Assembly (NCBI GenBank): GCA_023014365.1
Contig: JAEBUN010000065.1
Location: 1-64,000, forward strand
DNA from: Lepiota brunneoincarnata
Taxonomy: Eukaryota; Basidiomycota; Agaricomycetes; Agaricales; Agaricaceae
Length of the DNA stretch: 64,000 bases
Direction: 5' to 3'
Part shown: piece by piece, positions 1-64,000 of the stretch
How positions within the stretch are numbered: the first letter of the stretch is position 1
How the letters are laid out: every line of letters begins with the position of its first letter
Program-made: the position numbers and the translations under genes
The notes under the pieces: model-generated
Database searches by the model: none
The model's input: the letters and a program-made list of their open reading frames with translations, nothing else
Told to the model about the DNA's origin: nothing

Positions 1-498
1 AAACGGTTCAGTGAGCCGCGGAAGCACTGCCTGTACTTCCATAAGAGCACTCTTCACCTTAGGCCGAAGCACAGGGGTGAGAGACAAAATGGATCGTGGG
101 TGCTCCGGAGAACTCCCCCTAAACTCGTGGCCTAGCAAGGGCCAAAGCGGATAATTAGCCGCAAGAGTGGCAACCCAGAATATCGTTCAGGAGGCCAGCT
201 TCTTAAAATGCAGCCGGAAGGGCAGAAGGCCCGCCAGGGCCTCTGCCCCTCCGGCTGGGGATGTGCGGAACGCACCTATAATCCAGTTAGCAGCTCGCCG
301 CTGCATGGAGTTGAACATCTTGAGGATCCCCTTATTGCGGAAACCCTCGTGATACCACATATGGAACCCATACGTGGCAATAGGCACCATGCAGGACCAG
401 TAGAGGAGGCGCTTCTGGTCAGGAAGCAACCCCCGGGTTGAATTACCAAGCATCCCCATCGCACCAACCATGGAGAAAGCCTTGGTAGAATAGTAGCG
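1..498 (-). mobile_element. LINE family A, copy A-1, downstream part (broken)
   Basis: This is the left piece of a minus-strand non-LTR retrotransposon copy. The translation covers the region after the reverse transcriptase catalytic core (GMLGNS, LLPDQKRLLYWSC, VPIATYGFHMWYHEG), the segment joining RT to RNase H in fungal LINEs. The copy is cut at 499-513 by insertion of LINE B-1 and resumes at 2701, where the same reading (ALTFHEHV) continues. The left end runs out of the window before RNase H. Stops and frameshifts make it non-functional. Confidence 0.85.
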
Positions 499-513
499 GA
501 CATGCTCATGGAA
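499..513. repeat. Target-site duplication of LINE B-1, left copy
   Basis: The 15-mer GACATGCTCATGGAA lies here and again at 2686-2700 immediately after the poly(A) tail. It is the host LINE A sequence duplicated on insertion of B-1. Confidence 0.95.
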
Positions 514-2322
514 ACCATCGTAGCGCAGGCCTGGGACCTGGACGCTAATTGCGTCCTGCTCTGCAGATCTTACGAGGTTGTCCATGACACCTTCACCCGG
601 TTCGCACTAGTCGTGGAGCACGACAAGTCTGAGCTTTTCCATTTCTCACGAGATCGTTCCGGTGAGAACCCCCCGGTGGACTTGGGGTTTCCCCCGTTCA
701 CCGACGCTACCCCTCTTCAGCCCAAAACCTATTGGAGGTATTTGGGCTTCTATTTCGATCGTGCCCTTACGTTTAAGGAGCATGTTTGCTTCTACTCTAC
801 TAAGGCTATCTCCACAGTCAAGGCCATGGGGATGCTTGGTAATTCTGTCCAGGGGCTTCTGCCAGACCAGAAGCGCCTTCTGTATCGGTCGTGCGTGGTT
901 CCTATTGCCACGTACGGCTTTTGCTTGTGGTATTACCAGGGCGCCAGGTGTAAGGGCGCCTTGGACCACCTCCGCCGGATGCAGCGTCGGGCTGCACTCT
1001 GGATAACCGGCGCCTTCAGGACGTCGCCCGATGGGGGGGTTGGGGCCATTGCGGGCCTGATCCCCATTCATCTTCATCTCCAGAAGCTGCATGACCGTGC
1101 CAAGTTGCGGTACACCACGCTTGCTCCAGGCCACCCCGTTCGTGCCCTCCTTGGCTGGGGCTACAGCGGTGATCTCCGGTCTCACGTCTGGTCCATAGCC
1201 AGGCTCCCCCCCCGCGAGTTGATCAAGGTGAGGGGGCCTGTCGTCGACGCTAACCAGCGTCTTGCTGCCCTTGCTGGGCCCTTCGACGCTGTTGCACCGG
1301 AGGCCTGGCCAGGGCACCGTCTCTTGGATGTGTACCCGGGCAGGGTCCACTTCCACTCGTACGACCGGGGGGGGGAGGATGCCCTTACGGCCCACATCGC
1401 GGCTCTCGACCAGGTTCTGGCCCGGGCACAGGCTGATCCGGAGGTTCTGGTGGCGGCGACGGACGTGAGTCTGCCGCCCCGCCGGGTCCACCAGGCAGTT
1501 TTGGCCGCTCAGATTTTCCGGGGGCTGGACTGCGTACACACGGTCCGGCTCCCGGGGGGGAAGGTTACGGCTCCCGAGGCCGAGCTCTTTGCCATCCGGC
1601 TGGCAGTGTCCAAGGCAGTTTCTGTCAGGGGCGCCGCCAGTCTCATCTTGTTCACCGACTTGATGGCCTCGGCCAGACGGGCGGTGGACCCGTCGGTGCA
1701 CTCCGCTCAGGGTCATTCCTTGACGGTCTGTCGCCTTCTCGCCGAGTGGTTTGCCAGGGGTCCGGCCCGCTCAGTCCACTTCTGGGAGGTCCCTTCGCAT
1801 GCAAAGTGGCCTTTCCACACTCAGGTGCACGACTTCGCTCGGTCGTTGCCTCCCGTTGGGGTAGGGGCTCGTCCCCAGGCCTCGCTTGACTACCTCTGCA
1901 AGGAGGAAGTACGGTCGTGTCAGGACCGCTGGATCGATTTGTTCCAGGATCCTGACCATCGCGGGCATGGTTTCCTCCAGCTCGCCAGGGACGACGACCG
2001 TCCCCTGCGGCCCACGTATCTCCACGGGGGGGCCTGGATCCCGCACGCTCACTCGGTGTCTGTAATGGCCCGGATAACGCACGCCATTCTTAATCACGCG
2101 CCGATAGGGGGCTATCGGAGGCGCTTTTTCCCACAGGAAGACTATTCCTGTCGCTGCAGGTTTCGGGAGGAAACTCGTGAGCACGTGTTCCAGAACTGCC
2201 CTAGGCACTCCATGGCGGGGGTCCCGGCTACGGTCGAGGCTCTCATTGCTTTCCTCGAGGCGTCCCCGACCACGTTCGCGTTCGCTGAGAGGGCCGGGCC
2301 CCCCCCAGGGGGTATTGGCTAG
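514..2322 (+). CDS. LINE B ORF2 C-terminal part: RT tail, RNase H, zinc finger (5'-truncated)
   Basis: About 600 codons are open without a stop; the frame enters from flanking LINE A sequence, so the true N-terminus is missing. In order: RT thumb/connection (WRYLGFYFDRALTFKEH, LLPDQKRLLYRSC), then an RNase H fold starting near ATDVSLPP, with the acidic residue in APEAELFAIR, the FTD motif (LILFTDLM) and a late D/H region, then a C-terminal CCHC-like cluster (CRCRFREE...HVFQNC) typical of fungal I/Tad-type LINEs. RNase H would degrade the RNA template during target-primed reverse transcription. It cannot be autonomous because the endonuclease and most of RT are gone. Confidence 0.9.
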   Translation, partial: TIVAQAWDLDANCVLLCRSYEVVHDTFTRFALVVEHDKSELFHFSRDRSGENPPVDLGFPPFTDATPLQPKTYWRYLGFYFDRALTFKEHVCFYSTKAISTVKAMGMLGNSVQGLLPDQKRLLYRSCVVPIATYGFCLWYYQGARCKGALDHLRRMQRRAALWITGAFRTSPDGGVGAIAGLIPIHLHLQKLHDRAKLRYTTLAPGHPVRALLGWGYSGDLRSHVWSIARLPPRELIKVRGPVVDANQRLAALAGPFDAVAPEAWPGHRLLDVYPGRVHFHSYDRGGEDALTAHIAALDQVLARAQADPEVLVAATDVSLPPRRVHQAVLAAQIFRGLDCVHTVRLPGGKVTAPEAELFAIRLAVSKAVSVRGAASLILFTDLMASARRAVDPSVHSAQGHSLTVCRLLAEWFARGPARSVHFWEVPSHAKWPFHTQVHDFARSLPPVGVGARPQASLDYLCKEEVRSCQDRWIDLFQDPDHRGHGFLQLARDDDRPLRPTYLHGGAWIPHAHSVSVMARITHAILNHAPIGGYRRRFFPQEDYSCRCRFREETREHVFQNCPRHSMAGVPATVEALIAFLEASPTTFAFAERAGPPPGGIG

Positions 2323-2393
2323 TGGCTCTGCCCGGCACCTGGTTGGGTCCGGGCCGGGGCATTGGTTATTCCCCTGCTGCCTCCGGGCGGCGT

Positions 2394-2450
2394 GTAGGGA
2401 TTTGCGTAGGAATTGACCCCTAACCCCCGATAAGGGGGGGGACCTTGTCT
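2394..2450 (+). promoter_or_regulatory. LINE 3'-UTR conserved stem
   Basis: After the ORF comes GTAGGGATTT..GAATTGACCCCTAA followed by a C-run pairing with a G-run. The same block sits in the 3' UTR of family A at 5808-5856, in a weaker second copy at 5728-5775, and reverse-complemented at 7858-7915. Conservation between two families that otherwise differ suggests an RNA element recognised by the element's RT; that role is inferred. Confidence 0.55.
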
Positions 2451-2700
2451 CGGCTTTGTTCCCGCGCCGCACGCTGGGCGGCAGCTGTCTTCCCGCCTCC
2501 ATTCGTTCGGGGCGGCTTCGTCCTGGGCATGGGGAAATACATGCCCGCATCCGCGGTTACGCGTTGTATGTACAGATACCCTGTAGCTTACGGCTCGGGT
2601 TGTACCATAGTTAGTAGCTGCACATGGCCTCCCTACGCGGCCCGCGTTATAAATTGGAGATTTAAAAAAAAAAAAAAAAAAAAAAGACATGCTCATGGAA

Positions 2701-3194
2701 GGTGAGAGCACAGTTGAAATAGAAACCCAAGTACTGCCAAAACAGCTTAGGCCTCAAAGGGGTATCTCCCATGTACGGATGGAAGCCCAAGTCAATAGGC
2801 GGGTTGGCGTCCCTCGGGTTGTGAGAGACGTGAAAGACCTCAGACTTGGTATGCTCAAGTGTGAGGCCGAAGGAGTCAAAGAGCCCATGCACGCAGTGAT
2901 AAGCTGCCTGCAAGGCAGTTACATTGTCCTCCCAAGTTTTGGTCTGGACTATAAGGATCCCATTATTAACATATGAGAGTATGTCAACACTGAGGCCAGG
3001 GGTCCTCTGGTAATAGAGATACACCAGGGGGGCCAAATACAAGGCCAACAAGACTGGGGACAGAGCTGAGCCCTGCCCACGCCCATATCCGCCTGCTTAG
3101 GGTCTGACCGGAAGGAGTTCCACAAGTAAGTGGTAGACCTCCTGACCAAGTAGGAGCCGAAGAATTGCACCAACTCTGGTGCAAAACCCAACCG
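2701..3194 (-). mobile_element. LINE family A, copy A-1, RT part (broken)
   Basis: Right piece of copy A-1. Minus-strand translations give GFAPELVQFFGSYLV, then across a frameshift LYLAPLVYLYYQR, a degenerate catalytic box LSYVNNG (consensus YVNDG) and LTLEHTKSEVFH. It ends abruptly at about 3194, where plus-strand copy A-2 starts head to head with no spacer. Confidence 0.85.
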
Positions 3195-6096
3195 TGCTCA
3201 CCAATACCTGCCTGAAAGCAGGACACTGGCCGGATTATTTCAAGGAGTCTAACTTGGTGATCATACCTAAGCTGGGCAAGCCTTCATACTTTACGCCCAA
3301 GGCCTTTAGGCCAATTGTGCTGCTAAACACACTAGGCAAGCTTGTGGAGAAGATGATCTCCAACTGCCTCCAATTTGACTGTGTCAAGTGGGGGGTGTTT
3401 CATCCCAACCAGGTTGGCGGTATTTGCCAGAAGTCCACTGAGGATGCCAGGTTGATCCTCACCCATCTCGTTCATGTGGGATGGGCCCCGGGGCTATGGA
3501 CAAGTGTTGTTGCTTTCGACATTGCTCAGTTCTTTCCTTCGCTGAACCATGAGATGATTCTAGCAGTGCTTTCACAGTCAGGGTTCACTGCTGGAGTTGG
3601 TGCAATTCTTTGGCTCCTACCTGGTTGGGAGGTCTACCACTTACCTGTGGAATTCCTTCCAGTCAGGACCTCAGGCAGGCAGATGTGGGTGTGGGGCAGG
3701 GCTTGGCTCTGTCTCCTGGTCTTGTCAGTCCTTGTATCTAGCCCTATTGGTGTATTTGTATTACCAAAGGACCTCCGGCCTCGATGTTGACATGCTCTCG
3801 TATGTCAATGATGGGATCCCTTATAGTTCAGACCAAGAATTGAGAGGACAACGTCTCTGCCCTGCAGGCAGGCCTACCTACTGCGTGCATGGGCTCTTCA
3901 ATTCCTTTGGCCTCATGCTTGAGCACACCAAGTCTGAGGTCTTTCACTTCTCTCAAAACCCGAGGGATGCCAACCTGCCCATTTAACTGGACTTCCATCC
4001 ATACACGGGGTATACCCCTTTGAGACTGAAGCCGTTCTGGCAGCACTTGGGTTTCTATTTCGACCATGCTCTTACCTTCCACAAGCATGTGCGTTACTAT
4101 TCTACCAAGGCGTTCTCCACAGTTGGTGCGATGGGGATGCTTGGTAATTCAACCCAGGGGCTACTTCCTGACCAGAAGCACTTCTCTTACTAGTCCTGCA
4201 TGGTTCCTATAGCCACATATGGATTCCGCATGTGGTATTATGAGAGTTTCCATAACAAGGGAATCCTCAAGATGTTCAACTCCATGCAGTGGCGAGCCGC
4301 TAATTGGATCATCGGTACATTCCTGCACATCCCCCCCTGGGGGGGCAGAGGCCCTTGCAGGCCTTCTGCCCTTCTGGTTGCATCTCAAGAAGCTGGCTTC
4401 CCAAATGATATTCCGTGTTGCCATGCTTGCAGCAAATCATCCACTTCAGCCCTTGCTGGGCCACAAGTTCAGGAGGAGCACTCTGGCGCACCTCCGCTCT
4501 ATTTTGTCTCTCACCCTGGGACTTCAGCCCAAGGTGAAGAGTGCCCTCATGGAAGTGCAAGATGTGCTTCTACAGCTTACTGAGCCGTTCAGCCCTGTTT
4601 GCGGACAAGAACAGGCCAGGTCTCCGACTCTTGGACCGCTTTTCAGAGTGGATCAAGTTTATGCTCTACACTGTTGATCCGGAAGGGGGATTCGAAGCAA
4701 CGGCATCTCGACAGTTTGCATGCCTCCATTTGGAGGGTGCAGGACTGACCCAGTCATCTGCTTGCATAGCGGCTAGGTGCACACCGGCTGCTGTGTGGGA
4801 GACTGCAGGCTGTCTCAGGTGGCTTGCGTGTTTGCAGGCAGGCGCTTGGTCAGGCAGGCCAGGCAGGCTGCGAGGAGGGTTCTGCTCACTGATGCGGAGC
4901 TCTACTCTATCTGGTTGGGAGTAGGTATGGTCTTGGATCTTGCTGAAACTGACCACATCTTTATATACACCAGCTCCGTAGGCTCCACCTGCAGACCTGT
5001 TGATCCTTCTGTGCATGCAGGCCAGGCTCACTCTCTGGAGGTGTGCTGATCTCTGGATTGCTGGTTGTCTGCCAAGGCCCAGCAGACTGTCACTTTCTGG
5101 CAGGTGCCCTCAGGCTCTGTTACAGAACTTCACTCCAATGCTGTTGCGATGGCGAAGGAGCTTCACGTCTCACTGGTGTCCACCCAGCGACTACCATCGA
5201 TTCCCTTTGTGCTAAGATCACAAGGGGATGCATCGACAAGTGGGTGAACATGTTTTCGCTTGCCCTTGTATTGAGGCAGGAACTTCCTCCCTCTATTGGA
5301 CTCCTTCAGGAAGCCTCTCCAACCCTCATACCTCTCCGGCGGTACCTGGCTCTGAGAAATCGGTCCCTGAATGTCTGTCACTGGCACAGCGTGGGCAGTC
5401 CACACTATACTTGGTCATGCCCCTATAGGGGAGTACCGCTGCCAGATTCCACCCCCAGGAGGATCACTCCTGTCCTTGTGGGTTGCAGCTTGAAACCCGT
5501 ACTCACATTCTCACCTCCTGTCCTGGAGTACATGTGGTGTGGCGGCTTACCCTGTGACCTCAATGCCCTTCTGGACTTTCTGGAACTGCAATCCTTCCAT
5601 GTTTGCATTCCTATCCCTGGCTCCAAGGGGTGGGATAACTGGGGAGGGCCTTTGGGTTATTCCCCCCTTGCGGGCTTCGGCCTCGAGGAGCTGATGGTTA
5701 TTTGCCCCCTGCCCTTTGGGCAGGGTGTAGTGATTTATGGAGAATTGACTCCTAATGCCCCCAGGGGTGGAGACCTGAAGCTCTTAGAGCCTTAGCCTGC
5801 AAGGTGCAGGGATTTACAGGGAATTAACCCCTAACCCCCTTTGGGGGGGGGACTTGTTGGTCCCTATCCACCCCTTGTCTGTCGCGCCCTAGTTTCCAGT
5901 TGGGGTAGTGAGCTCTTCACCCACAGTGCACTTCTTTATAGAGTGTGGCCTTTCGAGTCAGTGGGACTCTCTTCCCTACCTTTACTGGTAGTTATACCAT
6001 GTATTAGTTGCTTTGTACATAGCTAGTGCACGTGGACTGCGTTTGAGCACCTATGTTATAAATTGTTGATTTTTTTTAAAAAAAAAAAAAAAAAAA
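3195..6096 (+). mobile_element. LINE family A, copy A-2, 5'-truncated pseudocopy with poly(A)
   Basis: Plus-strand family A copy starting in RT at LTNTCLKAGHWPDYFKESN. RT blocks follow (VVAFDIAQFFPSLNHEM, a catalytic box SYVNDG near 3799, HTKSEVFHFS), then the connection region (4200-4470), an RNase H remnant (LLTDAELYSIWLG at 4881-4920, DPSVHAGQAHSLEVC ending at a stop near 5046) and a degenerate zinc-finger end. Frames are broken by frameshifts and stops (for example at 4192). The 3' UTR ends ATAAATTGTTGATTT and a 19-nt poly(A) (6078-6096). CpG is nearly absent. Confidence 0.9.
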
Positions 6097-7620
6097 GACC
6101 AGCAATGCCCCTAACAGTAACTGCCTTGGACACCACCAGCCTGATGGCGAAAAGCTTGGCCTCGGGAGCTGTGACCTTCCTCCCCGGAAGCCGGACCGCA
6201 TGGACGCAGTCTAGCCCCTGGAAAACCTGGGCGGCCACAACTACCTGGTGGACCTGGCAGGGTGGCAGACTTCGCGTCCGTCACCACCACCAGAACCCCC
6301 TGGATCAGTCTGCACCTGGGCGAGAACCCGGTCGAGAGCTGCGATGTGGGCCGTAAGGGCTGTCCTCTGCCCCTCAGTCGTAAGAGTGGAAATGAACCCT
6401 CCCCAGGTACACATCCAAGAGATGGTGCCCTGGCCAAGCCTCCGGTGCAACAGCAGTCGAAGGACCCAGTGAGGGTGGCAAGATGCTGGTTAGCATCGAC
6501 AACAAGCCTCTTCACCTTGATCAACTTGCAGGGAGGGAGCCTGGCTATAGACCAGACATGGGACCAGAGATCTCCACTGTAGCTCCAGCTGAGGAGGACA
6601 CGAATGGGGTGGCTTGGTGCAAGTGTGGTATACTGCAACTTGGCACAATCACGAAGCTTTCAGAAATGAAGATGAATGGGGATCAGGCCTGCAATGGCCC
6701 CAACCCCCCCTATCAGGTGACGCCCTGAAGGCGCTGGTGATCCAAAGTGCAGCCCAACGCTGCATCCGGCGGAGGTGATCCAAAGCGCCCTTACACCTGG
6801 TACCCCAGTAATACCACAAGCAGAAGCCGTACGTGGCAATAGGAAACATGCACGACCAATAAAGAAGGCACTTCTGATCTGGCAGAAGCCCCTGGACGGA
6901 GTTACCAAGCATTCCTATAGCCTTGACCATGGAAATAGCCTTGGTAGAGTAGAACCAAACATGCTCCTTAAACGTGAGGGCATGATTAAAATAGAAACCC
7001 AAATACCTCCAATAGATCTTGGGCTGAAGGGGGGTAGTGCCAGTGAACAGGGGAAACCCCAAGTCCACCGGGGGATTCTTACTGGACCGATCCCGTGAGA
7101 AATGGAAGAGTTCAGACTTGTCGTGCTCCACAACCAGTGCAAATTGAGTGAAGGTGTCATGGACAACCTTGTAAGATCTGCGGAGCAGAACGCAGTTAGC
7201 ATCCAGGTCCCAGGCCTGCGCCACGATGGTGCCATCATTGACATAGGGCAGGAGTGAGAGGCCCAGCTGAGGAAGCCTCCGCTCGATAATGTACATGGTA
7301 GGGAGCCAAGTAGAGGCCGGACAGGACGGATGAGAGAGCAGACCCCTGGCCCACCCCCACCTCCGCCCGGAACAGTTCAGACAGGAAGAAATTCCAGGCA
7401 TAGTTGGTGAACCTCCCTGTGAGATAAGAATCAAAGAACCGGCTCACACAAGGGGAGAATCCCTGCCAAGCCAGAACCGTGAGAAGCATCCCATGGTTCA
7501 GGGATGGGAAGAACTGTGTGATGTCAAAGGCGAGAACACTTGTCTTCAACCCGCGGGCCCACCCGGCACAGACAAGGTGCACTGAGGTAGGCACCAGCAT
7601 CTTTGGTGGACCACTGAATC
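6097..7620 (-). mobile_element. LINE family B, copy B-2, internal fragment
   Basis: Minus-strand family B fragment trapped between the poly(A) ends of A-2 and A-3. Reading leftward: RT palm (SVLAFDITQFFPSLNHGM, VGVGQGSALS), catalytic box LPYVNDG near 7232, RT tail (YWRYLGFYFNHALTFKEH), connection region, and the start of RNase H (PEAKLFAIRL near 6140). Compared with B-1 it has frameshifts and loss of CpG. Both ends are cut by neighbouring insertions, so element termini are absent. Confidence 0.88.
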
Positions 7621-10603
7621 TTTTTTTTTTTTTTTTTTTTTGAAATCAACAATTTATAACACTGGTGCTTGAACGCAGTCTGTGTGCACTAGCTACGTAC
7701 AAAGCAACTAATACATGGTATAACTACCAGTAAAGGTAGGAAAGAGAGTCCCACTGACTCGAAAGGCTACTACTCCATAAAGAAGTGCATGTGGGTGAAG
7801 AGCTCGCTGCCCTGATGAAAACTGGGGCGTGACAGATGAGGGGTGGATAGGGCCAACAGGTCCCCCCCCCCTAGGGGGGCTAGAAGTCAATTCTCCGTAA
7901 ATCCCTACACCCCTGCAGACTAAGGCTCTAAGAGCTTCAGGTAGATTGTCACACCCTGCCCATGGGCAGGGGGCAAATAACCGTTGGCTCCTCGAGGCTG
8001 AAGCCCACAAGGGAGGAATAACCCAAAGGCCCTCCCCAGTTATCTAACCCCTTGAGGTCGGGATAGGAACACAAACGCAGTAGGGTTGCATTCCAGAAAG
8101 CCTAGAAGGGCATTGAGGTCACGGGGTAAACCGCCACGCTGTGTGTACTCCAGACAGGAGGTGAGAATGTAGGTGTGGGTTTCAAGCTGCAGCCCACAAG
8201 GATAGGAGTGATCCTCCTGGGGGTGGAATCTAACGTGGTACTCTCCTATAGGGGCATGACCAAGGATAGTGTGGACTGCCCGCGCTGTACCAGCAACAGA
8301 CATCCAAGGACTGATTTCTCGGAGCCAAGTACCGCCGGAGAGGTATGAGGGTTGGAGAGGCTTCCTGAAGAAGTCCAATAGAGGGAGGAAGTTCCTGCCT
8401 CGATATAAGGGCAAGCAAAACATATTCACCCACTTGTCAATGCACTCCCTCATGACCTCGGCACGAAGGGAGTCAATAGTGGTTGTCGGGCAGACACCCA
8501 GCGAGATGCAAAGCTCCTTCACCATTGCAACAGCGTTGGAGTGAAGCTCTGCAACAGAGCCCAAAGACACCTGCCAGAAGGTGACGGTCCACTGGGCCTT
8601 GGCAGACAACCAGCAATCCAGAGACCAGCAGACCTCCAGGGAATGAGCCTGGCTGGCATGCACAGAAGGATCAACAGCTCTGCGGGCAGAGCCCCCAGAG
8701 CTGGTGTATATAAAGATGTGATTAGTTTCAGCACAATCCAGGACCATGCCTACTCCCAATCAGATGGGGTGGAGCTCCACATCAGTGAGCAGAACTCTCC
8801 CTGCGGCCTGCCTGGCCTGCTTGACCAAGCACCTGCCTGCAAACATGCAAGCCACCGAAATGGCCTGCAGCCTCCTGCACAGCAGCTGGTGGGCACCAGC
8901 TGCTATGCAAGTAGACAATGGGTCAGCCTGCGCCCTCCGGATGGAGGCGTGCAATCTGTCAAGATGCTGTTGCTTCAAATCCCCCTCCAGATCAACGGTG
9001 TAAAGCATAAACTTGATCCACTCTGAAAAGCAGTCCAAAAGTCAGAGACCTGGCCTGTTCACGTCCGCGAACAGGCTGAATGGCTCAGTAAGCTGCAGAA
9101 GTACACTCTGTACCTCCATGAGAGCACTCTTCACCTTGGGCTGAAGCACTGGGGTGAGAGAAGAAATAGAGCAAGGGTGCACTGGAGTGCTCCCCCTGAA
9201 TTCATGGCTCAGCAAGGGTTGAAGCAGATAGTTTGCTGCAAGTGTGGCAACCCAGAATGTCGTTTGGGAGGCCAGCTTCTTGAGGTGCAACCGGAAAGGG
9301 CAGAAGGCCCACAAGGGCCTCTGCCCTCCCAGAGGGGGACAGTGTGGAACACACCTGATGATCCAATTGGCAGCTCGCCAGCTGCATGGAGTTGAACATC
9401 TTGAGGATTCCCTTGTTATGGAAACCCTTGTGATACTACATACAGAATCCATACTGTGGCTATAGGAACCACGCAGGACTGGTAGAGGAGGTGCTTCTGG
9501 TCAGGGAGCAGCCCCCAGGGTTGAATTACCAAGCATCTCCATCACTCTAACTGTGGAGAATGCCTTGGTAGAATAGTAATGCACATGCTTGTGGAAGGTG
9601 AGAGCACGGTCGAAATAGAAACCCAAGTACTGCCAAAACTGGCTTAGGCCTCAAAGAGGTATCCCCCTGTGTACGGATGGAAGCCCAAGTCAATGGGCGG
9701 GTTGGTGTCCCTTGGGTTGTGAGAGAAGTAAAAGACCTCAGACTTGGTATGCTCAAGTGTGAGGCCTGAAGGAGTCAAAGAGCCCATACATGCAGCGATA
9801 AGCTGCCTGCAAGGCAGTTACATTGTCCTCCCAAGTTTTGGTCTGGACTATAAGGGTCCTATTGTCAACATACAAGAGCATGTCAACGCCGAGGCTGGGG
9901 GTCCTCTGGTAATAGAGATACACCAGAGGGGCCAAATACAAGGCCGACAAGACCGGGGACAGAGCCAAGCCTTGCCCCACACCCACATCTGCCTGCCTAG
10001 GGTCTGACCAGAAGGAGTTCCACAAGTAAGTGGTAGACCTCCTGACCAAGTAGGAGCTGAAGAATTGCACCAACTCTGGTGCGAAACCCGACCATGACAA
10101 TACCACCAAAATCATGTCATGATTCAGCAAAGGAAGAACTAAGCAATGTCAAAAGCAACAACGCTCGTCCGCAGCCCCTGAGCCCAACCCACACTGAACG
10201 AGATGGATGAGGATCAACCTGGCGTCCTCAGTGGACTTCTGGCGGATACCGCCAACCTGGTTGGGATGAAAAACCCCCTATTTGACACAATCAAACTGGA
10301 GGACAATTGGAGATCATTTTCTCCACAAGCTTACCCAGCGTGTTTAACAACATGATCAGCTGAAAGGCCTTGGGTGTAGAGTAAGAGGGCTTCCCCAGCT
10401 TAGGTATGACCTACTAAGTTAGACTCCTTGAAATACTCCAGCCAATGCCCTGCTGTCAGGCAGGCATTGGTGAGATCGACAAACATGTGGCAGGACGCTC
10501 AATCCACCACAATGTCTTTTAGGTATGACCATGTAACGTGATCAGGCCCAGGGGCAGACCTCTTCATGCAAGAACATAAAGCATCCTCAAGCTCCAAGGT
10601 CGA
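7621..10603 (-). mobile_element. LINE family A, copy A-3, with poly(A), 5'-truncated
   Basis: Minus-strand copy with a 21-nt poly(T) at 7621-7641 (its poly(A)). Going rightward (upstream): 3' UTR with the conserved stem, zinc-finger and RNase H region 8040-8759 (LETHTYILTSC, DPSVHASQAHSLEVC), connection 9040-9450, RT 9750-10130 (FAPELVQFFSSYLVRRST, VGVGQGLALSPVLSALYLAPL, LLYVDNRTLIVQTK), and RT N-terminal debris to 10603. Multiple stops and frameshifts. The RNase H/zinc part is open for about 240 codons, making this the best preserved A-family C-terminus. Confidence 0.9.
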
Positions 10604-11895
10604 TTTCTCTGAGGAGGTGTTCATTGTAGGGCACTCCAATCCTTGGTGGAATGACAAGTGCTCCACTGCCATTCAGGTATACCAGGTGGCTCCCTCAGGG
10701 GACGTGTGGTTCGAATTCCAGGTGTGTCGTTAAGGCCATCAAATGCAAGTTCTTCGATGAGAAGATCAAGGAAATTGCTTCTGTGAACAAGGCACCCCTG
10801 GGGCCTTATGGCCTGGGTTAAGCAGCACAAACTCCCTGCGTGTGATGCGAATTCAGCACAATGGTGTGCCATGTCATGATATGGACTCCCTCTGGGATGC
10901 CCTCCAAGGGACCTACAACTGCGGGCTCTGGCCATGCTGTGGATCCCTCAGTTTTGAATGCTCTTCTCACGCAGGTGGAGAGAGCATGGTACCCCTTCTT
11001 GACCTTAGAGCTCAAGGATGCTTTGCGTTCTTGCACGAAGAGGTCTGCCCCTGGGCCCAACTATATTACTTGGTCATACCTGAAGGACATTGTGGCGGAT
11101 GGAGCATCCTGCCACATGTTTGTTGATCTTGCCAATGCCTGCCTTACAGCAGGGCACTGGCCAGATTATTTCAAGGAGTCTAACTCGGTTGTCATACCTA
11201 AGCTGGGGAATCCCTCTTACTCTACACCCAAGGCCTTTCAGCCGATTGTGTTGTTAAACATGCTGGGTAAGCTTGTGGAGAAAATGATCTCCAACTGCCT
11301 CCAATTTGACTGCATCAAGTGGGGGATGTTTCATCCCAACCAGGTTGGTAGTATTTGTCAGAAGTCCACTGAGGATGCCAGGTTGATCCTCACCCATCTC
11401 GTTCGTGTGGGGTGGGCTCGGGGGCTGTGGATGAGCATTATCGCCTTTGACATTGCTCAGTTCTTCCCTTTGCTGAATCATGAGATGATTCTTGCGGTGC
11501 TATCATGGTTGGGGTTTGCACCAGAGCTGGTGCAGTTCTTTGGCTCCTACCTGGTTGGGAGGTCTACTATGTACTTGTGGAATTCCTTCCGGTCTGACCC
11601 TAGGCAGGCTGATGTGGGCGTAGGGCAGGGCTCTGCTCTGTTCCCAGTCTTGTCAGCCTTGTATCTTGCCCCCTTGGTGTATCTATACTACCAGAGGACC
11701 CCCAGCCTCAAGGTTGACATACTCTTGTATGTCAATGACAGGACCCTTATAGTTCAGACCAAGAATTGGGAGGACAACGTTTCTGCCCTGCAGGCAGCCT
11801 ACTGCTGCATGCATGGGCTCTTTGATTCCTTTGGCCTCACGCTTGAGCACACCAAGTCTGAGGTCTTTTACTTCTCTCTGAAACCTAAGGGATGC
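10604..11895 (+). mobile_element. LINE family A, copy A-4, truncated at both ends
   Basis: Starts at the end of the endonuclease domain (FSEEVFIVGHSNPWWNDKCS), then the linker (KCKFFDEKIKEIASVNKAP, two stops) and an open RT frame 10861-11895: SAPGPNYITWSYLKD, HWPDYFKESNSVVIPK, RPIVLLN-like block, IIAFDIAQFFPLLN, VGVGQGSALFPVLSALYLAPL, LLYVNDRTLIVQTK. It stops at KPKGC where G2 LTR sequence replaces it. This is the only family A copy showing the RT N-terminal half. It meets A-3 head to head at 10603. Confidence 0.9.
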
Positions 11896-13068
11896 GATAA
11901 GCTTAAGTTAATACAAGTAGTATGAGGTAGATAATGAACAGTTTCATCTTTTAGGGTGTTCTGGGGGTGTGTTCTGACAGCGAAATTCAAGAAGATAGTG
12001 TTTTTAGAGGTTAACAAACAGCCATTGAGGTTATCTTAGCTATATGGTGCAACAGTGAAAGGACAATCCCTGTCAATTCAAAGCATGGGGTCTCTAGTCT
12101 CTGGTCTCTGGTCTCTGAACTCTGTTCTCTGTCTCTGTCTCTGGGTTGGTCGATGACCGAAGAAATCACACTTAACGATGCACACTAAATAGTCCTCTGA
12201 AACCATTCTTGATCATGGCTCACAGACTTGCATGTGGAAGTGGGGGTGAGACCTCTCCCTTCTCCACAAACAAGCGCGACTGTATTTATATTGTTTAGAT
12301 ACATATGAGAGATAGTAAATATGAAATAGAAAACAATAAGCTTAATTGTTACAGGTACTGCAGAATATTTTGGAAGGTTTGGCAGCATTTCTACCTTGCC
12401 CTGGGTTATGGGTTTTTCTCTGATTGACAAATGGCAATCCAGCCAGACGTGTTCCGTGCTCATCTGCATTATTTTGTGTCCATATGAGTGCATTAAGCCT
12501 CCAGATCAATTATGATCAGAATGTATGGCATATGGACAATCCCTTGATCTGTTGTAATTAATCTCAGTTAGGCAATATGCCGAGGTGCCGGGACCCACAA
12601 AGCACTTGTTAATTATGAGTCTTTGATATGTCTAGGGTTTTGGGCATCAGGTGTCGCCTCCCGAATGTTGGATGTTCTGTTCCATGGTCTAGTCATCATT
12701 ATTGGGCTTACTATGGGCATAATACACCTGCAACAGCCGCTATGTACATTCTTTAGGTTCCAACAAATCTGAGTTCATCAGAAAACTGCTCATAAGGTTG
12801 CTGGATGCGACCGGAGTATACTTGATAGGCTATGTAAAGTCCGGAATCCCTACAGAGAGCATTCTGATAGCTTGGTTCACTAAGCTTAGTGATCATGAAC
12901 TGGTTTGAACACTTCCAGGGCTCAAATATCCTCGGTTTGGTCGAACTGGCTACTATGGGACATAGTACCAATCCTCTATAGGGTTCTTTAATGATATAGC
13001 CAATGATTCTATGTAGAGAATCATTCTGGAGTACAGAATTCATGTATAGGCATGAAATCAGTATATCA
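11896..13068 (-). repeat. G2-family LTR, truncated (solo)
   Basis: Matches the three other G2 LTRs (32404-34170, 52808-54107, 54519-55806). The coding-strand start TGATATAC is at 13068; the last ~110 bp of the LTR are missing at the LINE junction at 11896. It contains a TCTCTG-rich simple-repeat block (12088-12145) and the perfect 16-bp palindrome TCACTAAGCTTAGTGA at 12877-12892. The other side abuts a gag-like ORF. Confidence 0.85.
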
Positions 13069-13771
13069 CTGCTTGGCTCCAATTGGTCAGTTTTTCTACG
13101 GTCACCATTTCCACATTTCCTGAGATAGCTCCTGCTAAATTTTGAGTGAAGATCTTTTGTCTCGTTTCCCTTGGCTTGTTGCTCAGGATTTCGATTTCTG
13201 TTTCTGTTTGCTTTGCCTTTTTGTTTGGTGGGGGTTTATGGGCTTTCATCACCTCTGATAGTTTAGACCCTGGGTATTTCTGGGTCTTTGAACCTGTTAT
13301 CAGGGTTGTTTTTCTTGGGGTTGGTGTTGTCCCCATTTGAGCCTTTGGCATCTTGCCTTTCCCTACTAGGCTTTTCCTTGTTATTCTGGGTCTGCCTGCC
13401 AGGGGGCCTCCCATTTCCTCTATTGTTATGTTGTCTGGGACATATGGGTCCTTGTCCATTGGCTTTGCAACTGATTTTCTTTTCACCACTTTTCTTATCA
13501 TGTGTTTCAGGGAGGGTGGTTTTGGTGTTTCCTCTTTCCCATTGATGTCCATTCCATTTGCTAGTTGTCCTAGTTCATCTATATCTCCTGTGTCCTCTTT
13601 ATCTGATATTTCTATATCAGCCTCTTTTTCCTTTTCGCTCTTCTCCTCATCTGATGTCTCTTGTTCTGAAGATGAGGATATTGCTAGGTCCTCTTCTTGG
13701 GGGAGGTGTTTCCTTTTCTGAGTGGTGTTGGTTTTTGGGGTAGATATGATAATATAGTGTTTCTGGGGTTT
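13069..13771 (-). pseudogene. Gag-like basic/acidic ORF, truncated by G2 LTR
   Basis: Open minus-strand frame of about 230 codons, with the first ATG at 13552 and open sequence upstream to a TAA near 13770. The N-terminal part is acidic (SSSEQETSDEEKSEKEKEAD); the C-terminal part is lysine/proline rich (MIRKVVKRKSVAKP, PPPNKKAKQ). No zinc knuckle, RT or other known domain is visible. The reading runs into the G2 LTR (..TNWSQ then LTR), so the C-terminus is lost. Composition resembles a retroelement Gag or nucleic-acid-binding protein, but I do not recognise the family. Confidence 0.45.
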
Positions 13772-14657
13772 TTAAGCTCTGTCTGCTTTTAGTGTTTTTC
13801 TTATTGGTTCTTGTGGGGGCTAGCAACTTGGTTGCCGCCTAGTTTTTACTTGGTTTATTCCTCATTTACTTTTACTTTTAAATGGTTCTTATTTTGTTCT
13901 TACTTTTTCTTTGTTCTGTTCTCACCATGGTTTCTGACTTGTTCTTATTCTGTCTTTTGAACTTGTGTCTGAGGTCTTATTAAGTTCTGAATGGTCTGGT
14001 ATGTGTAATGGTCTGTTATCACTTTAACTTTGATCATCTGTCTCTTAGTTTCCTCTTTTACAGTTTTCTATTCTGCTTTGGTCTAATAGTCTTTGTCTTA
14101 TTCTATGTCTATGGTTTTCTATAGTTTTCTATACTCCTTTGCCTTTTGACTTAGGTGGTTCTGTTTCTTTTGTTTCCTCCTATCTCTTAACGCTATAGGT
14201 GGTTCTATTTCGGGTTGCTTTAAAGAGATCTCCATTGTGCTCTGTTCCGTCAGTTCCTGTTTTTGTTATTCTTTGTCTTGTCTTTTCTACCTGCTGCCAG
14301 TAGAGCTTCTTAACTCAGTAGCTCTTGGTGCTGGACTAGATCTAAAGAAATTTGTATTCCTCTTTCCCTTTGGTTATTTTGGTGCTTTGCTTTCTCCTCA
14401 GAATGAGGGTACTCAGCCTAGGGCCCGTGACAAGGGACACAGGGTTTCCAACCCCCCCAGGGTATCTGATCATTTTCAATCCCCTAACCTTCATTCTTGA
14501 TTAATAAAAGAATTGTTGGCAAATGCTTTTGCAATAGTCAGTCTTGAGTCAATCCAAGAATTTCACCTCCAGTGACTCAATACCAATGCCCCCAACTATT
14601 CCATTAATCATAACAGAAGCATCAATGACTAGGTTCAGGACACACCAGTCTTCTCCC
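13772..14657. other. T-rich non-coding stretch
   Basis: Strong T/C bias on the plus strand. An 87-codon frame at 14237-14500 has no recognisable domain. An AATAAA-type signal (TTAATAAAAGAATTG near 14502) is visible. I see no terminal repeats that assign it to an element. Confidence 0.4.
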
Positions 14658-15228
14658 AGCTATCAAGAAGCATACTAGACAGGGTCACAATTTGTCCAAG
14701 TGTTCAACCCTCCTACTTCCCAAAACAAAGGTAGTTACCTACTTGACCAGTTAGTGCACTTGGCCTAAGTGCCCATTCATGCTTCCCCTTCAGATAGTAG
14801 GAAAACTGACTTGCTTGGTCTAGATATCTCAAATTGGACACAGGACATGAAAGTTGGTATCCACCAGTTGACATCTCCTAAGGAAGGGTGTACTATCAGT
14901 CCACCTGTAGTGATAATGAGGTGGCACTCTAGTAAATGATAGTAGCTCAACCATTGGGAGGCATACTAGACAGGGTCACAAATGGTCCCAGCATTCATCC
15001 CCTTTACTTCCCAAAACAAAGGTAGTTGCCTACTTGACCAGTCAGTTCACTTGGCCTGAGTGCCCATTCATGCTTCCCCTTCAGATAGTAAGAAAACTGA
15101 CTTGCTTGGTCTAGATATCTCAAATTGGACACAAGGCATGAAAGTTAGTGTCCACTAAATGACATCTCCTAAGGAAGGGTGTACACCAACTGGGTGGCAC
15201 TCTGATAAATGGTGGTGGTTCAACCAGA
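14658..15228. repeat. Two direct copies of a ~291-bp unit
   Basis: A block starting GCATACTAGACAGGGTCACA (14670) recurs at 14961 with the same order of landmarks (CCCAAAACAAAGGTAGTT, CAGATAGTA, AAGGAAGGGTGTAC). The copies differ by scattered substitutions and small indels. No coding potential is evident. Confidence 0.8.
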
Positions 15229-15283
15229 GACATAGATAACTAGAGAAATTATTACAAAATTCAAGAGCCCCAATTCACTCCTC

Positions 15284-15977
15284 TGAAGAGTGATTAACCC
15301 TTCTAAACACAAAATAAACACAAGCACGATTGAGTCCAACAATCGTTAGGCTTCAAGACCAACTGGGGGTGTCCACAGAGTCGAAGTGATGCAAGAACGA
15401 GGTAAACAAGCAGTGATTTCGAGAGAATGAAGCAGACAGATAAGTTTAGAAGAGTTTTAAAGTCAAGAGTTAATGAGAGCGATTTTAGACGAGTTAGAGT
15501 GCAAAAGATGGACCGTAAATTGACTGATCTTTAACTACAGGTTGTACAGGCCTTAAATACGAAATTTTATGGATTTTTGATGAATATTTCGGAGCAGGAA
15601 GAAGATAAAAGAAGCAATCTCAAAAGCAAAAGTAAAGTACAGTAAGACAACCTAAAACAAACACAAAACAGGGGTTAAATATATAAAGAATACAAGTACA
15701 TTACCATGATAGTGTGCAAGATGTAGAGAGGGATAAGAGAAGGAAATAGATTCATGGTACAATGAGACGAGACAGGAATGAAGAATTAAACATAAATTTC
15801 AAAACTAGAAGGTTGAAAAGAGGGGGGAATGGAGACAATAGATACTTAGTCCAAGATACAGATGGGTAGCTCGACAACAGGCACTCCAAACGTCGTTAGC
15901 GATTCAGTTAATTAGAATCACAAGAGATTGATGAGAGGTTGCCGTTTTCATGGGCAACCGAACTCACAATCTCTACA
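15284..15977 (-). repeat. G1 3' LTR
   Basis: 694-bp LTR, nearly identical to 22259-22946. The integrase frame runs about 70 nt into it and stops at 15908. Confidence 0.95.
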
Positions 15978-18900
15978 TCTGCCGGGTACATTTTGTACTG
16001 ACCTCCCAGGCAGTGTACCGATAGTGTCATGTTGAGGTCTAAAGTTGGCAGTGGTGGGAGGGTGTCTGGAAGTGTAGGGGAGCAGTGTTGCTTGGTGGAG
16101 GAAAATGCAATGTTGGCAGCACGAGGTGGGACTGTTGGGGAAGAATTGGACAGCTCCGGATCATATGTCATGTCCTCGAGGGCTTCAGGTGTTGCATCGG
16201 TGAGTTTGGTGACAGGAATGGCCTGGATATCCCTTGGATAATAGGGAACAAGTCGAAATGCAGCAAAACGAAGTTTGGAAATTGATCCGTCAAGCTCCGA
16301 AAGGATGTATGACCCCCCAGTCATTCTCTTGAGCACCACAAGTGGTCCGAAATACCTGGGCTTTGTTTTGCTGCCCACATCGTGGTCATATCGTGAGTTT
16401 CGGCCCAATACAAGAGAACCCAGTGAGAAGTCAAAATCTCGAATTTTACTTGAATACTTCTCGTTGAAATGGTGGATGGAGTCATATCGAGCCTTGAGGA
16501 CAAGTTCCTTGACCCTAGCAAGGTCCTGAGGTTGTTTCTGAAGCTGGATAGCTCAGATAGCAATGAGATCGGTAGTGGAAAGTGGTTTAGTGAGGGATGG
16601 AGCTAGATATGTCGCTTCAGCAAGATCAAATGGTAAAAGTGGCTCCACACCATGCACGATGTAGTAGGGTGAATATCCTGTTGACTTCTGAATGGAAATT
16701 TGCTCTGCCCAAAATACTGAAGGTGCCACCATTGCCCAACAATTTTCTTCACCTCCTGCAGCCTTTACCAATGATTCTCTAACATCCAAGTGTCTCCGTT
16801 CGACCGGACCATTTGCCCATGAATTGTAAGGTGAAATACGGATATGATTGACCTTGTAACGTTGGGAGAGATATTCGGCAGCCTGGACAAAGGCTGGACC
16901 ATTATCCGTCACTATTTCTTCCACAGCACCCCATCTGCAAAGAATATCTTCGAATATAAAAGCTCCAAGTGTGCGAGCATTCTCCAAGCGAAGCATGCGC
17001 CATTCTGGGTAAGAGGAAAGTGAACAGCGAGCATGGACAATGTAGCGGTATCCATTTGATTTTGGCATGAACATAGTGTCGATATAAACCTTCCAGAAGA
17101 GTGTGAATGGAATTGGAACAGTTGGGGGGATGTAAAAATTATGGAATAGTCGGGTTTGGCACTTGTGGCATGTCTTAACAAACCAGCGGATGTCCTGCTC
17201 GAGTTGTGGCCACCAAAATCGCTCCAAAAGCCGAAGTCGAACCATGAATATGCCCTTGTGGCCCATTTCATCATGAGCCTGTTGAATGAGTTTGTAGCGA
17301 CGTTCTTTGGGCACCACCAACTTGTGTTTCATCTTCTGATCCTTCTTCCAAAGCCTACCATTTCGCACAAAAAACCCTGATGAAAATCGAATAAACTGTT
17401 TGAAGTTGTCATCAGACATGTCAGGGGGTCGTTTAGGATTGATTAGGAGCGCTTCAACTCGTTTGAGCTCGAGATCGCGAAGTTCCGCTTTCTCAGAGCG
17501 AGGAATAGTGAGAGGAGACGATTGGGATGAGTGGGAAGCGACGCTTGAAAGGATTTCAATGTGGGATGAAGGGGAAGTATTGGAAGGAGGTGTAGGATGT
17601 CCTAGGGAGTATAATGACGATTGGAGCAAGCCGATTTCATCCAGGATTTCGATAGCAAATGTATTTGAGGTCTAAGGCCACCAGAAATCGTCTGAGGAGA
17701 AGGAAAGAGGTGTGGAGGAGTTGTGAGAAATTGAATGTGAAAGGCTGAAGGAATTTGCAGAGTCAATCCATTCCTCATAATTGTCATCGATTTTGGGGTC
17801 TTCTGGAGCTCGTGGACGTCGAGATAGACCATCCGGACCATGCTCCTTCCCTGGGACATGCCTGAGACGAAAATCGAAGAGTAAAATTGCCGAAATCCAA
17901 CGATTTATCGAAGCGGAGGGCTGGATATCTGGATTATTGATCATTCCCTTGATATACTTCGCATCCACTTCAACCACTAAATTCAGCACTCCTATAATCC
18001 AAATCCTGATGTCCTTCAATGCTCTGAACAGCCCAAATAACTCCAACTTCGCTTGAGAATACCTGGATTCACGTTCATTGAGTGTAATCGACCCAAATCT
18101 TGAGGGGTAGCACCTGGAGTCGTTTCCCAGCTGTGCAAGGATGTATCCAACGGCAAATTTTGAGGTATCAACACCTAGAATGACCTCATTAGTGCTGGAA
18201 TAGTCCAATGATCGAATAGATGCAGAATTTCAAGCTAGCTCCTTCAACTTGTCCATAGCAGCCTGTTCCTCATCTCCAAAGCAAAAGTCTACTCCTTTCT
18301 TTGTGAGCCGAACCAGTGGTCGAGAAATTGCCGAAAAATTCGGAATAAAAATGCGAATAGTACCCAGAGTGCCGAGGAAACCTCGCACTTCCGTGAGATC
18401 CAAACAGGGAGGCCAATCAATGATTTTCTGCACTCTAGAAGTGTCTGGAAGACGACCTTCATAAGTACAGAGGTGGCCCACAACAACTGCAGAAGGTGTA
18501 CAGAGGCGAGATTTAGATGCAGAAAATGTGCCACCAGCATGTTTGATGCGTTGAATAATGCGGTTGACATTCTGTAGATGCTCCCAGACAAAACGACGAA
18601 TTTTCGGATTTTCGGGGATGGTTTCAAAGCCGTCGCAAGTTTCATATCGAGATTTTGGTCCCTTGACAGGGACATCATCAACAAAAGGCACAGCAATGTC
18701 AGGGATTTCATCTTGAAGTAGGAAAGTGAGATCTCCATGCTGGATCTGCATAGAGTTGGTGTAACCCATAGGAATGGAGGTGAGATGAAGGGTGCCAAGG
18801 GGGGTTTGGAATGTAGTGAGATCGCGAGATTCAGGGGCGAGAGCACGCTGATCAAAGCCAACAAATAAATCAAAGATGCCATAACAACCACGGCCACCAA

Positions 18901-19600
18901 AGGACTCGGCATAAGTTTCAACGATAGGTGGTACTCCAGCATCTTTGATGGTGAGAGCATTTAATGGCTGTAGGTCATGCACAAGTCGGAGTGATTTCCC
19001 ATCCTTCTTCAGGACACAGAACCACCAGGAGCAATACGATGAACTAGAAGGTTCATAGACACCAGCAGAAATTTTAGCTTTGATGATGTCAACGACTTTA
19101 TGAAAGATGCCGGGAGGAATGGGGATATTTCGAAGGGACCAGGGAACATGTTCAATAGTAGGAATAATGATGGGGTCAAAATAATCACTTGAGAACTTTC
19201 CTTTCTCGTCTTCACTCCAGGCAAAGCCAAGTTCCTGTGTTCGGATAAGGTGGTGGACTAATTTCTCCTCTTCGGGCCATAAGAAGTTGTCTGGATTGAT
19301 ATTCATTGATTGCATGCGTTCAAGGGTGTAACGAGTGCTGGGAGTAAATTCTGGAGGATGTGTGGGAAGTGGTAGCATAGATTCTAATGGATCGGTGGGT
19401 ATTCGGCAAACAATCCGGTAATTTTCTGGAAGTGTAGTAGCGACTGGTTTGATTCTGTTGGCAACTTTCTTGTATGCAAGACTGGAAATTTCAAGTTTGG
19501 ACTCATTCTGGATGATTTCAGACAAACAAATTTCATATATTGATTGGGGCTTGTGAATTGGAGCAAAGGCTGTGGTGGTGTAGGCAAGGGGGGAGATCAT
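15908..19600 (-). pseudogene. G1 pol: RT, RNase H, integrase (three stops)
   Basis: One reading frame, interrupted by TGA (18230-18232), TAG (17672-17674) and TGA (16553-16555). RT at 18230-19600 has WWFCVLKKDGKSLRLVHDLQPLN, GIFDLFVGFDQ and the catalytic box PFVDDVPVKGP (FVDD in place of YVDD). RNase H at 17672-18208 has LGVDTSKFAVGYIL, SQAKLELFGL and the VPGKEHGPDGLSRR end. Integrase at 15908-17629 has HHCC (HDEMGHKG...CHKCQ), D in VYIDTMFM, D in VTDNGPAF and E in PVERRHLD, then a GPF-like C-terminal segment (KPRYFGPLVVLKR). No chromodomain is evident. The stops look like CGA/CAG decay. Confidence 0.93.
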
Positions 19601-19886
19601 AGATAGAGATATATGAGTGATGGATACTGGAAGGTGATTGATGGTGCGATGTGATTGGATGGTGGGAATGAATTAGTGTTGTCATGTCTCCTTGGCTGTT
19701 TTGAGCCGAATCATCGATGATCAAAAACCCAGATTTGACTGGATGGGTACTCGGACTCAGACCGAAGTAGGGATAGTAATGGTTTCCTTGGTATTGGGGT
19801 CAAAGAGGGTGATATGGGAGTCACCATTGGAGTAATGGTGAGTTTGGGCTTGGGTGAGAGTGAGGAAGGGACATCCAAGGAGCATT

Positions 19887-22220
19887 TCATAAGGTGCATG
19901 CTTGAAAACTTGGACCTGGAGATAGAAGATACTGCTCCCTGATACAAACAGGGAGGTCTCGAAGAAGGCCCAAGGTCAGTTCCTTGGTCGCATTGGCAGA
20001 TTCCATCATAATACTCTGGTCTCTATGGAGAGGTAAGCCCAATTTCTCCCAGACATCGTGCCGGATCCCAATAACTTGTGAACCTTCATCAAGAATAGCA
20101 TCAACCACAACCTTTCCATCGATTTCAAGAGGAATTGTGCGAAGTTCTTCGACAGGATTGGCCACAATAATGGAAGAGGGAGAGGGAGAGAGATGGTGTT
20201 GGACAACAGAAGATACTGCAAGACTGGCATCGTTTTCAGCATTTTCGAGCAGGGTAGCAGCTGCTGGGGTTCCTACAGGCATCCTGTGGGTAGTAACCTG
20301 CTCTTTGATGTGTTTTCTGACCTCCGGAGCGATGGCATAGAGTTCCCTTTGAGTCAGGGTGACAGGACCATCTAGGCTTCGTTGTATAACATCTTTGACG
20401 GTCTTAGGGTCCTCAATTGGTGCAGCAAATCGGTATTGCTGTCCCTGTGTATGTAGGTCATGTGTGGAAGCTTTTTGAGGCCCGGAATTTGAAGTAGGGA
20501 GTGGTTTTGAATGTGGGGAAGTGGAGGAAGTAGCCGGAGCATTCTGGGATGGGTTGGGAGCAGTGGGATTCGATTTTGGCATGAGTGGTGTGTTCTTTGC
20601 CTTTCCTGCATTGCCAGCATGTTTCCTTATCTCTTCTTGACGTTTCATAGTGGTTAGAGTGATCGCTTCGAGCCTAGCAAGCTCTCCTTCATCCTGGAAG
20701 GTATGGGAGGTGGAATATGGCATGGAGGAAGATACAGGAGTGTAAGAGGGGCTAGGAGCAGCCGATTTCGATGGGTAAACCTCTAGGATATTTGCCTGAG
20801 CTGAAACACTCGAAGGTGAGCGTGTTTTGTGCCAATTTTCAATTCTTTCTTTCATATTTCGACCAGGAGCGACATGAGGTGATACCAGGGTATTATCAGG
20901 CATACAAATGCGATTGGAGCTGTCCCGGATGCATAAACCATGGCGGAGATAGTCGTCAAGGCCTGGGCAACATCTAAACATGTGCTCTGTGCTAGAACAG
21001 AAGCCACAAGGCCAGGTTTGTCGTTGCTGCTGTGAATTTTGTTGGAAAGGAGGCTGATATGATGGCTGAGGATTGCTACGAGCAGGAACATTGAGTTTCC
21101 CGGCCAATCGACTCAAAAATGCATCAGAAGTCAGGATCTGCTCAATAGATGACATGTCATATGTTTCACGAGGTGATGGAGCAAAATGAGGGGCAGGAGC
21201 GACAGGATATGTTGATGGAGGTGATGGAGAGGGTGTAGACAGTGTAAGAACGTTTCCAGAGCCGCTTCCATCAAGCAAAAATCGTGCAGCACCCTCAATG
21301 ACATCAATATCCCAAGGTTCATCAAGAGCATGCCTTGGGTCCTGAATATGAAGCTGGGTGCGTAATAGCTGCCTGAAATCGATATGAAATCCACTGAGAA
21401 AGAGTTTATTTCTCTCTCTTTGTGAAATTAGATTGCAGTTCAACAGCCAAGCAGATTGCGTCAAGAACTCGCGATAATATTCCCCGAACTGGAACCGATC
21501 TTGCATAGGTTTAGCTGCATGCGTTTTGACAAATACTTCGAGGTCAGTGACATTATACCTCGCGTCGTCCTCCACTCCTGGGTACATTGCTAATATATCC
21601 TCCTTGAAGCAAATCCAGTCAGCGCCAGCAGCGGATGGACAGCTATTCCAAGTGTCATAGTCCCGGCTATCAAGGTAACGAAGTGTGTGGACAATTAGCT
21701 CTTGTTGGTTCAGTCCACATTCCCTGCCAAGCATATCTACTTCTTCAAGGAATCTTCTGAGATATCTAGGATGTCCATCAAATTTCGGAGCATTTCGATC
21801 ATAACAAGAGGGCATATGACGAGGTGGAGGAGGTTGATAGATGATGAATGGTTGTTGATTAGGTGGTGGAGGATGTGGTTGACCATCAGGCTGAGGAGGA
21901 AATTGGGCTGGTTGGAAGCCAGGAGGATCCTGACCGAGTGGAGGAGGAAAATGCTGAGCACCATATCCAGGTGGGGCTGGTGCTCCTTCTTGATTATCTG
22001 GTGGTTGTTGTGGCTCACCACCGTTGAATCCACCAGGTAGTTGTCCACCGCTGTCAGCCATAAAGGGATCAAGATGGAAGGAAGTATCAGTGAGGGTACT
22101 GGAGTCTGGAGTAAATGAGAGAAATTCTTCAGCTGTTGCAAGGGTGTCAGAAGAGAGGTTATTGGGGTCGTGTAATGATAGGGCTAGTTCCTGGGCAAGG
22201 TTACAAGGTATTGTGGACAA
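19887..22220 (-). CDS. G1 Gag and start of protease (frameshifted end)
   Basis: Open frame of ~777 codons. The first in-frame ATG of reasonable context is at 22061 (MADSGGQLPGG); the frame is open to 22220 but begins there without ATG. A Pro/Gln-rich N-terminus is followed by a capsid-like helical region (RNAPKFDGHPRYLRRFLEEVD, FLSGFHIDFRQLL), a zinc knuckle CGFCSSTEHMFRCC (CX2CX4HX4C), a low-complexity linker, and the protease active site ILDEGSQVIGI. Protease homology continues in another frame after 19945 (YLQVQVFKHAPYEMLLG), a one-frame shift that kills it. Confidence 0.88.
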   Translation of the reverse strand: MSTIPCNLAQELALSLHDPNNLSSDTLATAEEFLSFTPDSSTLTDTSFHLDPFMADSGGQLPGGFNGGEPQQPPDNQEGAPAPPGYGAQHFPPPLGQDPPGFQPAQFPPQPDGQPHPPPPNQQPFIIYQPPPPRHMPSCYDRNAPKFDGHPRYLRRFLEEVDMLGRECGLNQQELIVHTLRYLDSRDYDTWNSCPSAAGADWICFKEDILAMYPGVEDDARYNVTDLEVFVKTHAAKPMQDRFQFGEYYREFLTQSAWLLNCNLISQRERNKLFLSGFHIDFRQLLRTQLHIQDPRHALDEPWDIDVIEGAARFLLDGSGSGNVLTLSTPSPSPPSTYPVAPAPHFAPSPRETYDMSSIEQILTSDAFLSRLAGKLNVPARSNPQPSYQPPFQQNSQQQRQTWPCGFCSSTEHMFRCCPGLDDYLRHGLCIRDSSNRICMPDNTLVSPHVAPGRNMKERIENWHKTRSPSSVSAQANILEVYPSKSAAPSPSYTPVSSSMPYSTSHTFQDEGELARLEAITLTTMKRQEEIRKHAGNAGKAKNTPLMPKSNPTAPNPSQNAPATSSTSPHSKPLPTSNSGPQKASTHDLHTQGQQYRFAAPIEDPKTVKDVIQRSLDGPVTLTQRELYAIAPEVRKHIKEQVTTHRMPVGTPAAATLLENAENDASLAVSSVVQHHLSPSPSSIIVANPVEELRTIPLEIDGKVVVDAILDEGSQVIGIRHDVWEKLGLPLHRDQSIMMESANATKELTLGLLRDLPVCIREQYLLSPGPSFQACTL

Positions 22221-22236
22221 AGGTTTTGGTTTTGAA

Positions 22237-22256
22237 GCCCCTCACGGTGGGCTCCA
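22237..22256 (-). promoter_or_regulatory. G1 primer-binding site candidate
   Basis: Minus strand reads TGGAGCCCACCGTGAGGGGC two nucleotides inside the 5' LTR. It starts with TGG, as expected for the complement of a tRNA 3' CCA. The same 19-mer lies at the equivalent place in G2 (54110-54128). Confidence 0.7.
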
Positions 22257-22258
22257 GT

Positions 22259-22946
22259 TGAAGAGTGATTAACCCTTCTAAACACAAAATAAACGCAAGC
22301 AAGTCCAACAATTGTTAGGCTTCAAGACCGACTGGGGGTGTCCACAGAGTCAAAGCGATGCAAGAACGAGGTAAACAAGCAGTGATTTCGAGAGAATGAA
22401 GCAGACAGATAAGTTTAGAAGAGTTTTAAAGTCAAGAGTTAATGAGAGCGATTTTAGACGAGTTAGAGCGCAAAAGATGGACCGTAAATTGACTGATCTT
22501 TAACTACAGGTTGTACAGGCCTTAAATACGAAATTTTATGGATTTTTGATGAATATTTCGGAGCAGGAAGAAGATAAAAGAAGCAATCTCAAAAGCAAAA
22601 GTAAAGTACAGTAAGACAACCTAAAACAAACACGAAACAGGGGTTAAATATATAAAGAATACAAGTACATTACCATGACAGTGTGCAAGATGTAGAGAGG
22701 GATAAGAGAAGGAAATAGATTCATGGTACAACGAGACGAGACAGGAATGAAGAATTAAACATAAATTTCAAAACTAGAAGGTTGAAAAGAGGGGGGAATG
22801 GAGACAATAGATACTTAGTCCAAGATACGGATGGGTAGCTTGACAACAGGCACTCCAAATGTCGTTAGCGATCCGGTTAATTAGAATCACAAGAGATTGA
22901 TGAGAGGTTGCTGTTTTCATGGGCAACCAAACTCACAATCTCTACA
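22259..22946 (-). repeat. G1 5' LTR
   Basis: 688-bp LTR with TG...CA ends, partner of 15284-15977. Confidence 0.95.
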
Positions 22947-23994
22947 CCTCCTCCTCTATCTCCAAAGTTTCAAAGTTATTCACTATCCCACACTCCAAAA
23001 TCTCATAGTACTGCTCCATATCTATGGTCCTCTCAACCTCTACTAGCATTCCTACTCCTTTCTACTGCATAGCCTGTCATACCATAATGTTACCACTACA
23101 TTCATGCTTAACAGTAGGAATAATAGTTTTATCCAAGAGTCCTTCCCCCTTATATATCTTCCCATATGACCTAAGCTTGTTGATTTTTGTTTCATCTGTC
23201 CATAATATCCATTTTCAATCTTCTATAGTCCAATCCTTGTGCTTGTGGGCAATTTGAAGTGAGCAATTCAGTGTTGCTTTTTAAAAAGAGGTCATTTAGT
23301 CTTAATAACAGACCAGAAATTGTTCTTCTTGAGCATATTTCAGATTGTTTGAAGTGTGACAGGAGTGGGGAGGATAGAGGAGATGAATTGGATAGGTTGA
23401 ACAGCATTGTCCAGCTTCCCAGTAGTGATCTAATAAGTTATTGATTATTTATTCTGAGAAGAAAGTATGGAGGGTTGTCCTCCTTTGTTGTTTTCCTTAT
23501 CTTGATCAACTTCTTTCTTGATCCACTCAAGAGTACTATTTCCTGGACCAGTCTGGATTGAGTTTATTACAGGGAATAGCCATTCTGAAGAAGAAAAATG
23601 ACTTGAGAGTACTGGGTAGAAGATATAGCTTTTATAATGTAATAATAAGAAGAAAGGTGGTTGAAGTGATTTCAATATGATCATGTGATATAGAAGAGGT
23701 CACATCACAATTTTTGTTATCCCTACATTTGATTTGGTATTGATTTGGCCTGTCCAAAACTAGATTTTAGGAAAATGACAGAGGGTCAAAAAACTGTCCT
23801 AATGAGTTAGTATTTTAAATGATTAATTAATCCATTACCTCTCGGACAAATCATGTGATTTAAACGGATTCAAGATCTCAATATGCTATATTATTATTGT
23901 CTATTTCCCAAGTATTTACGTAATCACCTTGGTTGACTATTAGCTGATCTTTCCAAATAGTGAAAACATTGGAACAGTTTTTTGACCCACTGTA
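22947..23994 (-). mobile_element. Decayed Tc1-like element with one terminal repeat
   Basis: Minus-strand translations between 22990 and 23470 show transposase pieces in mixed frames (ITTGKLDNAVQ, HKDWTIEDWK-like, a DET-type block, NIMVW-like), with many stops. The right end reads CAGTGGGTCAAAAAACTG on the minus strand at 23975-23992, followed by TA (23993-23994), as expected for a Tc1/mariner terminus. A second TIR-like block in the other direction (GGGTCAAAAAACTGTCC) is at 23781. The C-terminal end is missing at the G1 boundary. It cuts the G3 accessory ORF on the right. Confidence 0.7.
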
Positions 23995-25405
23995 TATGAT
24001 ATTGGTGGGATAGTCTTGATTGTTGGGTGATGGAGAGGAAGGTTGTTGGATTAGAGAGTAAGGTGGGTGATCAGGGGTAGATGAGTGGATAGATCCTTGT
24101 TCAAGTAGATGTTAGTATTGTTGTTGAATGTCATCATATTGTTCCCATTGTAGGTCTTACTGACTGGGGAAATTGGTGCCAGGATATTGTTGTTGGAATA
24201 ACTGATCATGGTATAGTACATCTTCATATGCTATTTAAGTGGCTTCTTCTTTACTCATATTGAATCTCACTGATGGGTTCATTGTACATGTTTGACTCAG
24301 TGACTGGGTCATAGTAGAAGAGGGGGGTGTCTGGTCAGATATCAATGTGTCAAGGTTGATAATTTGGATTAAGGCATGGGTAAGGGTGTTGTGGGACTTA
24401 ATACTGGGAGCATTTATTTCATTCATGTCAGGATTAGTAAGTCTTGCAGAATGGGTATTGATACTTGAGGCAGTTATATGAGTATTGTCTGGGCATGGTT
24501 CTGTGGCATCTGAGACATTCAAATTGGGGGTGATCCATTGGCCAGTGGCTAACCATTCCACATTGATGACAGTATGCATTGGAAGGGGTGACAGGGTTGG
24601 TTCATGTGTGAAGGGGTGCAGAGGAGTTCCAAAGTCTTTGGTGTGTAGTAATGGAGGTCATAGCAGGATTGATAGGGTAGAAAGGGTTATTTGCATCATT
24701 TTGAGGATAAGGTCTGGGGTTTCTGTGATGATGGGTGGTAAGTTGGGTCTCATTCATGGAAGGATCATTAGCAGGGGTGGTGACTTGGTTGGTGTTGGGA
24801 ATGGTGTTGGAGACAGGATGAATTCATATTGTAGGATCATCAGGTAGTTGATTTTGGGTCATTCCTGGGTAGAGGGATAGGTGCACTGACAAACCAAGCA
24901 TAATCTCCAGTCTTGTTCATAGTTGTTGTTTGAGTGAGGTTTTCCAAGCCTGTTGGGCCTTGAGCATTTCAGTGAGAGACATAATATATTATACATGATT
25001 GGTGTAAGTTCACCAGATTGGTAGGTGTTCTCAACAAAGGAGAGTATTTTTGAATTGATGTGAAGTGGGTTCAGTGGCTGCAACTCTTTTGATATCATCT
25101 GTGTCAATTTGAGAGGATCCATGTGATCAAAAACATATTGCAGGGGGATTGTGTCTTTAAGCTTGGGTGAAGGCAGGTACATACCTAAGAGGTGTTTTGG
25201 GTGGTGGGCTGAGGAGGAGGGGACAGTAAGGCAATAGGCAGAAATGAGCTTAATTTTCCTTTGATGAATTTGATTGATGAATCTGAGGGTGACAGGGAAC
25301 AGGAGCAACAATTTGAGCCATGAGAGGAGGTGTGATCAGGAATTTGGGCAAGAGCAGATCGGGGGTGAGTATTGAGGTTGGTTTGGCTCATGTTTTAAGT
25401 GCAGT
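23995..25405 (-). pseudogene. G3 post-integrase ORF with zinc knuckles, copy 1
   Basis: Minus-strand ORF beginning with ATG a few bases after the integrase/chromodomain stop (MSQTNLNTHPRSALAQIP). It has a helical segment (LKLTQMISKELQPLNPLHINS), a Cys pair (CLVCQC), and then, in another frame, cysteine clusters of the type CHQCGxxxHWPxDxPQFxCLRC. Many stops from CpG decay. Another copy is distributed over 29544-43199 and a related one at 51809-52790. Such CCHC clusters usually sit in Gag nucleocapsid, yet this ORF lies downstream of integrase. Confidence 0.65.
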
Positions 25406-25429
25406 GTCTGGGACTTCTTCTGGGCATAG

Positions 25430-28400
25430 GGTTTATGATGGTGATTGGGAGGCCATGTGTTTCTTGGTAGGTATTTAAGTCTTCCAGGGTATAGGGTATC
25501 AAGTTGTCTTCTGGAATTCATTTGTTTTTGTTATGGCTGAAAGCTTTCCATTTTACATAGTAATGATTTTTCCCATGTTGTCAGTGGTGATTGATGATTG
25601 ATTTGATTTTGTATTGTTCTTCATCATTGATAATATCAGGTGGCAGTGGTAGTAGGGTTTTTCTGTAGATTTTGTTTTCTTAGAGTGGTGTTAGAAGGAT
25701 GATGTGGAATACAGGGTGTATCCTCCATGTTTTGGGTATTTTTAGTTTGTATGTGAGTGGTGATAGGATTTGTTCAATTTGGAAGGGTCCTAGTCATTTC
25801 AGCATTATCTTCTTTGATAGAAATGATGTTTTTATGTTCTTGGCTTCTAGTCATACTTTTTGTCCTAAGGCAAAGGGTTTGAAGTTTGAGGTCCTTTGGC
25901 CATTGTTTTGGATGCTAGTTGATGGGTGGCTTGTGCTTATTTTCTGGCATTATCTAAGTTTTGGAGTTGTTCATTGATAGCAGGGAAGTTAGTGCTTTCT
26001 ATGATTATGAGGATAGGTAGGGGGTTGTATCCCATGATTAGTTCAAATAGAGATTGGTTTCATGTGGCATATGTTTTTGAGTTGTGCACAAATTCAGTCA
26101 TTGGGAGTGTTTTGAACCATGAGGTTGGGTTTCTGGTATAGTAGATGGAAAGGTAGATTTTGATTTCTTGATTGTATCATTTGGTTAATCCATCTGTTTG
26201 AGGTAGGCAGTAGAAAATGCTTGTTGGATATTGAGTCTGTTCATAATGTTTCACATGGATTTTGCTGCAAATCAAGGGTTTCTGTCAGAAATGATCTTGT
26301 CTGGAAGTCCAAATCTAGTGAAGATTTTGTTGATAAGGATTCTGGCAATGTCATTGGCTATTGCAGTATCTGAAGTTGGAGTAAAAACTACCCCCTTCAT
26401 AAGGCTGTGGTCCACCACAGACAAAATGGCATTGTGACTGTAAGATGGTGGCAATGATGTGATCAAGTCCCAAGACATTTGGGCAAAGGGTCAAAGGGAA
26501 TTTGAATGTGGAATGGGCTGGATGGGTGGAATCTCAGGCTATCTGATGATCTTGTATTGCTGACAGGTGGGGCAGCCTTTGACATAATTCTTGATGAATG
26601 TGGCCATGCCAGGCCAGTATACTTTCTTCCATGCTAGATGGTATGTTTCTTGTTCACCAGGGTGGCCTCACAATGGGTGGTTGTGGTATCAAGCCATGAT
26701 ATTGCATCAGAGTTGGAGATCTTCTGGTATGACCATCTTATTCTGGTAGGTGAGTAGGGGACCATTCATAGTGTGTATCATTCCATAGTTGTTGTTGGTG
26801 GACCTTAGGATGGAATCCCTTAGGGATTGGAGCATCTCAGACAATGTGGGGTCAAATTTGGAAGAGGTAGTGACATGATCCTGGAGTTCAGTATTGATTA
26901 CACTCACAAACAGATCGTCTAGTAAGACTATTGTTAGTTTGGTAGAGTTAGCAAATAATTCATTGGGTAATATAGTGATATCTTCATTGTCATTGTCTTC
27001 TTTGGGCATGTGGTCTGGGTGGTGTGAGAGAGCATCTGGTGCCAGTATTCTGGTTCCAGGCACATATTCAAGTTTGAAGTTGAATCATGAGAGAATCTGC
27101 ACCCATCAGGCTTGTCATTGGCTCAGTTTTTGGGGCTTCTTCCAGTATATCAAGTTTTGGTGATTGGTTTTGATGACCATGGTATGTGGGGATCCTTCAA
27201 GCTAGTGGTGCCATTCTTCAAGGGCATGAATTATTGCTAATAGTTCTTGATTGTAAATGTCATAGTTTTATTCAGCTAGGTTAAAGGTTTTGATATTGTA
27301 GGCAACTGGTTTTTGGTTTCCATTGATGTTGTTTTGGTATAGGAATCCTCCAAAGGCAAATTTGGGGGAAGTATTAGATTTGATTTTGAAAGGTTTGCTT
27401 TGATTGGGCATTAGAAGTACTGATTCCTTTGTAAAGGTATCCTTGAGGGTTTCAAACAATTTCTGGGTTTTGTTCATCCATTGGAATTTCTTGTTCTTTG
27501 TGAGGAGATTATTCAGTGGTTTAGTATGGTCAGAGTAATGTTGGATGAATTTTCAATAGAAGTTGCAAAAGCCTATGAGTTTTTGTATGTCATGTATGCA
27601 TTTTGGGAGCAGCCATTCTTGGATTCCTTTGAGTTTACCAGGATCCATCTTGATTTCATCTGATGATATAATTATTCCCAAGGTTTTCAAGTTGCTTCTT
27701 ATTGAATTTGCATTTTTCAGTTTTGAGGTATAAGTCATGTTCTTTGAGTCATTGTAGGACTTGTTCTGTTAATCAATTGAGTTGTTCTTCCATCTTTGCA
27801 TAGATTATAATGTTGTTCATATAAATGATTACTTCTCCTTTCTCTAGAAGATTGTTGAAGATGGTGTCCATCATATGTTGAAAGGTTGTGGGGCTGTTGC
27901 ACATTCCAAAGAACATCACAGTCAGTTTATAAAGAGGCCAAAGGGCATCTTGAATGCAGCTTTCCATTGGTTGCTATCCTTGATTCATATATTGTTGTAT
28001 CCTAGTTAGACACCAAGGTTCATAAAGTGGTTTGCTCCTTTCAGTTTGTCCATGATATTTGAGATCATTGAATTTGGGTAAGTGTTCTTAACTGTATAAT
28101 CATTCAGGTATTGGTAATCTTGGCAGGGTTGGAGGTTGCCATCTTTCTTTCCCACAAAGAAGAATAGGAAAGCCATTGGTGATTTGGATGGTCAGATATA
28201 TCCTTTTCAGAGGTTTTCATTGATGAAAGTCTTGAGTTTCTTTTCTTCAGCCATTGAGAGTCAATGTGGTTTCATTGAGATGGGTTTGAAGTTGGGTTTG
28301 AGGTCAATTTTGTCATTATATGGTCATGATAAAGAAATCATTCAGATTTCTTGTCAAATATGTTGAACCATTTCTTGAATTTTGTAGGAATTTTCTGTGC

Positions 28401-29185
28401 TTCCTCTTTGAGTTTATTCATTGTGCTTTGAAATTTGGTAGCCATCATGATTTTGGTGTTAATTTCTAGTGGTGTGTCTATCATTGGCTTCATTTCATTG
28501 TTGAAAGAGTATTTGTCAAAGTTTGTAGTATCCAGGTTTGAGTATTTAGGTGGATTGTTTTCTGGGAGTGGATTGGAGGGATCTTGAGCCATTAGGTTCA
28601 TGGTGATTGAGTTGATTTCAATTGGTTGTTGCATAGTTTGTAACAGTATGGGGAATGAATCATGTTTCTTTTCCAGTCTCTGGGTAAATGTCTTCTTCCA
28701 ATTAATGTCTGGGTTGTATTGTTCTAGCCAGGGTAGGTGTATGATGAGAGTTCAGTCTCCAGTGTTGGTGACATAGGCTTCAATTTGGCAGTCTCATCCA
28801 TTGATGATGGTGTCAAATTTGACATATGTTGTTGTACTGCTATGTTGGTTTGGGGTTCCATCTACATTTCTGAGGGAAATTGGTCAGGGAAGTTTGTGGA
28901 GTTGATATCTGTGAGTGTTGGTGAATGTATGGGAGATGGAGTTTCCTTGAGCTCTGGAATCTAGTAATGTGGTGATGGCCATGGGTCAGGATGTTTGGTC
29001 ACTCCTCAGTGTGATGGGAAGATAAAGGGATCATTTATTGGGGGACATGTCTAAGGTTACATGGTTAAGATTGAGAGGAGGAGGAAAAGGTGTCTTGTTC
29101 TTTGGGGAGGCTGTAGGGGCACATTGATCTACAGGTCCTGATTTTAAAAATCCTGGAAGGGTCACATTTCAGGATCTTTAGCTAG
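25430..29185 (-). pseudogene. G3 pol, copy 1 (protease to chromodomain), heavily decayed
   Basis: Order on the minus strand: protease remnant (LLDSRAQGNSI near 28960), RT with degenerate box YMNNIIIY (for YMDD, near 27815), RNase H (MPNQSKPFKIKSN, near 27400), spacer (GTRILAPDALSHHPD), integrase (HNAILSVVDHSL, ISDRNP, near 26300), and a chromodomain-like end (HYYVKWKAFSHN, near 25560). At least ten stops or frame changes. CpG is almost absent, so this is one of the oldest layers in the window. The 5' end abuts an LTR at 29186 with no room for a normal gag. Confidence 0.85.
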
Positions 29186-29543
29186 TGTTATCCAGGTAAG
29201 GGATTGTCACTTAGTGGCAATGCCTCTTACTCTCTACAGGCATCTATACAGACTTATTCCTGGAGATATTCAGAGGTTGACTTGTGAACACAAACACTTA
29301 GTGATAGCTAGAAGAGTGAAGACAAGTGTATAGAACAAACTACACTGTACTGGAGTATACAAGTAGTTCTATGGGGTTTATATATAGTTCTTTACAGTGG
29401 CTGTGCTACTGCTATATTTGGGAAGTACTAGATGGTTGGAGAAAGTTCTATTTATAGAAATATTCTGGGTCATTCTGGGAGGCCTCTGGAAGGTTCTGAT
29501 AATGTTAGGTCCTTCTTATGAGTTGTCTTCATACAACTTAACA
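29186..29543. repeat. G3 LTR (copy a)
   Basis: 358-bp block starting TGTTATCCAGGTAAGGG and ending ACAACTTAACA in plus orientation. It shares ordered landmarks with 51383-51808 (TCTATACAGACTT, GTGGCTGT, TCTGATAAYRTTAGGTCC) though quite diverged. It lies between the zinc-knuckle ORF (right) and pol (left). Confidence 0.65.
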
Positions 29544-31035
29544 TTCTCCAAAGATATTGTGATAGGTGTCATCATTGTAGGTAAAGTCTTGAAGTTTGTC
29601 TTCATCAGTAGGGGAGGGAGGTACAGGTTCATCTTCTTCAGGCAGAGGTACTAAGTATTTGAGGTTGTCATCATAAATAATGTTGGTCAGGAATGGATGA
29701 GTGGGTGGACCCTTGTTCAAGTAGATATTGGTATTGTTGATGGATGTCATCATATTGTTCCCATTGTAAGTCTCATTGACTGGGAAAGTTGTTTCCTGGA
29801 TATTGCTGTTGATATAATTGATCTTGGTGTAATGTGTCTTCATAGGCTGTTTGAGTGGCTTCTTTTTCACTCATATTGGATCTCACCAATGGGTTTGTTG
29901 CATATGTTGGATTTGGCAACTGGGTCATAGTAAGAAAGGGGGGTGTCTGGTTGGGTGTTGATGTATTGAGGTCTATAATTTGGATCAAGGCATGTGTTAG
30001 GGGAATAAAGGGCCCAGAACCAAGTTGATAATCAAATGAGGGGCTTCACCCCTCAACCTGTGCCTATATACTACAAACAGTGCTATAAATACTACAAAAT
30101 GTTATGGAACATCAGAGAACAACTATTTACAGCACAAGATCAAGTTCTGTCTAAGAATATCTATCAGGCAACCTACATCAGAAGAGGGGTAAGAATAGAT
30201 GAGCAGCAACCCATTACACCAGTTAGATACACTGGGTGGTTGGTATGCTAAGCCCACTAGGATTAGGATCTGGCTACCCAGCTGTCCCCTTACAGCATAG
30301 GTAAGGGCATCATGGGACTCAGTATTGGGGGCATTCATTTCATTTGTGTTGGGGTTGATAGGTTTTGCAGAATGGACATTGGTATTTGAGGCAGTTATAT
30401 GAGTAATGTCCTGGGGTGGTTCTGTGGCATCTGAGGCATTCAAACTGGGGGCAGTCCATTGGCCAGTGGCCAACCATTCCACATTGATGACAGTATGCAT
30501 TGGTGGGGGTGATGGAGTTGGTTGGTGGGTGAAGGGGTGCAGGGGAGTTTTGAAGTCTTCAGTGTGTAGTGACAGAGGTCATGGTGGGGTTGACAGGGTG
30601 GAAAGGGTTGTTCATATCATTTCAAGAACCAGGTTTGGGGTTTCGGTGATGATGAGTGGTAGGTTAGGCCTCATTCATGGAGGGATCATTAATGGGGGTG
30701 GAGATTCAGTTGGTGTTGGGGATGGTGTTGGAGATGGGGTGAATTTGTACTGTAGAATCATTGGGTAGTCAATTTTGGGTTGTTCCTGGATGGAGGGATA
30801 AGTATGCTGACAGACCAAGCATAATCTCCAGTCTCATTCATAATTGTTGTTTGAGTGAGGTTTTTCAGGCCTATTGGGCTTTGAGTGTTTCAGTGAGAGA
30901 TGTAACATATCATACATGGTTGGCATAAGTTTGCCAGATTGGTTGGTGTTCTCTATGAAGGAGAGTGTTTTTGAATTGATGTGAAGTGGGTTTGGTGGCT
31001 GCAATTCTTTCAACATTATTTGTGTCAATTCAAGG
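29544..31035 (-). pseudogene. G3 post-integrase ORF, copy 2, 3' portion (interrupted)
   Basis: Continuation of the zinc-knuckle ORF whose 5' portions lie at 34741-34834 and 43021-43199; the gaps are later insertions with readable target duplications. The C-terminal end is acidic (PLPEEDEPVPPSPTDEDK) and runs to the LTR at 29543. The cysteine cluster region matches copy 1 around 30410-30500. A solo LTR splits it at 29995-30294. Confidence 0.65.
29995..30294. repeat. Solo LTR, C1-like subfamily
   Basis: 300 bp, TGTTAGGGGAATAAAGGG...GTCCCCTTACA, flanked by GCATG (29990-29994) and GCATA (30295-30299). The ends match C1 LTRs but the middle differs, so it is a separate subfamily. Confidence 0.85.
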
Positions 31036-31040
31036 GGATC

Positions 31041-31358
31041 TGTTAGGGGAATAGGTGCACTGGAACCAAGTTGATATTTGGGTGCTGATCGCAATCGGCA
31101 CACACGCTACTTAAGTACAATAATGGTCTGCACACAGACTGGGTAGCAAACACTACTTAGACTACCAGATATAACATGTGCAAACAATATACAACAATAT
31201 TAAAAATGTAATTGTATGCGGGATCAGGCTTGGGGACAGGGGCAGCTGAAGGCTGAGGTCGGGCTCAGGCATCGGGCATCAGCTAGAGAGGCCGAGCCCA
31301 GACACCCAACCACAGACCCCTAGACATACCTTGCATAAGGGGGTGCAGTCCCCTTACA
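31041..31358 (-). repeat. C1 3' LTR
   Basis: 318-bp LTR preceded on the coding strand by a polypurine tract. Confidence 0.9.
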
Positions 31359-31406
31359 CCAGCCCCCTCTTAAGAGTCAACAACCCAGCAACTTGGTTCC
31401 TTCATC

Positions 31407-32403
31407 CTAGGCAGCACAAGCCCAGCAACCATCCACGAGTCGAATGATGAGCCCATCCGCCAGGAGGGAACGGGCATAGTCAAGACAAGCCAGGTAGGTG
31501 ACAGGTGGAAGTCTCTGGCCCCAGGTCAAAATGACACTGTCAACCTCCATTGGGGTCAAGGCCAGGGTAGGGGTGGCGCTTCCCATCTGGACTGATGGGA
31601 CTCCAGGGGTAGACATACTGGAGGGGGTAGAGATAGGCATAGGAGAGCCACGTGACAGTTGCCTAAGAAACCGCAGGTGAATGGATAGGAGTGGGGGTAG
31701 ATGCAGCCATGTGTATAGTAGTTGACAGAGTGCCAGCTGGGGTAGAGATCATAGGGGGAGTGGGAGTGACAGAAGAGGCCTGCGAGGAGGACTGTGCACC
31801 TGGGTGCACCCAGTCAGGGACTGGGGTAGCAGACCCAGAGGCAACGGGGTCCGCACAAGCTAGGAGTGGGAGCCTGAGCTGCTACAGGAGCAGGATGGTC
31901 CGGGGGCTGCTAGGGTGGGGCTGGAAACCACCATTGTCTTCTCCTTCTTTGTCTTTGGAAGATGGACACGCTTGCACACAATCTGCTTACCTAACACCAC
32001 AAGGGCATCACCGAGTTGCTGCTCGGTCCCCCTGATAGAGACATGGTGCTTGTTGGCACCATCTGTGGCCACTGAATAGACCTGGAGGTGGGTGCCGCTA
32101 ATATCAGTGACCTGTTTAAGGCTGTGGCTGCCACAACCAATCACGTGCCCACCCATGTTGTCAGCAATAACAGGGGTAGCCTGATAGTGATTGGCCTGGT
32201 CGTCCTGCAGGTAGTGAGCCAAAAGTGGGAGGGCAGTAGAGGTGCCTTTTACCACAGGGTGAGTGGGGCCCGAACAGTTAGGAGTGCATGGGACACCTGT
32301 GGAGATCTGTGGGTAACCCTTCTGGGTAGTAGCTGCTTGGATGACAGCTGGGGAGGGACTGGCGGCAGCCATCGAGGTACAATCCTTGAGGGTGTGCAAG
32401 CGG
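31407..32403 (-). pseudogene. C1 Gag-like ORF, KH-domain part
   Basis: The N-terminal piece of the same ORF is at 34171-34332. This part reads a Ser/Pro-rich linker and then a KH-like RNA-binding fold: GGHVIGCGSHSLKQVTDISG with the G-x-x-G-type loop, a variable loop (VATDGANKHH), and VSIRGTEQQLGDALVVLGKQI closing the fold. A basic tail (KRVHLPKTKKEK) follows, then a stop at 31860. The C-terminal piece after a frame change (31407-31640) ends LDYARSLLADGLIIRLVDGCW. KH domains bind single-stranded RNA or DNA, so a packaging role is plausible; that is inference. Confidence 0.75.
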
Positions 32404-34170
32404 TGAAAAGGTGGAGAAACTTTTGTTGGTTTTAATATAGATAGTGGGCTTGTTTTCACTAAGCTTAGCCGCAATTCGATAAGCTTAAGCTAATACAAGT
32501 GGAATGAGATAGATAATGAACAGTTTCGTCTTTTAGGGTGTTCTGGGGGTGTGTTCTGACAGCAAAATTCAAGAGAGTAGTGTTTTTTTTAGAGGTTAAC
32601 AAACAGCCATTGAAGTTATCTTAGCCGTATGGTGCAACAATGAAAGGACAATCCCTGCCAATTCAGAGCGCTGGTCTCTGGTCTCTGTCTGGTCTCTGAC
32701 TGGTCTCTCTCTGGTCTAGCACTTGGATCTAACTCTAAACTTGGTCTCTGTCTCTGTCTCGGGTTGTCGACCAAGAATCACACTTACGACGCCACAAAAA
32801 GCCCTCTGAAAACGTTCTGATCACAGCTGCAGACTGGTGTGGAAGCGGGGGTGGATCTCTTGCTCTCACAAACAGTGTGACGTATTTTTGTTTGGATACT
32901 ACGAGAGATAGTAAATGAAAGAAAACCAGAAGTAATTGTACAGGCACTTAACATTTGGAAGGTTGACATTGCACCTCACTGGTTATGGGTTTTGTAATCC
33001 ACCCAAACTAGAGCTAACATGGCTTCGCTCTCGATCACGTGTGCTCCACAGACTATGCCTCGACTCGGCCCCGACTGTCGGAAGTCCCGGACGCGAACTT
33101 ACACGTGCCAAGACCACCTACCTTGCTCCTGTCCATTCTCCATTCTCGTCGTAATCAAGTGTTACCAGTCTCATACCCATCGGTCTCCATTATTGAAATA
33201 TTCGTATCCGCTTGACCTAGGGTCTACGCTCGCTCGCAGTAGTCAGTACGAAATATCGTCGAGCTAGTAGAATATACCGTAGCACTTGCTTTACTCTCAG
33301 TTGAAATGAATCGAGCAGCGACAGGCATCCTCCTTCTCCGCCTCGCTCTGTCGGCCCCGACTCTAAACGGACTTGGACAGTAGTGAGGACAGGACATAAG
33401 CTGAGGCGGCAGCACTTCCGCCGAATCTCTCGACCGTCCCTTTACGTTGACGCGTCCGTCCCGGTTACCTTATACAAGATACCACCGACCCTCCCTTGGT
33501 TCGACCGCGACAGGCTTACAGTTTTCCTGTTAAAAAGCCAGACATGTTCCGTGCTCGTCTGCATTATTCTGCGTCCACGTGAGCACGTTAAGAGGTGTTC
33601 GCCGATCAATTATGATCGGAATGTATAGCGGATGGACAATTCCTTGATCCGTTGTAATTAATCTCAGTTAAGCAGTATGCCGAAGTGCCGGGACCCCCAA
33701 AGCACTTGTTAATTAGGAGTCTTTGATATTTCTAGGGTTTTGGGCATTGGGTATTGCCTCCCAAACGTTGGATGTTCCGTTCCGTGGTCCAGTCATCATT
33801 ATTGAACTTGCTATAGATGTAATACGCCTGCGACAGCCGCTAGGTACATTCTTTTATGTTTAAACGCATTCGGGTTCATCAGAAAACTGCTCGTAAGGTC
33901 CCTTGATGCGACCGGGGATATACTTGATAGTCTATGTAGAGCCCTGAATCCCTCCGGAGAGTGTTCTGATAGCTTGGTTCACTAAGCTTAGTGATAATGA
34001 GCTGGTTTGAACACTTCTGAGGCTCGAATATCCTTAGTTCGGTTGAACTGGCTACTACGGGATATAGTACCAATCCTCTATAGAGTTCTTTAATGATATA
34101 GCCAATGATTCTATGTAGAGAATCGTTCCGGAGTACGGAATTCATGTATAGGCGTGAAATCGGCGTATCA
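32404..34170 (-). repeat. G2 LTR inserted in C1 gag, with a ~530-bp insert
   Basis: Starts TGAAAAGGTGGAG and ends GGCGTATCA in plus orientation, matching other G2 LTRs. It is longer (1767 bp) because ~33000-33535 has no counterpart in them. It carries the 16-bp palindrome at 33979-33994 and TCTCTG simple repeats at 32668-32760. No clear 5-bp duplication was found. It retains more CpG than the other LTRs. Confidence 0.85.
33000..33535. other. CpG-containing insert of unknown origin within G2 LTR
   Basis: Absent from the other three G2 LTRs; unusually rich in CpG for this window. No ORF of note, terminal repeat or target duplication was recognised. Confidence 0.5.
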
Positions 34171-34332
34171 GTGGGATGAGAGAGAACCAATCAAGCGGTT
34201 AAGCTCACCAATCCAGGCCAATAGGGCCTGAGTATCCTCACCTGAACGTGAGGGTCCTGCCGAGGCAGGGGCTGTTGTCAGTGGGGCGGGCGCAGTCACT
34301 TTCTGCTTGCCTGAGGACTTTTGGTGGGGCAT
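34171..34332 (-). pseudogene. C1 Gag-like ORF, N-terminal part
   Basis: ATG at 34330-34332 opens MPHQKSSGKQKVTAPAPL, followed by a short predicted helix (TQALLAWIGELNRLIGSL), then meets the G2 LTR. The remainder resumes at 32403. Confidence 0.75.
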
Positions 34333-34413
34333 ACTGGCAATAGAGCTGAAGAGACAGGGTAGATGGGGTGCAGAGGGCTAGGGTGGCAAGTTTGTATAGA
34401 GACCCAAATAATC

Positions 34414-34735
34414 TGTTAGGGGAATAGGTGCACTGGAACCAAGTTGATATTCGGGTGCTGATTGCAATCAGCACACGTGCTACTTAAGTACAATAACAGT
34501 CTGTGCACAGACCAGGTAGCAAACACTACTTAGACTACCAGATATAATGTGTGCAAACAATATACAACAATATTAGAAATGTAATTGTACACAGGATTGG
34601 GCTCAGGGACAGGGGCGGCCAAAGGCTGAGGTTGGGCTTGGGTATTGGGCATCAGCTAGAGAGGCCAAGCCCAGACACCCAACCACAGGCCCCTAGACAT
34701 ATGTACCTTGCATAAGGGGGTGCAGTCCCCTTACA
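34414..34735 (-). repeat. C1 5' LTR
   Basis: 322-bp LTR, partner of 31041-31358. No obvious tRNA primer-binding site next to it. Confidence 0.9.
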
Positions 34736-34839
34736 GGATCTGTGTAATCAAAAACATATTACAGGGGGACTGTGTCTTTGAGCTTGGATGAAGGCAGGTA
34801 TATAAGGGGTGTTTGAGGTGGCAGGCTGAGGAGGTGGGG

Positions 34840-35500
34840 TGTTAGAGCTGGTGCGGGTCGGGACTGAAGCAGAGGGTTGGGGTGGTATCCTTGGTATAAG
34901 GTAACCGGGGGACAGGGTGAAGTCAGTATGTAGACTTTGGGACCGAGGTGGAGTACGTCGGGTGGGGGGTTGGACTTACGGCCTCAGCTTATGTGCTGTG
35001 CCCTCCTACTGTCCTAGTCCATATTTCAGGAAGTCAGAGCTGAAGCGGAGCGAGGCAGAAGAGAGGAGAGGATAGGGAACAGGGAGCTGGTCCGCTGCTC
35101 GATTCGATTATCAGACTGAGGAGTACAAGCCAAGTACCTACGGTATATATACTACTGGCCTTACGAACTATGACTCATACTGACTATGTGCGGAGTGAAG
35201 CAGAGACCGATCTAGTTACAAACGGATTACAAACGGATTACAAATGGAATGGAAACGGGTACAGGTATGGAGACTAATAACGTATCTTGACTACAGACGG
35301 GAAATGGAGACGGGGGTATGAGACACTGAGGGTCAGGTGACCACGGCACGTGTGGAGGTGGTCGCGTGATTGGGGCAGTGGGTTGCGGTCGGAGCAGGTC
35401 GGGGCCGAGTCGGAGGGCAGAGGGTTGTTGTGTGGAACACACATGGAGTCGAGAAGCCGAAGTTTAAATGATTAGACTCTGAGTTGGCATGGATATGACA
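34840..35500 (-). repeat. G4-A 3' LTR
   Basis: 661-bp LTR, TGTTAGAGCTGG...GGATATGACA. Confidence 0.95.
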
Positions 35501-35575
35501 GTGCCCCCCCTTTAGGGCCGAGCCTTGAGGCCCAAGGCGGTCTAGGCCGGGGCCCATCGGAAAGTTCCAGCAGGG

Positions 35576-35582
35576 TATAAAA
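35576..35582 (+). promoter_or_regulatory. TATA box of antisense gene
   Basis: GGGTATAAAAAC lies 56 nt upstream of the accessory gene ATG and is conserved in G4-B (62727-62733). It is in the internal region, not the LTR. Confidence 0.6.
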
Positions 35583-35631
35583 ACAGTGAACTGGTTCGAT
35601 TCCAAAAAACACAACTTGACCTCTTACTCCC

Positions 35632-36703
35632 ATGAGCAGACAACCCTCCCGACAACCGACCGCCGCGGAGCGCAAGGCGCAATTGTTGAGGGAGAAGGCG
35701 GAGCGAGAGGAGCGAGAGCAGCTGGAAATCGAGAGGCTGGAGGAGGAGGAGCAACGAGAGGAGGAGGAGCGGCAGCGGATGATAGCGCTGCGCCAGTGAC
35801 AAGCGGAGGAGCAGGCGAGAGAGCGTATGGTGGAAGATATCAGGCAGCAACAAGATGAGGCTGCCGAGGCAGAGCGTCGGGCGATTTGGGCCTGACTCGT
35901 CGCAACGACTATGGGGGCCTCGTCGAGCCGTCCGTCAGAAGAACTGATGCAGGTAGATACGGAGGAGTCGGATTCCGAATACACAGATAGGGACGAGGCG
36001 AGAGATGAGGAGGAGGAGGAGGAGGAGGCCTCTGGGGATTCAGGGGATAAGGGTAAGGGGAAGGCAAAGGCAAGGGCAGCCCCGCGACGGGGCCATGCGA
36101 ATGTATTCGGGGGTGAGAACCCCTGCTGGAGGTGCCAGCGAGACGAGGTCCCATGTGAGGTCGCCGGTGGGTAAGTCATTTTGAGGGTTTCCAGGCTACA
36201 TACATACTGATAGTTTTTTTAGTAACACCAGGAGTTGCTGTCGGTGCAGCAAAATGAAAAAACGGTGCGGGGGTCAAGAGGAGACGGAGCCGAGCGGGGC
36301 CGGGGGGATGTCGGGCCAACAATTTGAAGGTGAGTGAGGAGTTTCTGACTGCGAGGTTTGCTGACCAAATGATCCTGTAGAGCTGAAGCGACTTATCGAG
36401 GAGGGGCACCAGAAGGCCCTCAAGCGGGTCAATATCATGGAGGTGCGGCTTGCACAGGCCATCACTTGATTGGGGGAGAGGGTGGACAAGGTCGAGCTGA
36501 CGGCTGGCCGCTATGAACAGTTGCGGCATTGGGAGGCGCAGGTGGATGGTAACTGGTCGAGTAGGGGTATTACAGAGACGGAGGAGACAGAGGAGTCGGA
36601 GGAGTCGGAGAGCATCGGAGGCGTTTCAGAAGAGGAGGTGCGAGGTATGATGGAGGATGTGGCGGCGCCGCCCCGCACCTCTGGGAATGATACGGACAGG
36701 TAG
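35632..36703 (+). pseudogene. G4 antisense accessory gene: coiled coil plus Zn2Cys6-like module, three exons
   Basis: Exons 35632-36170, 36223-36329 and 36381-36703 join into one 323-codon frame; introns (52 and 51 nt) have GTAAGT/GTGAGT donors and TAG acceptors. The protein has a charged N-terminal coiled coil (REKAEREEREQLEIERLEEE), an acidic run, then CWRCQRDEVPC, split by intron 1 from CCRCSKMKKRC. Together these form CX2CX6C-X9-CX2CX6C, like a fungal Zn2Cys6 binuclear cluster but with the basic half second. A second helical segment and acidic tail follow. Three in-frame TGA codons (35797, 35893, 36467); two correspond to CAA in G4-B, so the ancestor was probably CGA. AATAAA follows at 36717. 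Confidence 0.75.
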
Positions 36704-36761
36704 TTGTACTTGTCCAATAAATTTTTTTGTTTCTTGGTGTGGTGGGTGGTCAGTGGAAAAT

Positions 36762-38330
36762 TCAGAGTGAATGGAGGGGGCCAGGCTTAGTGGGGTAAGA
36801 GGAATGGAAAGCCTCTACTAAATCTATGGCATGTTCAAGCTCAGTAGCCGGTAACCATGAAGACTCTTCTTTGGTGTCTTCATAACCTAACCAAATGACT
36901 TTGTAGAGAAGTTTGCATGCGCGGTGCCTGATCGATCTTTGAGTCGACGATGCGAGCGATTTCGTATTCTGGTTTGCCGTCGATAGAAACTGGCGCAGGT
37001 GGCTGGTTCCAATTCGGGCGGGTATGGTGTTAGGCATGGCCGGTTCGAGCATAGAAACATGGAAAACTGGGTGTACTCCACGCATGGAGTCAGGAAGTCG
37101 GAGGGTGAAGGAGTGGGTACCTGCTTGGGTGATGATCTCATAGGGTCCAAGGAACTTTTCGGAGAGCTTTTTGGAGGGACGGGTGGTGCGGAAGAACTGG
37201 GCTTTAACGAACACTTTTTGCCCAACCTGTTAGGGGAAGTAAGAGCACCGGAACCAAGTTGATATTTGGGTGGCGAATACAATCGACACCCACACTACTT
37301 ATATACATAGAGGCCTGCGCACAGACCGGGTAGCCAAACACTACGTAGCTACTAGAACATAACGTACGCAAACAATATACAAACAACGTCAGTCGCACGT
37401 GGGTTAGACTCGGGGATGGGGGTGGCCGAAGGCCGAGGCCGGGCTTAGGCATCGGGCATCGGCTAGAGAGGCCGAGCACGGATACCCAACCACAGACCCC
37501 TAGACGTACCTTGCGTAAGGGGATATAGTCCCCTTACACAACCTTGAAGTCTGGAGCCGGGAGACGGCGGGCGTCGGCGGAGGTCTGGTATCGTTGCTGG
37601 GCTAACGCTATTTCCGACTTCAAGGTGGTATGTAGGTCGTCGAGATCAACCGCAAAATGGCAGGGCCCGAGTGGAGGCGAGATCGCGTTCAGGATGAACC
37701 GTGATGTTCGGATGGTATCCTTTATTAGCGAAGAACGGGGAGATACCAGTGGTGGCACTAGGGGCGTTGTTGTAAGCAAACTCAGCTAGCAGGTAGTAAT
37801 TCGGACCAATTGTCCTGTTGGTAGTTACAATAGACCCGGAGATATTGTTCCAGGGTCTGGTTGGTGCGTTCTGTCTGTCCGTTGCCTTCTGGGTGGTAGC
37901 CCGAAGTGAAGTGTAGTTTCATGTCGAGGGCTTGTCCCAATGAGCGGAAGAAGTGAGAGACGAATTCAGAGCTGCGGTTGGAGGTAACATGTTCGGGTAC
38001 GCCATGCTTGGAGAAGACGTGGAGGACGAATAGGCGGGCGAGGTCGGAGGAGGTGACAGTATCGTAGGTGGGGATGAATAAGGATTGCTTGGTGAGTCTG
38101 TCGACTATTACTAGGATGGCATCGTAGCCGGAGGAGGCAGGGAGTTTCTCGATGAAGTCCATGGAGATTGAATTCCAAGGGCGTTCAGGGATGGGGAGTT
38201 GCTTGAGGAGACTGTAGGGGCGGTGGCACTGGGGTTTAGACCTCATACAGGTGACACAAGACTTACAGAAATCTTTGACAAAGGTGCGGACACTAGGCCA
38301 GGTGTATTCGCGCCGGATGAGTTCCAGCAT
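36762..38330 (-). pseudogene. G4 integrase with chromodomain (interrupted)
   Basis: Integrase core: zinc Cys pair CKSCVTC, SMDFIEKLPASSGYDAILVIVDRLTK with the first Asp, then HVTSNRSSEF where the second catalytic Asp is replaced by Asn, and Glu in GNGQTERTNQ. A frameshift at ~37780 and a 311-bp solo LTR at 37228 interrupt the C-terminal part. It resumes with a GPY/F-like segment (KFLGPYEIITQ) and a chromodomain (YKVIWLGYEDTKEESSWLP), stopping at 36762. That is 58 bp from the stop of the opposing accessory gene, so the two are convergent. Catalytically dead. Confidence 0.9.
37228..37538. repeat. Solo LTR, C1 family
   Basis: 311 bp, TGTTAGGGG...CCCCTTACA, with perfect CAACC duplication (37223-37227, 37539-37543) inside the G4 integrase gene. 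Confidence 0.95.
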
Positions 38331-38390
38331 TTTATTCTGACTGAAGTGGCCAGCTAGGACATGGTCATGCTTGTACTGGAGGACCTGAAG

Positions 38391-39912
38391 TCAGAGATTG
38401 TCGGCGTCAGGGACGTAGATTCTGTCGTCTAGGAGGAGGAAACCTTTATTGTTAACTGACCAACGGCCTTCTGGGCTGGCAAGATGGGCGGAGGCGATCG
38501 GATCCGCTGGTAGAGCGGCGAGGATATTGCGGTGTAGTTGGTCGAGATCCATGACTACAGCTGCGCAAAGGGAAGGGGCGTAAAGAGTGGTGGCACGGAC
38601 AGAGGCCGTGAGCTGTTCATGAGTGAACACAGGCCGGAAGTTGTGCGGGTTGACTGATGCATAGTCGCTATTCCCCCCTTTAGGGTAGACGTCCCATCGT
38701 CTAGTTAGGGTGTCAGGCTTGGTGCCGAGGCGGCCAGGTCGGAACCTGGATGATGAGGTGGAATTGGGATAGGAACTTGGACCAACGAGCTTGGCGGCGA
38801 GTAAGGATCTTGGTGGTGCAGAAGTACTTCGAGGTTTTTGTGGTCGGTGACTACATCAATAGTGAGAGGGGCACCCTCAAGATAGTGCCGCCAGATATGA
38901 AAAGCCTCGAATATCGCCAGGAGTTCCTTGTCGTGGGTGTCATAATTAAGTTCGGCTGTGTTAAAGGTGCGGGAATGGAATGCAACAGGGTGAACCTCAC
39001 CTGTCATCGGTGATGATAGAGAGGATAGCCGCAAGGGCGTAGTCGGAGGCGTCGGTCTCGACAATGATCTGAGCGTTGGGGGCCCAAGGAGTGAGGATGG
39101 GGGTGGATATGAATGCTTCTTTCAAGGAACTGAAGGCTTCACGGCATTCGTCAGTGAAATTCCATTTCATGTCTTTGCGGGTGAGGTGAGTGAGCGGAAC
39201 GACGATGTCGGAGTAACCATGAATGAAGCGATGGTAAAAATTGGTGAAACCTAAGAAGGACTGGATGTCCTTGACTTTCTTGGGTTCCGGCCACTCCTGG
39301 ATGGTCTTGACCTTAGATTGGTCCATTCGGAGACCGTCGGGGGAAAGAATGTAGCCGAGATATTCCACTGTGTCAGAGTGGAACTGGCATTTGTCGGGGT
39401 GGGCGTATAGGCCATGTTGTCGGAGCCGCTTAAGGACCTCCTTGACTTGGTCACAATGGATACTATGATTGTCAGAGTATATCAGGATGTCGTCAAGATA
39501 GATGGTAACGCAGACGTCGAGCATGTCCTTGAATATACAGTATCGTTCATGAACCGCTGGAAAGTGGCAGGGGCGTTGGTGAGGCCGAAAGGCATAACCA
39601 TCCATTCGAAGGAGCCAGTAGCGGGTCCGAAAGGCGGTCTTCCATTCGTCGCCATCAGCAACGCGGACAAGATGGTAGGCATGACTGGAGGTCGATTTTG
39701 GTATATACGTGGGCTTTGCGAGGGGAGTCTAAGAGGTCGGAGATGAGCGGAAGGGGGTAGCGGTCCTTCTTGGTAATACGGTTGAGACCTCTAAAATCAA
39801 CACATAAGCGGAGGGAGCCGTCCTTTTTCTTGACGAAGAGGACTGGGGCTCCATGAGGAGAAGTGGAAGGGCGAATGAAACCAATGGACAAATGTTCAGT
39901 TAATAAAATCAC
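38391..39912 (-). pseudogene. G4 reverse transcriptase and RNase H
   Basis: RT blocks in three frame pieces: [57 protein letters not shown] (intact YLDD box), FLGFTNFYHRFI. RNase H follows: IIVETDASDYALAAIL, FHSRTFNTAELNYDTHDKEL and TDHKNLEVL. The spacer to integrase is at 38391-38630. Frameshifts at ~39655, ~39600 and ~39000. Confidence 0.93.
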
Positions 39913-39984
39913 AGTAGAGCTCCAAGCTCTGATTGTGAAAGGGAATAAATGGTACCGACCGGAGGTTGACCACCGTCCTCTAGG

Positions 39985-40857
39985 TTAATCTGGAGGTCGT
40001 AAGGGCAGTGTGGAGCTGAGTGTGTCAGCACGCGATTTACTGAAAACATCAGCAAACTCATGGTATTCCTCGGGGATGGACGAGAGGTCAGCCGGGTCTT
40101 CGGAGACAGAAGAGGACGCGGCCGATGCGGAGGCGGCGGAGAGATTGATTCGGAATTGTTGGGAGCCAGGGAGCTTGGCAGCGCGGATAAAGGCAGGAGT
40201 GTTTATCAGGGATATGTGCGGTTTTGCAAGGGGGACAGATTGGGACGAGGTCCCGGACAGGGGTGGTGAACCTAGGTCAGGAGTGTCAGGGGTGGCCATA
40301 GGCGGGGCCGATGTGGGTGCAACGCAGGTAGGGACGGAAGCAGGATTCTCGAGTAGGGATGGCCGGAAAGTGATACTGCCCAAAGCCCAGTCAATCAACG
40401 GATTGTAGCGGGTGAGCCAGTTATGTCCTAAGACCACAGAACAGGAAGAGTCGAGCCGGGTGACATAAGTGTCCAAGATAATAGATTCACCGGAGGGGAA
40501 AGATACAGGCAGTTGCGCAAGCTCCGTAATGTAGGCATTTGAGGTCCCGTCAAATAACCGAAGTTCAATAGCCGGGATGGACGAGGTTGGAATACTATGA
40601 GAACGAACAAAAGATGAGTCCACAAAACAGTGAGTAGAACCACTATCAACAAGAGCTTTGAAAGGAGAAAGAGAAGAGAAATCAGAACTAACTACATTGT
40701 CCATTGTAGAAATCGGGTCTGAAGTGGAGAGTACGGAAGCGGAAACAGAAGATAAAGAAGTAACTACAGGAGAAGTTAATGTAATATGAAAAGAGTTCAG
40801 GTCGGAAAGAGCAGGACGCATTGAGACGGAAACTCTCTGGGGCACAGCAGAGTTCAA
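39985..40857 (-). CDS. G4 protease region
   Basis: Open 290-codon frame with the retropepsin active site [17 protein letters not shown] and the downstream [15 protein letters not shown] motif usual between protease and RT. A frameshift separates it from RT at ~39985 and from gag upstream. Confidence 0.85.
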
Positions 40858-41062
40858 TGCGATCCTCAGTCTGTGCAGAGGCCTGAGGACCGCCGACTAT
40901 TTTTCCGAGCTTGGGAGAGTCGGCGCGTCTGTCTCGGGAAGCTGAGCCTGTCGGCCTTTAGCCTTGGCATCAGGGAATTTCTTCTTGTCACAGTTGGCAG
41001 CCCTGTGATTGGGATCTGCACAGACAAGGCAGAGGTTATTGTCAAAATGTCGTTGACGTTCC

Positions 41063-42300
41063 TCAGGGGGTTAATTTACCGTCCTTACCAAGTTTACTAG
41101 TAAGGTCGGATTTGGGCGGGGCCGATTTCTGACCGGCGGGCGGATTGGGCGGATTGCCCTTGAAGTTATTGTTGGGGGTGCTGCCTCTGTTATTATTGGC
41201 AGGCTTGGCAGCAGGTTGCGGGTTAGTCGAGGTGGAAGGGGATGGGTTACCTCCAGGTTTCCTAGAGGTGGTCAGGTCCGAAGTGGCTTTGGCACGGGCC
41301 TTCTCGTGTTGGCGCTCCCAGTAGCGAGCATCGATCTTCATTGCTGCTGCTCGCATTTCGATGAAGGTGTCGGGCTTGCCGTCGGGCTGATTGGACAGGA
41401 TGTCCTGGATGCGGTCAGGGAGGCCCTTGTAGTAGTGGTGACAAAATACTTCATCACCCCAGCGGAGTTGGCCAGCTAGGCGGAGAAAGTTGACGTTGTA
41501 GACGGCGATCTTCTTGTCGTAGCGCATTCGGAGGGAGTCAAGCTGCTCAGCAGCTTCTCCGGTCAGATCTGCGGGACCGAAATTGGTCTGCAGTTCCAGG
41601 GTGAACTGGTCCCAGTCCTCGATCCAGTCGTGTATTATTCCATGGTTGTCAGCCTCGTCGAGGCTGATTTCGAAGTGTTGCTGTGCCATGCCTGTGAGGT
41701 ATGTCAACGCGAAGTTGACCTTGGTGGTGGGGATAGCGAACTGGGCCGGGTTAGTACGGAAATAGAGCCGACATTGGAAGAGGAAGGGTTTGAGTTTGGC
41801 AGGGTCGGAACCTGTAAAGATGTCAGGTTCGTGAGCTTTGGTCCGGGGAGATCGAGGAGGCTGTGGGGCTTGAGAGTTCCCACGGCCGTCCATTTGATCG
41901 GCTATGCATTGGAAAACTCGGAGTATGAGTCTATCATGGTCATCTTGGGTGTTGCCAGGTGGGATGTTGTTGTTGTTGTCGCCATTGTCTGATGGTTTGT
42001 CGTCGCCTGGGGGCCCATCCCCATTGTCAGGATTGTCGTCAGGGTCACCAGGGTCACTGGGATCAGGATTGGGGTCGGGGCCCTCGTCAGGACCGTCGGG
42101 AGTCCGAAATAACGAAGGTTGGATATCTTCAGAGAAGCGGTCGGGAGTCGATGGTGCGACCGATTGTAGACGAGAGTGAGGAGCCCTCAGGGAGTTGGGT
42201 TGCAGTTCTTCGGAAAGGGGTTGTCGAGCGACACGTCTACTACAGGCGAACAGCCGGGGACACGAGAGTGCGGGTACAGGTAACTGTTCGAGAGACCATG
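41063..42300 (-). CDS. G4 Gag
   Basis: Frame open from ~42300; the first in-frame ATG seen is 41893 (MDGRGNSQAPQ). An acidic Pro/Asp/Asn-rich N-terminal part is followed by a capsid domain (LKPFLFQCRLYFRTNPAQF, VNFALTYLTGMAQQHFE, YYKGLPDRIQDIL), a basic linker, and after a one-base shift at ~41066 a zinc knuckle CLVCADPNHRAANC (CX2CX4HX4C). The shift is one extra C after LTP. Confidence 0.88.
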
Positions 42301-42354
42301 GTTAGAAGGGATCAGAAAATGTGATGGACAGGAGGAGTGTGAGTCTGATAATAC

Positions 42355-43015
42355 TGTTAGAGCCGGTGCAGGTCGGGACCGAAGCGGAGGGTCGGGGTGG
42401 TATCCTTGGTATAAGGTAACCAGGGACAGGGCAAAGTCAGTACATAGACTTTGGGACCGAGGCGGAGTACGTCAGGCGGGGGGTTGGACTTACGGCCTCA
42501 GCTTATGTGCTGTGCCCTCCTACTGTCCTAGTCCATATTTCAGGAAGTCAGAGCCGAAGCGGAGCGAGGCAGAAGAGAGGAGAGGATAGGGAACAGGGAG
42601 CTGGTCCACTGCTCGATTCGATTATCAGACTGAGGAGTACAAGCCAAGTACCTATGGTATATATACTACTGGCCTTACAAACTATGACTCGTACTGACTA
42701 CGTGCGGAGCAAAGCAGAGACCGATCTAGTTACAAACGGATTACAAACGGATTACGAATGGAATGGAAATGGGTACAGGTATGGAGACTAATAATGTATC
42801 TTGACTATGGACAGGAAATGGAGACAGGGGTATGAGACACCAAGGGTCAGGTGACCACGGCACGTGTGGAGGTGGTTGCGTGATTGGGGCAGTGGGTTGC
42901 GGTCGGAGCAGGTCGGGGCCGAGTCAGGAGGGCAGAGGGTTGTTGTGTGGAACACATGTGGAGTCGAGAAGCCGAAGTTTAAATGATTAGACTCTGAGTT
43001 GGCATGGATATGACA
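42355..43015 (-). repeat. G4-A 5' LTR
   Basis: 661-bp LTR followed on the coding strand by GTATTATCAGACTCAC; no TGG-type primer-binding site is apparent. Confidence 0.95.
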
Positions 43016-44484
43016 TGGGGACAGTAAGGCAGTAGGCAGAAACAGGCTCAATTCTCCTTTGATAAATTCAATAGATGAGTCTAAGGGTAACAGGGAGTGG
43101 GTGTAATGATTTGATCCATGGGAGGAGGTGTGATTTGGGATGTAAGCAAGAGCAGATTGGGGGTGAATGTTGGTGTTGGTTTGATTCATGTTTTTAATGT
43201 ACAGTGGCATCCAAAAGTATTGCACTGTCACATGACCAATGGTGTTGCGCTGCAAAATCATTTCATTTGTGAAATCACTAGCTAATAAAGTAACTAACTC
43301 TCCATTACCAAATAATATCAGTATATGGCCATGGTCAGACACTGGGTGTGAGAGATTTAGAGTACTATCTAAAATATGTGAAGGTGGACATCTCAGAAAC
43401 AGAACCAGAACACCCAGACAAGTAAAAAGTGATGTTAACTAACTTATTGGTGACAAGGCTATGGAAGAATGACTCTGGTATGAATGTACCCAAGCATTGT
43501 ATCTGATACCATGTTAACTAAGATATTAGTTAAGATACTCATGACTGCACAAAAGACCCATTTCTTCACCTCTGCCCTAGAAAGCAGACGAGTTGCAACA
43601 CCTATGTCATCCGGATGGTACCTAGTCATAATAACAGGTCTGGGAGTGAATCTTGACAAAAGAATGTAGGGATTAGCTAATGCCCTGACAAGAATGTCCC
43701 CTTGGAATGGTTCTGATGATATTGAAACCTAAGGGATCAAATGGGGGTATCCCAGAGGGTACTCAGGGAAGGATGCCCCCTCATAGAAACAAAAAGAGAT
43801 CAGAAATGATGAACTAGAAAATGAAGATTGATAATAATAGAATAAGCTAATTAATTCTAGTGTTAGTCTACTACCTGAAGACTATGGAAGTGGACTTTAG
43901 AACATTAGGGTTGAGAAACTCAGGTGTGGAGAGTCTGAGAATAAAAACCAATAGATAAATGTTAGCAAGGAAACTCGCTAACCTGGCTGGCTGTGATATA
44001 AATAGCCAGGCGCCTAGGGAGCAAGTCCCTGAGAGCAAATTGATGTCACTGATATCAGAACTCCTAGAATGATGCTCCTAAATGATGAGGAGACAATAAA
44101 ATGATGAAGCTGAAGGCTTGTTTCAGGTATACCCATAAGTTAATTGTATATTGTTATAAAGAGGCAAGAAACTGCTTGCCTATTTCCCCCCCTGATTGTA
44201 TGGTTGATTAGGATAGGAATATAAAGCAATTTTACACAATTTTCTTCGGTCATAGACCACCAGAGACTTAAAGAGTTCTACTCTTTAAAAACCAGACCCT
44301 TTGAAATGATTGAGATATTGACAGACCCTTCTGCTTGACTTGAGAATTGAATACGAGTTGCTACGCCTCTTCTGTTCTTAAGTAGAAAGTTCACTAACTT
44401 CCATTTCTTTGGGTTCCTCTTAGAGGCCTTGCCTCAGAAGTATACCATTGAATTGTAGAGCTGTTTAATTGAGAAGCAAACATA

Positions 44485-44870
44485 GTATGCTAGGGCCCGT
44501 TGAAAACACTGTCCACTAGGTCTATCTAGTTTAAAGATACTTACTGCAGGAGCTTGCTAGAAGCCTGTCTCACTGAGTAGTATAAAGTTTTATTGCATTG
44601 TTCAGAAGCTGTAGTGTGCTAGGGCCTGTTAGATAACGCCATCCGCTAGGCCTACTAGCTTAAAGACACTTACTGCAGGAGCTTGTCAAAAGCCTGTCTC
44701 GCTGGGTAGTGTAAATTTACAGTATTGTCAAGAGAAAAGGACATAGTACGCTAGGGCCCATTAGAACACATTGTCTGCTAGGTCTACAGAGGTTCACTGA
44801 TTGCAAAAGCTTGCGTTTTGCCTGACTTATTGAATCATGAAGATATTAGTTAACATATTATATAGTAACG
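44485..44870. repeat. Three ~130-bp tandem units
   Basis: Units begin GTRYGCTAGGGCC at 44485, 44614 and 44746 and share CCGCTAGGYCTA, ACTTACTGCAGGAGCTTG and AAGCCTGTCTC landmarks. The third is degraded. Confidence 0.8.
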
Positions 44871-45085
44871 ACCGTCAAAGTTCCCATTGTATTCAGATAG
44901 AACAACTGTTTGTCTAGTTGGAGACTAAGAGAATAACTTACCAAGACCCTAAAAACACTAGAATTGAATATATTTCTGGAGATCTGTGACAACCTCTCCC
45001 CCATGAACTTATAAAGTTGGAATTAGCAAACCTGTTAACAAACTTCATTTTCGATCTTGTAAAGTAATCTGCATTTCAATGGATC

Positions 45086-45868
45086 AATTCTCTCTCATTC
45101 TTCAAGATCATTGTTGTTTCATCCATAAATTATATTGACAGAGAGCTCTGACTTGAAAAGGAGAAATTTAGATTCATCAGAGAAAATTACCTTCTTCCAA
45201 TCATCTACTGTCCAATCAGAATGCTGGCATACCCATGCAAGTCACTTCTTCTGATTGATTGGAGAAATGTAGGGACAGGGCCTCCTGACTTGGCATATCA
45301 ATCCTTTCTCCTTTAGGGAGCATGCTACTATTTGGCGTGACACACCCAGGAAGGTGGTTTTAGCCAATTCAGTTGCATTGAATACCTCTGTTTGGACAAG
45401 AAGCTGGGCCCCAACTCACACTTAGTGCTCATCCAGCTTTCAAGGGTGACTGGATTTGGGCCTGACATAATATGGATCTTCAGTTTTGGAGAATCTGTTG
45501 AGTACATGGCTGACAGTAGAGTGGTAGATACTGATCCTTGACCCAATCTGTCTATGGGTCATCCCAGAAGACCAGAGTTCAACAATGCAAGCAACTTTAG
45601 ATGGGGAAGTATAGACCATGGTGTAATAAGGCTGAATGATGCAAAAAACTTGAGGTTTGTTCACTCTGGCTTCGTCTATATAGCTTCAAAGGTGATTGAA
45701 CTTAGATGTCCAAAAGAAATGCACCATAGGTGTGGCACTAAAACATGAATTTTATTCCTAGAATACATTATACAGCAAAGTTTCATTGCCATGATGATTC
45801 CTTGTGTCCTGGAGCATGAAATGGCATACTTTGTTTCATGTCAAGTGTTACATGAAATAGATAAGCAA
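45086..45868 (-). pseudogene. Tc1 transposase, N-terminal half (deleted copy)
   Basis: Same gene as the intact copy at 48807-49880: SPSKVACIVELWSSGMTHRQIG and HHSTV-like helix-turn-helix region, in two frames. The sequence jumps from the middle of the transposase (TTTTCAAGTCAGAG) to the 3' flank (CTCTCTGTCAATATAATTT), deleting ~730 bp at a short AGAG/CTCT junction. Confidence 0.85.
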
Positions 45869-47507
45869 GATCAAGAGATCAGGTCACATGATGGTGTGAT
45901 ACTTTTGGATGCCACTGTATGTTGTCTGAGGCTTCTTCTGGGTGTAGGGTTTACTGTGGTGATTGGGAGGCCATGTGTTTCTTGGTAGGTATTTAAGTCT
46001 TCTAGGGCACGGGGTATCAGATTATCTTCTGGGATCCATTCATTTTCATTATGGCTGAAGCCTTTCCATTTTATGTAGTATTGATTTTTCCCATGTCATC
46101 AGCAGTGATTGATGATTGATTTCATTTCATATTGTTCTTCATCATTGATGATATCAGGTGGTGGTGGTAGTGGGGTTTTTCCATAGATCTTATTTTCTTG
46201 TAGTGGAGTTAGAAGGATGGCATGGAACACAGGGTGTATCTTTCATGTTTTGGGTATTTTTAGTTTGTATGTGAGCAGTGATAGGATCTGTTTGATTGGG
46301 AAGGGTCCTAGTCATTTTGGCATTATTTTCCTTGATGGGAATGCTGTCTTTATATTCTTGGCTTCCAACCATACTTGTTGTCCTAGGGTAAAGGGTTTGA
46401 AGTTTGAGGTCCTTCTTTTGGCCATTGTTTCAGATGCTAATTGGTGGGTAGCCTATGCTTCTTTCCTGGCATTATCTAGGTTGTGGAGTCATTCATTGAC
46501 AGAAGGGAAGTTGGTGTTTTCTATGATTGTGGGAATAGGTGGGGAGTTGTATCCCATGATTAGTTCAAATGGGGATTGGTTTCTTGTAGCATGTGTTTTT
46601 GAGTTGTGCACAAATTTGGCCATTGGTAGCATTTCAGACCATGAGGTTGAATTTTTTGTGCAATAGATGGAGAGATAGGTTTCAATTTCTTGATTGTATT
46701 GTTCAGTCAATCCATCTGTTTGATAACCAGTAGAGAATGCTTGTTGAATGTTGAGTCTGTTCATAAGGTTTTGCATGGATTTTGCTGCGAATCTAGGGTC
46801 TCTGTTGGAGATGATTTTGTCAATAAGGAGTCTTGCAATGTCATTGGCTGTTGCAGTGTCTGAAGTTAGAGTAAAAGCTACCCCCTTCATAAGGCCATGG
46901 TCCACCACAGACAAAATGGCATTATGGCTGTAAGATGGCAGTTATGATGCAATTAGATCCCAGGCTATCTGGGTGAAGGGCTGGAGGGAGTTTGAGTGGG
47001 GCATGGGTAGGAGGGGTGGAACTTTAGGTTGTCTGATAATTTTGTATTGCTGGCAGGTGGAGCAGCCTTTGACATAGTTCTTGATGAATGTGGCCATACC
47101 AGACCAGTATACTTCTTTTCATGCTAGATGGTATGTTTCTTGCTTGCTAGGGTGGCCTCATGATGGATGATTTTGGTATTGAGCCCTAATGTCTCATCAG
47201 AGCTGGAGGTCTTCTGGTATGACAACCCTATTTTGGTATGTGAGTAATGGACCATTTGTGGTGTATATTGTTCCATAATCATTGTTGGTGGATTTGGGAA
47301 TAGATTCTTTCAGAGTCTGGAGTGTCTTGGATAAGGTGGGGTCAAATTTGGGGAATGTAGTAATTCATTTCTGGAGTTTGGTGTCAATCACATTTATGAA
47401 TAATTTGTCCAGTAGTACAATTGTCAGGCCGACAGAGTTTGTGAATAATTTGTTGGGTAGCATAGTAACATGTTCATTGTCATTACCTTCTTCAGGTGCA
47501 TGGTCTG

Positions 47508-48038
47508 TGTAAGGGGAACTTCAGGTCACTGCTCACAACCTCAAATTCAGAAATCTGATTCCCAACCTCCTAGCACTCGGAAATCTGATTCCCTGCCTCC
47601 CTATGCTTGGAAACCTGATCCCCAGCTTCCCTATGCTTGGAAATCCAACTACCTGCCTTCCTGCATTCGGAAATCTCATCCCCAGCCCCCTTTGGCCCAG
47701 AATTTGGTCCTCCAGCACTCCAGTGCTCGGAGTTCCTTCCTACACCCCCCCAATGCAGATGCAAACCCTCACTGGTGCATGTGACCCTGGCCCAAGCCCA
47801 TTCCCGACCATACCCACTTTAGACATGCCTGACACCTCACAGCCATTTATGTAGAGTAGATTACTTAACTTGGACTTATAGCAAGTAGTATAAGTAGTGT
47901 AGGTGAGCTTGGAAAAACCTTACTCAATTCTCTAAGGTTTCCTCCTGCTCAGGTATGTACTTGGATAGATGTCCCAGAATGACACTAAGGTTTCCCCCTG
48001 CTCAGTTGATGCAATGCAACAACCAGGTTGCCCTTACA
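47508..48038. repeat. Solo LTR (C2) carrying a minisatellite
   Basis: 531 bp, TGTAAGGGGAACTTC...GTTGCCCTTACA, perfect GTCTG duplication (47503-47507, 48039-48043). Its left third contains about six ~30-bp units (GGAAATCTGATYCCC...CCTATGCTT) at 47540-47720. Confidence 0.93.
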
Positions 48039-48603
48039 GTCTGGGCAGCAGGAAAGAACATCTGGTGCCAGTATTCTGGTTCCAGGCACATGTTCAAGTT
48101 TAAAGTTGAATTGTGAGAGAATCTGTACCCATCAGGCCTGTCATTGGTTCAATTTCTGGGGTTTTCTCCAGTACATCAGGTTCTGGTGGTCAGTTTTGAT
48201 GACTGCAGTATGTGGTGATCCTTCAAGATAATGGCACCATTCTTCAAGGGTGCAAATTATTGCTAGTAGTTCTTGGTCATAGACATCATAGTTTCACTCA
48301 GCAGGGTTGAATGTTTTTGATATGAAGGTGACTGGTTTTTGGTTACCATTTATGTTGTTCTGGTATAGGACTCCTCCAGAAGCATATTTGAAAGCATTGG
48401 ATTCGACTTTGAAGGGTTTATTTTGGTCTGGCATTAGAAGTACCAGTTCTTTTGTAAAGGCATTTTTGAGGGTGTTAAATGATTCTTGCATTTTGTTTGT
48501 CCACTGGAATTTCTTGTTCTTCATGAGGAGTTTATTGAGGAGTTTGGTGTGGTCTGAGTAGTGTTGGATAAATTTTCTATAGAAGTTGCAGAACCCTATG
48601 AAT

Positions 48604-50110
48604 CGCTTATCTATTTCATGTAACACTTGAGGTGAAACAAAGTATGCTGTTTCGTGCTCCAGGACACAAGGAATCATCATGGCAATGAAACTTTGCTGTA
48701 TAATGTATTCTAGGAATAAAATTCATGTTTTAGTGCCACACCTATGGTGCATTTCTTTTGGACATCTAAGTTCAATCACCTTTGAAGCTATATAGGCGAA
48801 GCCAGAGTGAACAAACCTCAAGTTTTTTGCATCATTCAGCCTCATTACACCATGGTCTATACTTCCCCATCTAAAGTCGCTCGCATTGTTGAACTCCGGT
48901 CTTCTGGGATGACCCATAGACAGATCGGGTCAAGGATCAGTATCCATCACTCTACTGTCGGCCGTGTACTCAACAGATTCTCCAAAACTGAAGATCCATA
49001 TTATATCAGGCCCAAATCTGGTCGCCCTCGAAAGCTGGATGAGCGCCAAGTGCGAGTTGGGGCCCGGCTTCTTGCCCGAACGGAGGTATCCAATGCAACT
49101 GAATTGGCTAAAACCACCTTCCCGGGTGTGTCACGCCAAACAGTAGCATGCTCCCTAAAGGAGAAAGGATTGATATGCCGAGTCAGGAGGCCCCATCCCT
49201 ACATTTCTCCAATCAATCAGAAGAAGCGACTTGCGTGGGCATGCCAGCATTCTGATTGGACAGTTGATGACTGGAAGGAGGTAATTTTCTCCGATGAATC
49301 TAAATTCCTCCTTTTCAAGTCAGATGGCCGTCAATATGCTTGGATGAAGCCCGGACAGGCCCTGGACCCTCGATTTACCAAGAAGAACATCAAACACGGG
49401 GGGGGGAATATTATGGTTTGGGGGTGCATCACTAGTCGGGGGGTAGGGAGGTTACATCAGATATCTGGCATCATGTGTGGTCCGGATTATGTCAAGATTC
49501 TTGAAAAGTCTTATCTAGGGACTCTCAAGGATCTTAATCTGAGATCCACAGGTCGAAGCGCACCGATTTTCCAGCAGGATAACGATCTGAAACACAGGAG
49601 TAAAGTTGCCAAGGAATTTTTCAAGAAGAAAAAAATTCGCCGCTTGGACTGGCCACCCTCAAGCCCTGATATGAACATTATAGAGCATGCATGGGACCAA
49701 TTGGATCGTCTTGTGCATGCCCATGACCCTCTTCCTCGCAACCGGGATGAGATGTGGGCTGCTCTTCAGGAGGAATGGGGTAATATATCTCAAGAAAATT
49801 TGGACACCCTTTTTGAGAGTATGCCTCATCGTGTTGAGGCAGTAATTAAGGCCCGGGGTGGAAACACCAAGTACTAACTTGTTTCGAGGTGAATGGTTTT
49901 GTTTTCATCCCACAATGCTCTAATCTTATCTCTTAATAGGTGATGTCCAAAAGTATTGCACCATCCTTTTCACACTCCTCCTCATTTTTTGATTTAAATT
50001 CTGTATATTATGTCTCTCTACTACTATATATCGATTCCCTACATGCTTAGCTCTCTGTCAATATAATTTATGGATGAAACAACAATGATCTCGAAGAACG
50101 AAGAGAGAGT
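48604..50110 (+). mobile_element. Tc1 transposase unit inserted in G3 pol
   Basis: Interrupts G3 RT/RNase H sequence that is continuous in copy 1 (27545-27590). Outer ends lack the CAGTGGCATCC terminal repeat of 43202-45917. An inverted pair related to it flanks the gene: GGTGCATTTCTTTTGGACATC (48748-48768) and GATGTCCAAAAGTATTGCACC (49943-49963), pointing inward relative to a normal TIR. Confidence 0.7.
48807..49880 (+). CDS. Tc1-family DDE transposase, intact ORF
   Basis: 357 codons without interruption. The N-terminal paired-type helix-turn-helix region (SPSKVARIVELRSSGMTHRQIG, HHSTVGRVLNRFS) is followed by a GRPRKL hinge. The catalytic domain has D in VIFSDESKFLLF, D in FQQDNDLKHRS and E in SPDMNIIEHAWD, consistent with the D-D(34)E of Tc1 elements. 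It would cut and paste DNA at TA sites. CpG-rich compared with the surrounding G3 sequence, so a recent arrival. A second ATG (MVYTSP, 48858) is an alternative start. Confidence 0.92.
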
Positions 50111-50370
50111 TTGTATGTCATGTATGCATTTTGGGATTGGCCATTCTTGGATTCCTTTGAGTTTGCCTGGATCCATCTTGATTTCATTGGATAATATAAT
50201 CATTCCCAGGTATTCAAGTTGTTTTTTGTTGAATTCACATTTTTTGGTTTTCAGATATAAGTCATGTTCCTTGAGTCATTGTAAAACTTGTTTTGTTAAC
50301 TGGTTGAGTTGCTCCTCTGTTTTAGCATAGATTAGAATGTTGCCCATATATATAATTACTCCTCCTTTCT

Positions 50371-50429
50371 TTTTGTTTTTTTTTTTAAATCAACAATTTA
50401 TTACACAGGGCCCATTAGCAGTCCACTAT
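50371..50429 (-). mobile_element. 59-bp LINE tail insertion
   Basis: Poly(T) then AAATCAACAATTTATTACAC, the 3' terminus of LINE family A reverse-complemented, flanked by an 11-bp duplication TCCTCCTTTCT (50360-50370, 50430-50440). A severely 5'-truncated target-primed insertion. Confidence 0.88.
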
Positions 50430-51382
50430 TCCTCCTTTCTCTAGAAGGTCATTGAAGATGGTATCCATCATATGTTGGAAGGTTGCAGGGCTGTTACACA
50501 TTCCAAAGAACATCACTGTTGGTTTGAAGAGACTGAAAGGTGTTTGAATGCAGCTTTCCATTGGTCACCATCCTTGATTTGTACATTGTTGTATCCTAGT
50601 TGGACATCAACTTTCATGAAGTGTTTTGCTCCTTTTAATTTGTCCATGATATTTGAGATCATTGGGATAGGGTAGGTGTTTTTGACTGTATGGTCATTTA
50701 GGTATCAGTAGTCTTGGCAGGGTCTTAGATTGCCATCTTTCTTTCCCACAAAGAAGAATGGGGAGGCCATTGGTGATTTCAATGGTCAGATAACCTTTTC
50801 AGAGGTTCTCATTGATAAATGTTTTGAGTTCCTTTTCTTTGGCCATTGAGAGTTGGTACAGTTTCATAGAGATGGGTTTAAAGTCAGGTTTGAGATCAAT
50901 GTGATTGTATGGTTGGGATGGAGGGAAACGTTCAGATTTCTTTTTGTCAAATATGTTGAGCCATTTCTTGAATTTGATGGGGATTTTCTGTGCTTCTTCT
51001 TTTAGTTTGTTCATCATATTTTGGATTTTGGTAGCCATCATAATTTTTGTGTTAATTTTTAATGGTATGTCAATCATTGGCTTCATTTCATCATTGAATG
51101 AGTATTTGTCAAAGTTAGTGGCATCCAGTCCTATATATTCAGGTGGATCATTTTCTGGGAGTGGGTTGGAGGGTCTTGAGCCATAAGGTTCATGACAATC
51201 AAGTTGATTTTGATTGGTCATCACATACTTCATAATAGTGTAGGGAATGAGTTGTGGTTCTTTTTGGGTTGCCAGGTAAATGTTTTCTTTTTCCAGTTAA
51301 TGTCTGGGTTGTATTGTTCTAGCCAAGGTAGGCCTATGATGAGGGTTTGATCCCCAGTGTTGGTGACATAAGCTTTGATTTG

Positions 51383-51808
51383 TGTTACCCAGGTTAGGGG
51401 TTTGCTTGTGAGTAGCACAGAGTTTGTCACAGGATGTCTATACAGACTTGGTCCTGTCCTACTAAGCGTGACTTGGAGACAATGGAGCACTATAAGTCCA
51501 GCTGGTTTGGAGGCAAAGAAGTATAGGAGGCAAGAACTGTATAACACTAAGATAAGGATACATGGTATTGTACTGTATCCTTATATACTTCTAAGTGTGG
51601 CTGTACTCCTACTATAATGGTCCAGACCCAGGTAACTATGAGTCATCGATAAGTGAAATGAGTCATGAACTAAAAATAGTCCTTCTGATGTACACTACTG
51701 ATTGTTTCATAGTGACATGGGAGTATAGACTAAATATAACTGTCCTTCTGATGGGGTTTCTGATAACATTAGGTCCGTTTCTAGAGTTGTTTTCCATCAC
51801 AACTTGTT
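51383..51808. repeat. G3 LTR (copy b)
   Basis: About 426 bp, starts TGTTACCCAGGTTAGGGG; related to 29186-29543. On the coding strand it is preceded by a purine tract (GGAAGAAGGAAA) after the zinc-ORF. Confidence 0.65.
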
Positions 51809-52790
51809 AGTTTCCTTCTTCCAGGTATTTGGCTAAGTAATTGGGCTCATAGTAATCGATTTGGGGATAATTGGTGGAGTCTGAATGAGGGGGAATGACA
51901 GGGGAAAAGGTAGGAGTGGGAGTTCTGTGCAAGTTGAGCACTGCAGCAGTTCCTGGGGATGGAGGTTGTTCTGGGTAAAAGATGTTGTACAAGAGTCGTC
52001 TGAAATGGGGGCTTTCTATTCTTTCTTCTATTGGGGTGGTTTGGTTTTCTTCAGAAGGCACTGCATGGTTCTCCTGTAATGTTGGACTTGGTAACCTCAT
52101 CATAGCATTCCTCATAGTAGTCCTCATTGGTGAGGTTGATGTACCTATTATGAGTCATAGGGGTAGTTAAGGGGTGGGCTGCTGAATTTCTGGAGTAGGG
52201 GGTGTGTTGGGTCTTCCGAGCTGGACATTCGGTCCATTTATGGTGGGGGGCATCAATATTTGATGCAATCATATGAGTAATGCCCTGGGGCATATTGCTT
52301 GCATCCCAAGCAGGCAAATTGGGGGCAGTCCATAGCCCAGTGTCCTGTGTGTCTACATTGGATGCAGACTGATCTGTCAGTGGTTCAGGGGTCGGTTTGT
52401 GTGTGAATGGGATTGGGGGAGTTCCAAACTGGGATGGTGTTATTGGTGACAGTGTGGGTGGTGTTTCTGGTGGGGGTGAGATGTCTGAAAGGGTTTCTGA
52501 GATTGGCAGGCTTCTTTCCCTTATTGGAAGTGGTGGTGGCGATAGTGGTAGGGGTTGTTGTGGCAGTGGAGGGGATGGTTGTGGTGGGGGGCTGCAAGGT
52601 ATGTACCTCATTTTGCTTGGGTATGTTCTTCGACACCTTGGACATGAGGCCCAATCTTGAGTGGAGAAGTTGCTCAAGTGATTCTGCCCAGGCCTGTTGC
52701 ATATTGTATGCAGCAGCAAGAACCTTAGTCTGTCATATGTGGTGGGTGTAGTCAGACCAGAGTTGTTGGTCGTATTCTGAAATTGAAGAG
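51809..52790 (-). pseudogene. G3-type zinc-knuckle ORF, copy 3
   Basis: Minus-strand pieces: Cys pairs WASCPRCRRTYPSK near 52660, a Pro-rich linker (52440-52610), a CxxC...GHW...CPQF-type cluster around 52270-52360 in another frame, and an acidic C-terminus (NYLAKYLEEGN) stopping at the LTR. The N-terminus is cut by the G2 LTR at 52808. Confidence 0.65.
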
Positions 52791-52807
52791 TGTTCCAATT
52801 TATTCAT

Positions 52808-54107
52808 TAATGCGCTGATTTCGCGCATATACATGAATTCCATACTCCGGAACAATTCTCTACATAGAATCATTGGCTATATCATTAAAGAACCCTATAG
52901 AGGATTGGTACTATGTCCCATAGTAGCCAGTTTGACCAAACTGAGGATATTTGAGCCTCAGAAGCGTTCAAACTAGCTCATTATCACTAAGCTTAGTGAA
53001 CCAAGCTATCAGAATGCTCTCTGGAGGGATTCCGGACTCTCCATAGCCTATCAAGTATACTCCGGTCGCATCCAGGGACCTTACAAGCAGTTTTCTGATG
53101 AACTTGGATTTGTTGGAACCTAAAGAATGTACATAGCAGCTGTCACAGGTGTATTACACCCATAGCAAGCCCAATAATGATGACCAGACCACGGAATGGA
53201 ATGTCCAACGTTTGGGAGGCAACACCCAATGCCCAAAACCCTAGACATATCAAAGACTCATAATTAACAAGTGCTTTGTGGGTCCCAGCACCTTGGCATA
53301 TTGCCTAACTGAGATTAATTACAACGGATCAAGGGATTGTCCATACACCATACATTCCGATCATAATTGATCTGGAGGCTTAATGCACTTGTGTGGATGC
53401 AGAATAATGCAGACAAGCACAGAACACATCTGGCTGGATTGCCATTTGTCAATCAGAGAAAAACCCATAATCCAGGGCAAGGTAGAAATGCTGCCAAACC
53501 TTCCAAAATATTCTGCAGTACCTGTAACAATTAAGCTTATTGTTTTCTATTTCATATTTACTATCTCTCATATGTATCTAAACAATATAAATATGGTTGT
53601 GCTTGTTTGTGGAGAAGGGAGAGGTCTCACCCCCACTTCCACATGCAAGTCTGCAAGCCATGATCAAGAATGGTTTCAGAGGACTATTTAGTGTGCATTG
53701 TTAAGTATGATTTCTTCAGTCATCAACCAACCCAGAGACAGAGACAGAGAACAGAGAACAGAGTTTAGAGTTCCAGAGTGCTAGAGACAGAGACAGAAAC
53801 AGAGAACAGAGTTCAAAGACCAGAGACCAGAGACTAGAGACCCTGCACTTTGAATTGACAGGGATTGTCCTTTCACTGTTGCACCGTATGGCTAAGATAA
53901 CTTCAACGGCTGTTCATTAACCTCTAAAAACACTATCCTCTTGAATTTCACTGTCAGAACACACCCCCAGAACACCCTAAAAGACAAAACTGTTCATTAT
54001 CTATCTCATACTACTTGTATTAACTTAAGCTTATCGAATTTTGACTAAGCTTAGTGAGAACAAGCCCTTTATCTATATTAAAACCCATGAACGTTTCCAC
54101 CTTTTCA
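52808..54107 (+). repeat. G2 LTR, 5' LTR of a plus-strand copy
   Basis: 1300 bp; the first TG is mutated to TA, it ends CACCTTTTCA, and is followed by TC and the primer-binding site. It has the 16-bp palindrome at 52984-52999 and an AGACAGAG-rich block at 53735-53835. Confidence 0.88.
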
Positions 54108-54109
54108 TC

Positions 54110-54128
54110 TGGAGCCCACCGTGAGGGG
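54110..54128 (+). promoter_or_regulatory. G2 primer-binding site candidate
   Basis: TGGAGCCCACCGTGAGGGG two bases inside the LTR, identical to the G1 site. Confidence 0.7.
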
Positions 54129-54518
54129 GGTTTTCAGTTGAATTTCACGAGACAAACACCAAAAGACTTGGACACTGGCCCACCTTTCACCTGCAAAGCA
54201 GAAAAAGGTTCAAGCAAAGACTGTAAAGTCACCCAAAACATCCTCCAAGAGCAGTCTCAGGAAGGTCGACCCCACAAAACAGAGAACTACTCGGAATTCT
54301 AATTGTCCAGAAGGTTCTGAAGGCCTCATCACCACTAGTACCTCTTGAAAGTGAAAAGATCCTACTAGTTCTATAACTGCAAGCACAGCAAGTGGTTTAG
54401 CAGTTGCAGTATCAAGAGAAGTTGCACTGCCAATCTCTACTGCTCCCAGAATTACTATAAGGCTTCCAGCCTCAGCTTGCAACATAGCACATATTCTGCA
54501 CACCGAAAGCCAGGATGG
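54129..54518 (+). pseudogene. G2 leader/gag 5' fragment
   Basis: About 390 bp between the primer-binding site and the inverted LTR of the next copy. Frames are broken; no domain is recognisable. By position it should be the start of gag. Confidence 0.45.
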
Positions 54519-55806
54519 TGAAAAGGTGGAAATGTTTGTGGATTTTTAATATGGATAGAGGGCTTGTTTTCACTAAGCTTAGCCGAAATTTGATAAGCTT
54601 AAGCTAATACAAGTGATATGAGATAGATAATGAACAGTTTTGTCTTTTAGGGTGTTCTGGGGGTGCGTTCTGACAGTGAAATTCAAGAGAGTAGTTTTTT
54701 AGAGGTTAACAAACAGCCGTTGAAGTTATCTTAGCCATACAGTGCAACAATAAAAGGACAATCCCTGTCAATTCAAAGCGCAGGGTCTCTAGTCTCTGGT
54801 CTCTGGTCTTTGAACTCTGTTCTCTGTCTCTGTCTCTGTCTCTAGCACTCTGGAACTCTAAACTCTGGACTCTGTTCTCTGTCTCTGTCTCTGGGTTGGT
54901 TGATGACCAAAGAAATCACACTTAATGATGCACACTAAATAGTCCTTTGAAACCATTCTTGATCATGGCTTGCAGACTTGCGTGTGGAAGTGGAGGTGAG
55001 ACCTCTCTCCTCTCCACAAACAAGTGTGACCATATTTATATTGTTTAGATACATATGAGAGATAGTAAATATGAAATAGAAAACAATAAGCTTAATTGTT
55101 ACAGGTACTGCAGAATATTTTGGAAGGTTTGGCAGCATTTCTACCTTGCCCTGGATTATGGGTTTTTCTCTGATTGACAAATGGCAATCCAGCCAGATGT
55201 GTTCTGTGCTTGTCTGCATTATTCTGCATCCACACAAGTGCATTAAGCCTCCAGATCAATTATGATCGGAATGTATGGTGTATGGACAATCCCTTGATCC
55301 GTTGTAATTAATCTCAGTTAGGCAATATGCCAAGGTGCTGGGACCCACAAAGCACTTGTTAATTATGAGTCTTTGATATGTCTAGGGTTTTGGGCATTGG
55401 GTACGTTGGATATTCCATTCCATGGTCTGGTCATCATTATTGGGCTTGCTATGGGCGTAATACACCTGTGACAGCTGCTATGTACATTCTTTAGGTTCCA
55501 ACAAATCCGAGTTCATCAGAAAACTGCTTGTAAGGTCCCTGGATGCGACCGGAGTATACTTGATAGGCTATGGAGAGTCTGGAATCCCTCCAGAGAGCAT
55601 TCTGATAGCTTGGTTCACTAAGCTTAGTGATAATGAGCTGGTTTGAACACTTCCGAGGCTTGAATATCCTCAGTTTGGTCAAACTGGCTACTATGGGACA
55701 TAGTACCAATCCTCTATAGGGTTCTTTAATGATATAGCCAATGATTCTATGTAGAGAATCATTCTGGAGTACAGAATTCATGTATAGGTGTGAAATTGGT
55801 GTATCA
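54519..55806 (-). repeat. G2 3' LTR
   Basis: 1288 bp, TGAAAAGGTGGAA...GGTGTATCA in plus orientation. Contains TAAGCTTA four times, one inside TCACTAAGCTTAGTGA (55615-55630). Confidence 0.92.
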
Positions 55807-56114
55807 TCTCCCCCTAACCAATTGCTGACTGTCCTCAGTCATTATCTCCTTCAAATTTGCAGTATCTGAGTCTCTCTGATGTGCTCTATGTTCTAGAACA
55901 TTCACTAGCTTTGAGAGTAGCATACTCTTGCTAAGCTTATTCCAAAATGATGTCATGTCACCAAGTTTAACTGTATAGATCAAGTTCTTGTTGCTATAGC
56001 CTAAATTTTTATCTCATTATTGGGTCTTTTAAAAGTCCCAAGGTCTCGTTTCCTCTCTTTCATTCTCCCTCTCACTTCTCACTTGTCTATTTTCATCTTG
56101 ACTTTCAGTCTTCT

Positions 56115-58143
56115 ATGCCCACCCACAGCAACAATGGACAAAAACCTGTGCAGCAACAAGAGAGCTCGTCATGATGAAGATTCAGATTCTTCTGCTAGTA
56201 AGCAATGTTCATTTTACTGTTGTCCTTGTCTTGCTAACACTGCCATCAGACTACACTGAGCCAAGGAGTGCTCTTATGGCTCCAGGAAATACATCTTCTC
56301 CTTCAATCACACAACATACGTCACATTTTTCCCCCGTTCTCATTGTCATCACTCATGTTTTCTCTGCTTTTAGGTCTCACTATTTGCCTACCAGCGCATC
56401 GCAACCTCCTGCCTCAATGGGAACCACCAGCACCACGTACTAGGAGGGCTAGAGGAGGGTGAGGAGCTTGAGGAGCTTGCGGAAATTGTCAGGTGGGTGT
56501 GGCAAGGACCCCTCCTCCACCATACTCTCCACCCCGCAAACCGACTCCTCCGCTGGCCTCTCCCTTGGCTGTTCCAGTGCCAAGATGTGTGATTTCCATC
56601 ATGTTGTTGTGCAATCCAACCGACGAGCGCTCTGCTGGATTTTCCGCAGAACCCTTGTCAGGTATCCCTGTTGGCAGGCCCTCTGGTGGATTATCTACAG
56701 AGGCTTCATCCAATTCAATGTCACTGCCCCCTCTCACCATCTCTTTGTGCACCCTAGATGGGGAAGACTTGCTGGTGCTCCCTCCCCTGGGTATTGCATC
56801 AGGTTCAGAGGTGCCGGGCCCTTCAACAAACTGGCCTTCTTCCCCCATACTCTCTTCTGCTACTTCAATGCATAAGCTTAGTCATTTTCATGATATATTT
56901 GTTCTTTCCGCTGATTTCTGCTTTAGCACGTATACCAGCTGCCCTTAAAGGCAAACAGAAGGCGAAATCATAGATGCTGCCCCCTCTCCCCTTATTCCTG
57001 ACGGGTTCTAACTTGTCATCATGTTCTCCAGTCCCTGAGGTCTCTCAAGCCAACCTCTTTAAAATCTTTAGCTGGTCCTCTTCTCTAGATGGGCAACATG
57101 TGCTGGCTTCGCCTAGGTGCCCAACACTATCACCACCCCACTTGGCTGGCACTCCAGTCAAGTCTTCCGCAAGCGCTGTGGAGATTTCACCTTCTCCAGA
57201 TTTGGAGCTCCTTCTAAGAACCGACTTTTGTTTTTCAAGACATGTTCTTAGCTTCTCTGACCCCCATCCTTTCTCATTTGCCTAGCCTGGTGGTTCCAGA
57301 GATCCCTCAAGAGTCTCCTCATGCTGGCCCATCACGTCAAAAACACATCCTTTCATCCAAGAAGAGTTCCAACACATGGACGAAGAAATACGTTCCCCAA
57401 GTTTGTGTTCGATGCTCTGAGGCCACCATTATTTGGGACTATGGATACCGCCACCCAGTCCCACTCTTTTGTGAGGACTTTCCTAGGCTGCTGGCAGCTA
57501 GCCAGCTTTTGGTATGTTCTCCAAGTTTTTTCGTGTTTCCTTACTGAAGGTTTTGACATCTACCCCAGTATGTGCCACCTTGGTCTCAGTGTCCTTCCTG
57601 CACTGCTTGTAAGTTGGAGTGTGAGCCTCTGGGCAAGGGTAAGAAGTGTCGCAGCTGCAACCTCTATAATTACCCCTGCACCTTCACAGACCATCTGCAA
57701 GTCTTGGCTGGCATTGCGAATGCCCTAGTCACATCTTCACTGACCAGTGAATACCATAAGTTTCTCTGTTCACTATTTTTCTCTTTTCTTATTCTCTTTA
57801 TTTTCTAGATCTGGCTGCTTTCACGTGTGTTGTGTCCTCCAGCTTGGTCAGCCTGGAAGCAAACCACGTCACTTACGAGGCTTCAGCGTTTCACCACTGT
57901 CGGGTGGTTTATCAGTTCATCCAGGAAATGCAAGCTACCAGGACAGCCTTGGAAGGTAACAATGTGGCATTCGTCAAGATGGGGATGGCCAACTCCATTG
58001 AAGACGTCAAGGCGTTCTTTGAGTTTGCCAACAACTTTCTGGGAGTCCCAACATATGAAGAATTTGAGGAGCTCAAATCACTTCCCTTCCTCACTTTCCC
58101 AATGACTCAGCATCTAGAGTCTATCTTGGAGGACTTAAACTAG
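56115..58143 (+). CDS. G2 antisense accessory gene 1: Zn2Cys6-like protein, multi-exon
   Basis: Best-supported exons: ~57286-57511, 57569-57746, 57809-58143, joined in frame through introns 57512-57568 and 57747-57808 (GT..AG). Upstream exons are less certain: a Ser/Pro-rich exon at ~56493-56870, and a start near 56115 or 56134 (MDKNLCSNKRARHDEDSDSS). The zinc module at 57590-57679 reads CPSCTACKLEC-X8-CRSCNLYNYPC (CX2CX6C twice), in the canonical Zn2Cys6 order. It is followed by a helical C-terminus (QFIQEMQATRTALEG, SIEDVKAFFEFANNFLG) ending LESILEDLN. A CT-rich leader precedes the start. Placement between integrase and 3' LTR equals that of the G4 gene. A transcription-factor-like role is inferred. 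Confidence 0.65.
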
Positions 58144-58334
58144 CTGCTCCCCTTTTATACCTTTATCTCTTGAATGTAACATCCTATTTTGTCCTGTAGA
58201 TACATTCACAATTAAAGATTCTTGTCTCTTGGTATCTTTCTGAGTTAAGCTTGAGGCCTTTCTGAAGACCCTGAGCTAAGCTAAGGCTTCCAGCCGCTTA
58301 TACGCTCATCAGATATTTCTCTGATACTTCTGCG

Positions 58335-60140
58335 ATGCCTATTGACCCCTCAACGTGCCGTGATCCACAACACGTAGCAACCCAGCTCATCCACTCTGGT
58401 TTCCTTACAAGCCCAAACCAGCCTGTCCATGATGTTTGGAAAAGCTCTACACGAAAAAGCTTGCATCAAACTGTCAAACTGAAGCACCCCTTGGGACCCA
58501 TCTCCCCCCTAGCCAAATTGAAATCAGTGCCCTCACCATTCCATCAGAATCCCTGTGCACACTGATAACCATGAGACCCTGGCAACATGTTACCTAATAA
58601 GGCAACTGTGGTTCAGCAAGTCTGTCAAAGGCTGGCTACTCAAGATTACAGGTTTCCTGGGCCTCTCAGGTCATAAGCTTAGGGTGGAGGGTGCTTTTCA
58701 TCCACTCATTATGATTTGTCATCACTGCCAACAGCCTTTTCTTATAAAGCGAGGGAGCAATGTCTCATTCTAGCAGCCACCCTTTGCAAGAAAATGGCTT
58801 CTTCTATCCCCCATCGCCAGTTCAAGCTCAACAATCTCATCAGCAATGCCAAAGGTTGTCTTCAGTGCCTGCAAAACAGCCAAGTCACTTGTCCCCTCAT
58901 CGAGAAGGCTCTCCTTGTGTTTGACACCCCTGGGGTATGTCTACTCTTTCCATGCTTCTCTCGCCGTTTCTAAATCATTTCTAGTCTGCTTATATTGAAG
59001 CGTTATCAGAGGATAATGAGGCTATCAAGCTTCATGTCAACCAGGACTACATCTTCCATATCTGCAAGCTCTACAAAATTTACCAAAACAACTACCATTT
59101 GTCTTATGAGATGCCCACAATCTATAAGGCACTCTCTGAATGCTGTAGCTGCATTAATTGCATTTGTTCTGAAGAATCCCACAAATCCAGGACCGAAGAG
59201 GCTCAGAACCCATTGTCCACAACTGGCTCTACTTCCTCCAACGTTGCCAAAGGCTCTGCTATCCCCAAACACGTAAGCTTAGCGTTCTTTTGGCTCCAAT
59301 TGTCTCCTCATGTATAAGCTTAGCCTCGCAAAGGTCACAAGGCCCCTGTCTCTGCTGCTGTTGTGGTAGACACTGATACCAAGCTTGCTGAGAGTATGAA
59401 CAGTGCCTCCAACTCCCGAGCAACTGGTGCTGACACAGTAATCTAGCTGCTTCTCAACCCATAGCATTGGCTGAGATCATCACTTGCCTTCAGGACATGA
59501 TGGTTGATGAGGAGGTTTCTCAAGCTATTGTCAAAGAGGTTTGTGTAGTTTCACCTTATTGCAAGCGTCGTTTGTCTACCTCCAACATGGTGCACCAGCT
59601 CCACTCCCCCTAACCACTGATTCTGACTTCCTCCCTCTTTAGGAGACTGTCAAAAAGTCCTCATCATCTAAAGGCACCATCCGTCTTCTTCCCTATTGTC
59701 AAGTTCCCAATATGAACACTAAACACTGCTGTTATGCCCAGGCTGAACAGGTTCTAGCCAAAGCCAATGCCAATACTGCCAAGCGTGCCTGTACCAAGTC
59801 TGTTTCTGATGAGCATGCCTTTGCAGGCTTATCCAGTGGGCAATTTCTCACTTCTATTTGCTAAGCTTAATGGTTCTGACACTTATCCTGGGCAGCTCAT
59901 TTGCTCCAGGAACTCCAAAACCTCCTGTCTCACTCTCACAACAAGTACAAGTCCAAATCTCATGGTGATGATGCTTGGTCAGTCAAATGTGACCTCAATT
60001 TGCTCAGCCAGGACTTCATCGAGGCTATTCCCTCACTTGAAGCCAACTTAAAGAGGTTCCAATTCCTCATTCAAGAGTGCATCCATCTCAAAAGCCTTTT
60101 GCACAACCTCTCCGACTTGGACAAGTCCTCCCCCGCTTAA
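58335..60140 (+). CDS. G2 antisense accessory gene 2 or continuation, unrecognised
   Basis: Plus-strand exons with ~50-nt introns. Clear examples are an intron 59273-59323 that starts GTAAGCTTAG and ends AAGCTTAG, and one near 58936-58980. Recognisable stretches: CRDPQHVATQLIHSGFLTSPN (58359), ICHHCQQPFLIK (58711), GCLQCLQNSQVTC (58857, CX2CX7C) and a helical end LKRFQFLIQECIHLKSLLHNL stopping at 60138. The stop overlaps a TAAGCTTA palindrome and is 76 bp from the integrase stop (convergent). Exon structure incomplete; some frames look broken. I do not recognise the family. Confidence 0.4.
59273..59323 (+). other. 51-nt intron bounded by TAAGCTTAG at both ends
   Basis: Donor GTAAGCTTAG and acceptor region TATAAGCTTAG; length matches other introns here. 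Confidence 0.5.
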
Positions 60141-60216
60141 GCTTAATGCTTTTACAGTCCCCAGGATAGTTTTCCTTTGATAAGTAGATAGTTCTGTCCA
60201 CAATATCAGGTTTTTT

Positions 60217-61998
60217 CTATCCCTCCAACTCTTCTGGCTCCCATCTGTCACTAGGCTCATCCTCAGTAGTCTCCTCCAGGGTCTTCAGTCCCTCTGGTGA
60301 CAGATCTAACAACTCTTGTAACTCTGGCAGCAATGGCATATGTTTTCTGGCTAAGTAGGGAATTACTCTGAACACCACCACTTTATTCTGCCATACAGAA
60401 CCATCCAACTCTGCCAGGATATAAGATCCTCCCTTTGATCTAGATATGACCACCATGGGTCCTAGATACCTGGGTTTCATCTTCCTGTCTGCTGAGCTCT
60501 CTATAGCTGTATTTCTCACTAATACTAAATCTCCCAGGCCAAAGCAATAATCTTTTATCTTATGTGCTGCTTGTCGTTCCATCTCCCAAGCCTTGCTAAG
60601 CTTAGTGTCTGAAACACGCTGACGCACCTCCTCAACATGCCGAATATGCTTTGCCAAAGCCTGAGCTCGGTATCCTATCAACTTGGCCGTGGTCAAGTAC
60701 TTATTTGGTAGCTGTACTAGCCAAGTGGCCTCTTGGACATCCAGAGGTAGTGTCAGGTGCACTCTGGTTACCAAAAAGTACAGGGAACACCCTGTTCCTT
60801 TTCTAATGGTTATCCGATCTGCCCACATAATGTGCAGTAGGTGCCAATACCACTTTTTGACATCTCCATCTGTAGCTTTGTACAACATTTGCCACACATC
60901 CCAGTGGGGTCTCTCAATAATCCCATTCGCTTTGGAATTGTAAGGAGATATCATTACTCCCTTTATCCCATATTTTTCTTCCAGCCATTGAACAGCTTTC
61001 TTAAATGGAGAACCATTGTCTGTGACAATCCTCACTATACAGCCCCATCAGCAAATGATATCTTCAAATAACCACTGCGCAATCAAACTAGCATTCTCTT
61101 TTCTCAAAGCTTTTGCCTCCATCCAGGATGACAGTCCACATCTTCCATGCACAATGTAACTACACCCATTAGAACTTGGTATCATATGTAGCATGTCCAC
61201 ATGTAGCACTTGGAATATCAATGGCATAGGCGTTACTATTGGCAGCATCTCAATGATCACCTTTTGCCATTGCTGGCATAGATGGCACAATTGCACATAC
61301 CAAGCTATGTCTCCTTCAACTTCTGGCCACCAGAACCTCTGCGTTATAAGCTTAGTGGTTGTGTATATTCCTCTGTGTCCTAGGAAGTTGTGGCTGGCTT
61401 GCAACATATATATACACTGCTCCTTATCCACTACTAGCTGATGTTGACCACTAGGACTTGTCCTATACAGTCTCCCCTCTTCATCCAAGAAGAAATGCTC
61501 CACCATATACTTAAGCTTACACAGATCCAGCTCATCTAAGCCTTCAGCTGCACTACTGCCTCCTGTTTTCAGGAATTCCCTGACTTTGGGTATTCTTCCA
61601 TCTTGTATTTGTGCTGTATCTGTCCTATGCAATTCATCATACACTTCCTCTATCTTGGTCAACTTTTCCTCTTTGAAATCTGGCACTAGCCTGACATCCG
61701 TCATTAAGCTTAGTACTTGTTGGTGGTTTTCTGGGCACACTGGGTCTTCGATAACCCTAAGCTTAGCCTGTTGTTCATCCAAGTACTCTTCCCAAGCTTG
61801 ATCCAGCTCATACTCAAAATCATACACATCACATGCCAGACCCTGGTTGAAGCCAGAGTGACTGTCAATCTCATCACAGAAGGCTTCCAAGGGTAACGGA
61901 TCTGCAGCCCCCAGATCTTCTTTGATCAACTCAAACTCCTCTCCCTTGTCCTCAGATCCGTCATCAAAACAACAGGCTGTCTCATCACTGGGATAGTA
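60217..61998 (-). pseudogene. G2 integrase and upstream pol segment (one stop)
   Basis: Frame with one TGA (61048-61050, probably from CGA). Upstream acidic linker (YELDQAWEEYLDEQQAKL), zinc HHCC (HNFLGHRGIYTT...CHLCQQ), core with D in HVDMLHMIPSS, D in [11 protein letters not shown] in [11 protein letters not shown], then a C-terminal [21 protein letters not shown] segment shared with G1. So G1 and G2 belong to one gypsy lineage, matching their common primer-binding site. No chromodomain. RT lies beyond the G4-B insertion. Confidence 0.9.
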
Positions 61999-62651
61999 TG
62001 TTTGAGCCAGTGTGGGTCAGGACCAAAGCGGAGGGTCAGGGTGGTATCCTTGATATAAGGTAACCAGGGGACGGGGTGAAGTCAGTACGTAGACTTCGGA
62101 ACCGAGGCGGAGTACATTGGGCAGGGGGTTGGACTTGCGGCCTCAGCTTATGTGCTGTGCCCTCCTACTGTCCTAGTCTGTATTTCAGGAAGTCGGAGCC
62201 GAAGCAGAGCGAGGCAGAAGAGAGGAGAGGATATGGAACAGGGAGCTGGTCCGCTGCTCGATTTGATTATCAGACTGAGGAGTACAAGTCAAGTACCTAC
62301 GGTATATATACTACTGGCCTTACAAACTATGACTCATACTGACTATGTGTGGAGCAAAGTGGAGACCGATCTAGTTACAAACGGATTACAAACGGATTAC
62401 AAATGGAATGGAAATGGGTACAGGTATGGAGACTGATAACGTATCTTGACTACAGATGGGAAATGGAGACGGGGGTATGAGACACCAAGGGTCAGGTAAC
62501 CATGGCATGTGTGGAGGTGGTTGCGTGATCGGGGCAGTGGGTTGCGGTCGGAGCAGGTCAGGGCTGAGTCGGAGGGCAGAGGGTTGTTGTGTGGAACACA
62601 CGTGGAGTCGAGAAGCCAAAGTTTAGACTCTGAGTTGGCATGGATATGACA
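61999..62651 (-). repeat. G4-B 3' LTR
   Basis: 653 bp, TGTTTGAGCCAG...GGATATGACA, homologous to both G4-A LTRs. Confidence 0.93.
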
Positions 62652-62782
62652 GTGCCTCCCCTTTAGGGCCAAGCCTCGAGGCCCAAGGCAGTCTAGGCCA
62701 GGGCCCATCGGAAAGTTCCGGCAGGGTATAAAAACGGTGAACTGGTTCGATTCCAAAAAACACAACTTGACCTCTTACTCCC

Positions 62783-63868
62783 ATGAGCAGACAACCCTCC
62801 CGACAACTGACCGCCGCGGAGTGCAAGGTGCAATTGTTGAGGGAGAAGGCGGAGCAAGAGGAGCAAGAGCGGCTGGAAATTGAGAGGCTGGAGGAGGAGG
62901 AGCAATGAGAGGAGGAGGAGCGGCAGTGGATGATAGTGCTGTGCCAGCAACAAGTGGAGGAGTGGGTGAGAGAGCGTATGGCGGAAGATATCAGATGGCA
63001 ACAAGATGAGGCTGCTGAGGCAGAGTGTTGGGCGATTCGGGCCTGACTTGTCGCAATAACTACGGGGGCCTTGTCGAGCCATCCATTGGAAGAACCGATG
63101 CAGGTAGATATGGAGGAGTCGGATTCCGAATACACAGATAGGGACAAGGCAAGAGATGAGGAGGAGGAGGAGGAGGAGGAGGAGGAGGCCTCTGGGGATT
63201 CAGGGGATAAGGGTAAAGGGGGGGCAAAGGTGAGGGCGGCCCCGCGACTGGGGCCATGCAAACGTATTCGGGGGCGAGAACCCCTGCTGGAGGTGTCAGC
63301 AAGACAAGGTCCTGTGTGAGGTCGCCAGCAGGTAAGTCATTTTGAGGGTTTCCAGGCTACATACTGATAGTTTTTTTAGTAACACCAGGAGTTGCTGTCA
63401 GTGCAGCAAGATGAAGAAATGGTGTGGGGGTCAAGAGGAGATGGAGCCAAGTGGGGCTGGGGGGATGTCGGGCCACCAATTCGAAGGTGAGTAGGGGTTT
63501 CTGACTGTGAGGTTTGCTGACCAAATGATCCTGTAGAGCTGAAGTGACTTATCGAGGAGGGGCACCAGAAGACCCTCAAGTGGGTCAATATCATGGAGGT
63601 GCGGCTTGCACAGGCCATCACTCAATTGGGGAAGAGGGTGGACAAGGTTGAGCTGACGGCTGGCCGCTATGAACAGTTGCAGCATTGGGAGGCGTAGGTG
63701 GATGGTAGCTGGTCGAGTAGGGGTATTACGGAGACGGAGGAGATGGAGGAGTTGGAGGAGTTGGAGGAGTTGGAGAGCATCGGAGGCATATCAGAAGAGG
63801 AGGTGTGAGGTATGATGGAGGATGCAGCGGCACCACCCTGCACCTCTGGGAACAACACGGATAGGTAG
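62783..63868 (+). pseudogene. G4-B antisense Zn2Cys6-like gene (decayed)
   Basis: Same three-exon layout as in G4-A: exons 62783-63331, 63380-63486, 63537-63868, introns of 48 and 50 nt. All module cysteines persist (CWRCQQDKVLC, then CCQCSKMKKWC). Several stops (for example TGA in EEEQ* near 62906, TAG near 63697). TATA box at 62727. Retention of cysteines and splice sites in a decayed copy argues the layout is ancestral. Confidence 0.75.
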
Positions 63869-64000
63869 TTTGTACTTGTCCAATAAATTTTTTGTTTCTT
63901 GGTGTGGTGGGTGATCAGTGGAAAACTCAGAGTGAATGGAGGGGGCCAGGCTTAGCAGGGTAAGAGGAATGGAAAGCCTCTACTAAATCTATGGCATGTT

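Follow-up and report, generated by a model that had tools for sequence, protein, structure and literature searches.

The 8-bp palindrome TAAGCTTA is dispersed through G2, a retroelement of Lepiota brunneoincarnata, and its copies look maintained by selection on the DNA word, a conclusion well supported by comparison of the element's copies. It is most likely that a DNA-binding protein recognizes the palindromes as a dimer. Judged by its sequence, G2 is a Ty3/gypsy LTR element that carries two antisense genes, A and B, between pol and the 3′ LTR.

Abundance of the palindrome

In the window, the 64,000-nucleotide stretch of DNA that was analysed, TAAGCTTA occurs 26 times, versus a mean of 0.77 and a maximum of 3 in shuffled sequences. 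The first-pass annotation had placed 16 copies between 54519 and 61998 and none outside G2-family DNA. On recounting the sequence, each of the 16 coordinates was exact, and all 26 sites of the window lay inside the 11,531 bases that are homologous to G2. The perfect 16-bp palindrome described in the LTRs was present at its four reported places (12877, 33979, 52984, and 55615), with a further near-match at 54042. The annotation had also called for a count of every 8-bp palindrome in the element: TAAGCTTA was found in 16 copies and the runner-up in 2.

Genome-wide, TAAGCTTA occurred 5370 times, as compared to 419, 586, and 1189 occurrences of TTAGCTAA, ATAGCTAT, and AATGCATT, respectively, which are palindromes of the same base composition. 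The reversed word of TAAGCTTA occurred 842 times and was considered an unfair control because it contains CpG and the repeat DNA is CpG-poor. On contig C1, 27 of the first 30 sites in coordinate order were within G2 sequence, and the three outside it are what background would give. A near full-length G2 copy elsewhere in the genome contained 26 sites in 13.4 kb, and both near full-length copies read had approximately 23 distinct sites each. The whole word appears to be favoured: 23 of the 29 AAGCTT sequences in one copy were part of TAAGCTTA. Sites with a single mismatch numbered 7 and 3, versus 2.5 and 2.6, and did not exceed the highest counts in shuffled sequence, 9 and 8. Among 30 integrase loci, 27 contained exactly 10 sites in ~4.3 kb, the other three having 6, 8, and 9. 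Thus, the excess was common to the G2 copies examined, and no equal excess was seen in the rest of the window or in one stretch of a sister family; the first-pass annotation had named these as the points on which its reading would turn.

Organization of G2

Pfam matches over cutoff were obtained for gag-asp_proteas (34.9 bits), RT_RNaseH (46.8 bits), and Integrase_H2C2 (62.7 bits, in the L040 copy). The gene order was that of Ty3/gypsy elements, with RNase H in L039 followed by integrase in the adjoining L040; within the scanned piece, no Pfam match was obtained for the RT core itself. The paired LTRs of one G2 copy were 99.9% identical over 955 bp, and L041 contained tandem LTRs.

The 3′ LTR of the main copy in the window (54519–55806, minus strand) was identified by blastn to the G2 LTRs in L039–L042 and contains sites at 54574, 54594, 55087, and 55619 as well as the 16-bp palindrome at 55615–55630. 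The site between this LTR and gene B (55932–55939) was kept in three of four aligned copies, having been lost in L040, and that within gene B (56873–56880) was kept in all four. In L040, the equivalent of the latter overlaps a GTAAG that is the predicted donor of an intron. Gene B, on the plus strand, comprises part of a proline-rich exon 2 (56923–57505), located by tblastn of the L040 exon and matched in this copy as two pieces in different frames; a Zn2Cys6-like exon (57572–57775), whose alignment gave C-x2-C-x6-C-x8-C-x2-C-x6-C; and a C-terminal exon with the stop at its end (57808–58143; pN/pS of 0.10–0.17 versus L040). The site between genes B and A (58674–58681) was kept in three of four aligned copies. 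Gene A, also on the plus strand, is represented by exon 1 (58794–58934; tblastn 68%, pN/pS of 0.18–0.51) and part of exon 2 (59000–59269; tblastn 84%). A short intron of gene A, predicted from the sequence, has one site at its donor end (59274) and another at its acceptor end (59315; 59274–59322, plus strand). The two were retained in 32 of 32 aligned copies, as were the site further downstream in the gene A region (59862–59869) and one in the interval separating gene A from the end of pol (60138–60145). The 3′ part of pol (60220–62001, minus strand; integrase match at 60220–61539 and upstream) contains sites at 60597, 61347, 61512, 61705, and 61758, and the G2 homology of this copy stops at ~62001.

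The start of a second G2 copy (52810–54518, plus strand) abuts the first at 54519. It consists of an LTR to ~54107 and then leader, with sites at 52988, 53532, 54026, and 54046. G2 LTR pieces were found at 32401–34173 (minus strand; sites 32460, 32480, and 33983) and an LTR at 11892–13081 (minus strand; sites 11898, 12337, and 12881).

Conservation of the palindrome

In 12 comparisons of copies, TAAGCTTA was intact at 96 of 105 sites versus 4205 of 8503 control 8-mers, which were chosen without CG, TG, or CA and thereby controlled for CpG escape. These values are sums over the 12 comparisons, control survival being 0.33–0.75 by pair; alignments of <300 bases and overlapping alignments were left out. 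Using L040 as the reference and leaving out alignments of <800 bases, 309 of 315 sites were retained versus 15109 of 19638 controls, again free of CG, TG, and CA. The identity of the core was 0.983 versus 0.86–0.93 in the flanking 10 bp. Eight additional sites, not counted among the 105, were present in the partner copy of a pair but not in its counterpart. As certain sites are found in one copy and no other, the number of sites, not their place, seems to be kept.

Coding constraint as the cause of the excess was ruled out by synonymous-codon shuffles, a control suggested in the first-pass annotation: the excess vanished, with 155 sites observed versus 1.19 expected over 30 loci. The annotation was wrong, in turn, to place the palindrome in all reading frames of integrase. 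In a 940-aa open stretch, five of six sites read x-K-L and one L-S-L; the third reading frame would bring TAA in frame. Regular spacing was rejected, the coefficient of variation being 0.85 versus 0.94 and 0.296 of random sets being equally even or more so. Flanks differ from site to site and are not fully symmetric: of 20 distinct contexts, 2 had A at position −1 on the sense strand and 8 had it there on the antisense strand. In RNA predictions, the unpaired fraction was 0.45 at 23 sites and 0.44 at 300 random positions (p 0.58). There is strong support in these data for the suggested distributed recognition site, in that conservation is confined to the core, coding provides no explanation, and RNA pairing is unremarkable.

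Antisense genes

Gene B is under protein-level selection, with pN/pS values of 0.10–0.34. Ratios for short introns were 0.37–2.08 on 34–55 bases, too small to act as a control. The Zn2Cys6 pattern is C-x2-C-x6-C-x5-16-C-x2-C-x6-8-C; gene B fits it, and the six cysteines of its cluster were invariant in four of four aligned copies. The cluster is described as 'Zn2Cys6-like' only, because Pfam Zn_clus scored 17.2 bits on L040 gene B, under the cutoff of 21. Gene B had no match among PDB sequences, and structure models of its cluster exon and C-terminal exon were poor (pLDDT of 57 and 45, respectively).

The first-pass annotation had proposed the element's own Zn2Cys6-like protein as the binder, which stands as plausible rather than proven. 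In its favour, the gene is real and encodes all six cysteines, and antisense genes and motif alike are missing from the single sister stretch that was examined. A point against it is that TAAGCTTA contains no CGG, the triplet recognized by classical Zn2Cys6 proteins.

Sister family

The integrase of the sister family is ~71% identical to that of G2, and its pol is a single frame. The sister stretch L073 contained one TAAGCTTA in the 6.4 kb read, and none was present in 1 kb from another sister copy. Using tblastn, genes A and B were not detected in the one long sister stretch; at the G2 position, none of 10 sister copies had a gene B match. The joint absence of motif and antisense genes, seen in one sister stretch only, may be due to chance. 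AATGCATT occurs three times in L073. We do not claim it as the sister's own motif, because none further occurred between C1:690611 and 713995 and because of its abundance genome-wide.

Candidate binders and their roles

We propose that TAAGCTTA acts in cis at the DNA level and that G2 would have accumulated these sites and selection retained them. The two-fold symmetry of the word points to a homodimeric DNA-binding protein. The first-choice candidate is the product of gene B, with its Zn2Cys6-like cluster and C-terminal exon, possibly together with gene A. This candidate would act in trans on all G2 copies and, because sites lie in the LTRs, gag-pol, and the antisense genes, along the entire element. 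Occupying the element body, it could oppose the CpG-linked silencing whose erosion is visible in old copies; alternatively, it might activate the LTR and antisense promoters. That selected cis-acting sites are bound by an antisense-encoded protein, as anti-silencer or activator, is a tentative reading but a quite possible one.

The observed/expected ratio of CpG was 0.91–0.95 in a young G2 copy and 0.08–0.28 in old sequence. Pooled CpG decay was 0.65 within 60 bp of sites versus 0.54–0.70 further away; as decay near sites was not lower, no local protection was visible. For L042 alone, decay was 6 of 31 within 60 bp of sites versus 101 of 271 beyond. A host silencing factor, the other binder suggested in the first-pass annotation, is less likely, given that the sites seem to be retained by selection, not removed by it.

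It is somewhat doubtful that G2 instead exploits a host DNA-binding protein, such as an activator, boundary factor, or nucleosome-displacing factor, with the antisense genes doing something else. The same conservation evidence and the lack of CGG in the motif are consistent with such a factor, but the excess is missing from the sister family, which shares the host and would encounter that factor too. Moreover, none of the 26 window sites fell outside G2 homology, and the 3 of 30 that did on C1 are background-like. We regard it as unlikely that the element's own protein binds to other ends: to repress copy number, to compact cDNA or handle it in the nucleus, or to guide new insertions to G2 copies already present. 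The same motif and gene evidence would apply, and the abutting copies at 54519 and the tandem LTRs of L041 are in keeping with it, although clustering of copies can arise in many ways. A role of the palindrome in RNA, for dimerization or packaging of the genomic RNA, is improbable: a full-length transcript would include all internal sites and there is slight strand asymmetry at −1/+1, but the predicted pairing of the 23 sites is like that of random positions and the flanks vary among sites. Finally, an origin without function, through mutational bias, gene conversion tracts, or assembly artefact, is very improbable: TAAGCTTA has no CpG and so escapes the commonest mutation here, but control 8-mers lacking CG, TG, and CA are only about half as likely to survive, identity drops to flank level right outside the 8-bp core, which led us to reject gene conversion, and thousands of sites exist genome-wide with the sister stretch nearly free of them.

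Comparison with known systems

The proposed reading by an element-encoded protein has counterparts in plants. VANDAL is a Mutator-like DNA transposon of plants, whereas G2 is a fungal LTR element. In maize, TnpA of Spm/En is an element-encoded protein that binds repeated short subterminal motifs; these lie near the element ends, whereas those of G2 also occur through coding regions. We know of arrays of dispersed motifs recognized by a protein of the element itself only in plant DNA transposons. No relatives were found in IMG/VR by the patterns used, and among the titles and abstract openings listed from open-licence literature, a set that mostly leaves subscription papers uncovered, none described such an array of motifs in LTR elements of fungi.

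In Arabidopsis, VANC of VANDAL21 acts in sequence-specific anti-silencing with the 9-bp motif YAGTATTAY (PMC5735166, PMC10398659). G2 and VANDAL21 share a family dotted with one short, family-specific motif, relatives with other motifs, and a methylated host (PMC5735166, PMC10398659). Both also have an element-encoded accessory protein, binding by that of G2 being a candidate function. As expected of a VANC-like system, the motif is enriched through G2 and scarce in the related family (one 6.4 kb and one 1 kb piece). The VANDAL21 motifs lie in non-coding regions, often within tandem repeats (PMC5735166, PMC10398659), whereas the G2 motif is an exact palindrome, dispersed with random-like spacing and present also in pol codons. 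Fungal DNA transposons with TET/JBP dioxygenases are thought to counter DNA methylation; they are fungal like G2 but use an enzyme rather than a DNA-site system (PMC12730594). Certain plant elements have extra genes placed and oriented as in G2, with a regulatory role suggested; the main text describing them nowhere contains 'zinc', 'DNA-binding', or 'transcription factor', and its passages on these genes make no mention of a dispersed DNA motif.

It is possible, if on the doubtful side, that a fungal LTR retrotransposon has its own sequence-specific anti-silencing, independent of plant VANC, with an antisense Zn2Cys6-like protein reading an 8-bp palindrome in its LTRs, introns, and pol codons. 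If true, this would be a convergent fungal retroelement case with sites inside coding sequence, making the whole element body a docking platform for self-recognition. The role of antisense genes in gypsy elements would then become directly testable, and an 8-bp site with two candidate binders suits a simple binding test.

Distribution of the palindrome

The window has 26 copies of the 8-bp palindrome TAAGCTTA, as compared to 0.77 in shuffled sequence (largest shuffle, 3). A position recount of the 16 occurrences listed in the first-pass annotation revealed that every one was exact and that the 16-bp LTR palindrome was perfect at all four reported positions; a further, near-perfect copy of the latter lies at 54042. 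When all other 8-bp palindromes in 54519-61998 were counted, each had at most two copies. The proposed confinement to G2 within the window was also borne out, as all 26 sites fell inside 11,531 G2-homologous bases. Genome-wide (55.6 Mb), TAAGCTTA was found 5370 times, versus 419, 586, and 1189 times for three palindromes of the same composition. The reversed word, a poor control because it contains a CpG, occurs 842 times. On contig C1, 27 of the first 30 sites are within G2 sequence. In one copy, 23 of 29 AAGCTT are TAAGCTTA, so the whole 8-bp word matters.

The spacing of the sites resembled random placement. Over 20 distinct contexts, base -1 was C 12, T 5, A 2, and G 1 on the sense strand and A 8, C 7, T 4, and G 1 on the antisense strand: G is rare on both, and A differs, a small asymmetry. 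Some of the sites sit at intron boundaries inferred for the antisense genes, either at a GTAAG donor or at an acceptor end (2483, 2525, and 4928 in L040, part of a near full-length G2 copy; 59274 and 59315 in the window). A lone TAAGCTTA lies at 1705 of the adjoining piece L039, in an apparent Ty1/copia fragment (1412-3416, called from reading the translation) upstream of the G2 copy.

The G2 element

The window stretch 54519-61998 is the 3' part of a minus-strand Ty3/gypsy retrotransposon, with an incomplete pol identified by homology (minus strand, to ~62001), two genes on the strand opposite to the element, and a 3' LTR (55806-54519, minus strand) that adjoins the beginning of a second, oppositely oriented G2 copy. 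A near full-length copy of 13.4 kb (C1:456397-469819) has protease, RNase H, and integrase domains above Pfam cutoffs; its 3' LTR matches over 955 bp versus ~1.3 kb at the 5' end. It contains 26 sites, of which the 5' LTR has four and the 3' LTR three; the others fall in the leader, in gag-pol, or in the antisense part. A further near full-length copy, read as the two pieces L041/L042, carries 18 and 9 sites; the second LTR accounts for four. Among the 96 integrase matches scored of 1222 genome candidates, 90 were 86-100% identical and six 70-71%.

The abutment of opposite copies at window position 54519 and the tandem LTRs at C1:733 kb (L041 12-2577) suggest that insertions into G2 copies occurred repeatedly or that the copies recombined. 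The gene B region (L040 3419-5864 versus window 55940-58359) is 76-84% identical at the nucleotide level and pol ~91%; this greater divergence of gene B hints at mosaic subfamilies.

Conservation of the sites

In 12 pairwise comparisons of G2 copies, which are non-independent because they have copies in common, 96 of 105 sites were intact versus 4205 of 8503 control 8-mers (0.33-0.75 by pair; totals summed over the 12 comparison rows). Controls lacked CG, TG, and CA and lay outside CpG context. Eight more sites were present only in the partner copy. Core identity was 0.983 (826/840), and identity at non-CpG flanking positions was 0.929 at base 1, 0.861 at bases 2-3, 0.91-0.92 at bases 4-10, and ~0.90 beyond. 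Using L040 as the reference and the best 30 of 96 integrase loci, a choice that biases controls equally, 309 of 315 sites were kept versus 15109 of 19638 controls; 27 of the 30 loci had exactly 10 sites. Judged from these alignments, the TAAGCTTA sites look to be under selection. Some are private or lost (e.g., piece coordinates 3526 in L040, 4897 in L041, and 3748 in L074), and sites are therefore gained and lost while their number stays up.

Predicted RNA pairing was rejected as the cause, as sites were 0.45 unpaired and random positions 0.44. Coding constraint was ruled out by synonymous-codon shuffling: in the longest open stretch of the 30 loci, 155 sites were observed versus a summed mean of 1.19, with at most two per locus in any shuffle. 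The first-pass view that protein sequence does not explain the sites thus stands; its placement of them in all integrase reading frames does not, as only two are used (x-K-L and L-S-L).

The antisense genes and the sister family

The three exons of gene B, encoding a proline-rich part, a Zn2Cys6-like cluster, and a C-terminal part, were recognisable in 4/4 other copies compared. All six cysteines of the cluster are invariant in 4/4 aligned copies, as is K14, which we take to be the counterpart of the DNA-contacting lysine in Gal4. For the cluster, C-terminal, and proline-rich exons, uncorrected pN/pS values versus L040 were 0.14-0.29, 0.10-0.17, and 0.28-0.34, respectively; CpG decay makes these values noisier. 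The predicted model of the C-terminal exon is mostly helical and of poor quality. The gene A piece scanned had no Pfam match.

A sister family whose integrase is ~71% identical to that of G2 is present in at least 10 copies at 95-100% (C1, C21, C36, C17, C74, C9, C26, C25, C5, and C34). One long stretch was read, L073, which spans 6368 bases when an adjoining G2 LTR is left out and in which pol is open for at least 1207 amino acids. This open frame, together with a 96% match to another copy, confirmed ~4.6 kb of the stretch (1939-6500) as sister sequence. L073 contains one TAAGCTTA, at a place that lacks the word in the aligned G2 sequence, and the genome-wide list has this same site and no other in C1:684574-697691. 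A second sister piece of 1 kb has none. Where G2 pol has its sites, the aligned sister sequence differs; therefore, either G2 acquired these sites through small changes or they were lost from the sister. The three occurrences of AATGCATT in L073 are unconvincing as the sister family's own motif.

Searches of L073 and L076 detected neither gene A nor gene B (best E 3.5). With 150 of 228 gene B candidates scored, none of the 10 sister copies had a gene B match where G2 carries the gene (a few kb past integrase, on the opposite strand); two same-strand matches were 5 and 8 kb away (C5 and C9). In this single contrast, the motif and the antisense genes occur together, which points to the element's own protein as the putative reader of the sites.

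CpG decay and known systems

CpG observed/expected was 0.91-0.95 in L039/L040, 0.65-0.72 in L041/L042, 0.25-0.28 in the window G2 copies, and 0.08-0.18 in L074 and L075. In the window copy, 307 of 409 L040 CpGs are TpG or CpA, a pattern that we infer to reflect cytosine methylation or a RIP-like process. The graded loss across L039-L042, window 52810-62001, L074, and L075 resembles a clock of such decay. An element under CpG-linked silencing would gain from a protein recognising all its copies. This anti-silencing step is one that we infer, because pooled CpG decay was not lower near the sites.

Plant LTR elements are reported to have antisense genes of unknown function in the same position as those of G2 (PMC7264820). 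In VANDAL21, VANC21 binds YAGTATTAY and causes methylation to be lost over the element; the motifs lie outside coding DNA, where they built up through tandem repetition (PMC5735166). Unlike VANDAL21, G2 has neither the non-coding restriction nor the tandem repetition of its motif, and it is another class of element. In outline, G2, with its putative binding, resembles the VANC21/VANDAL21 system.
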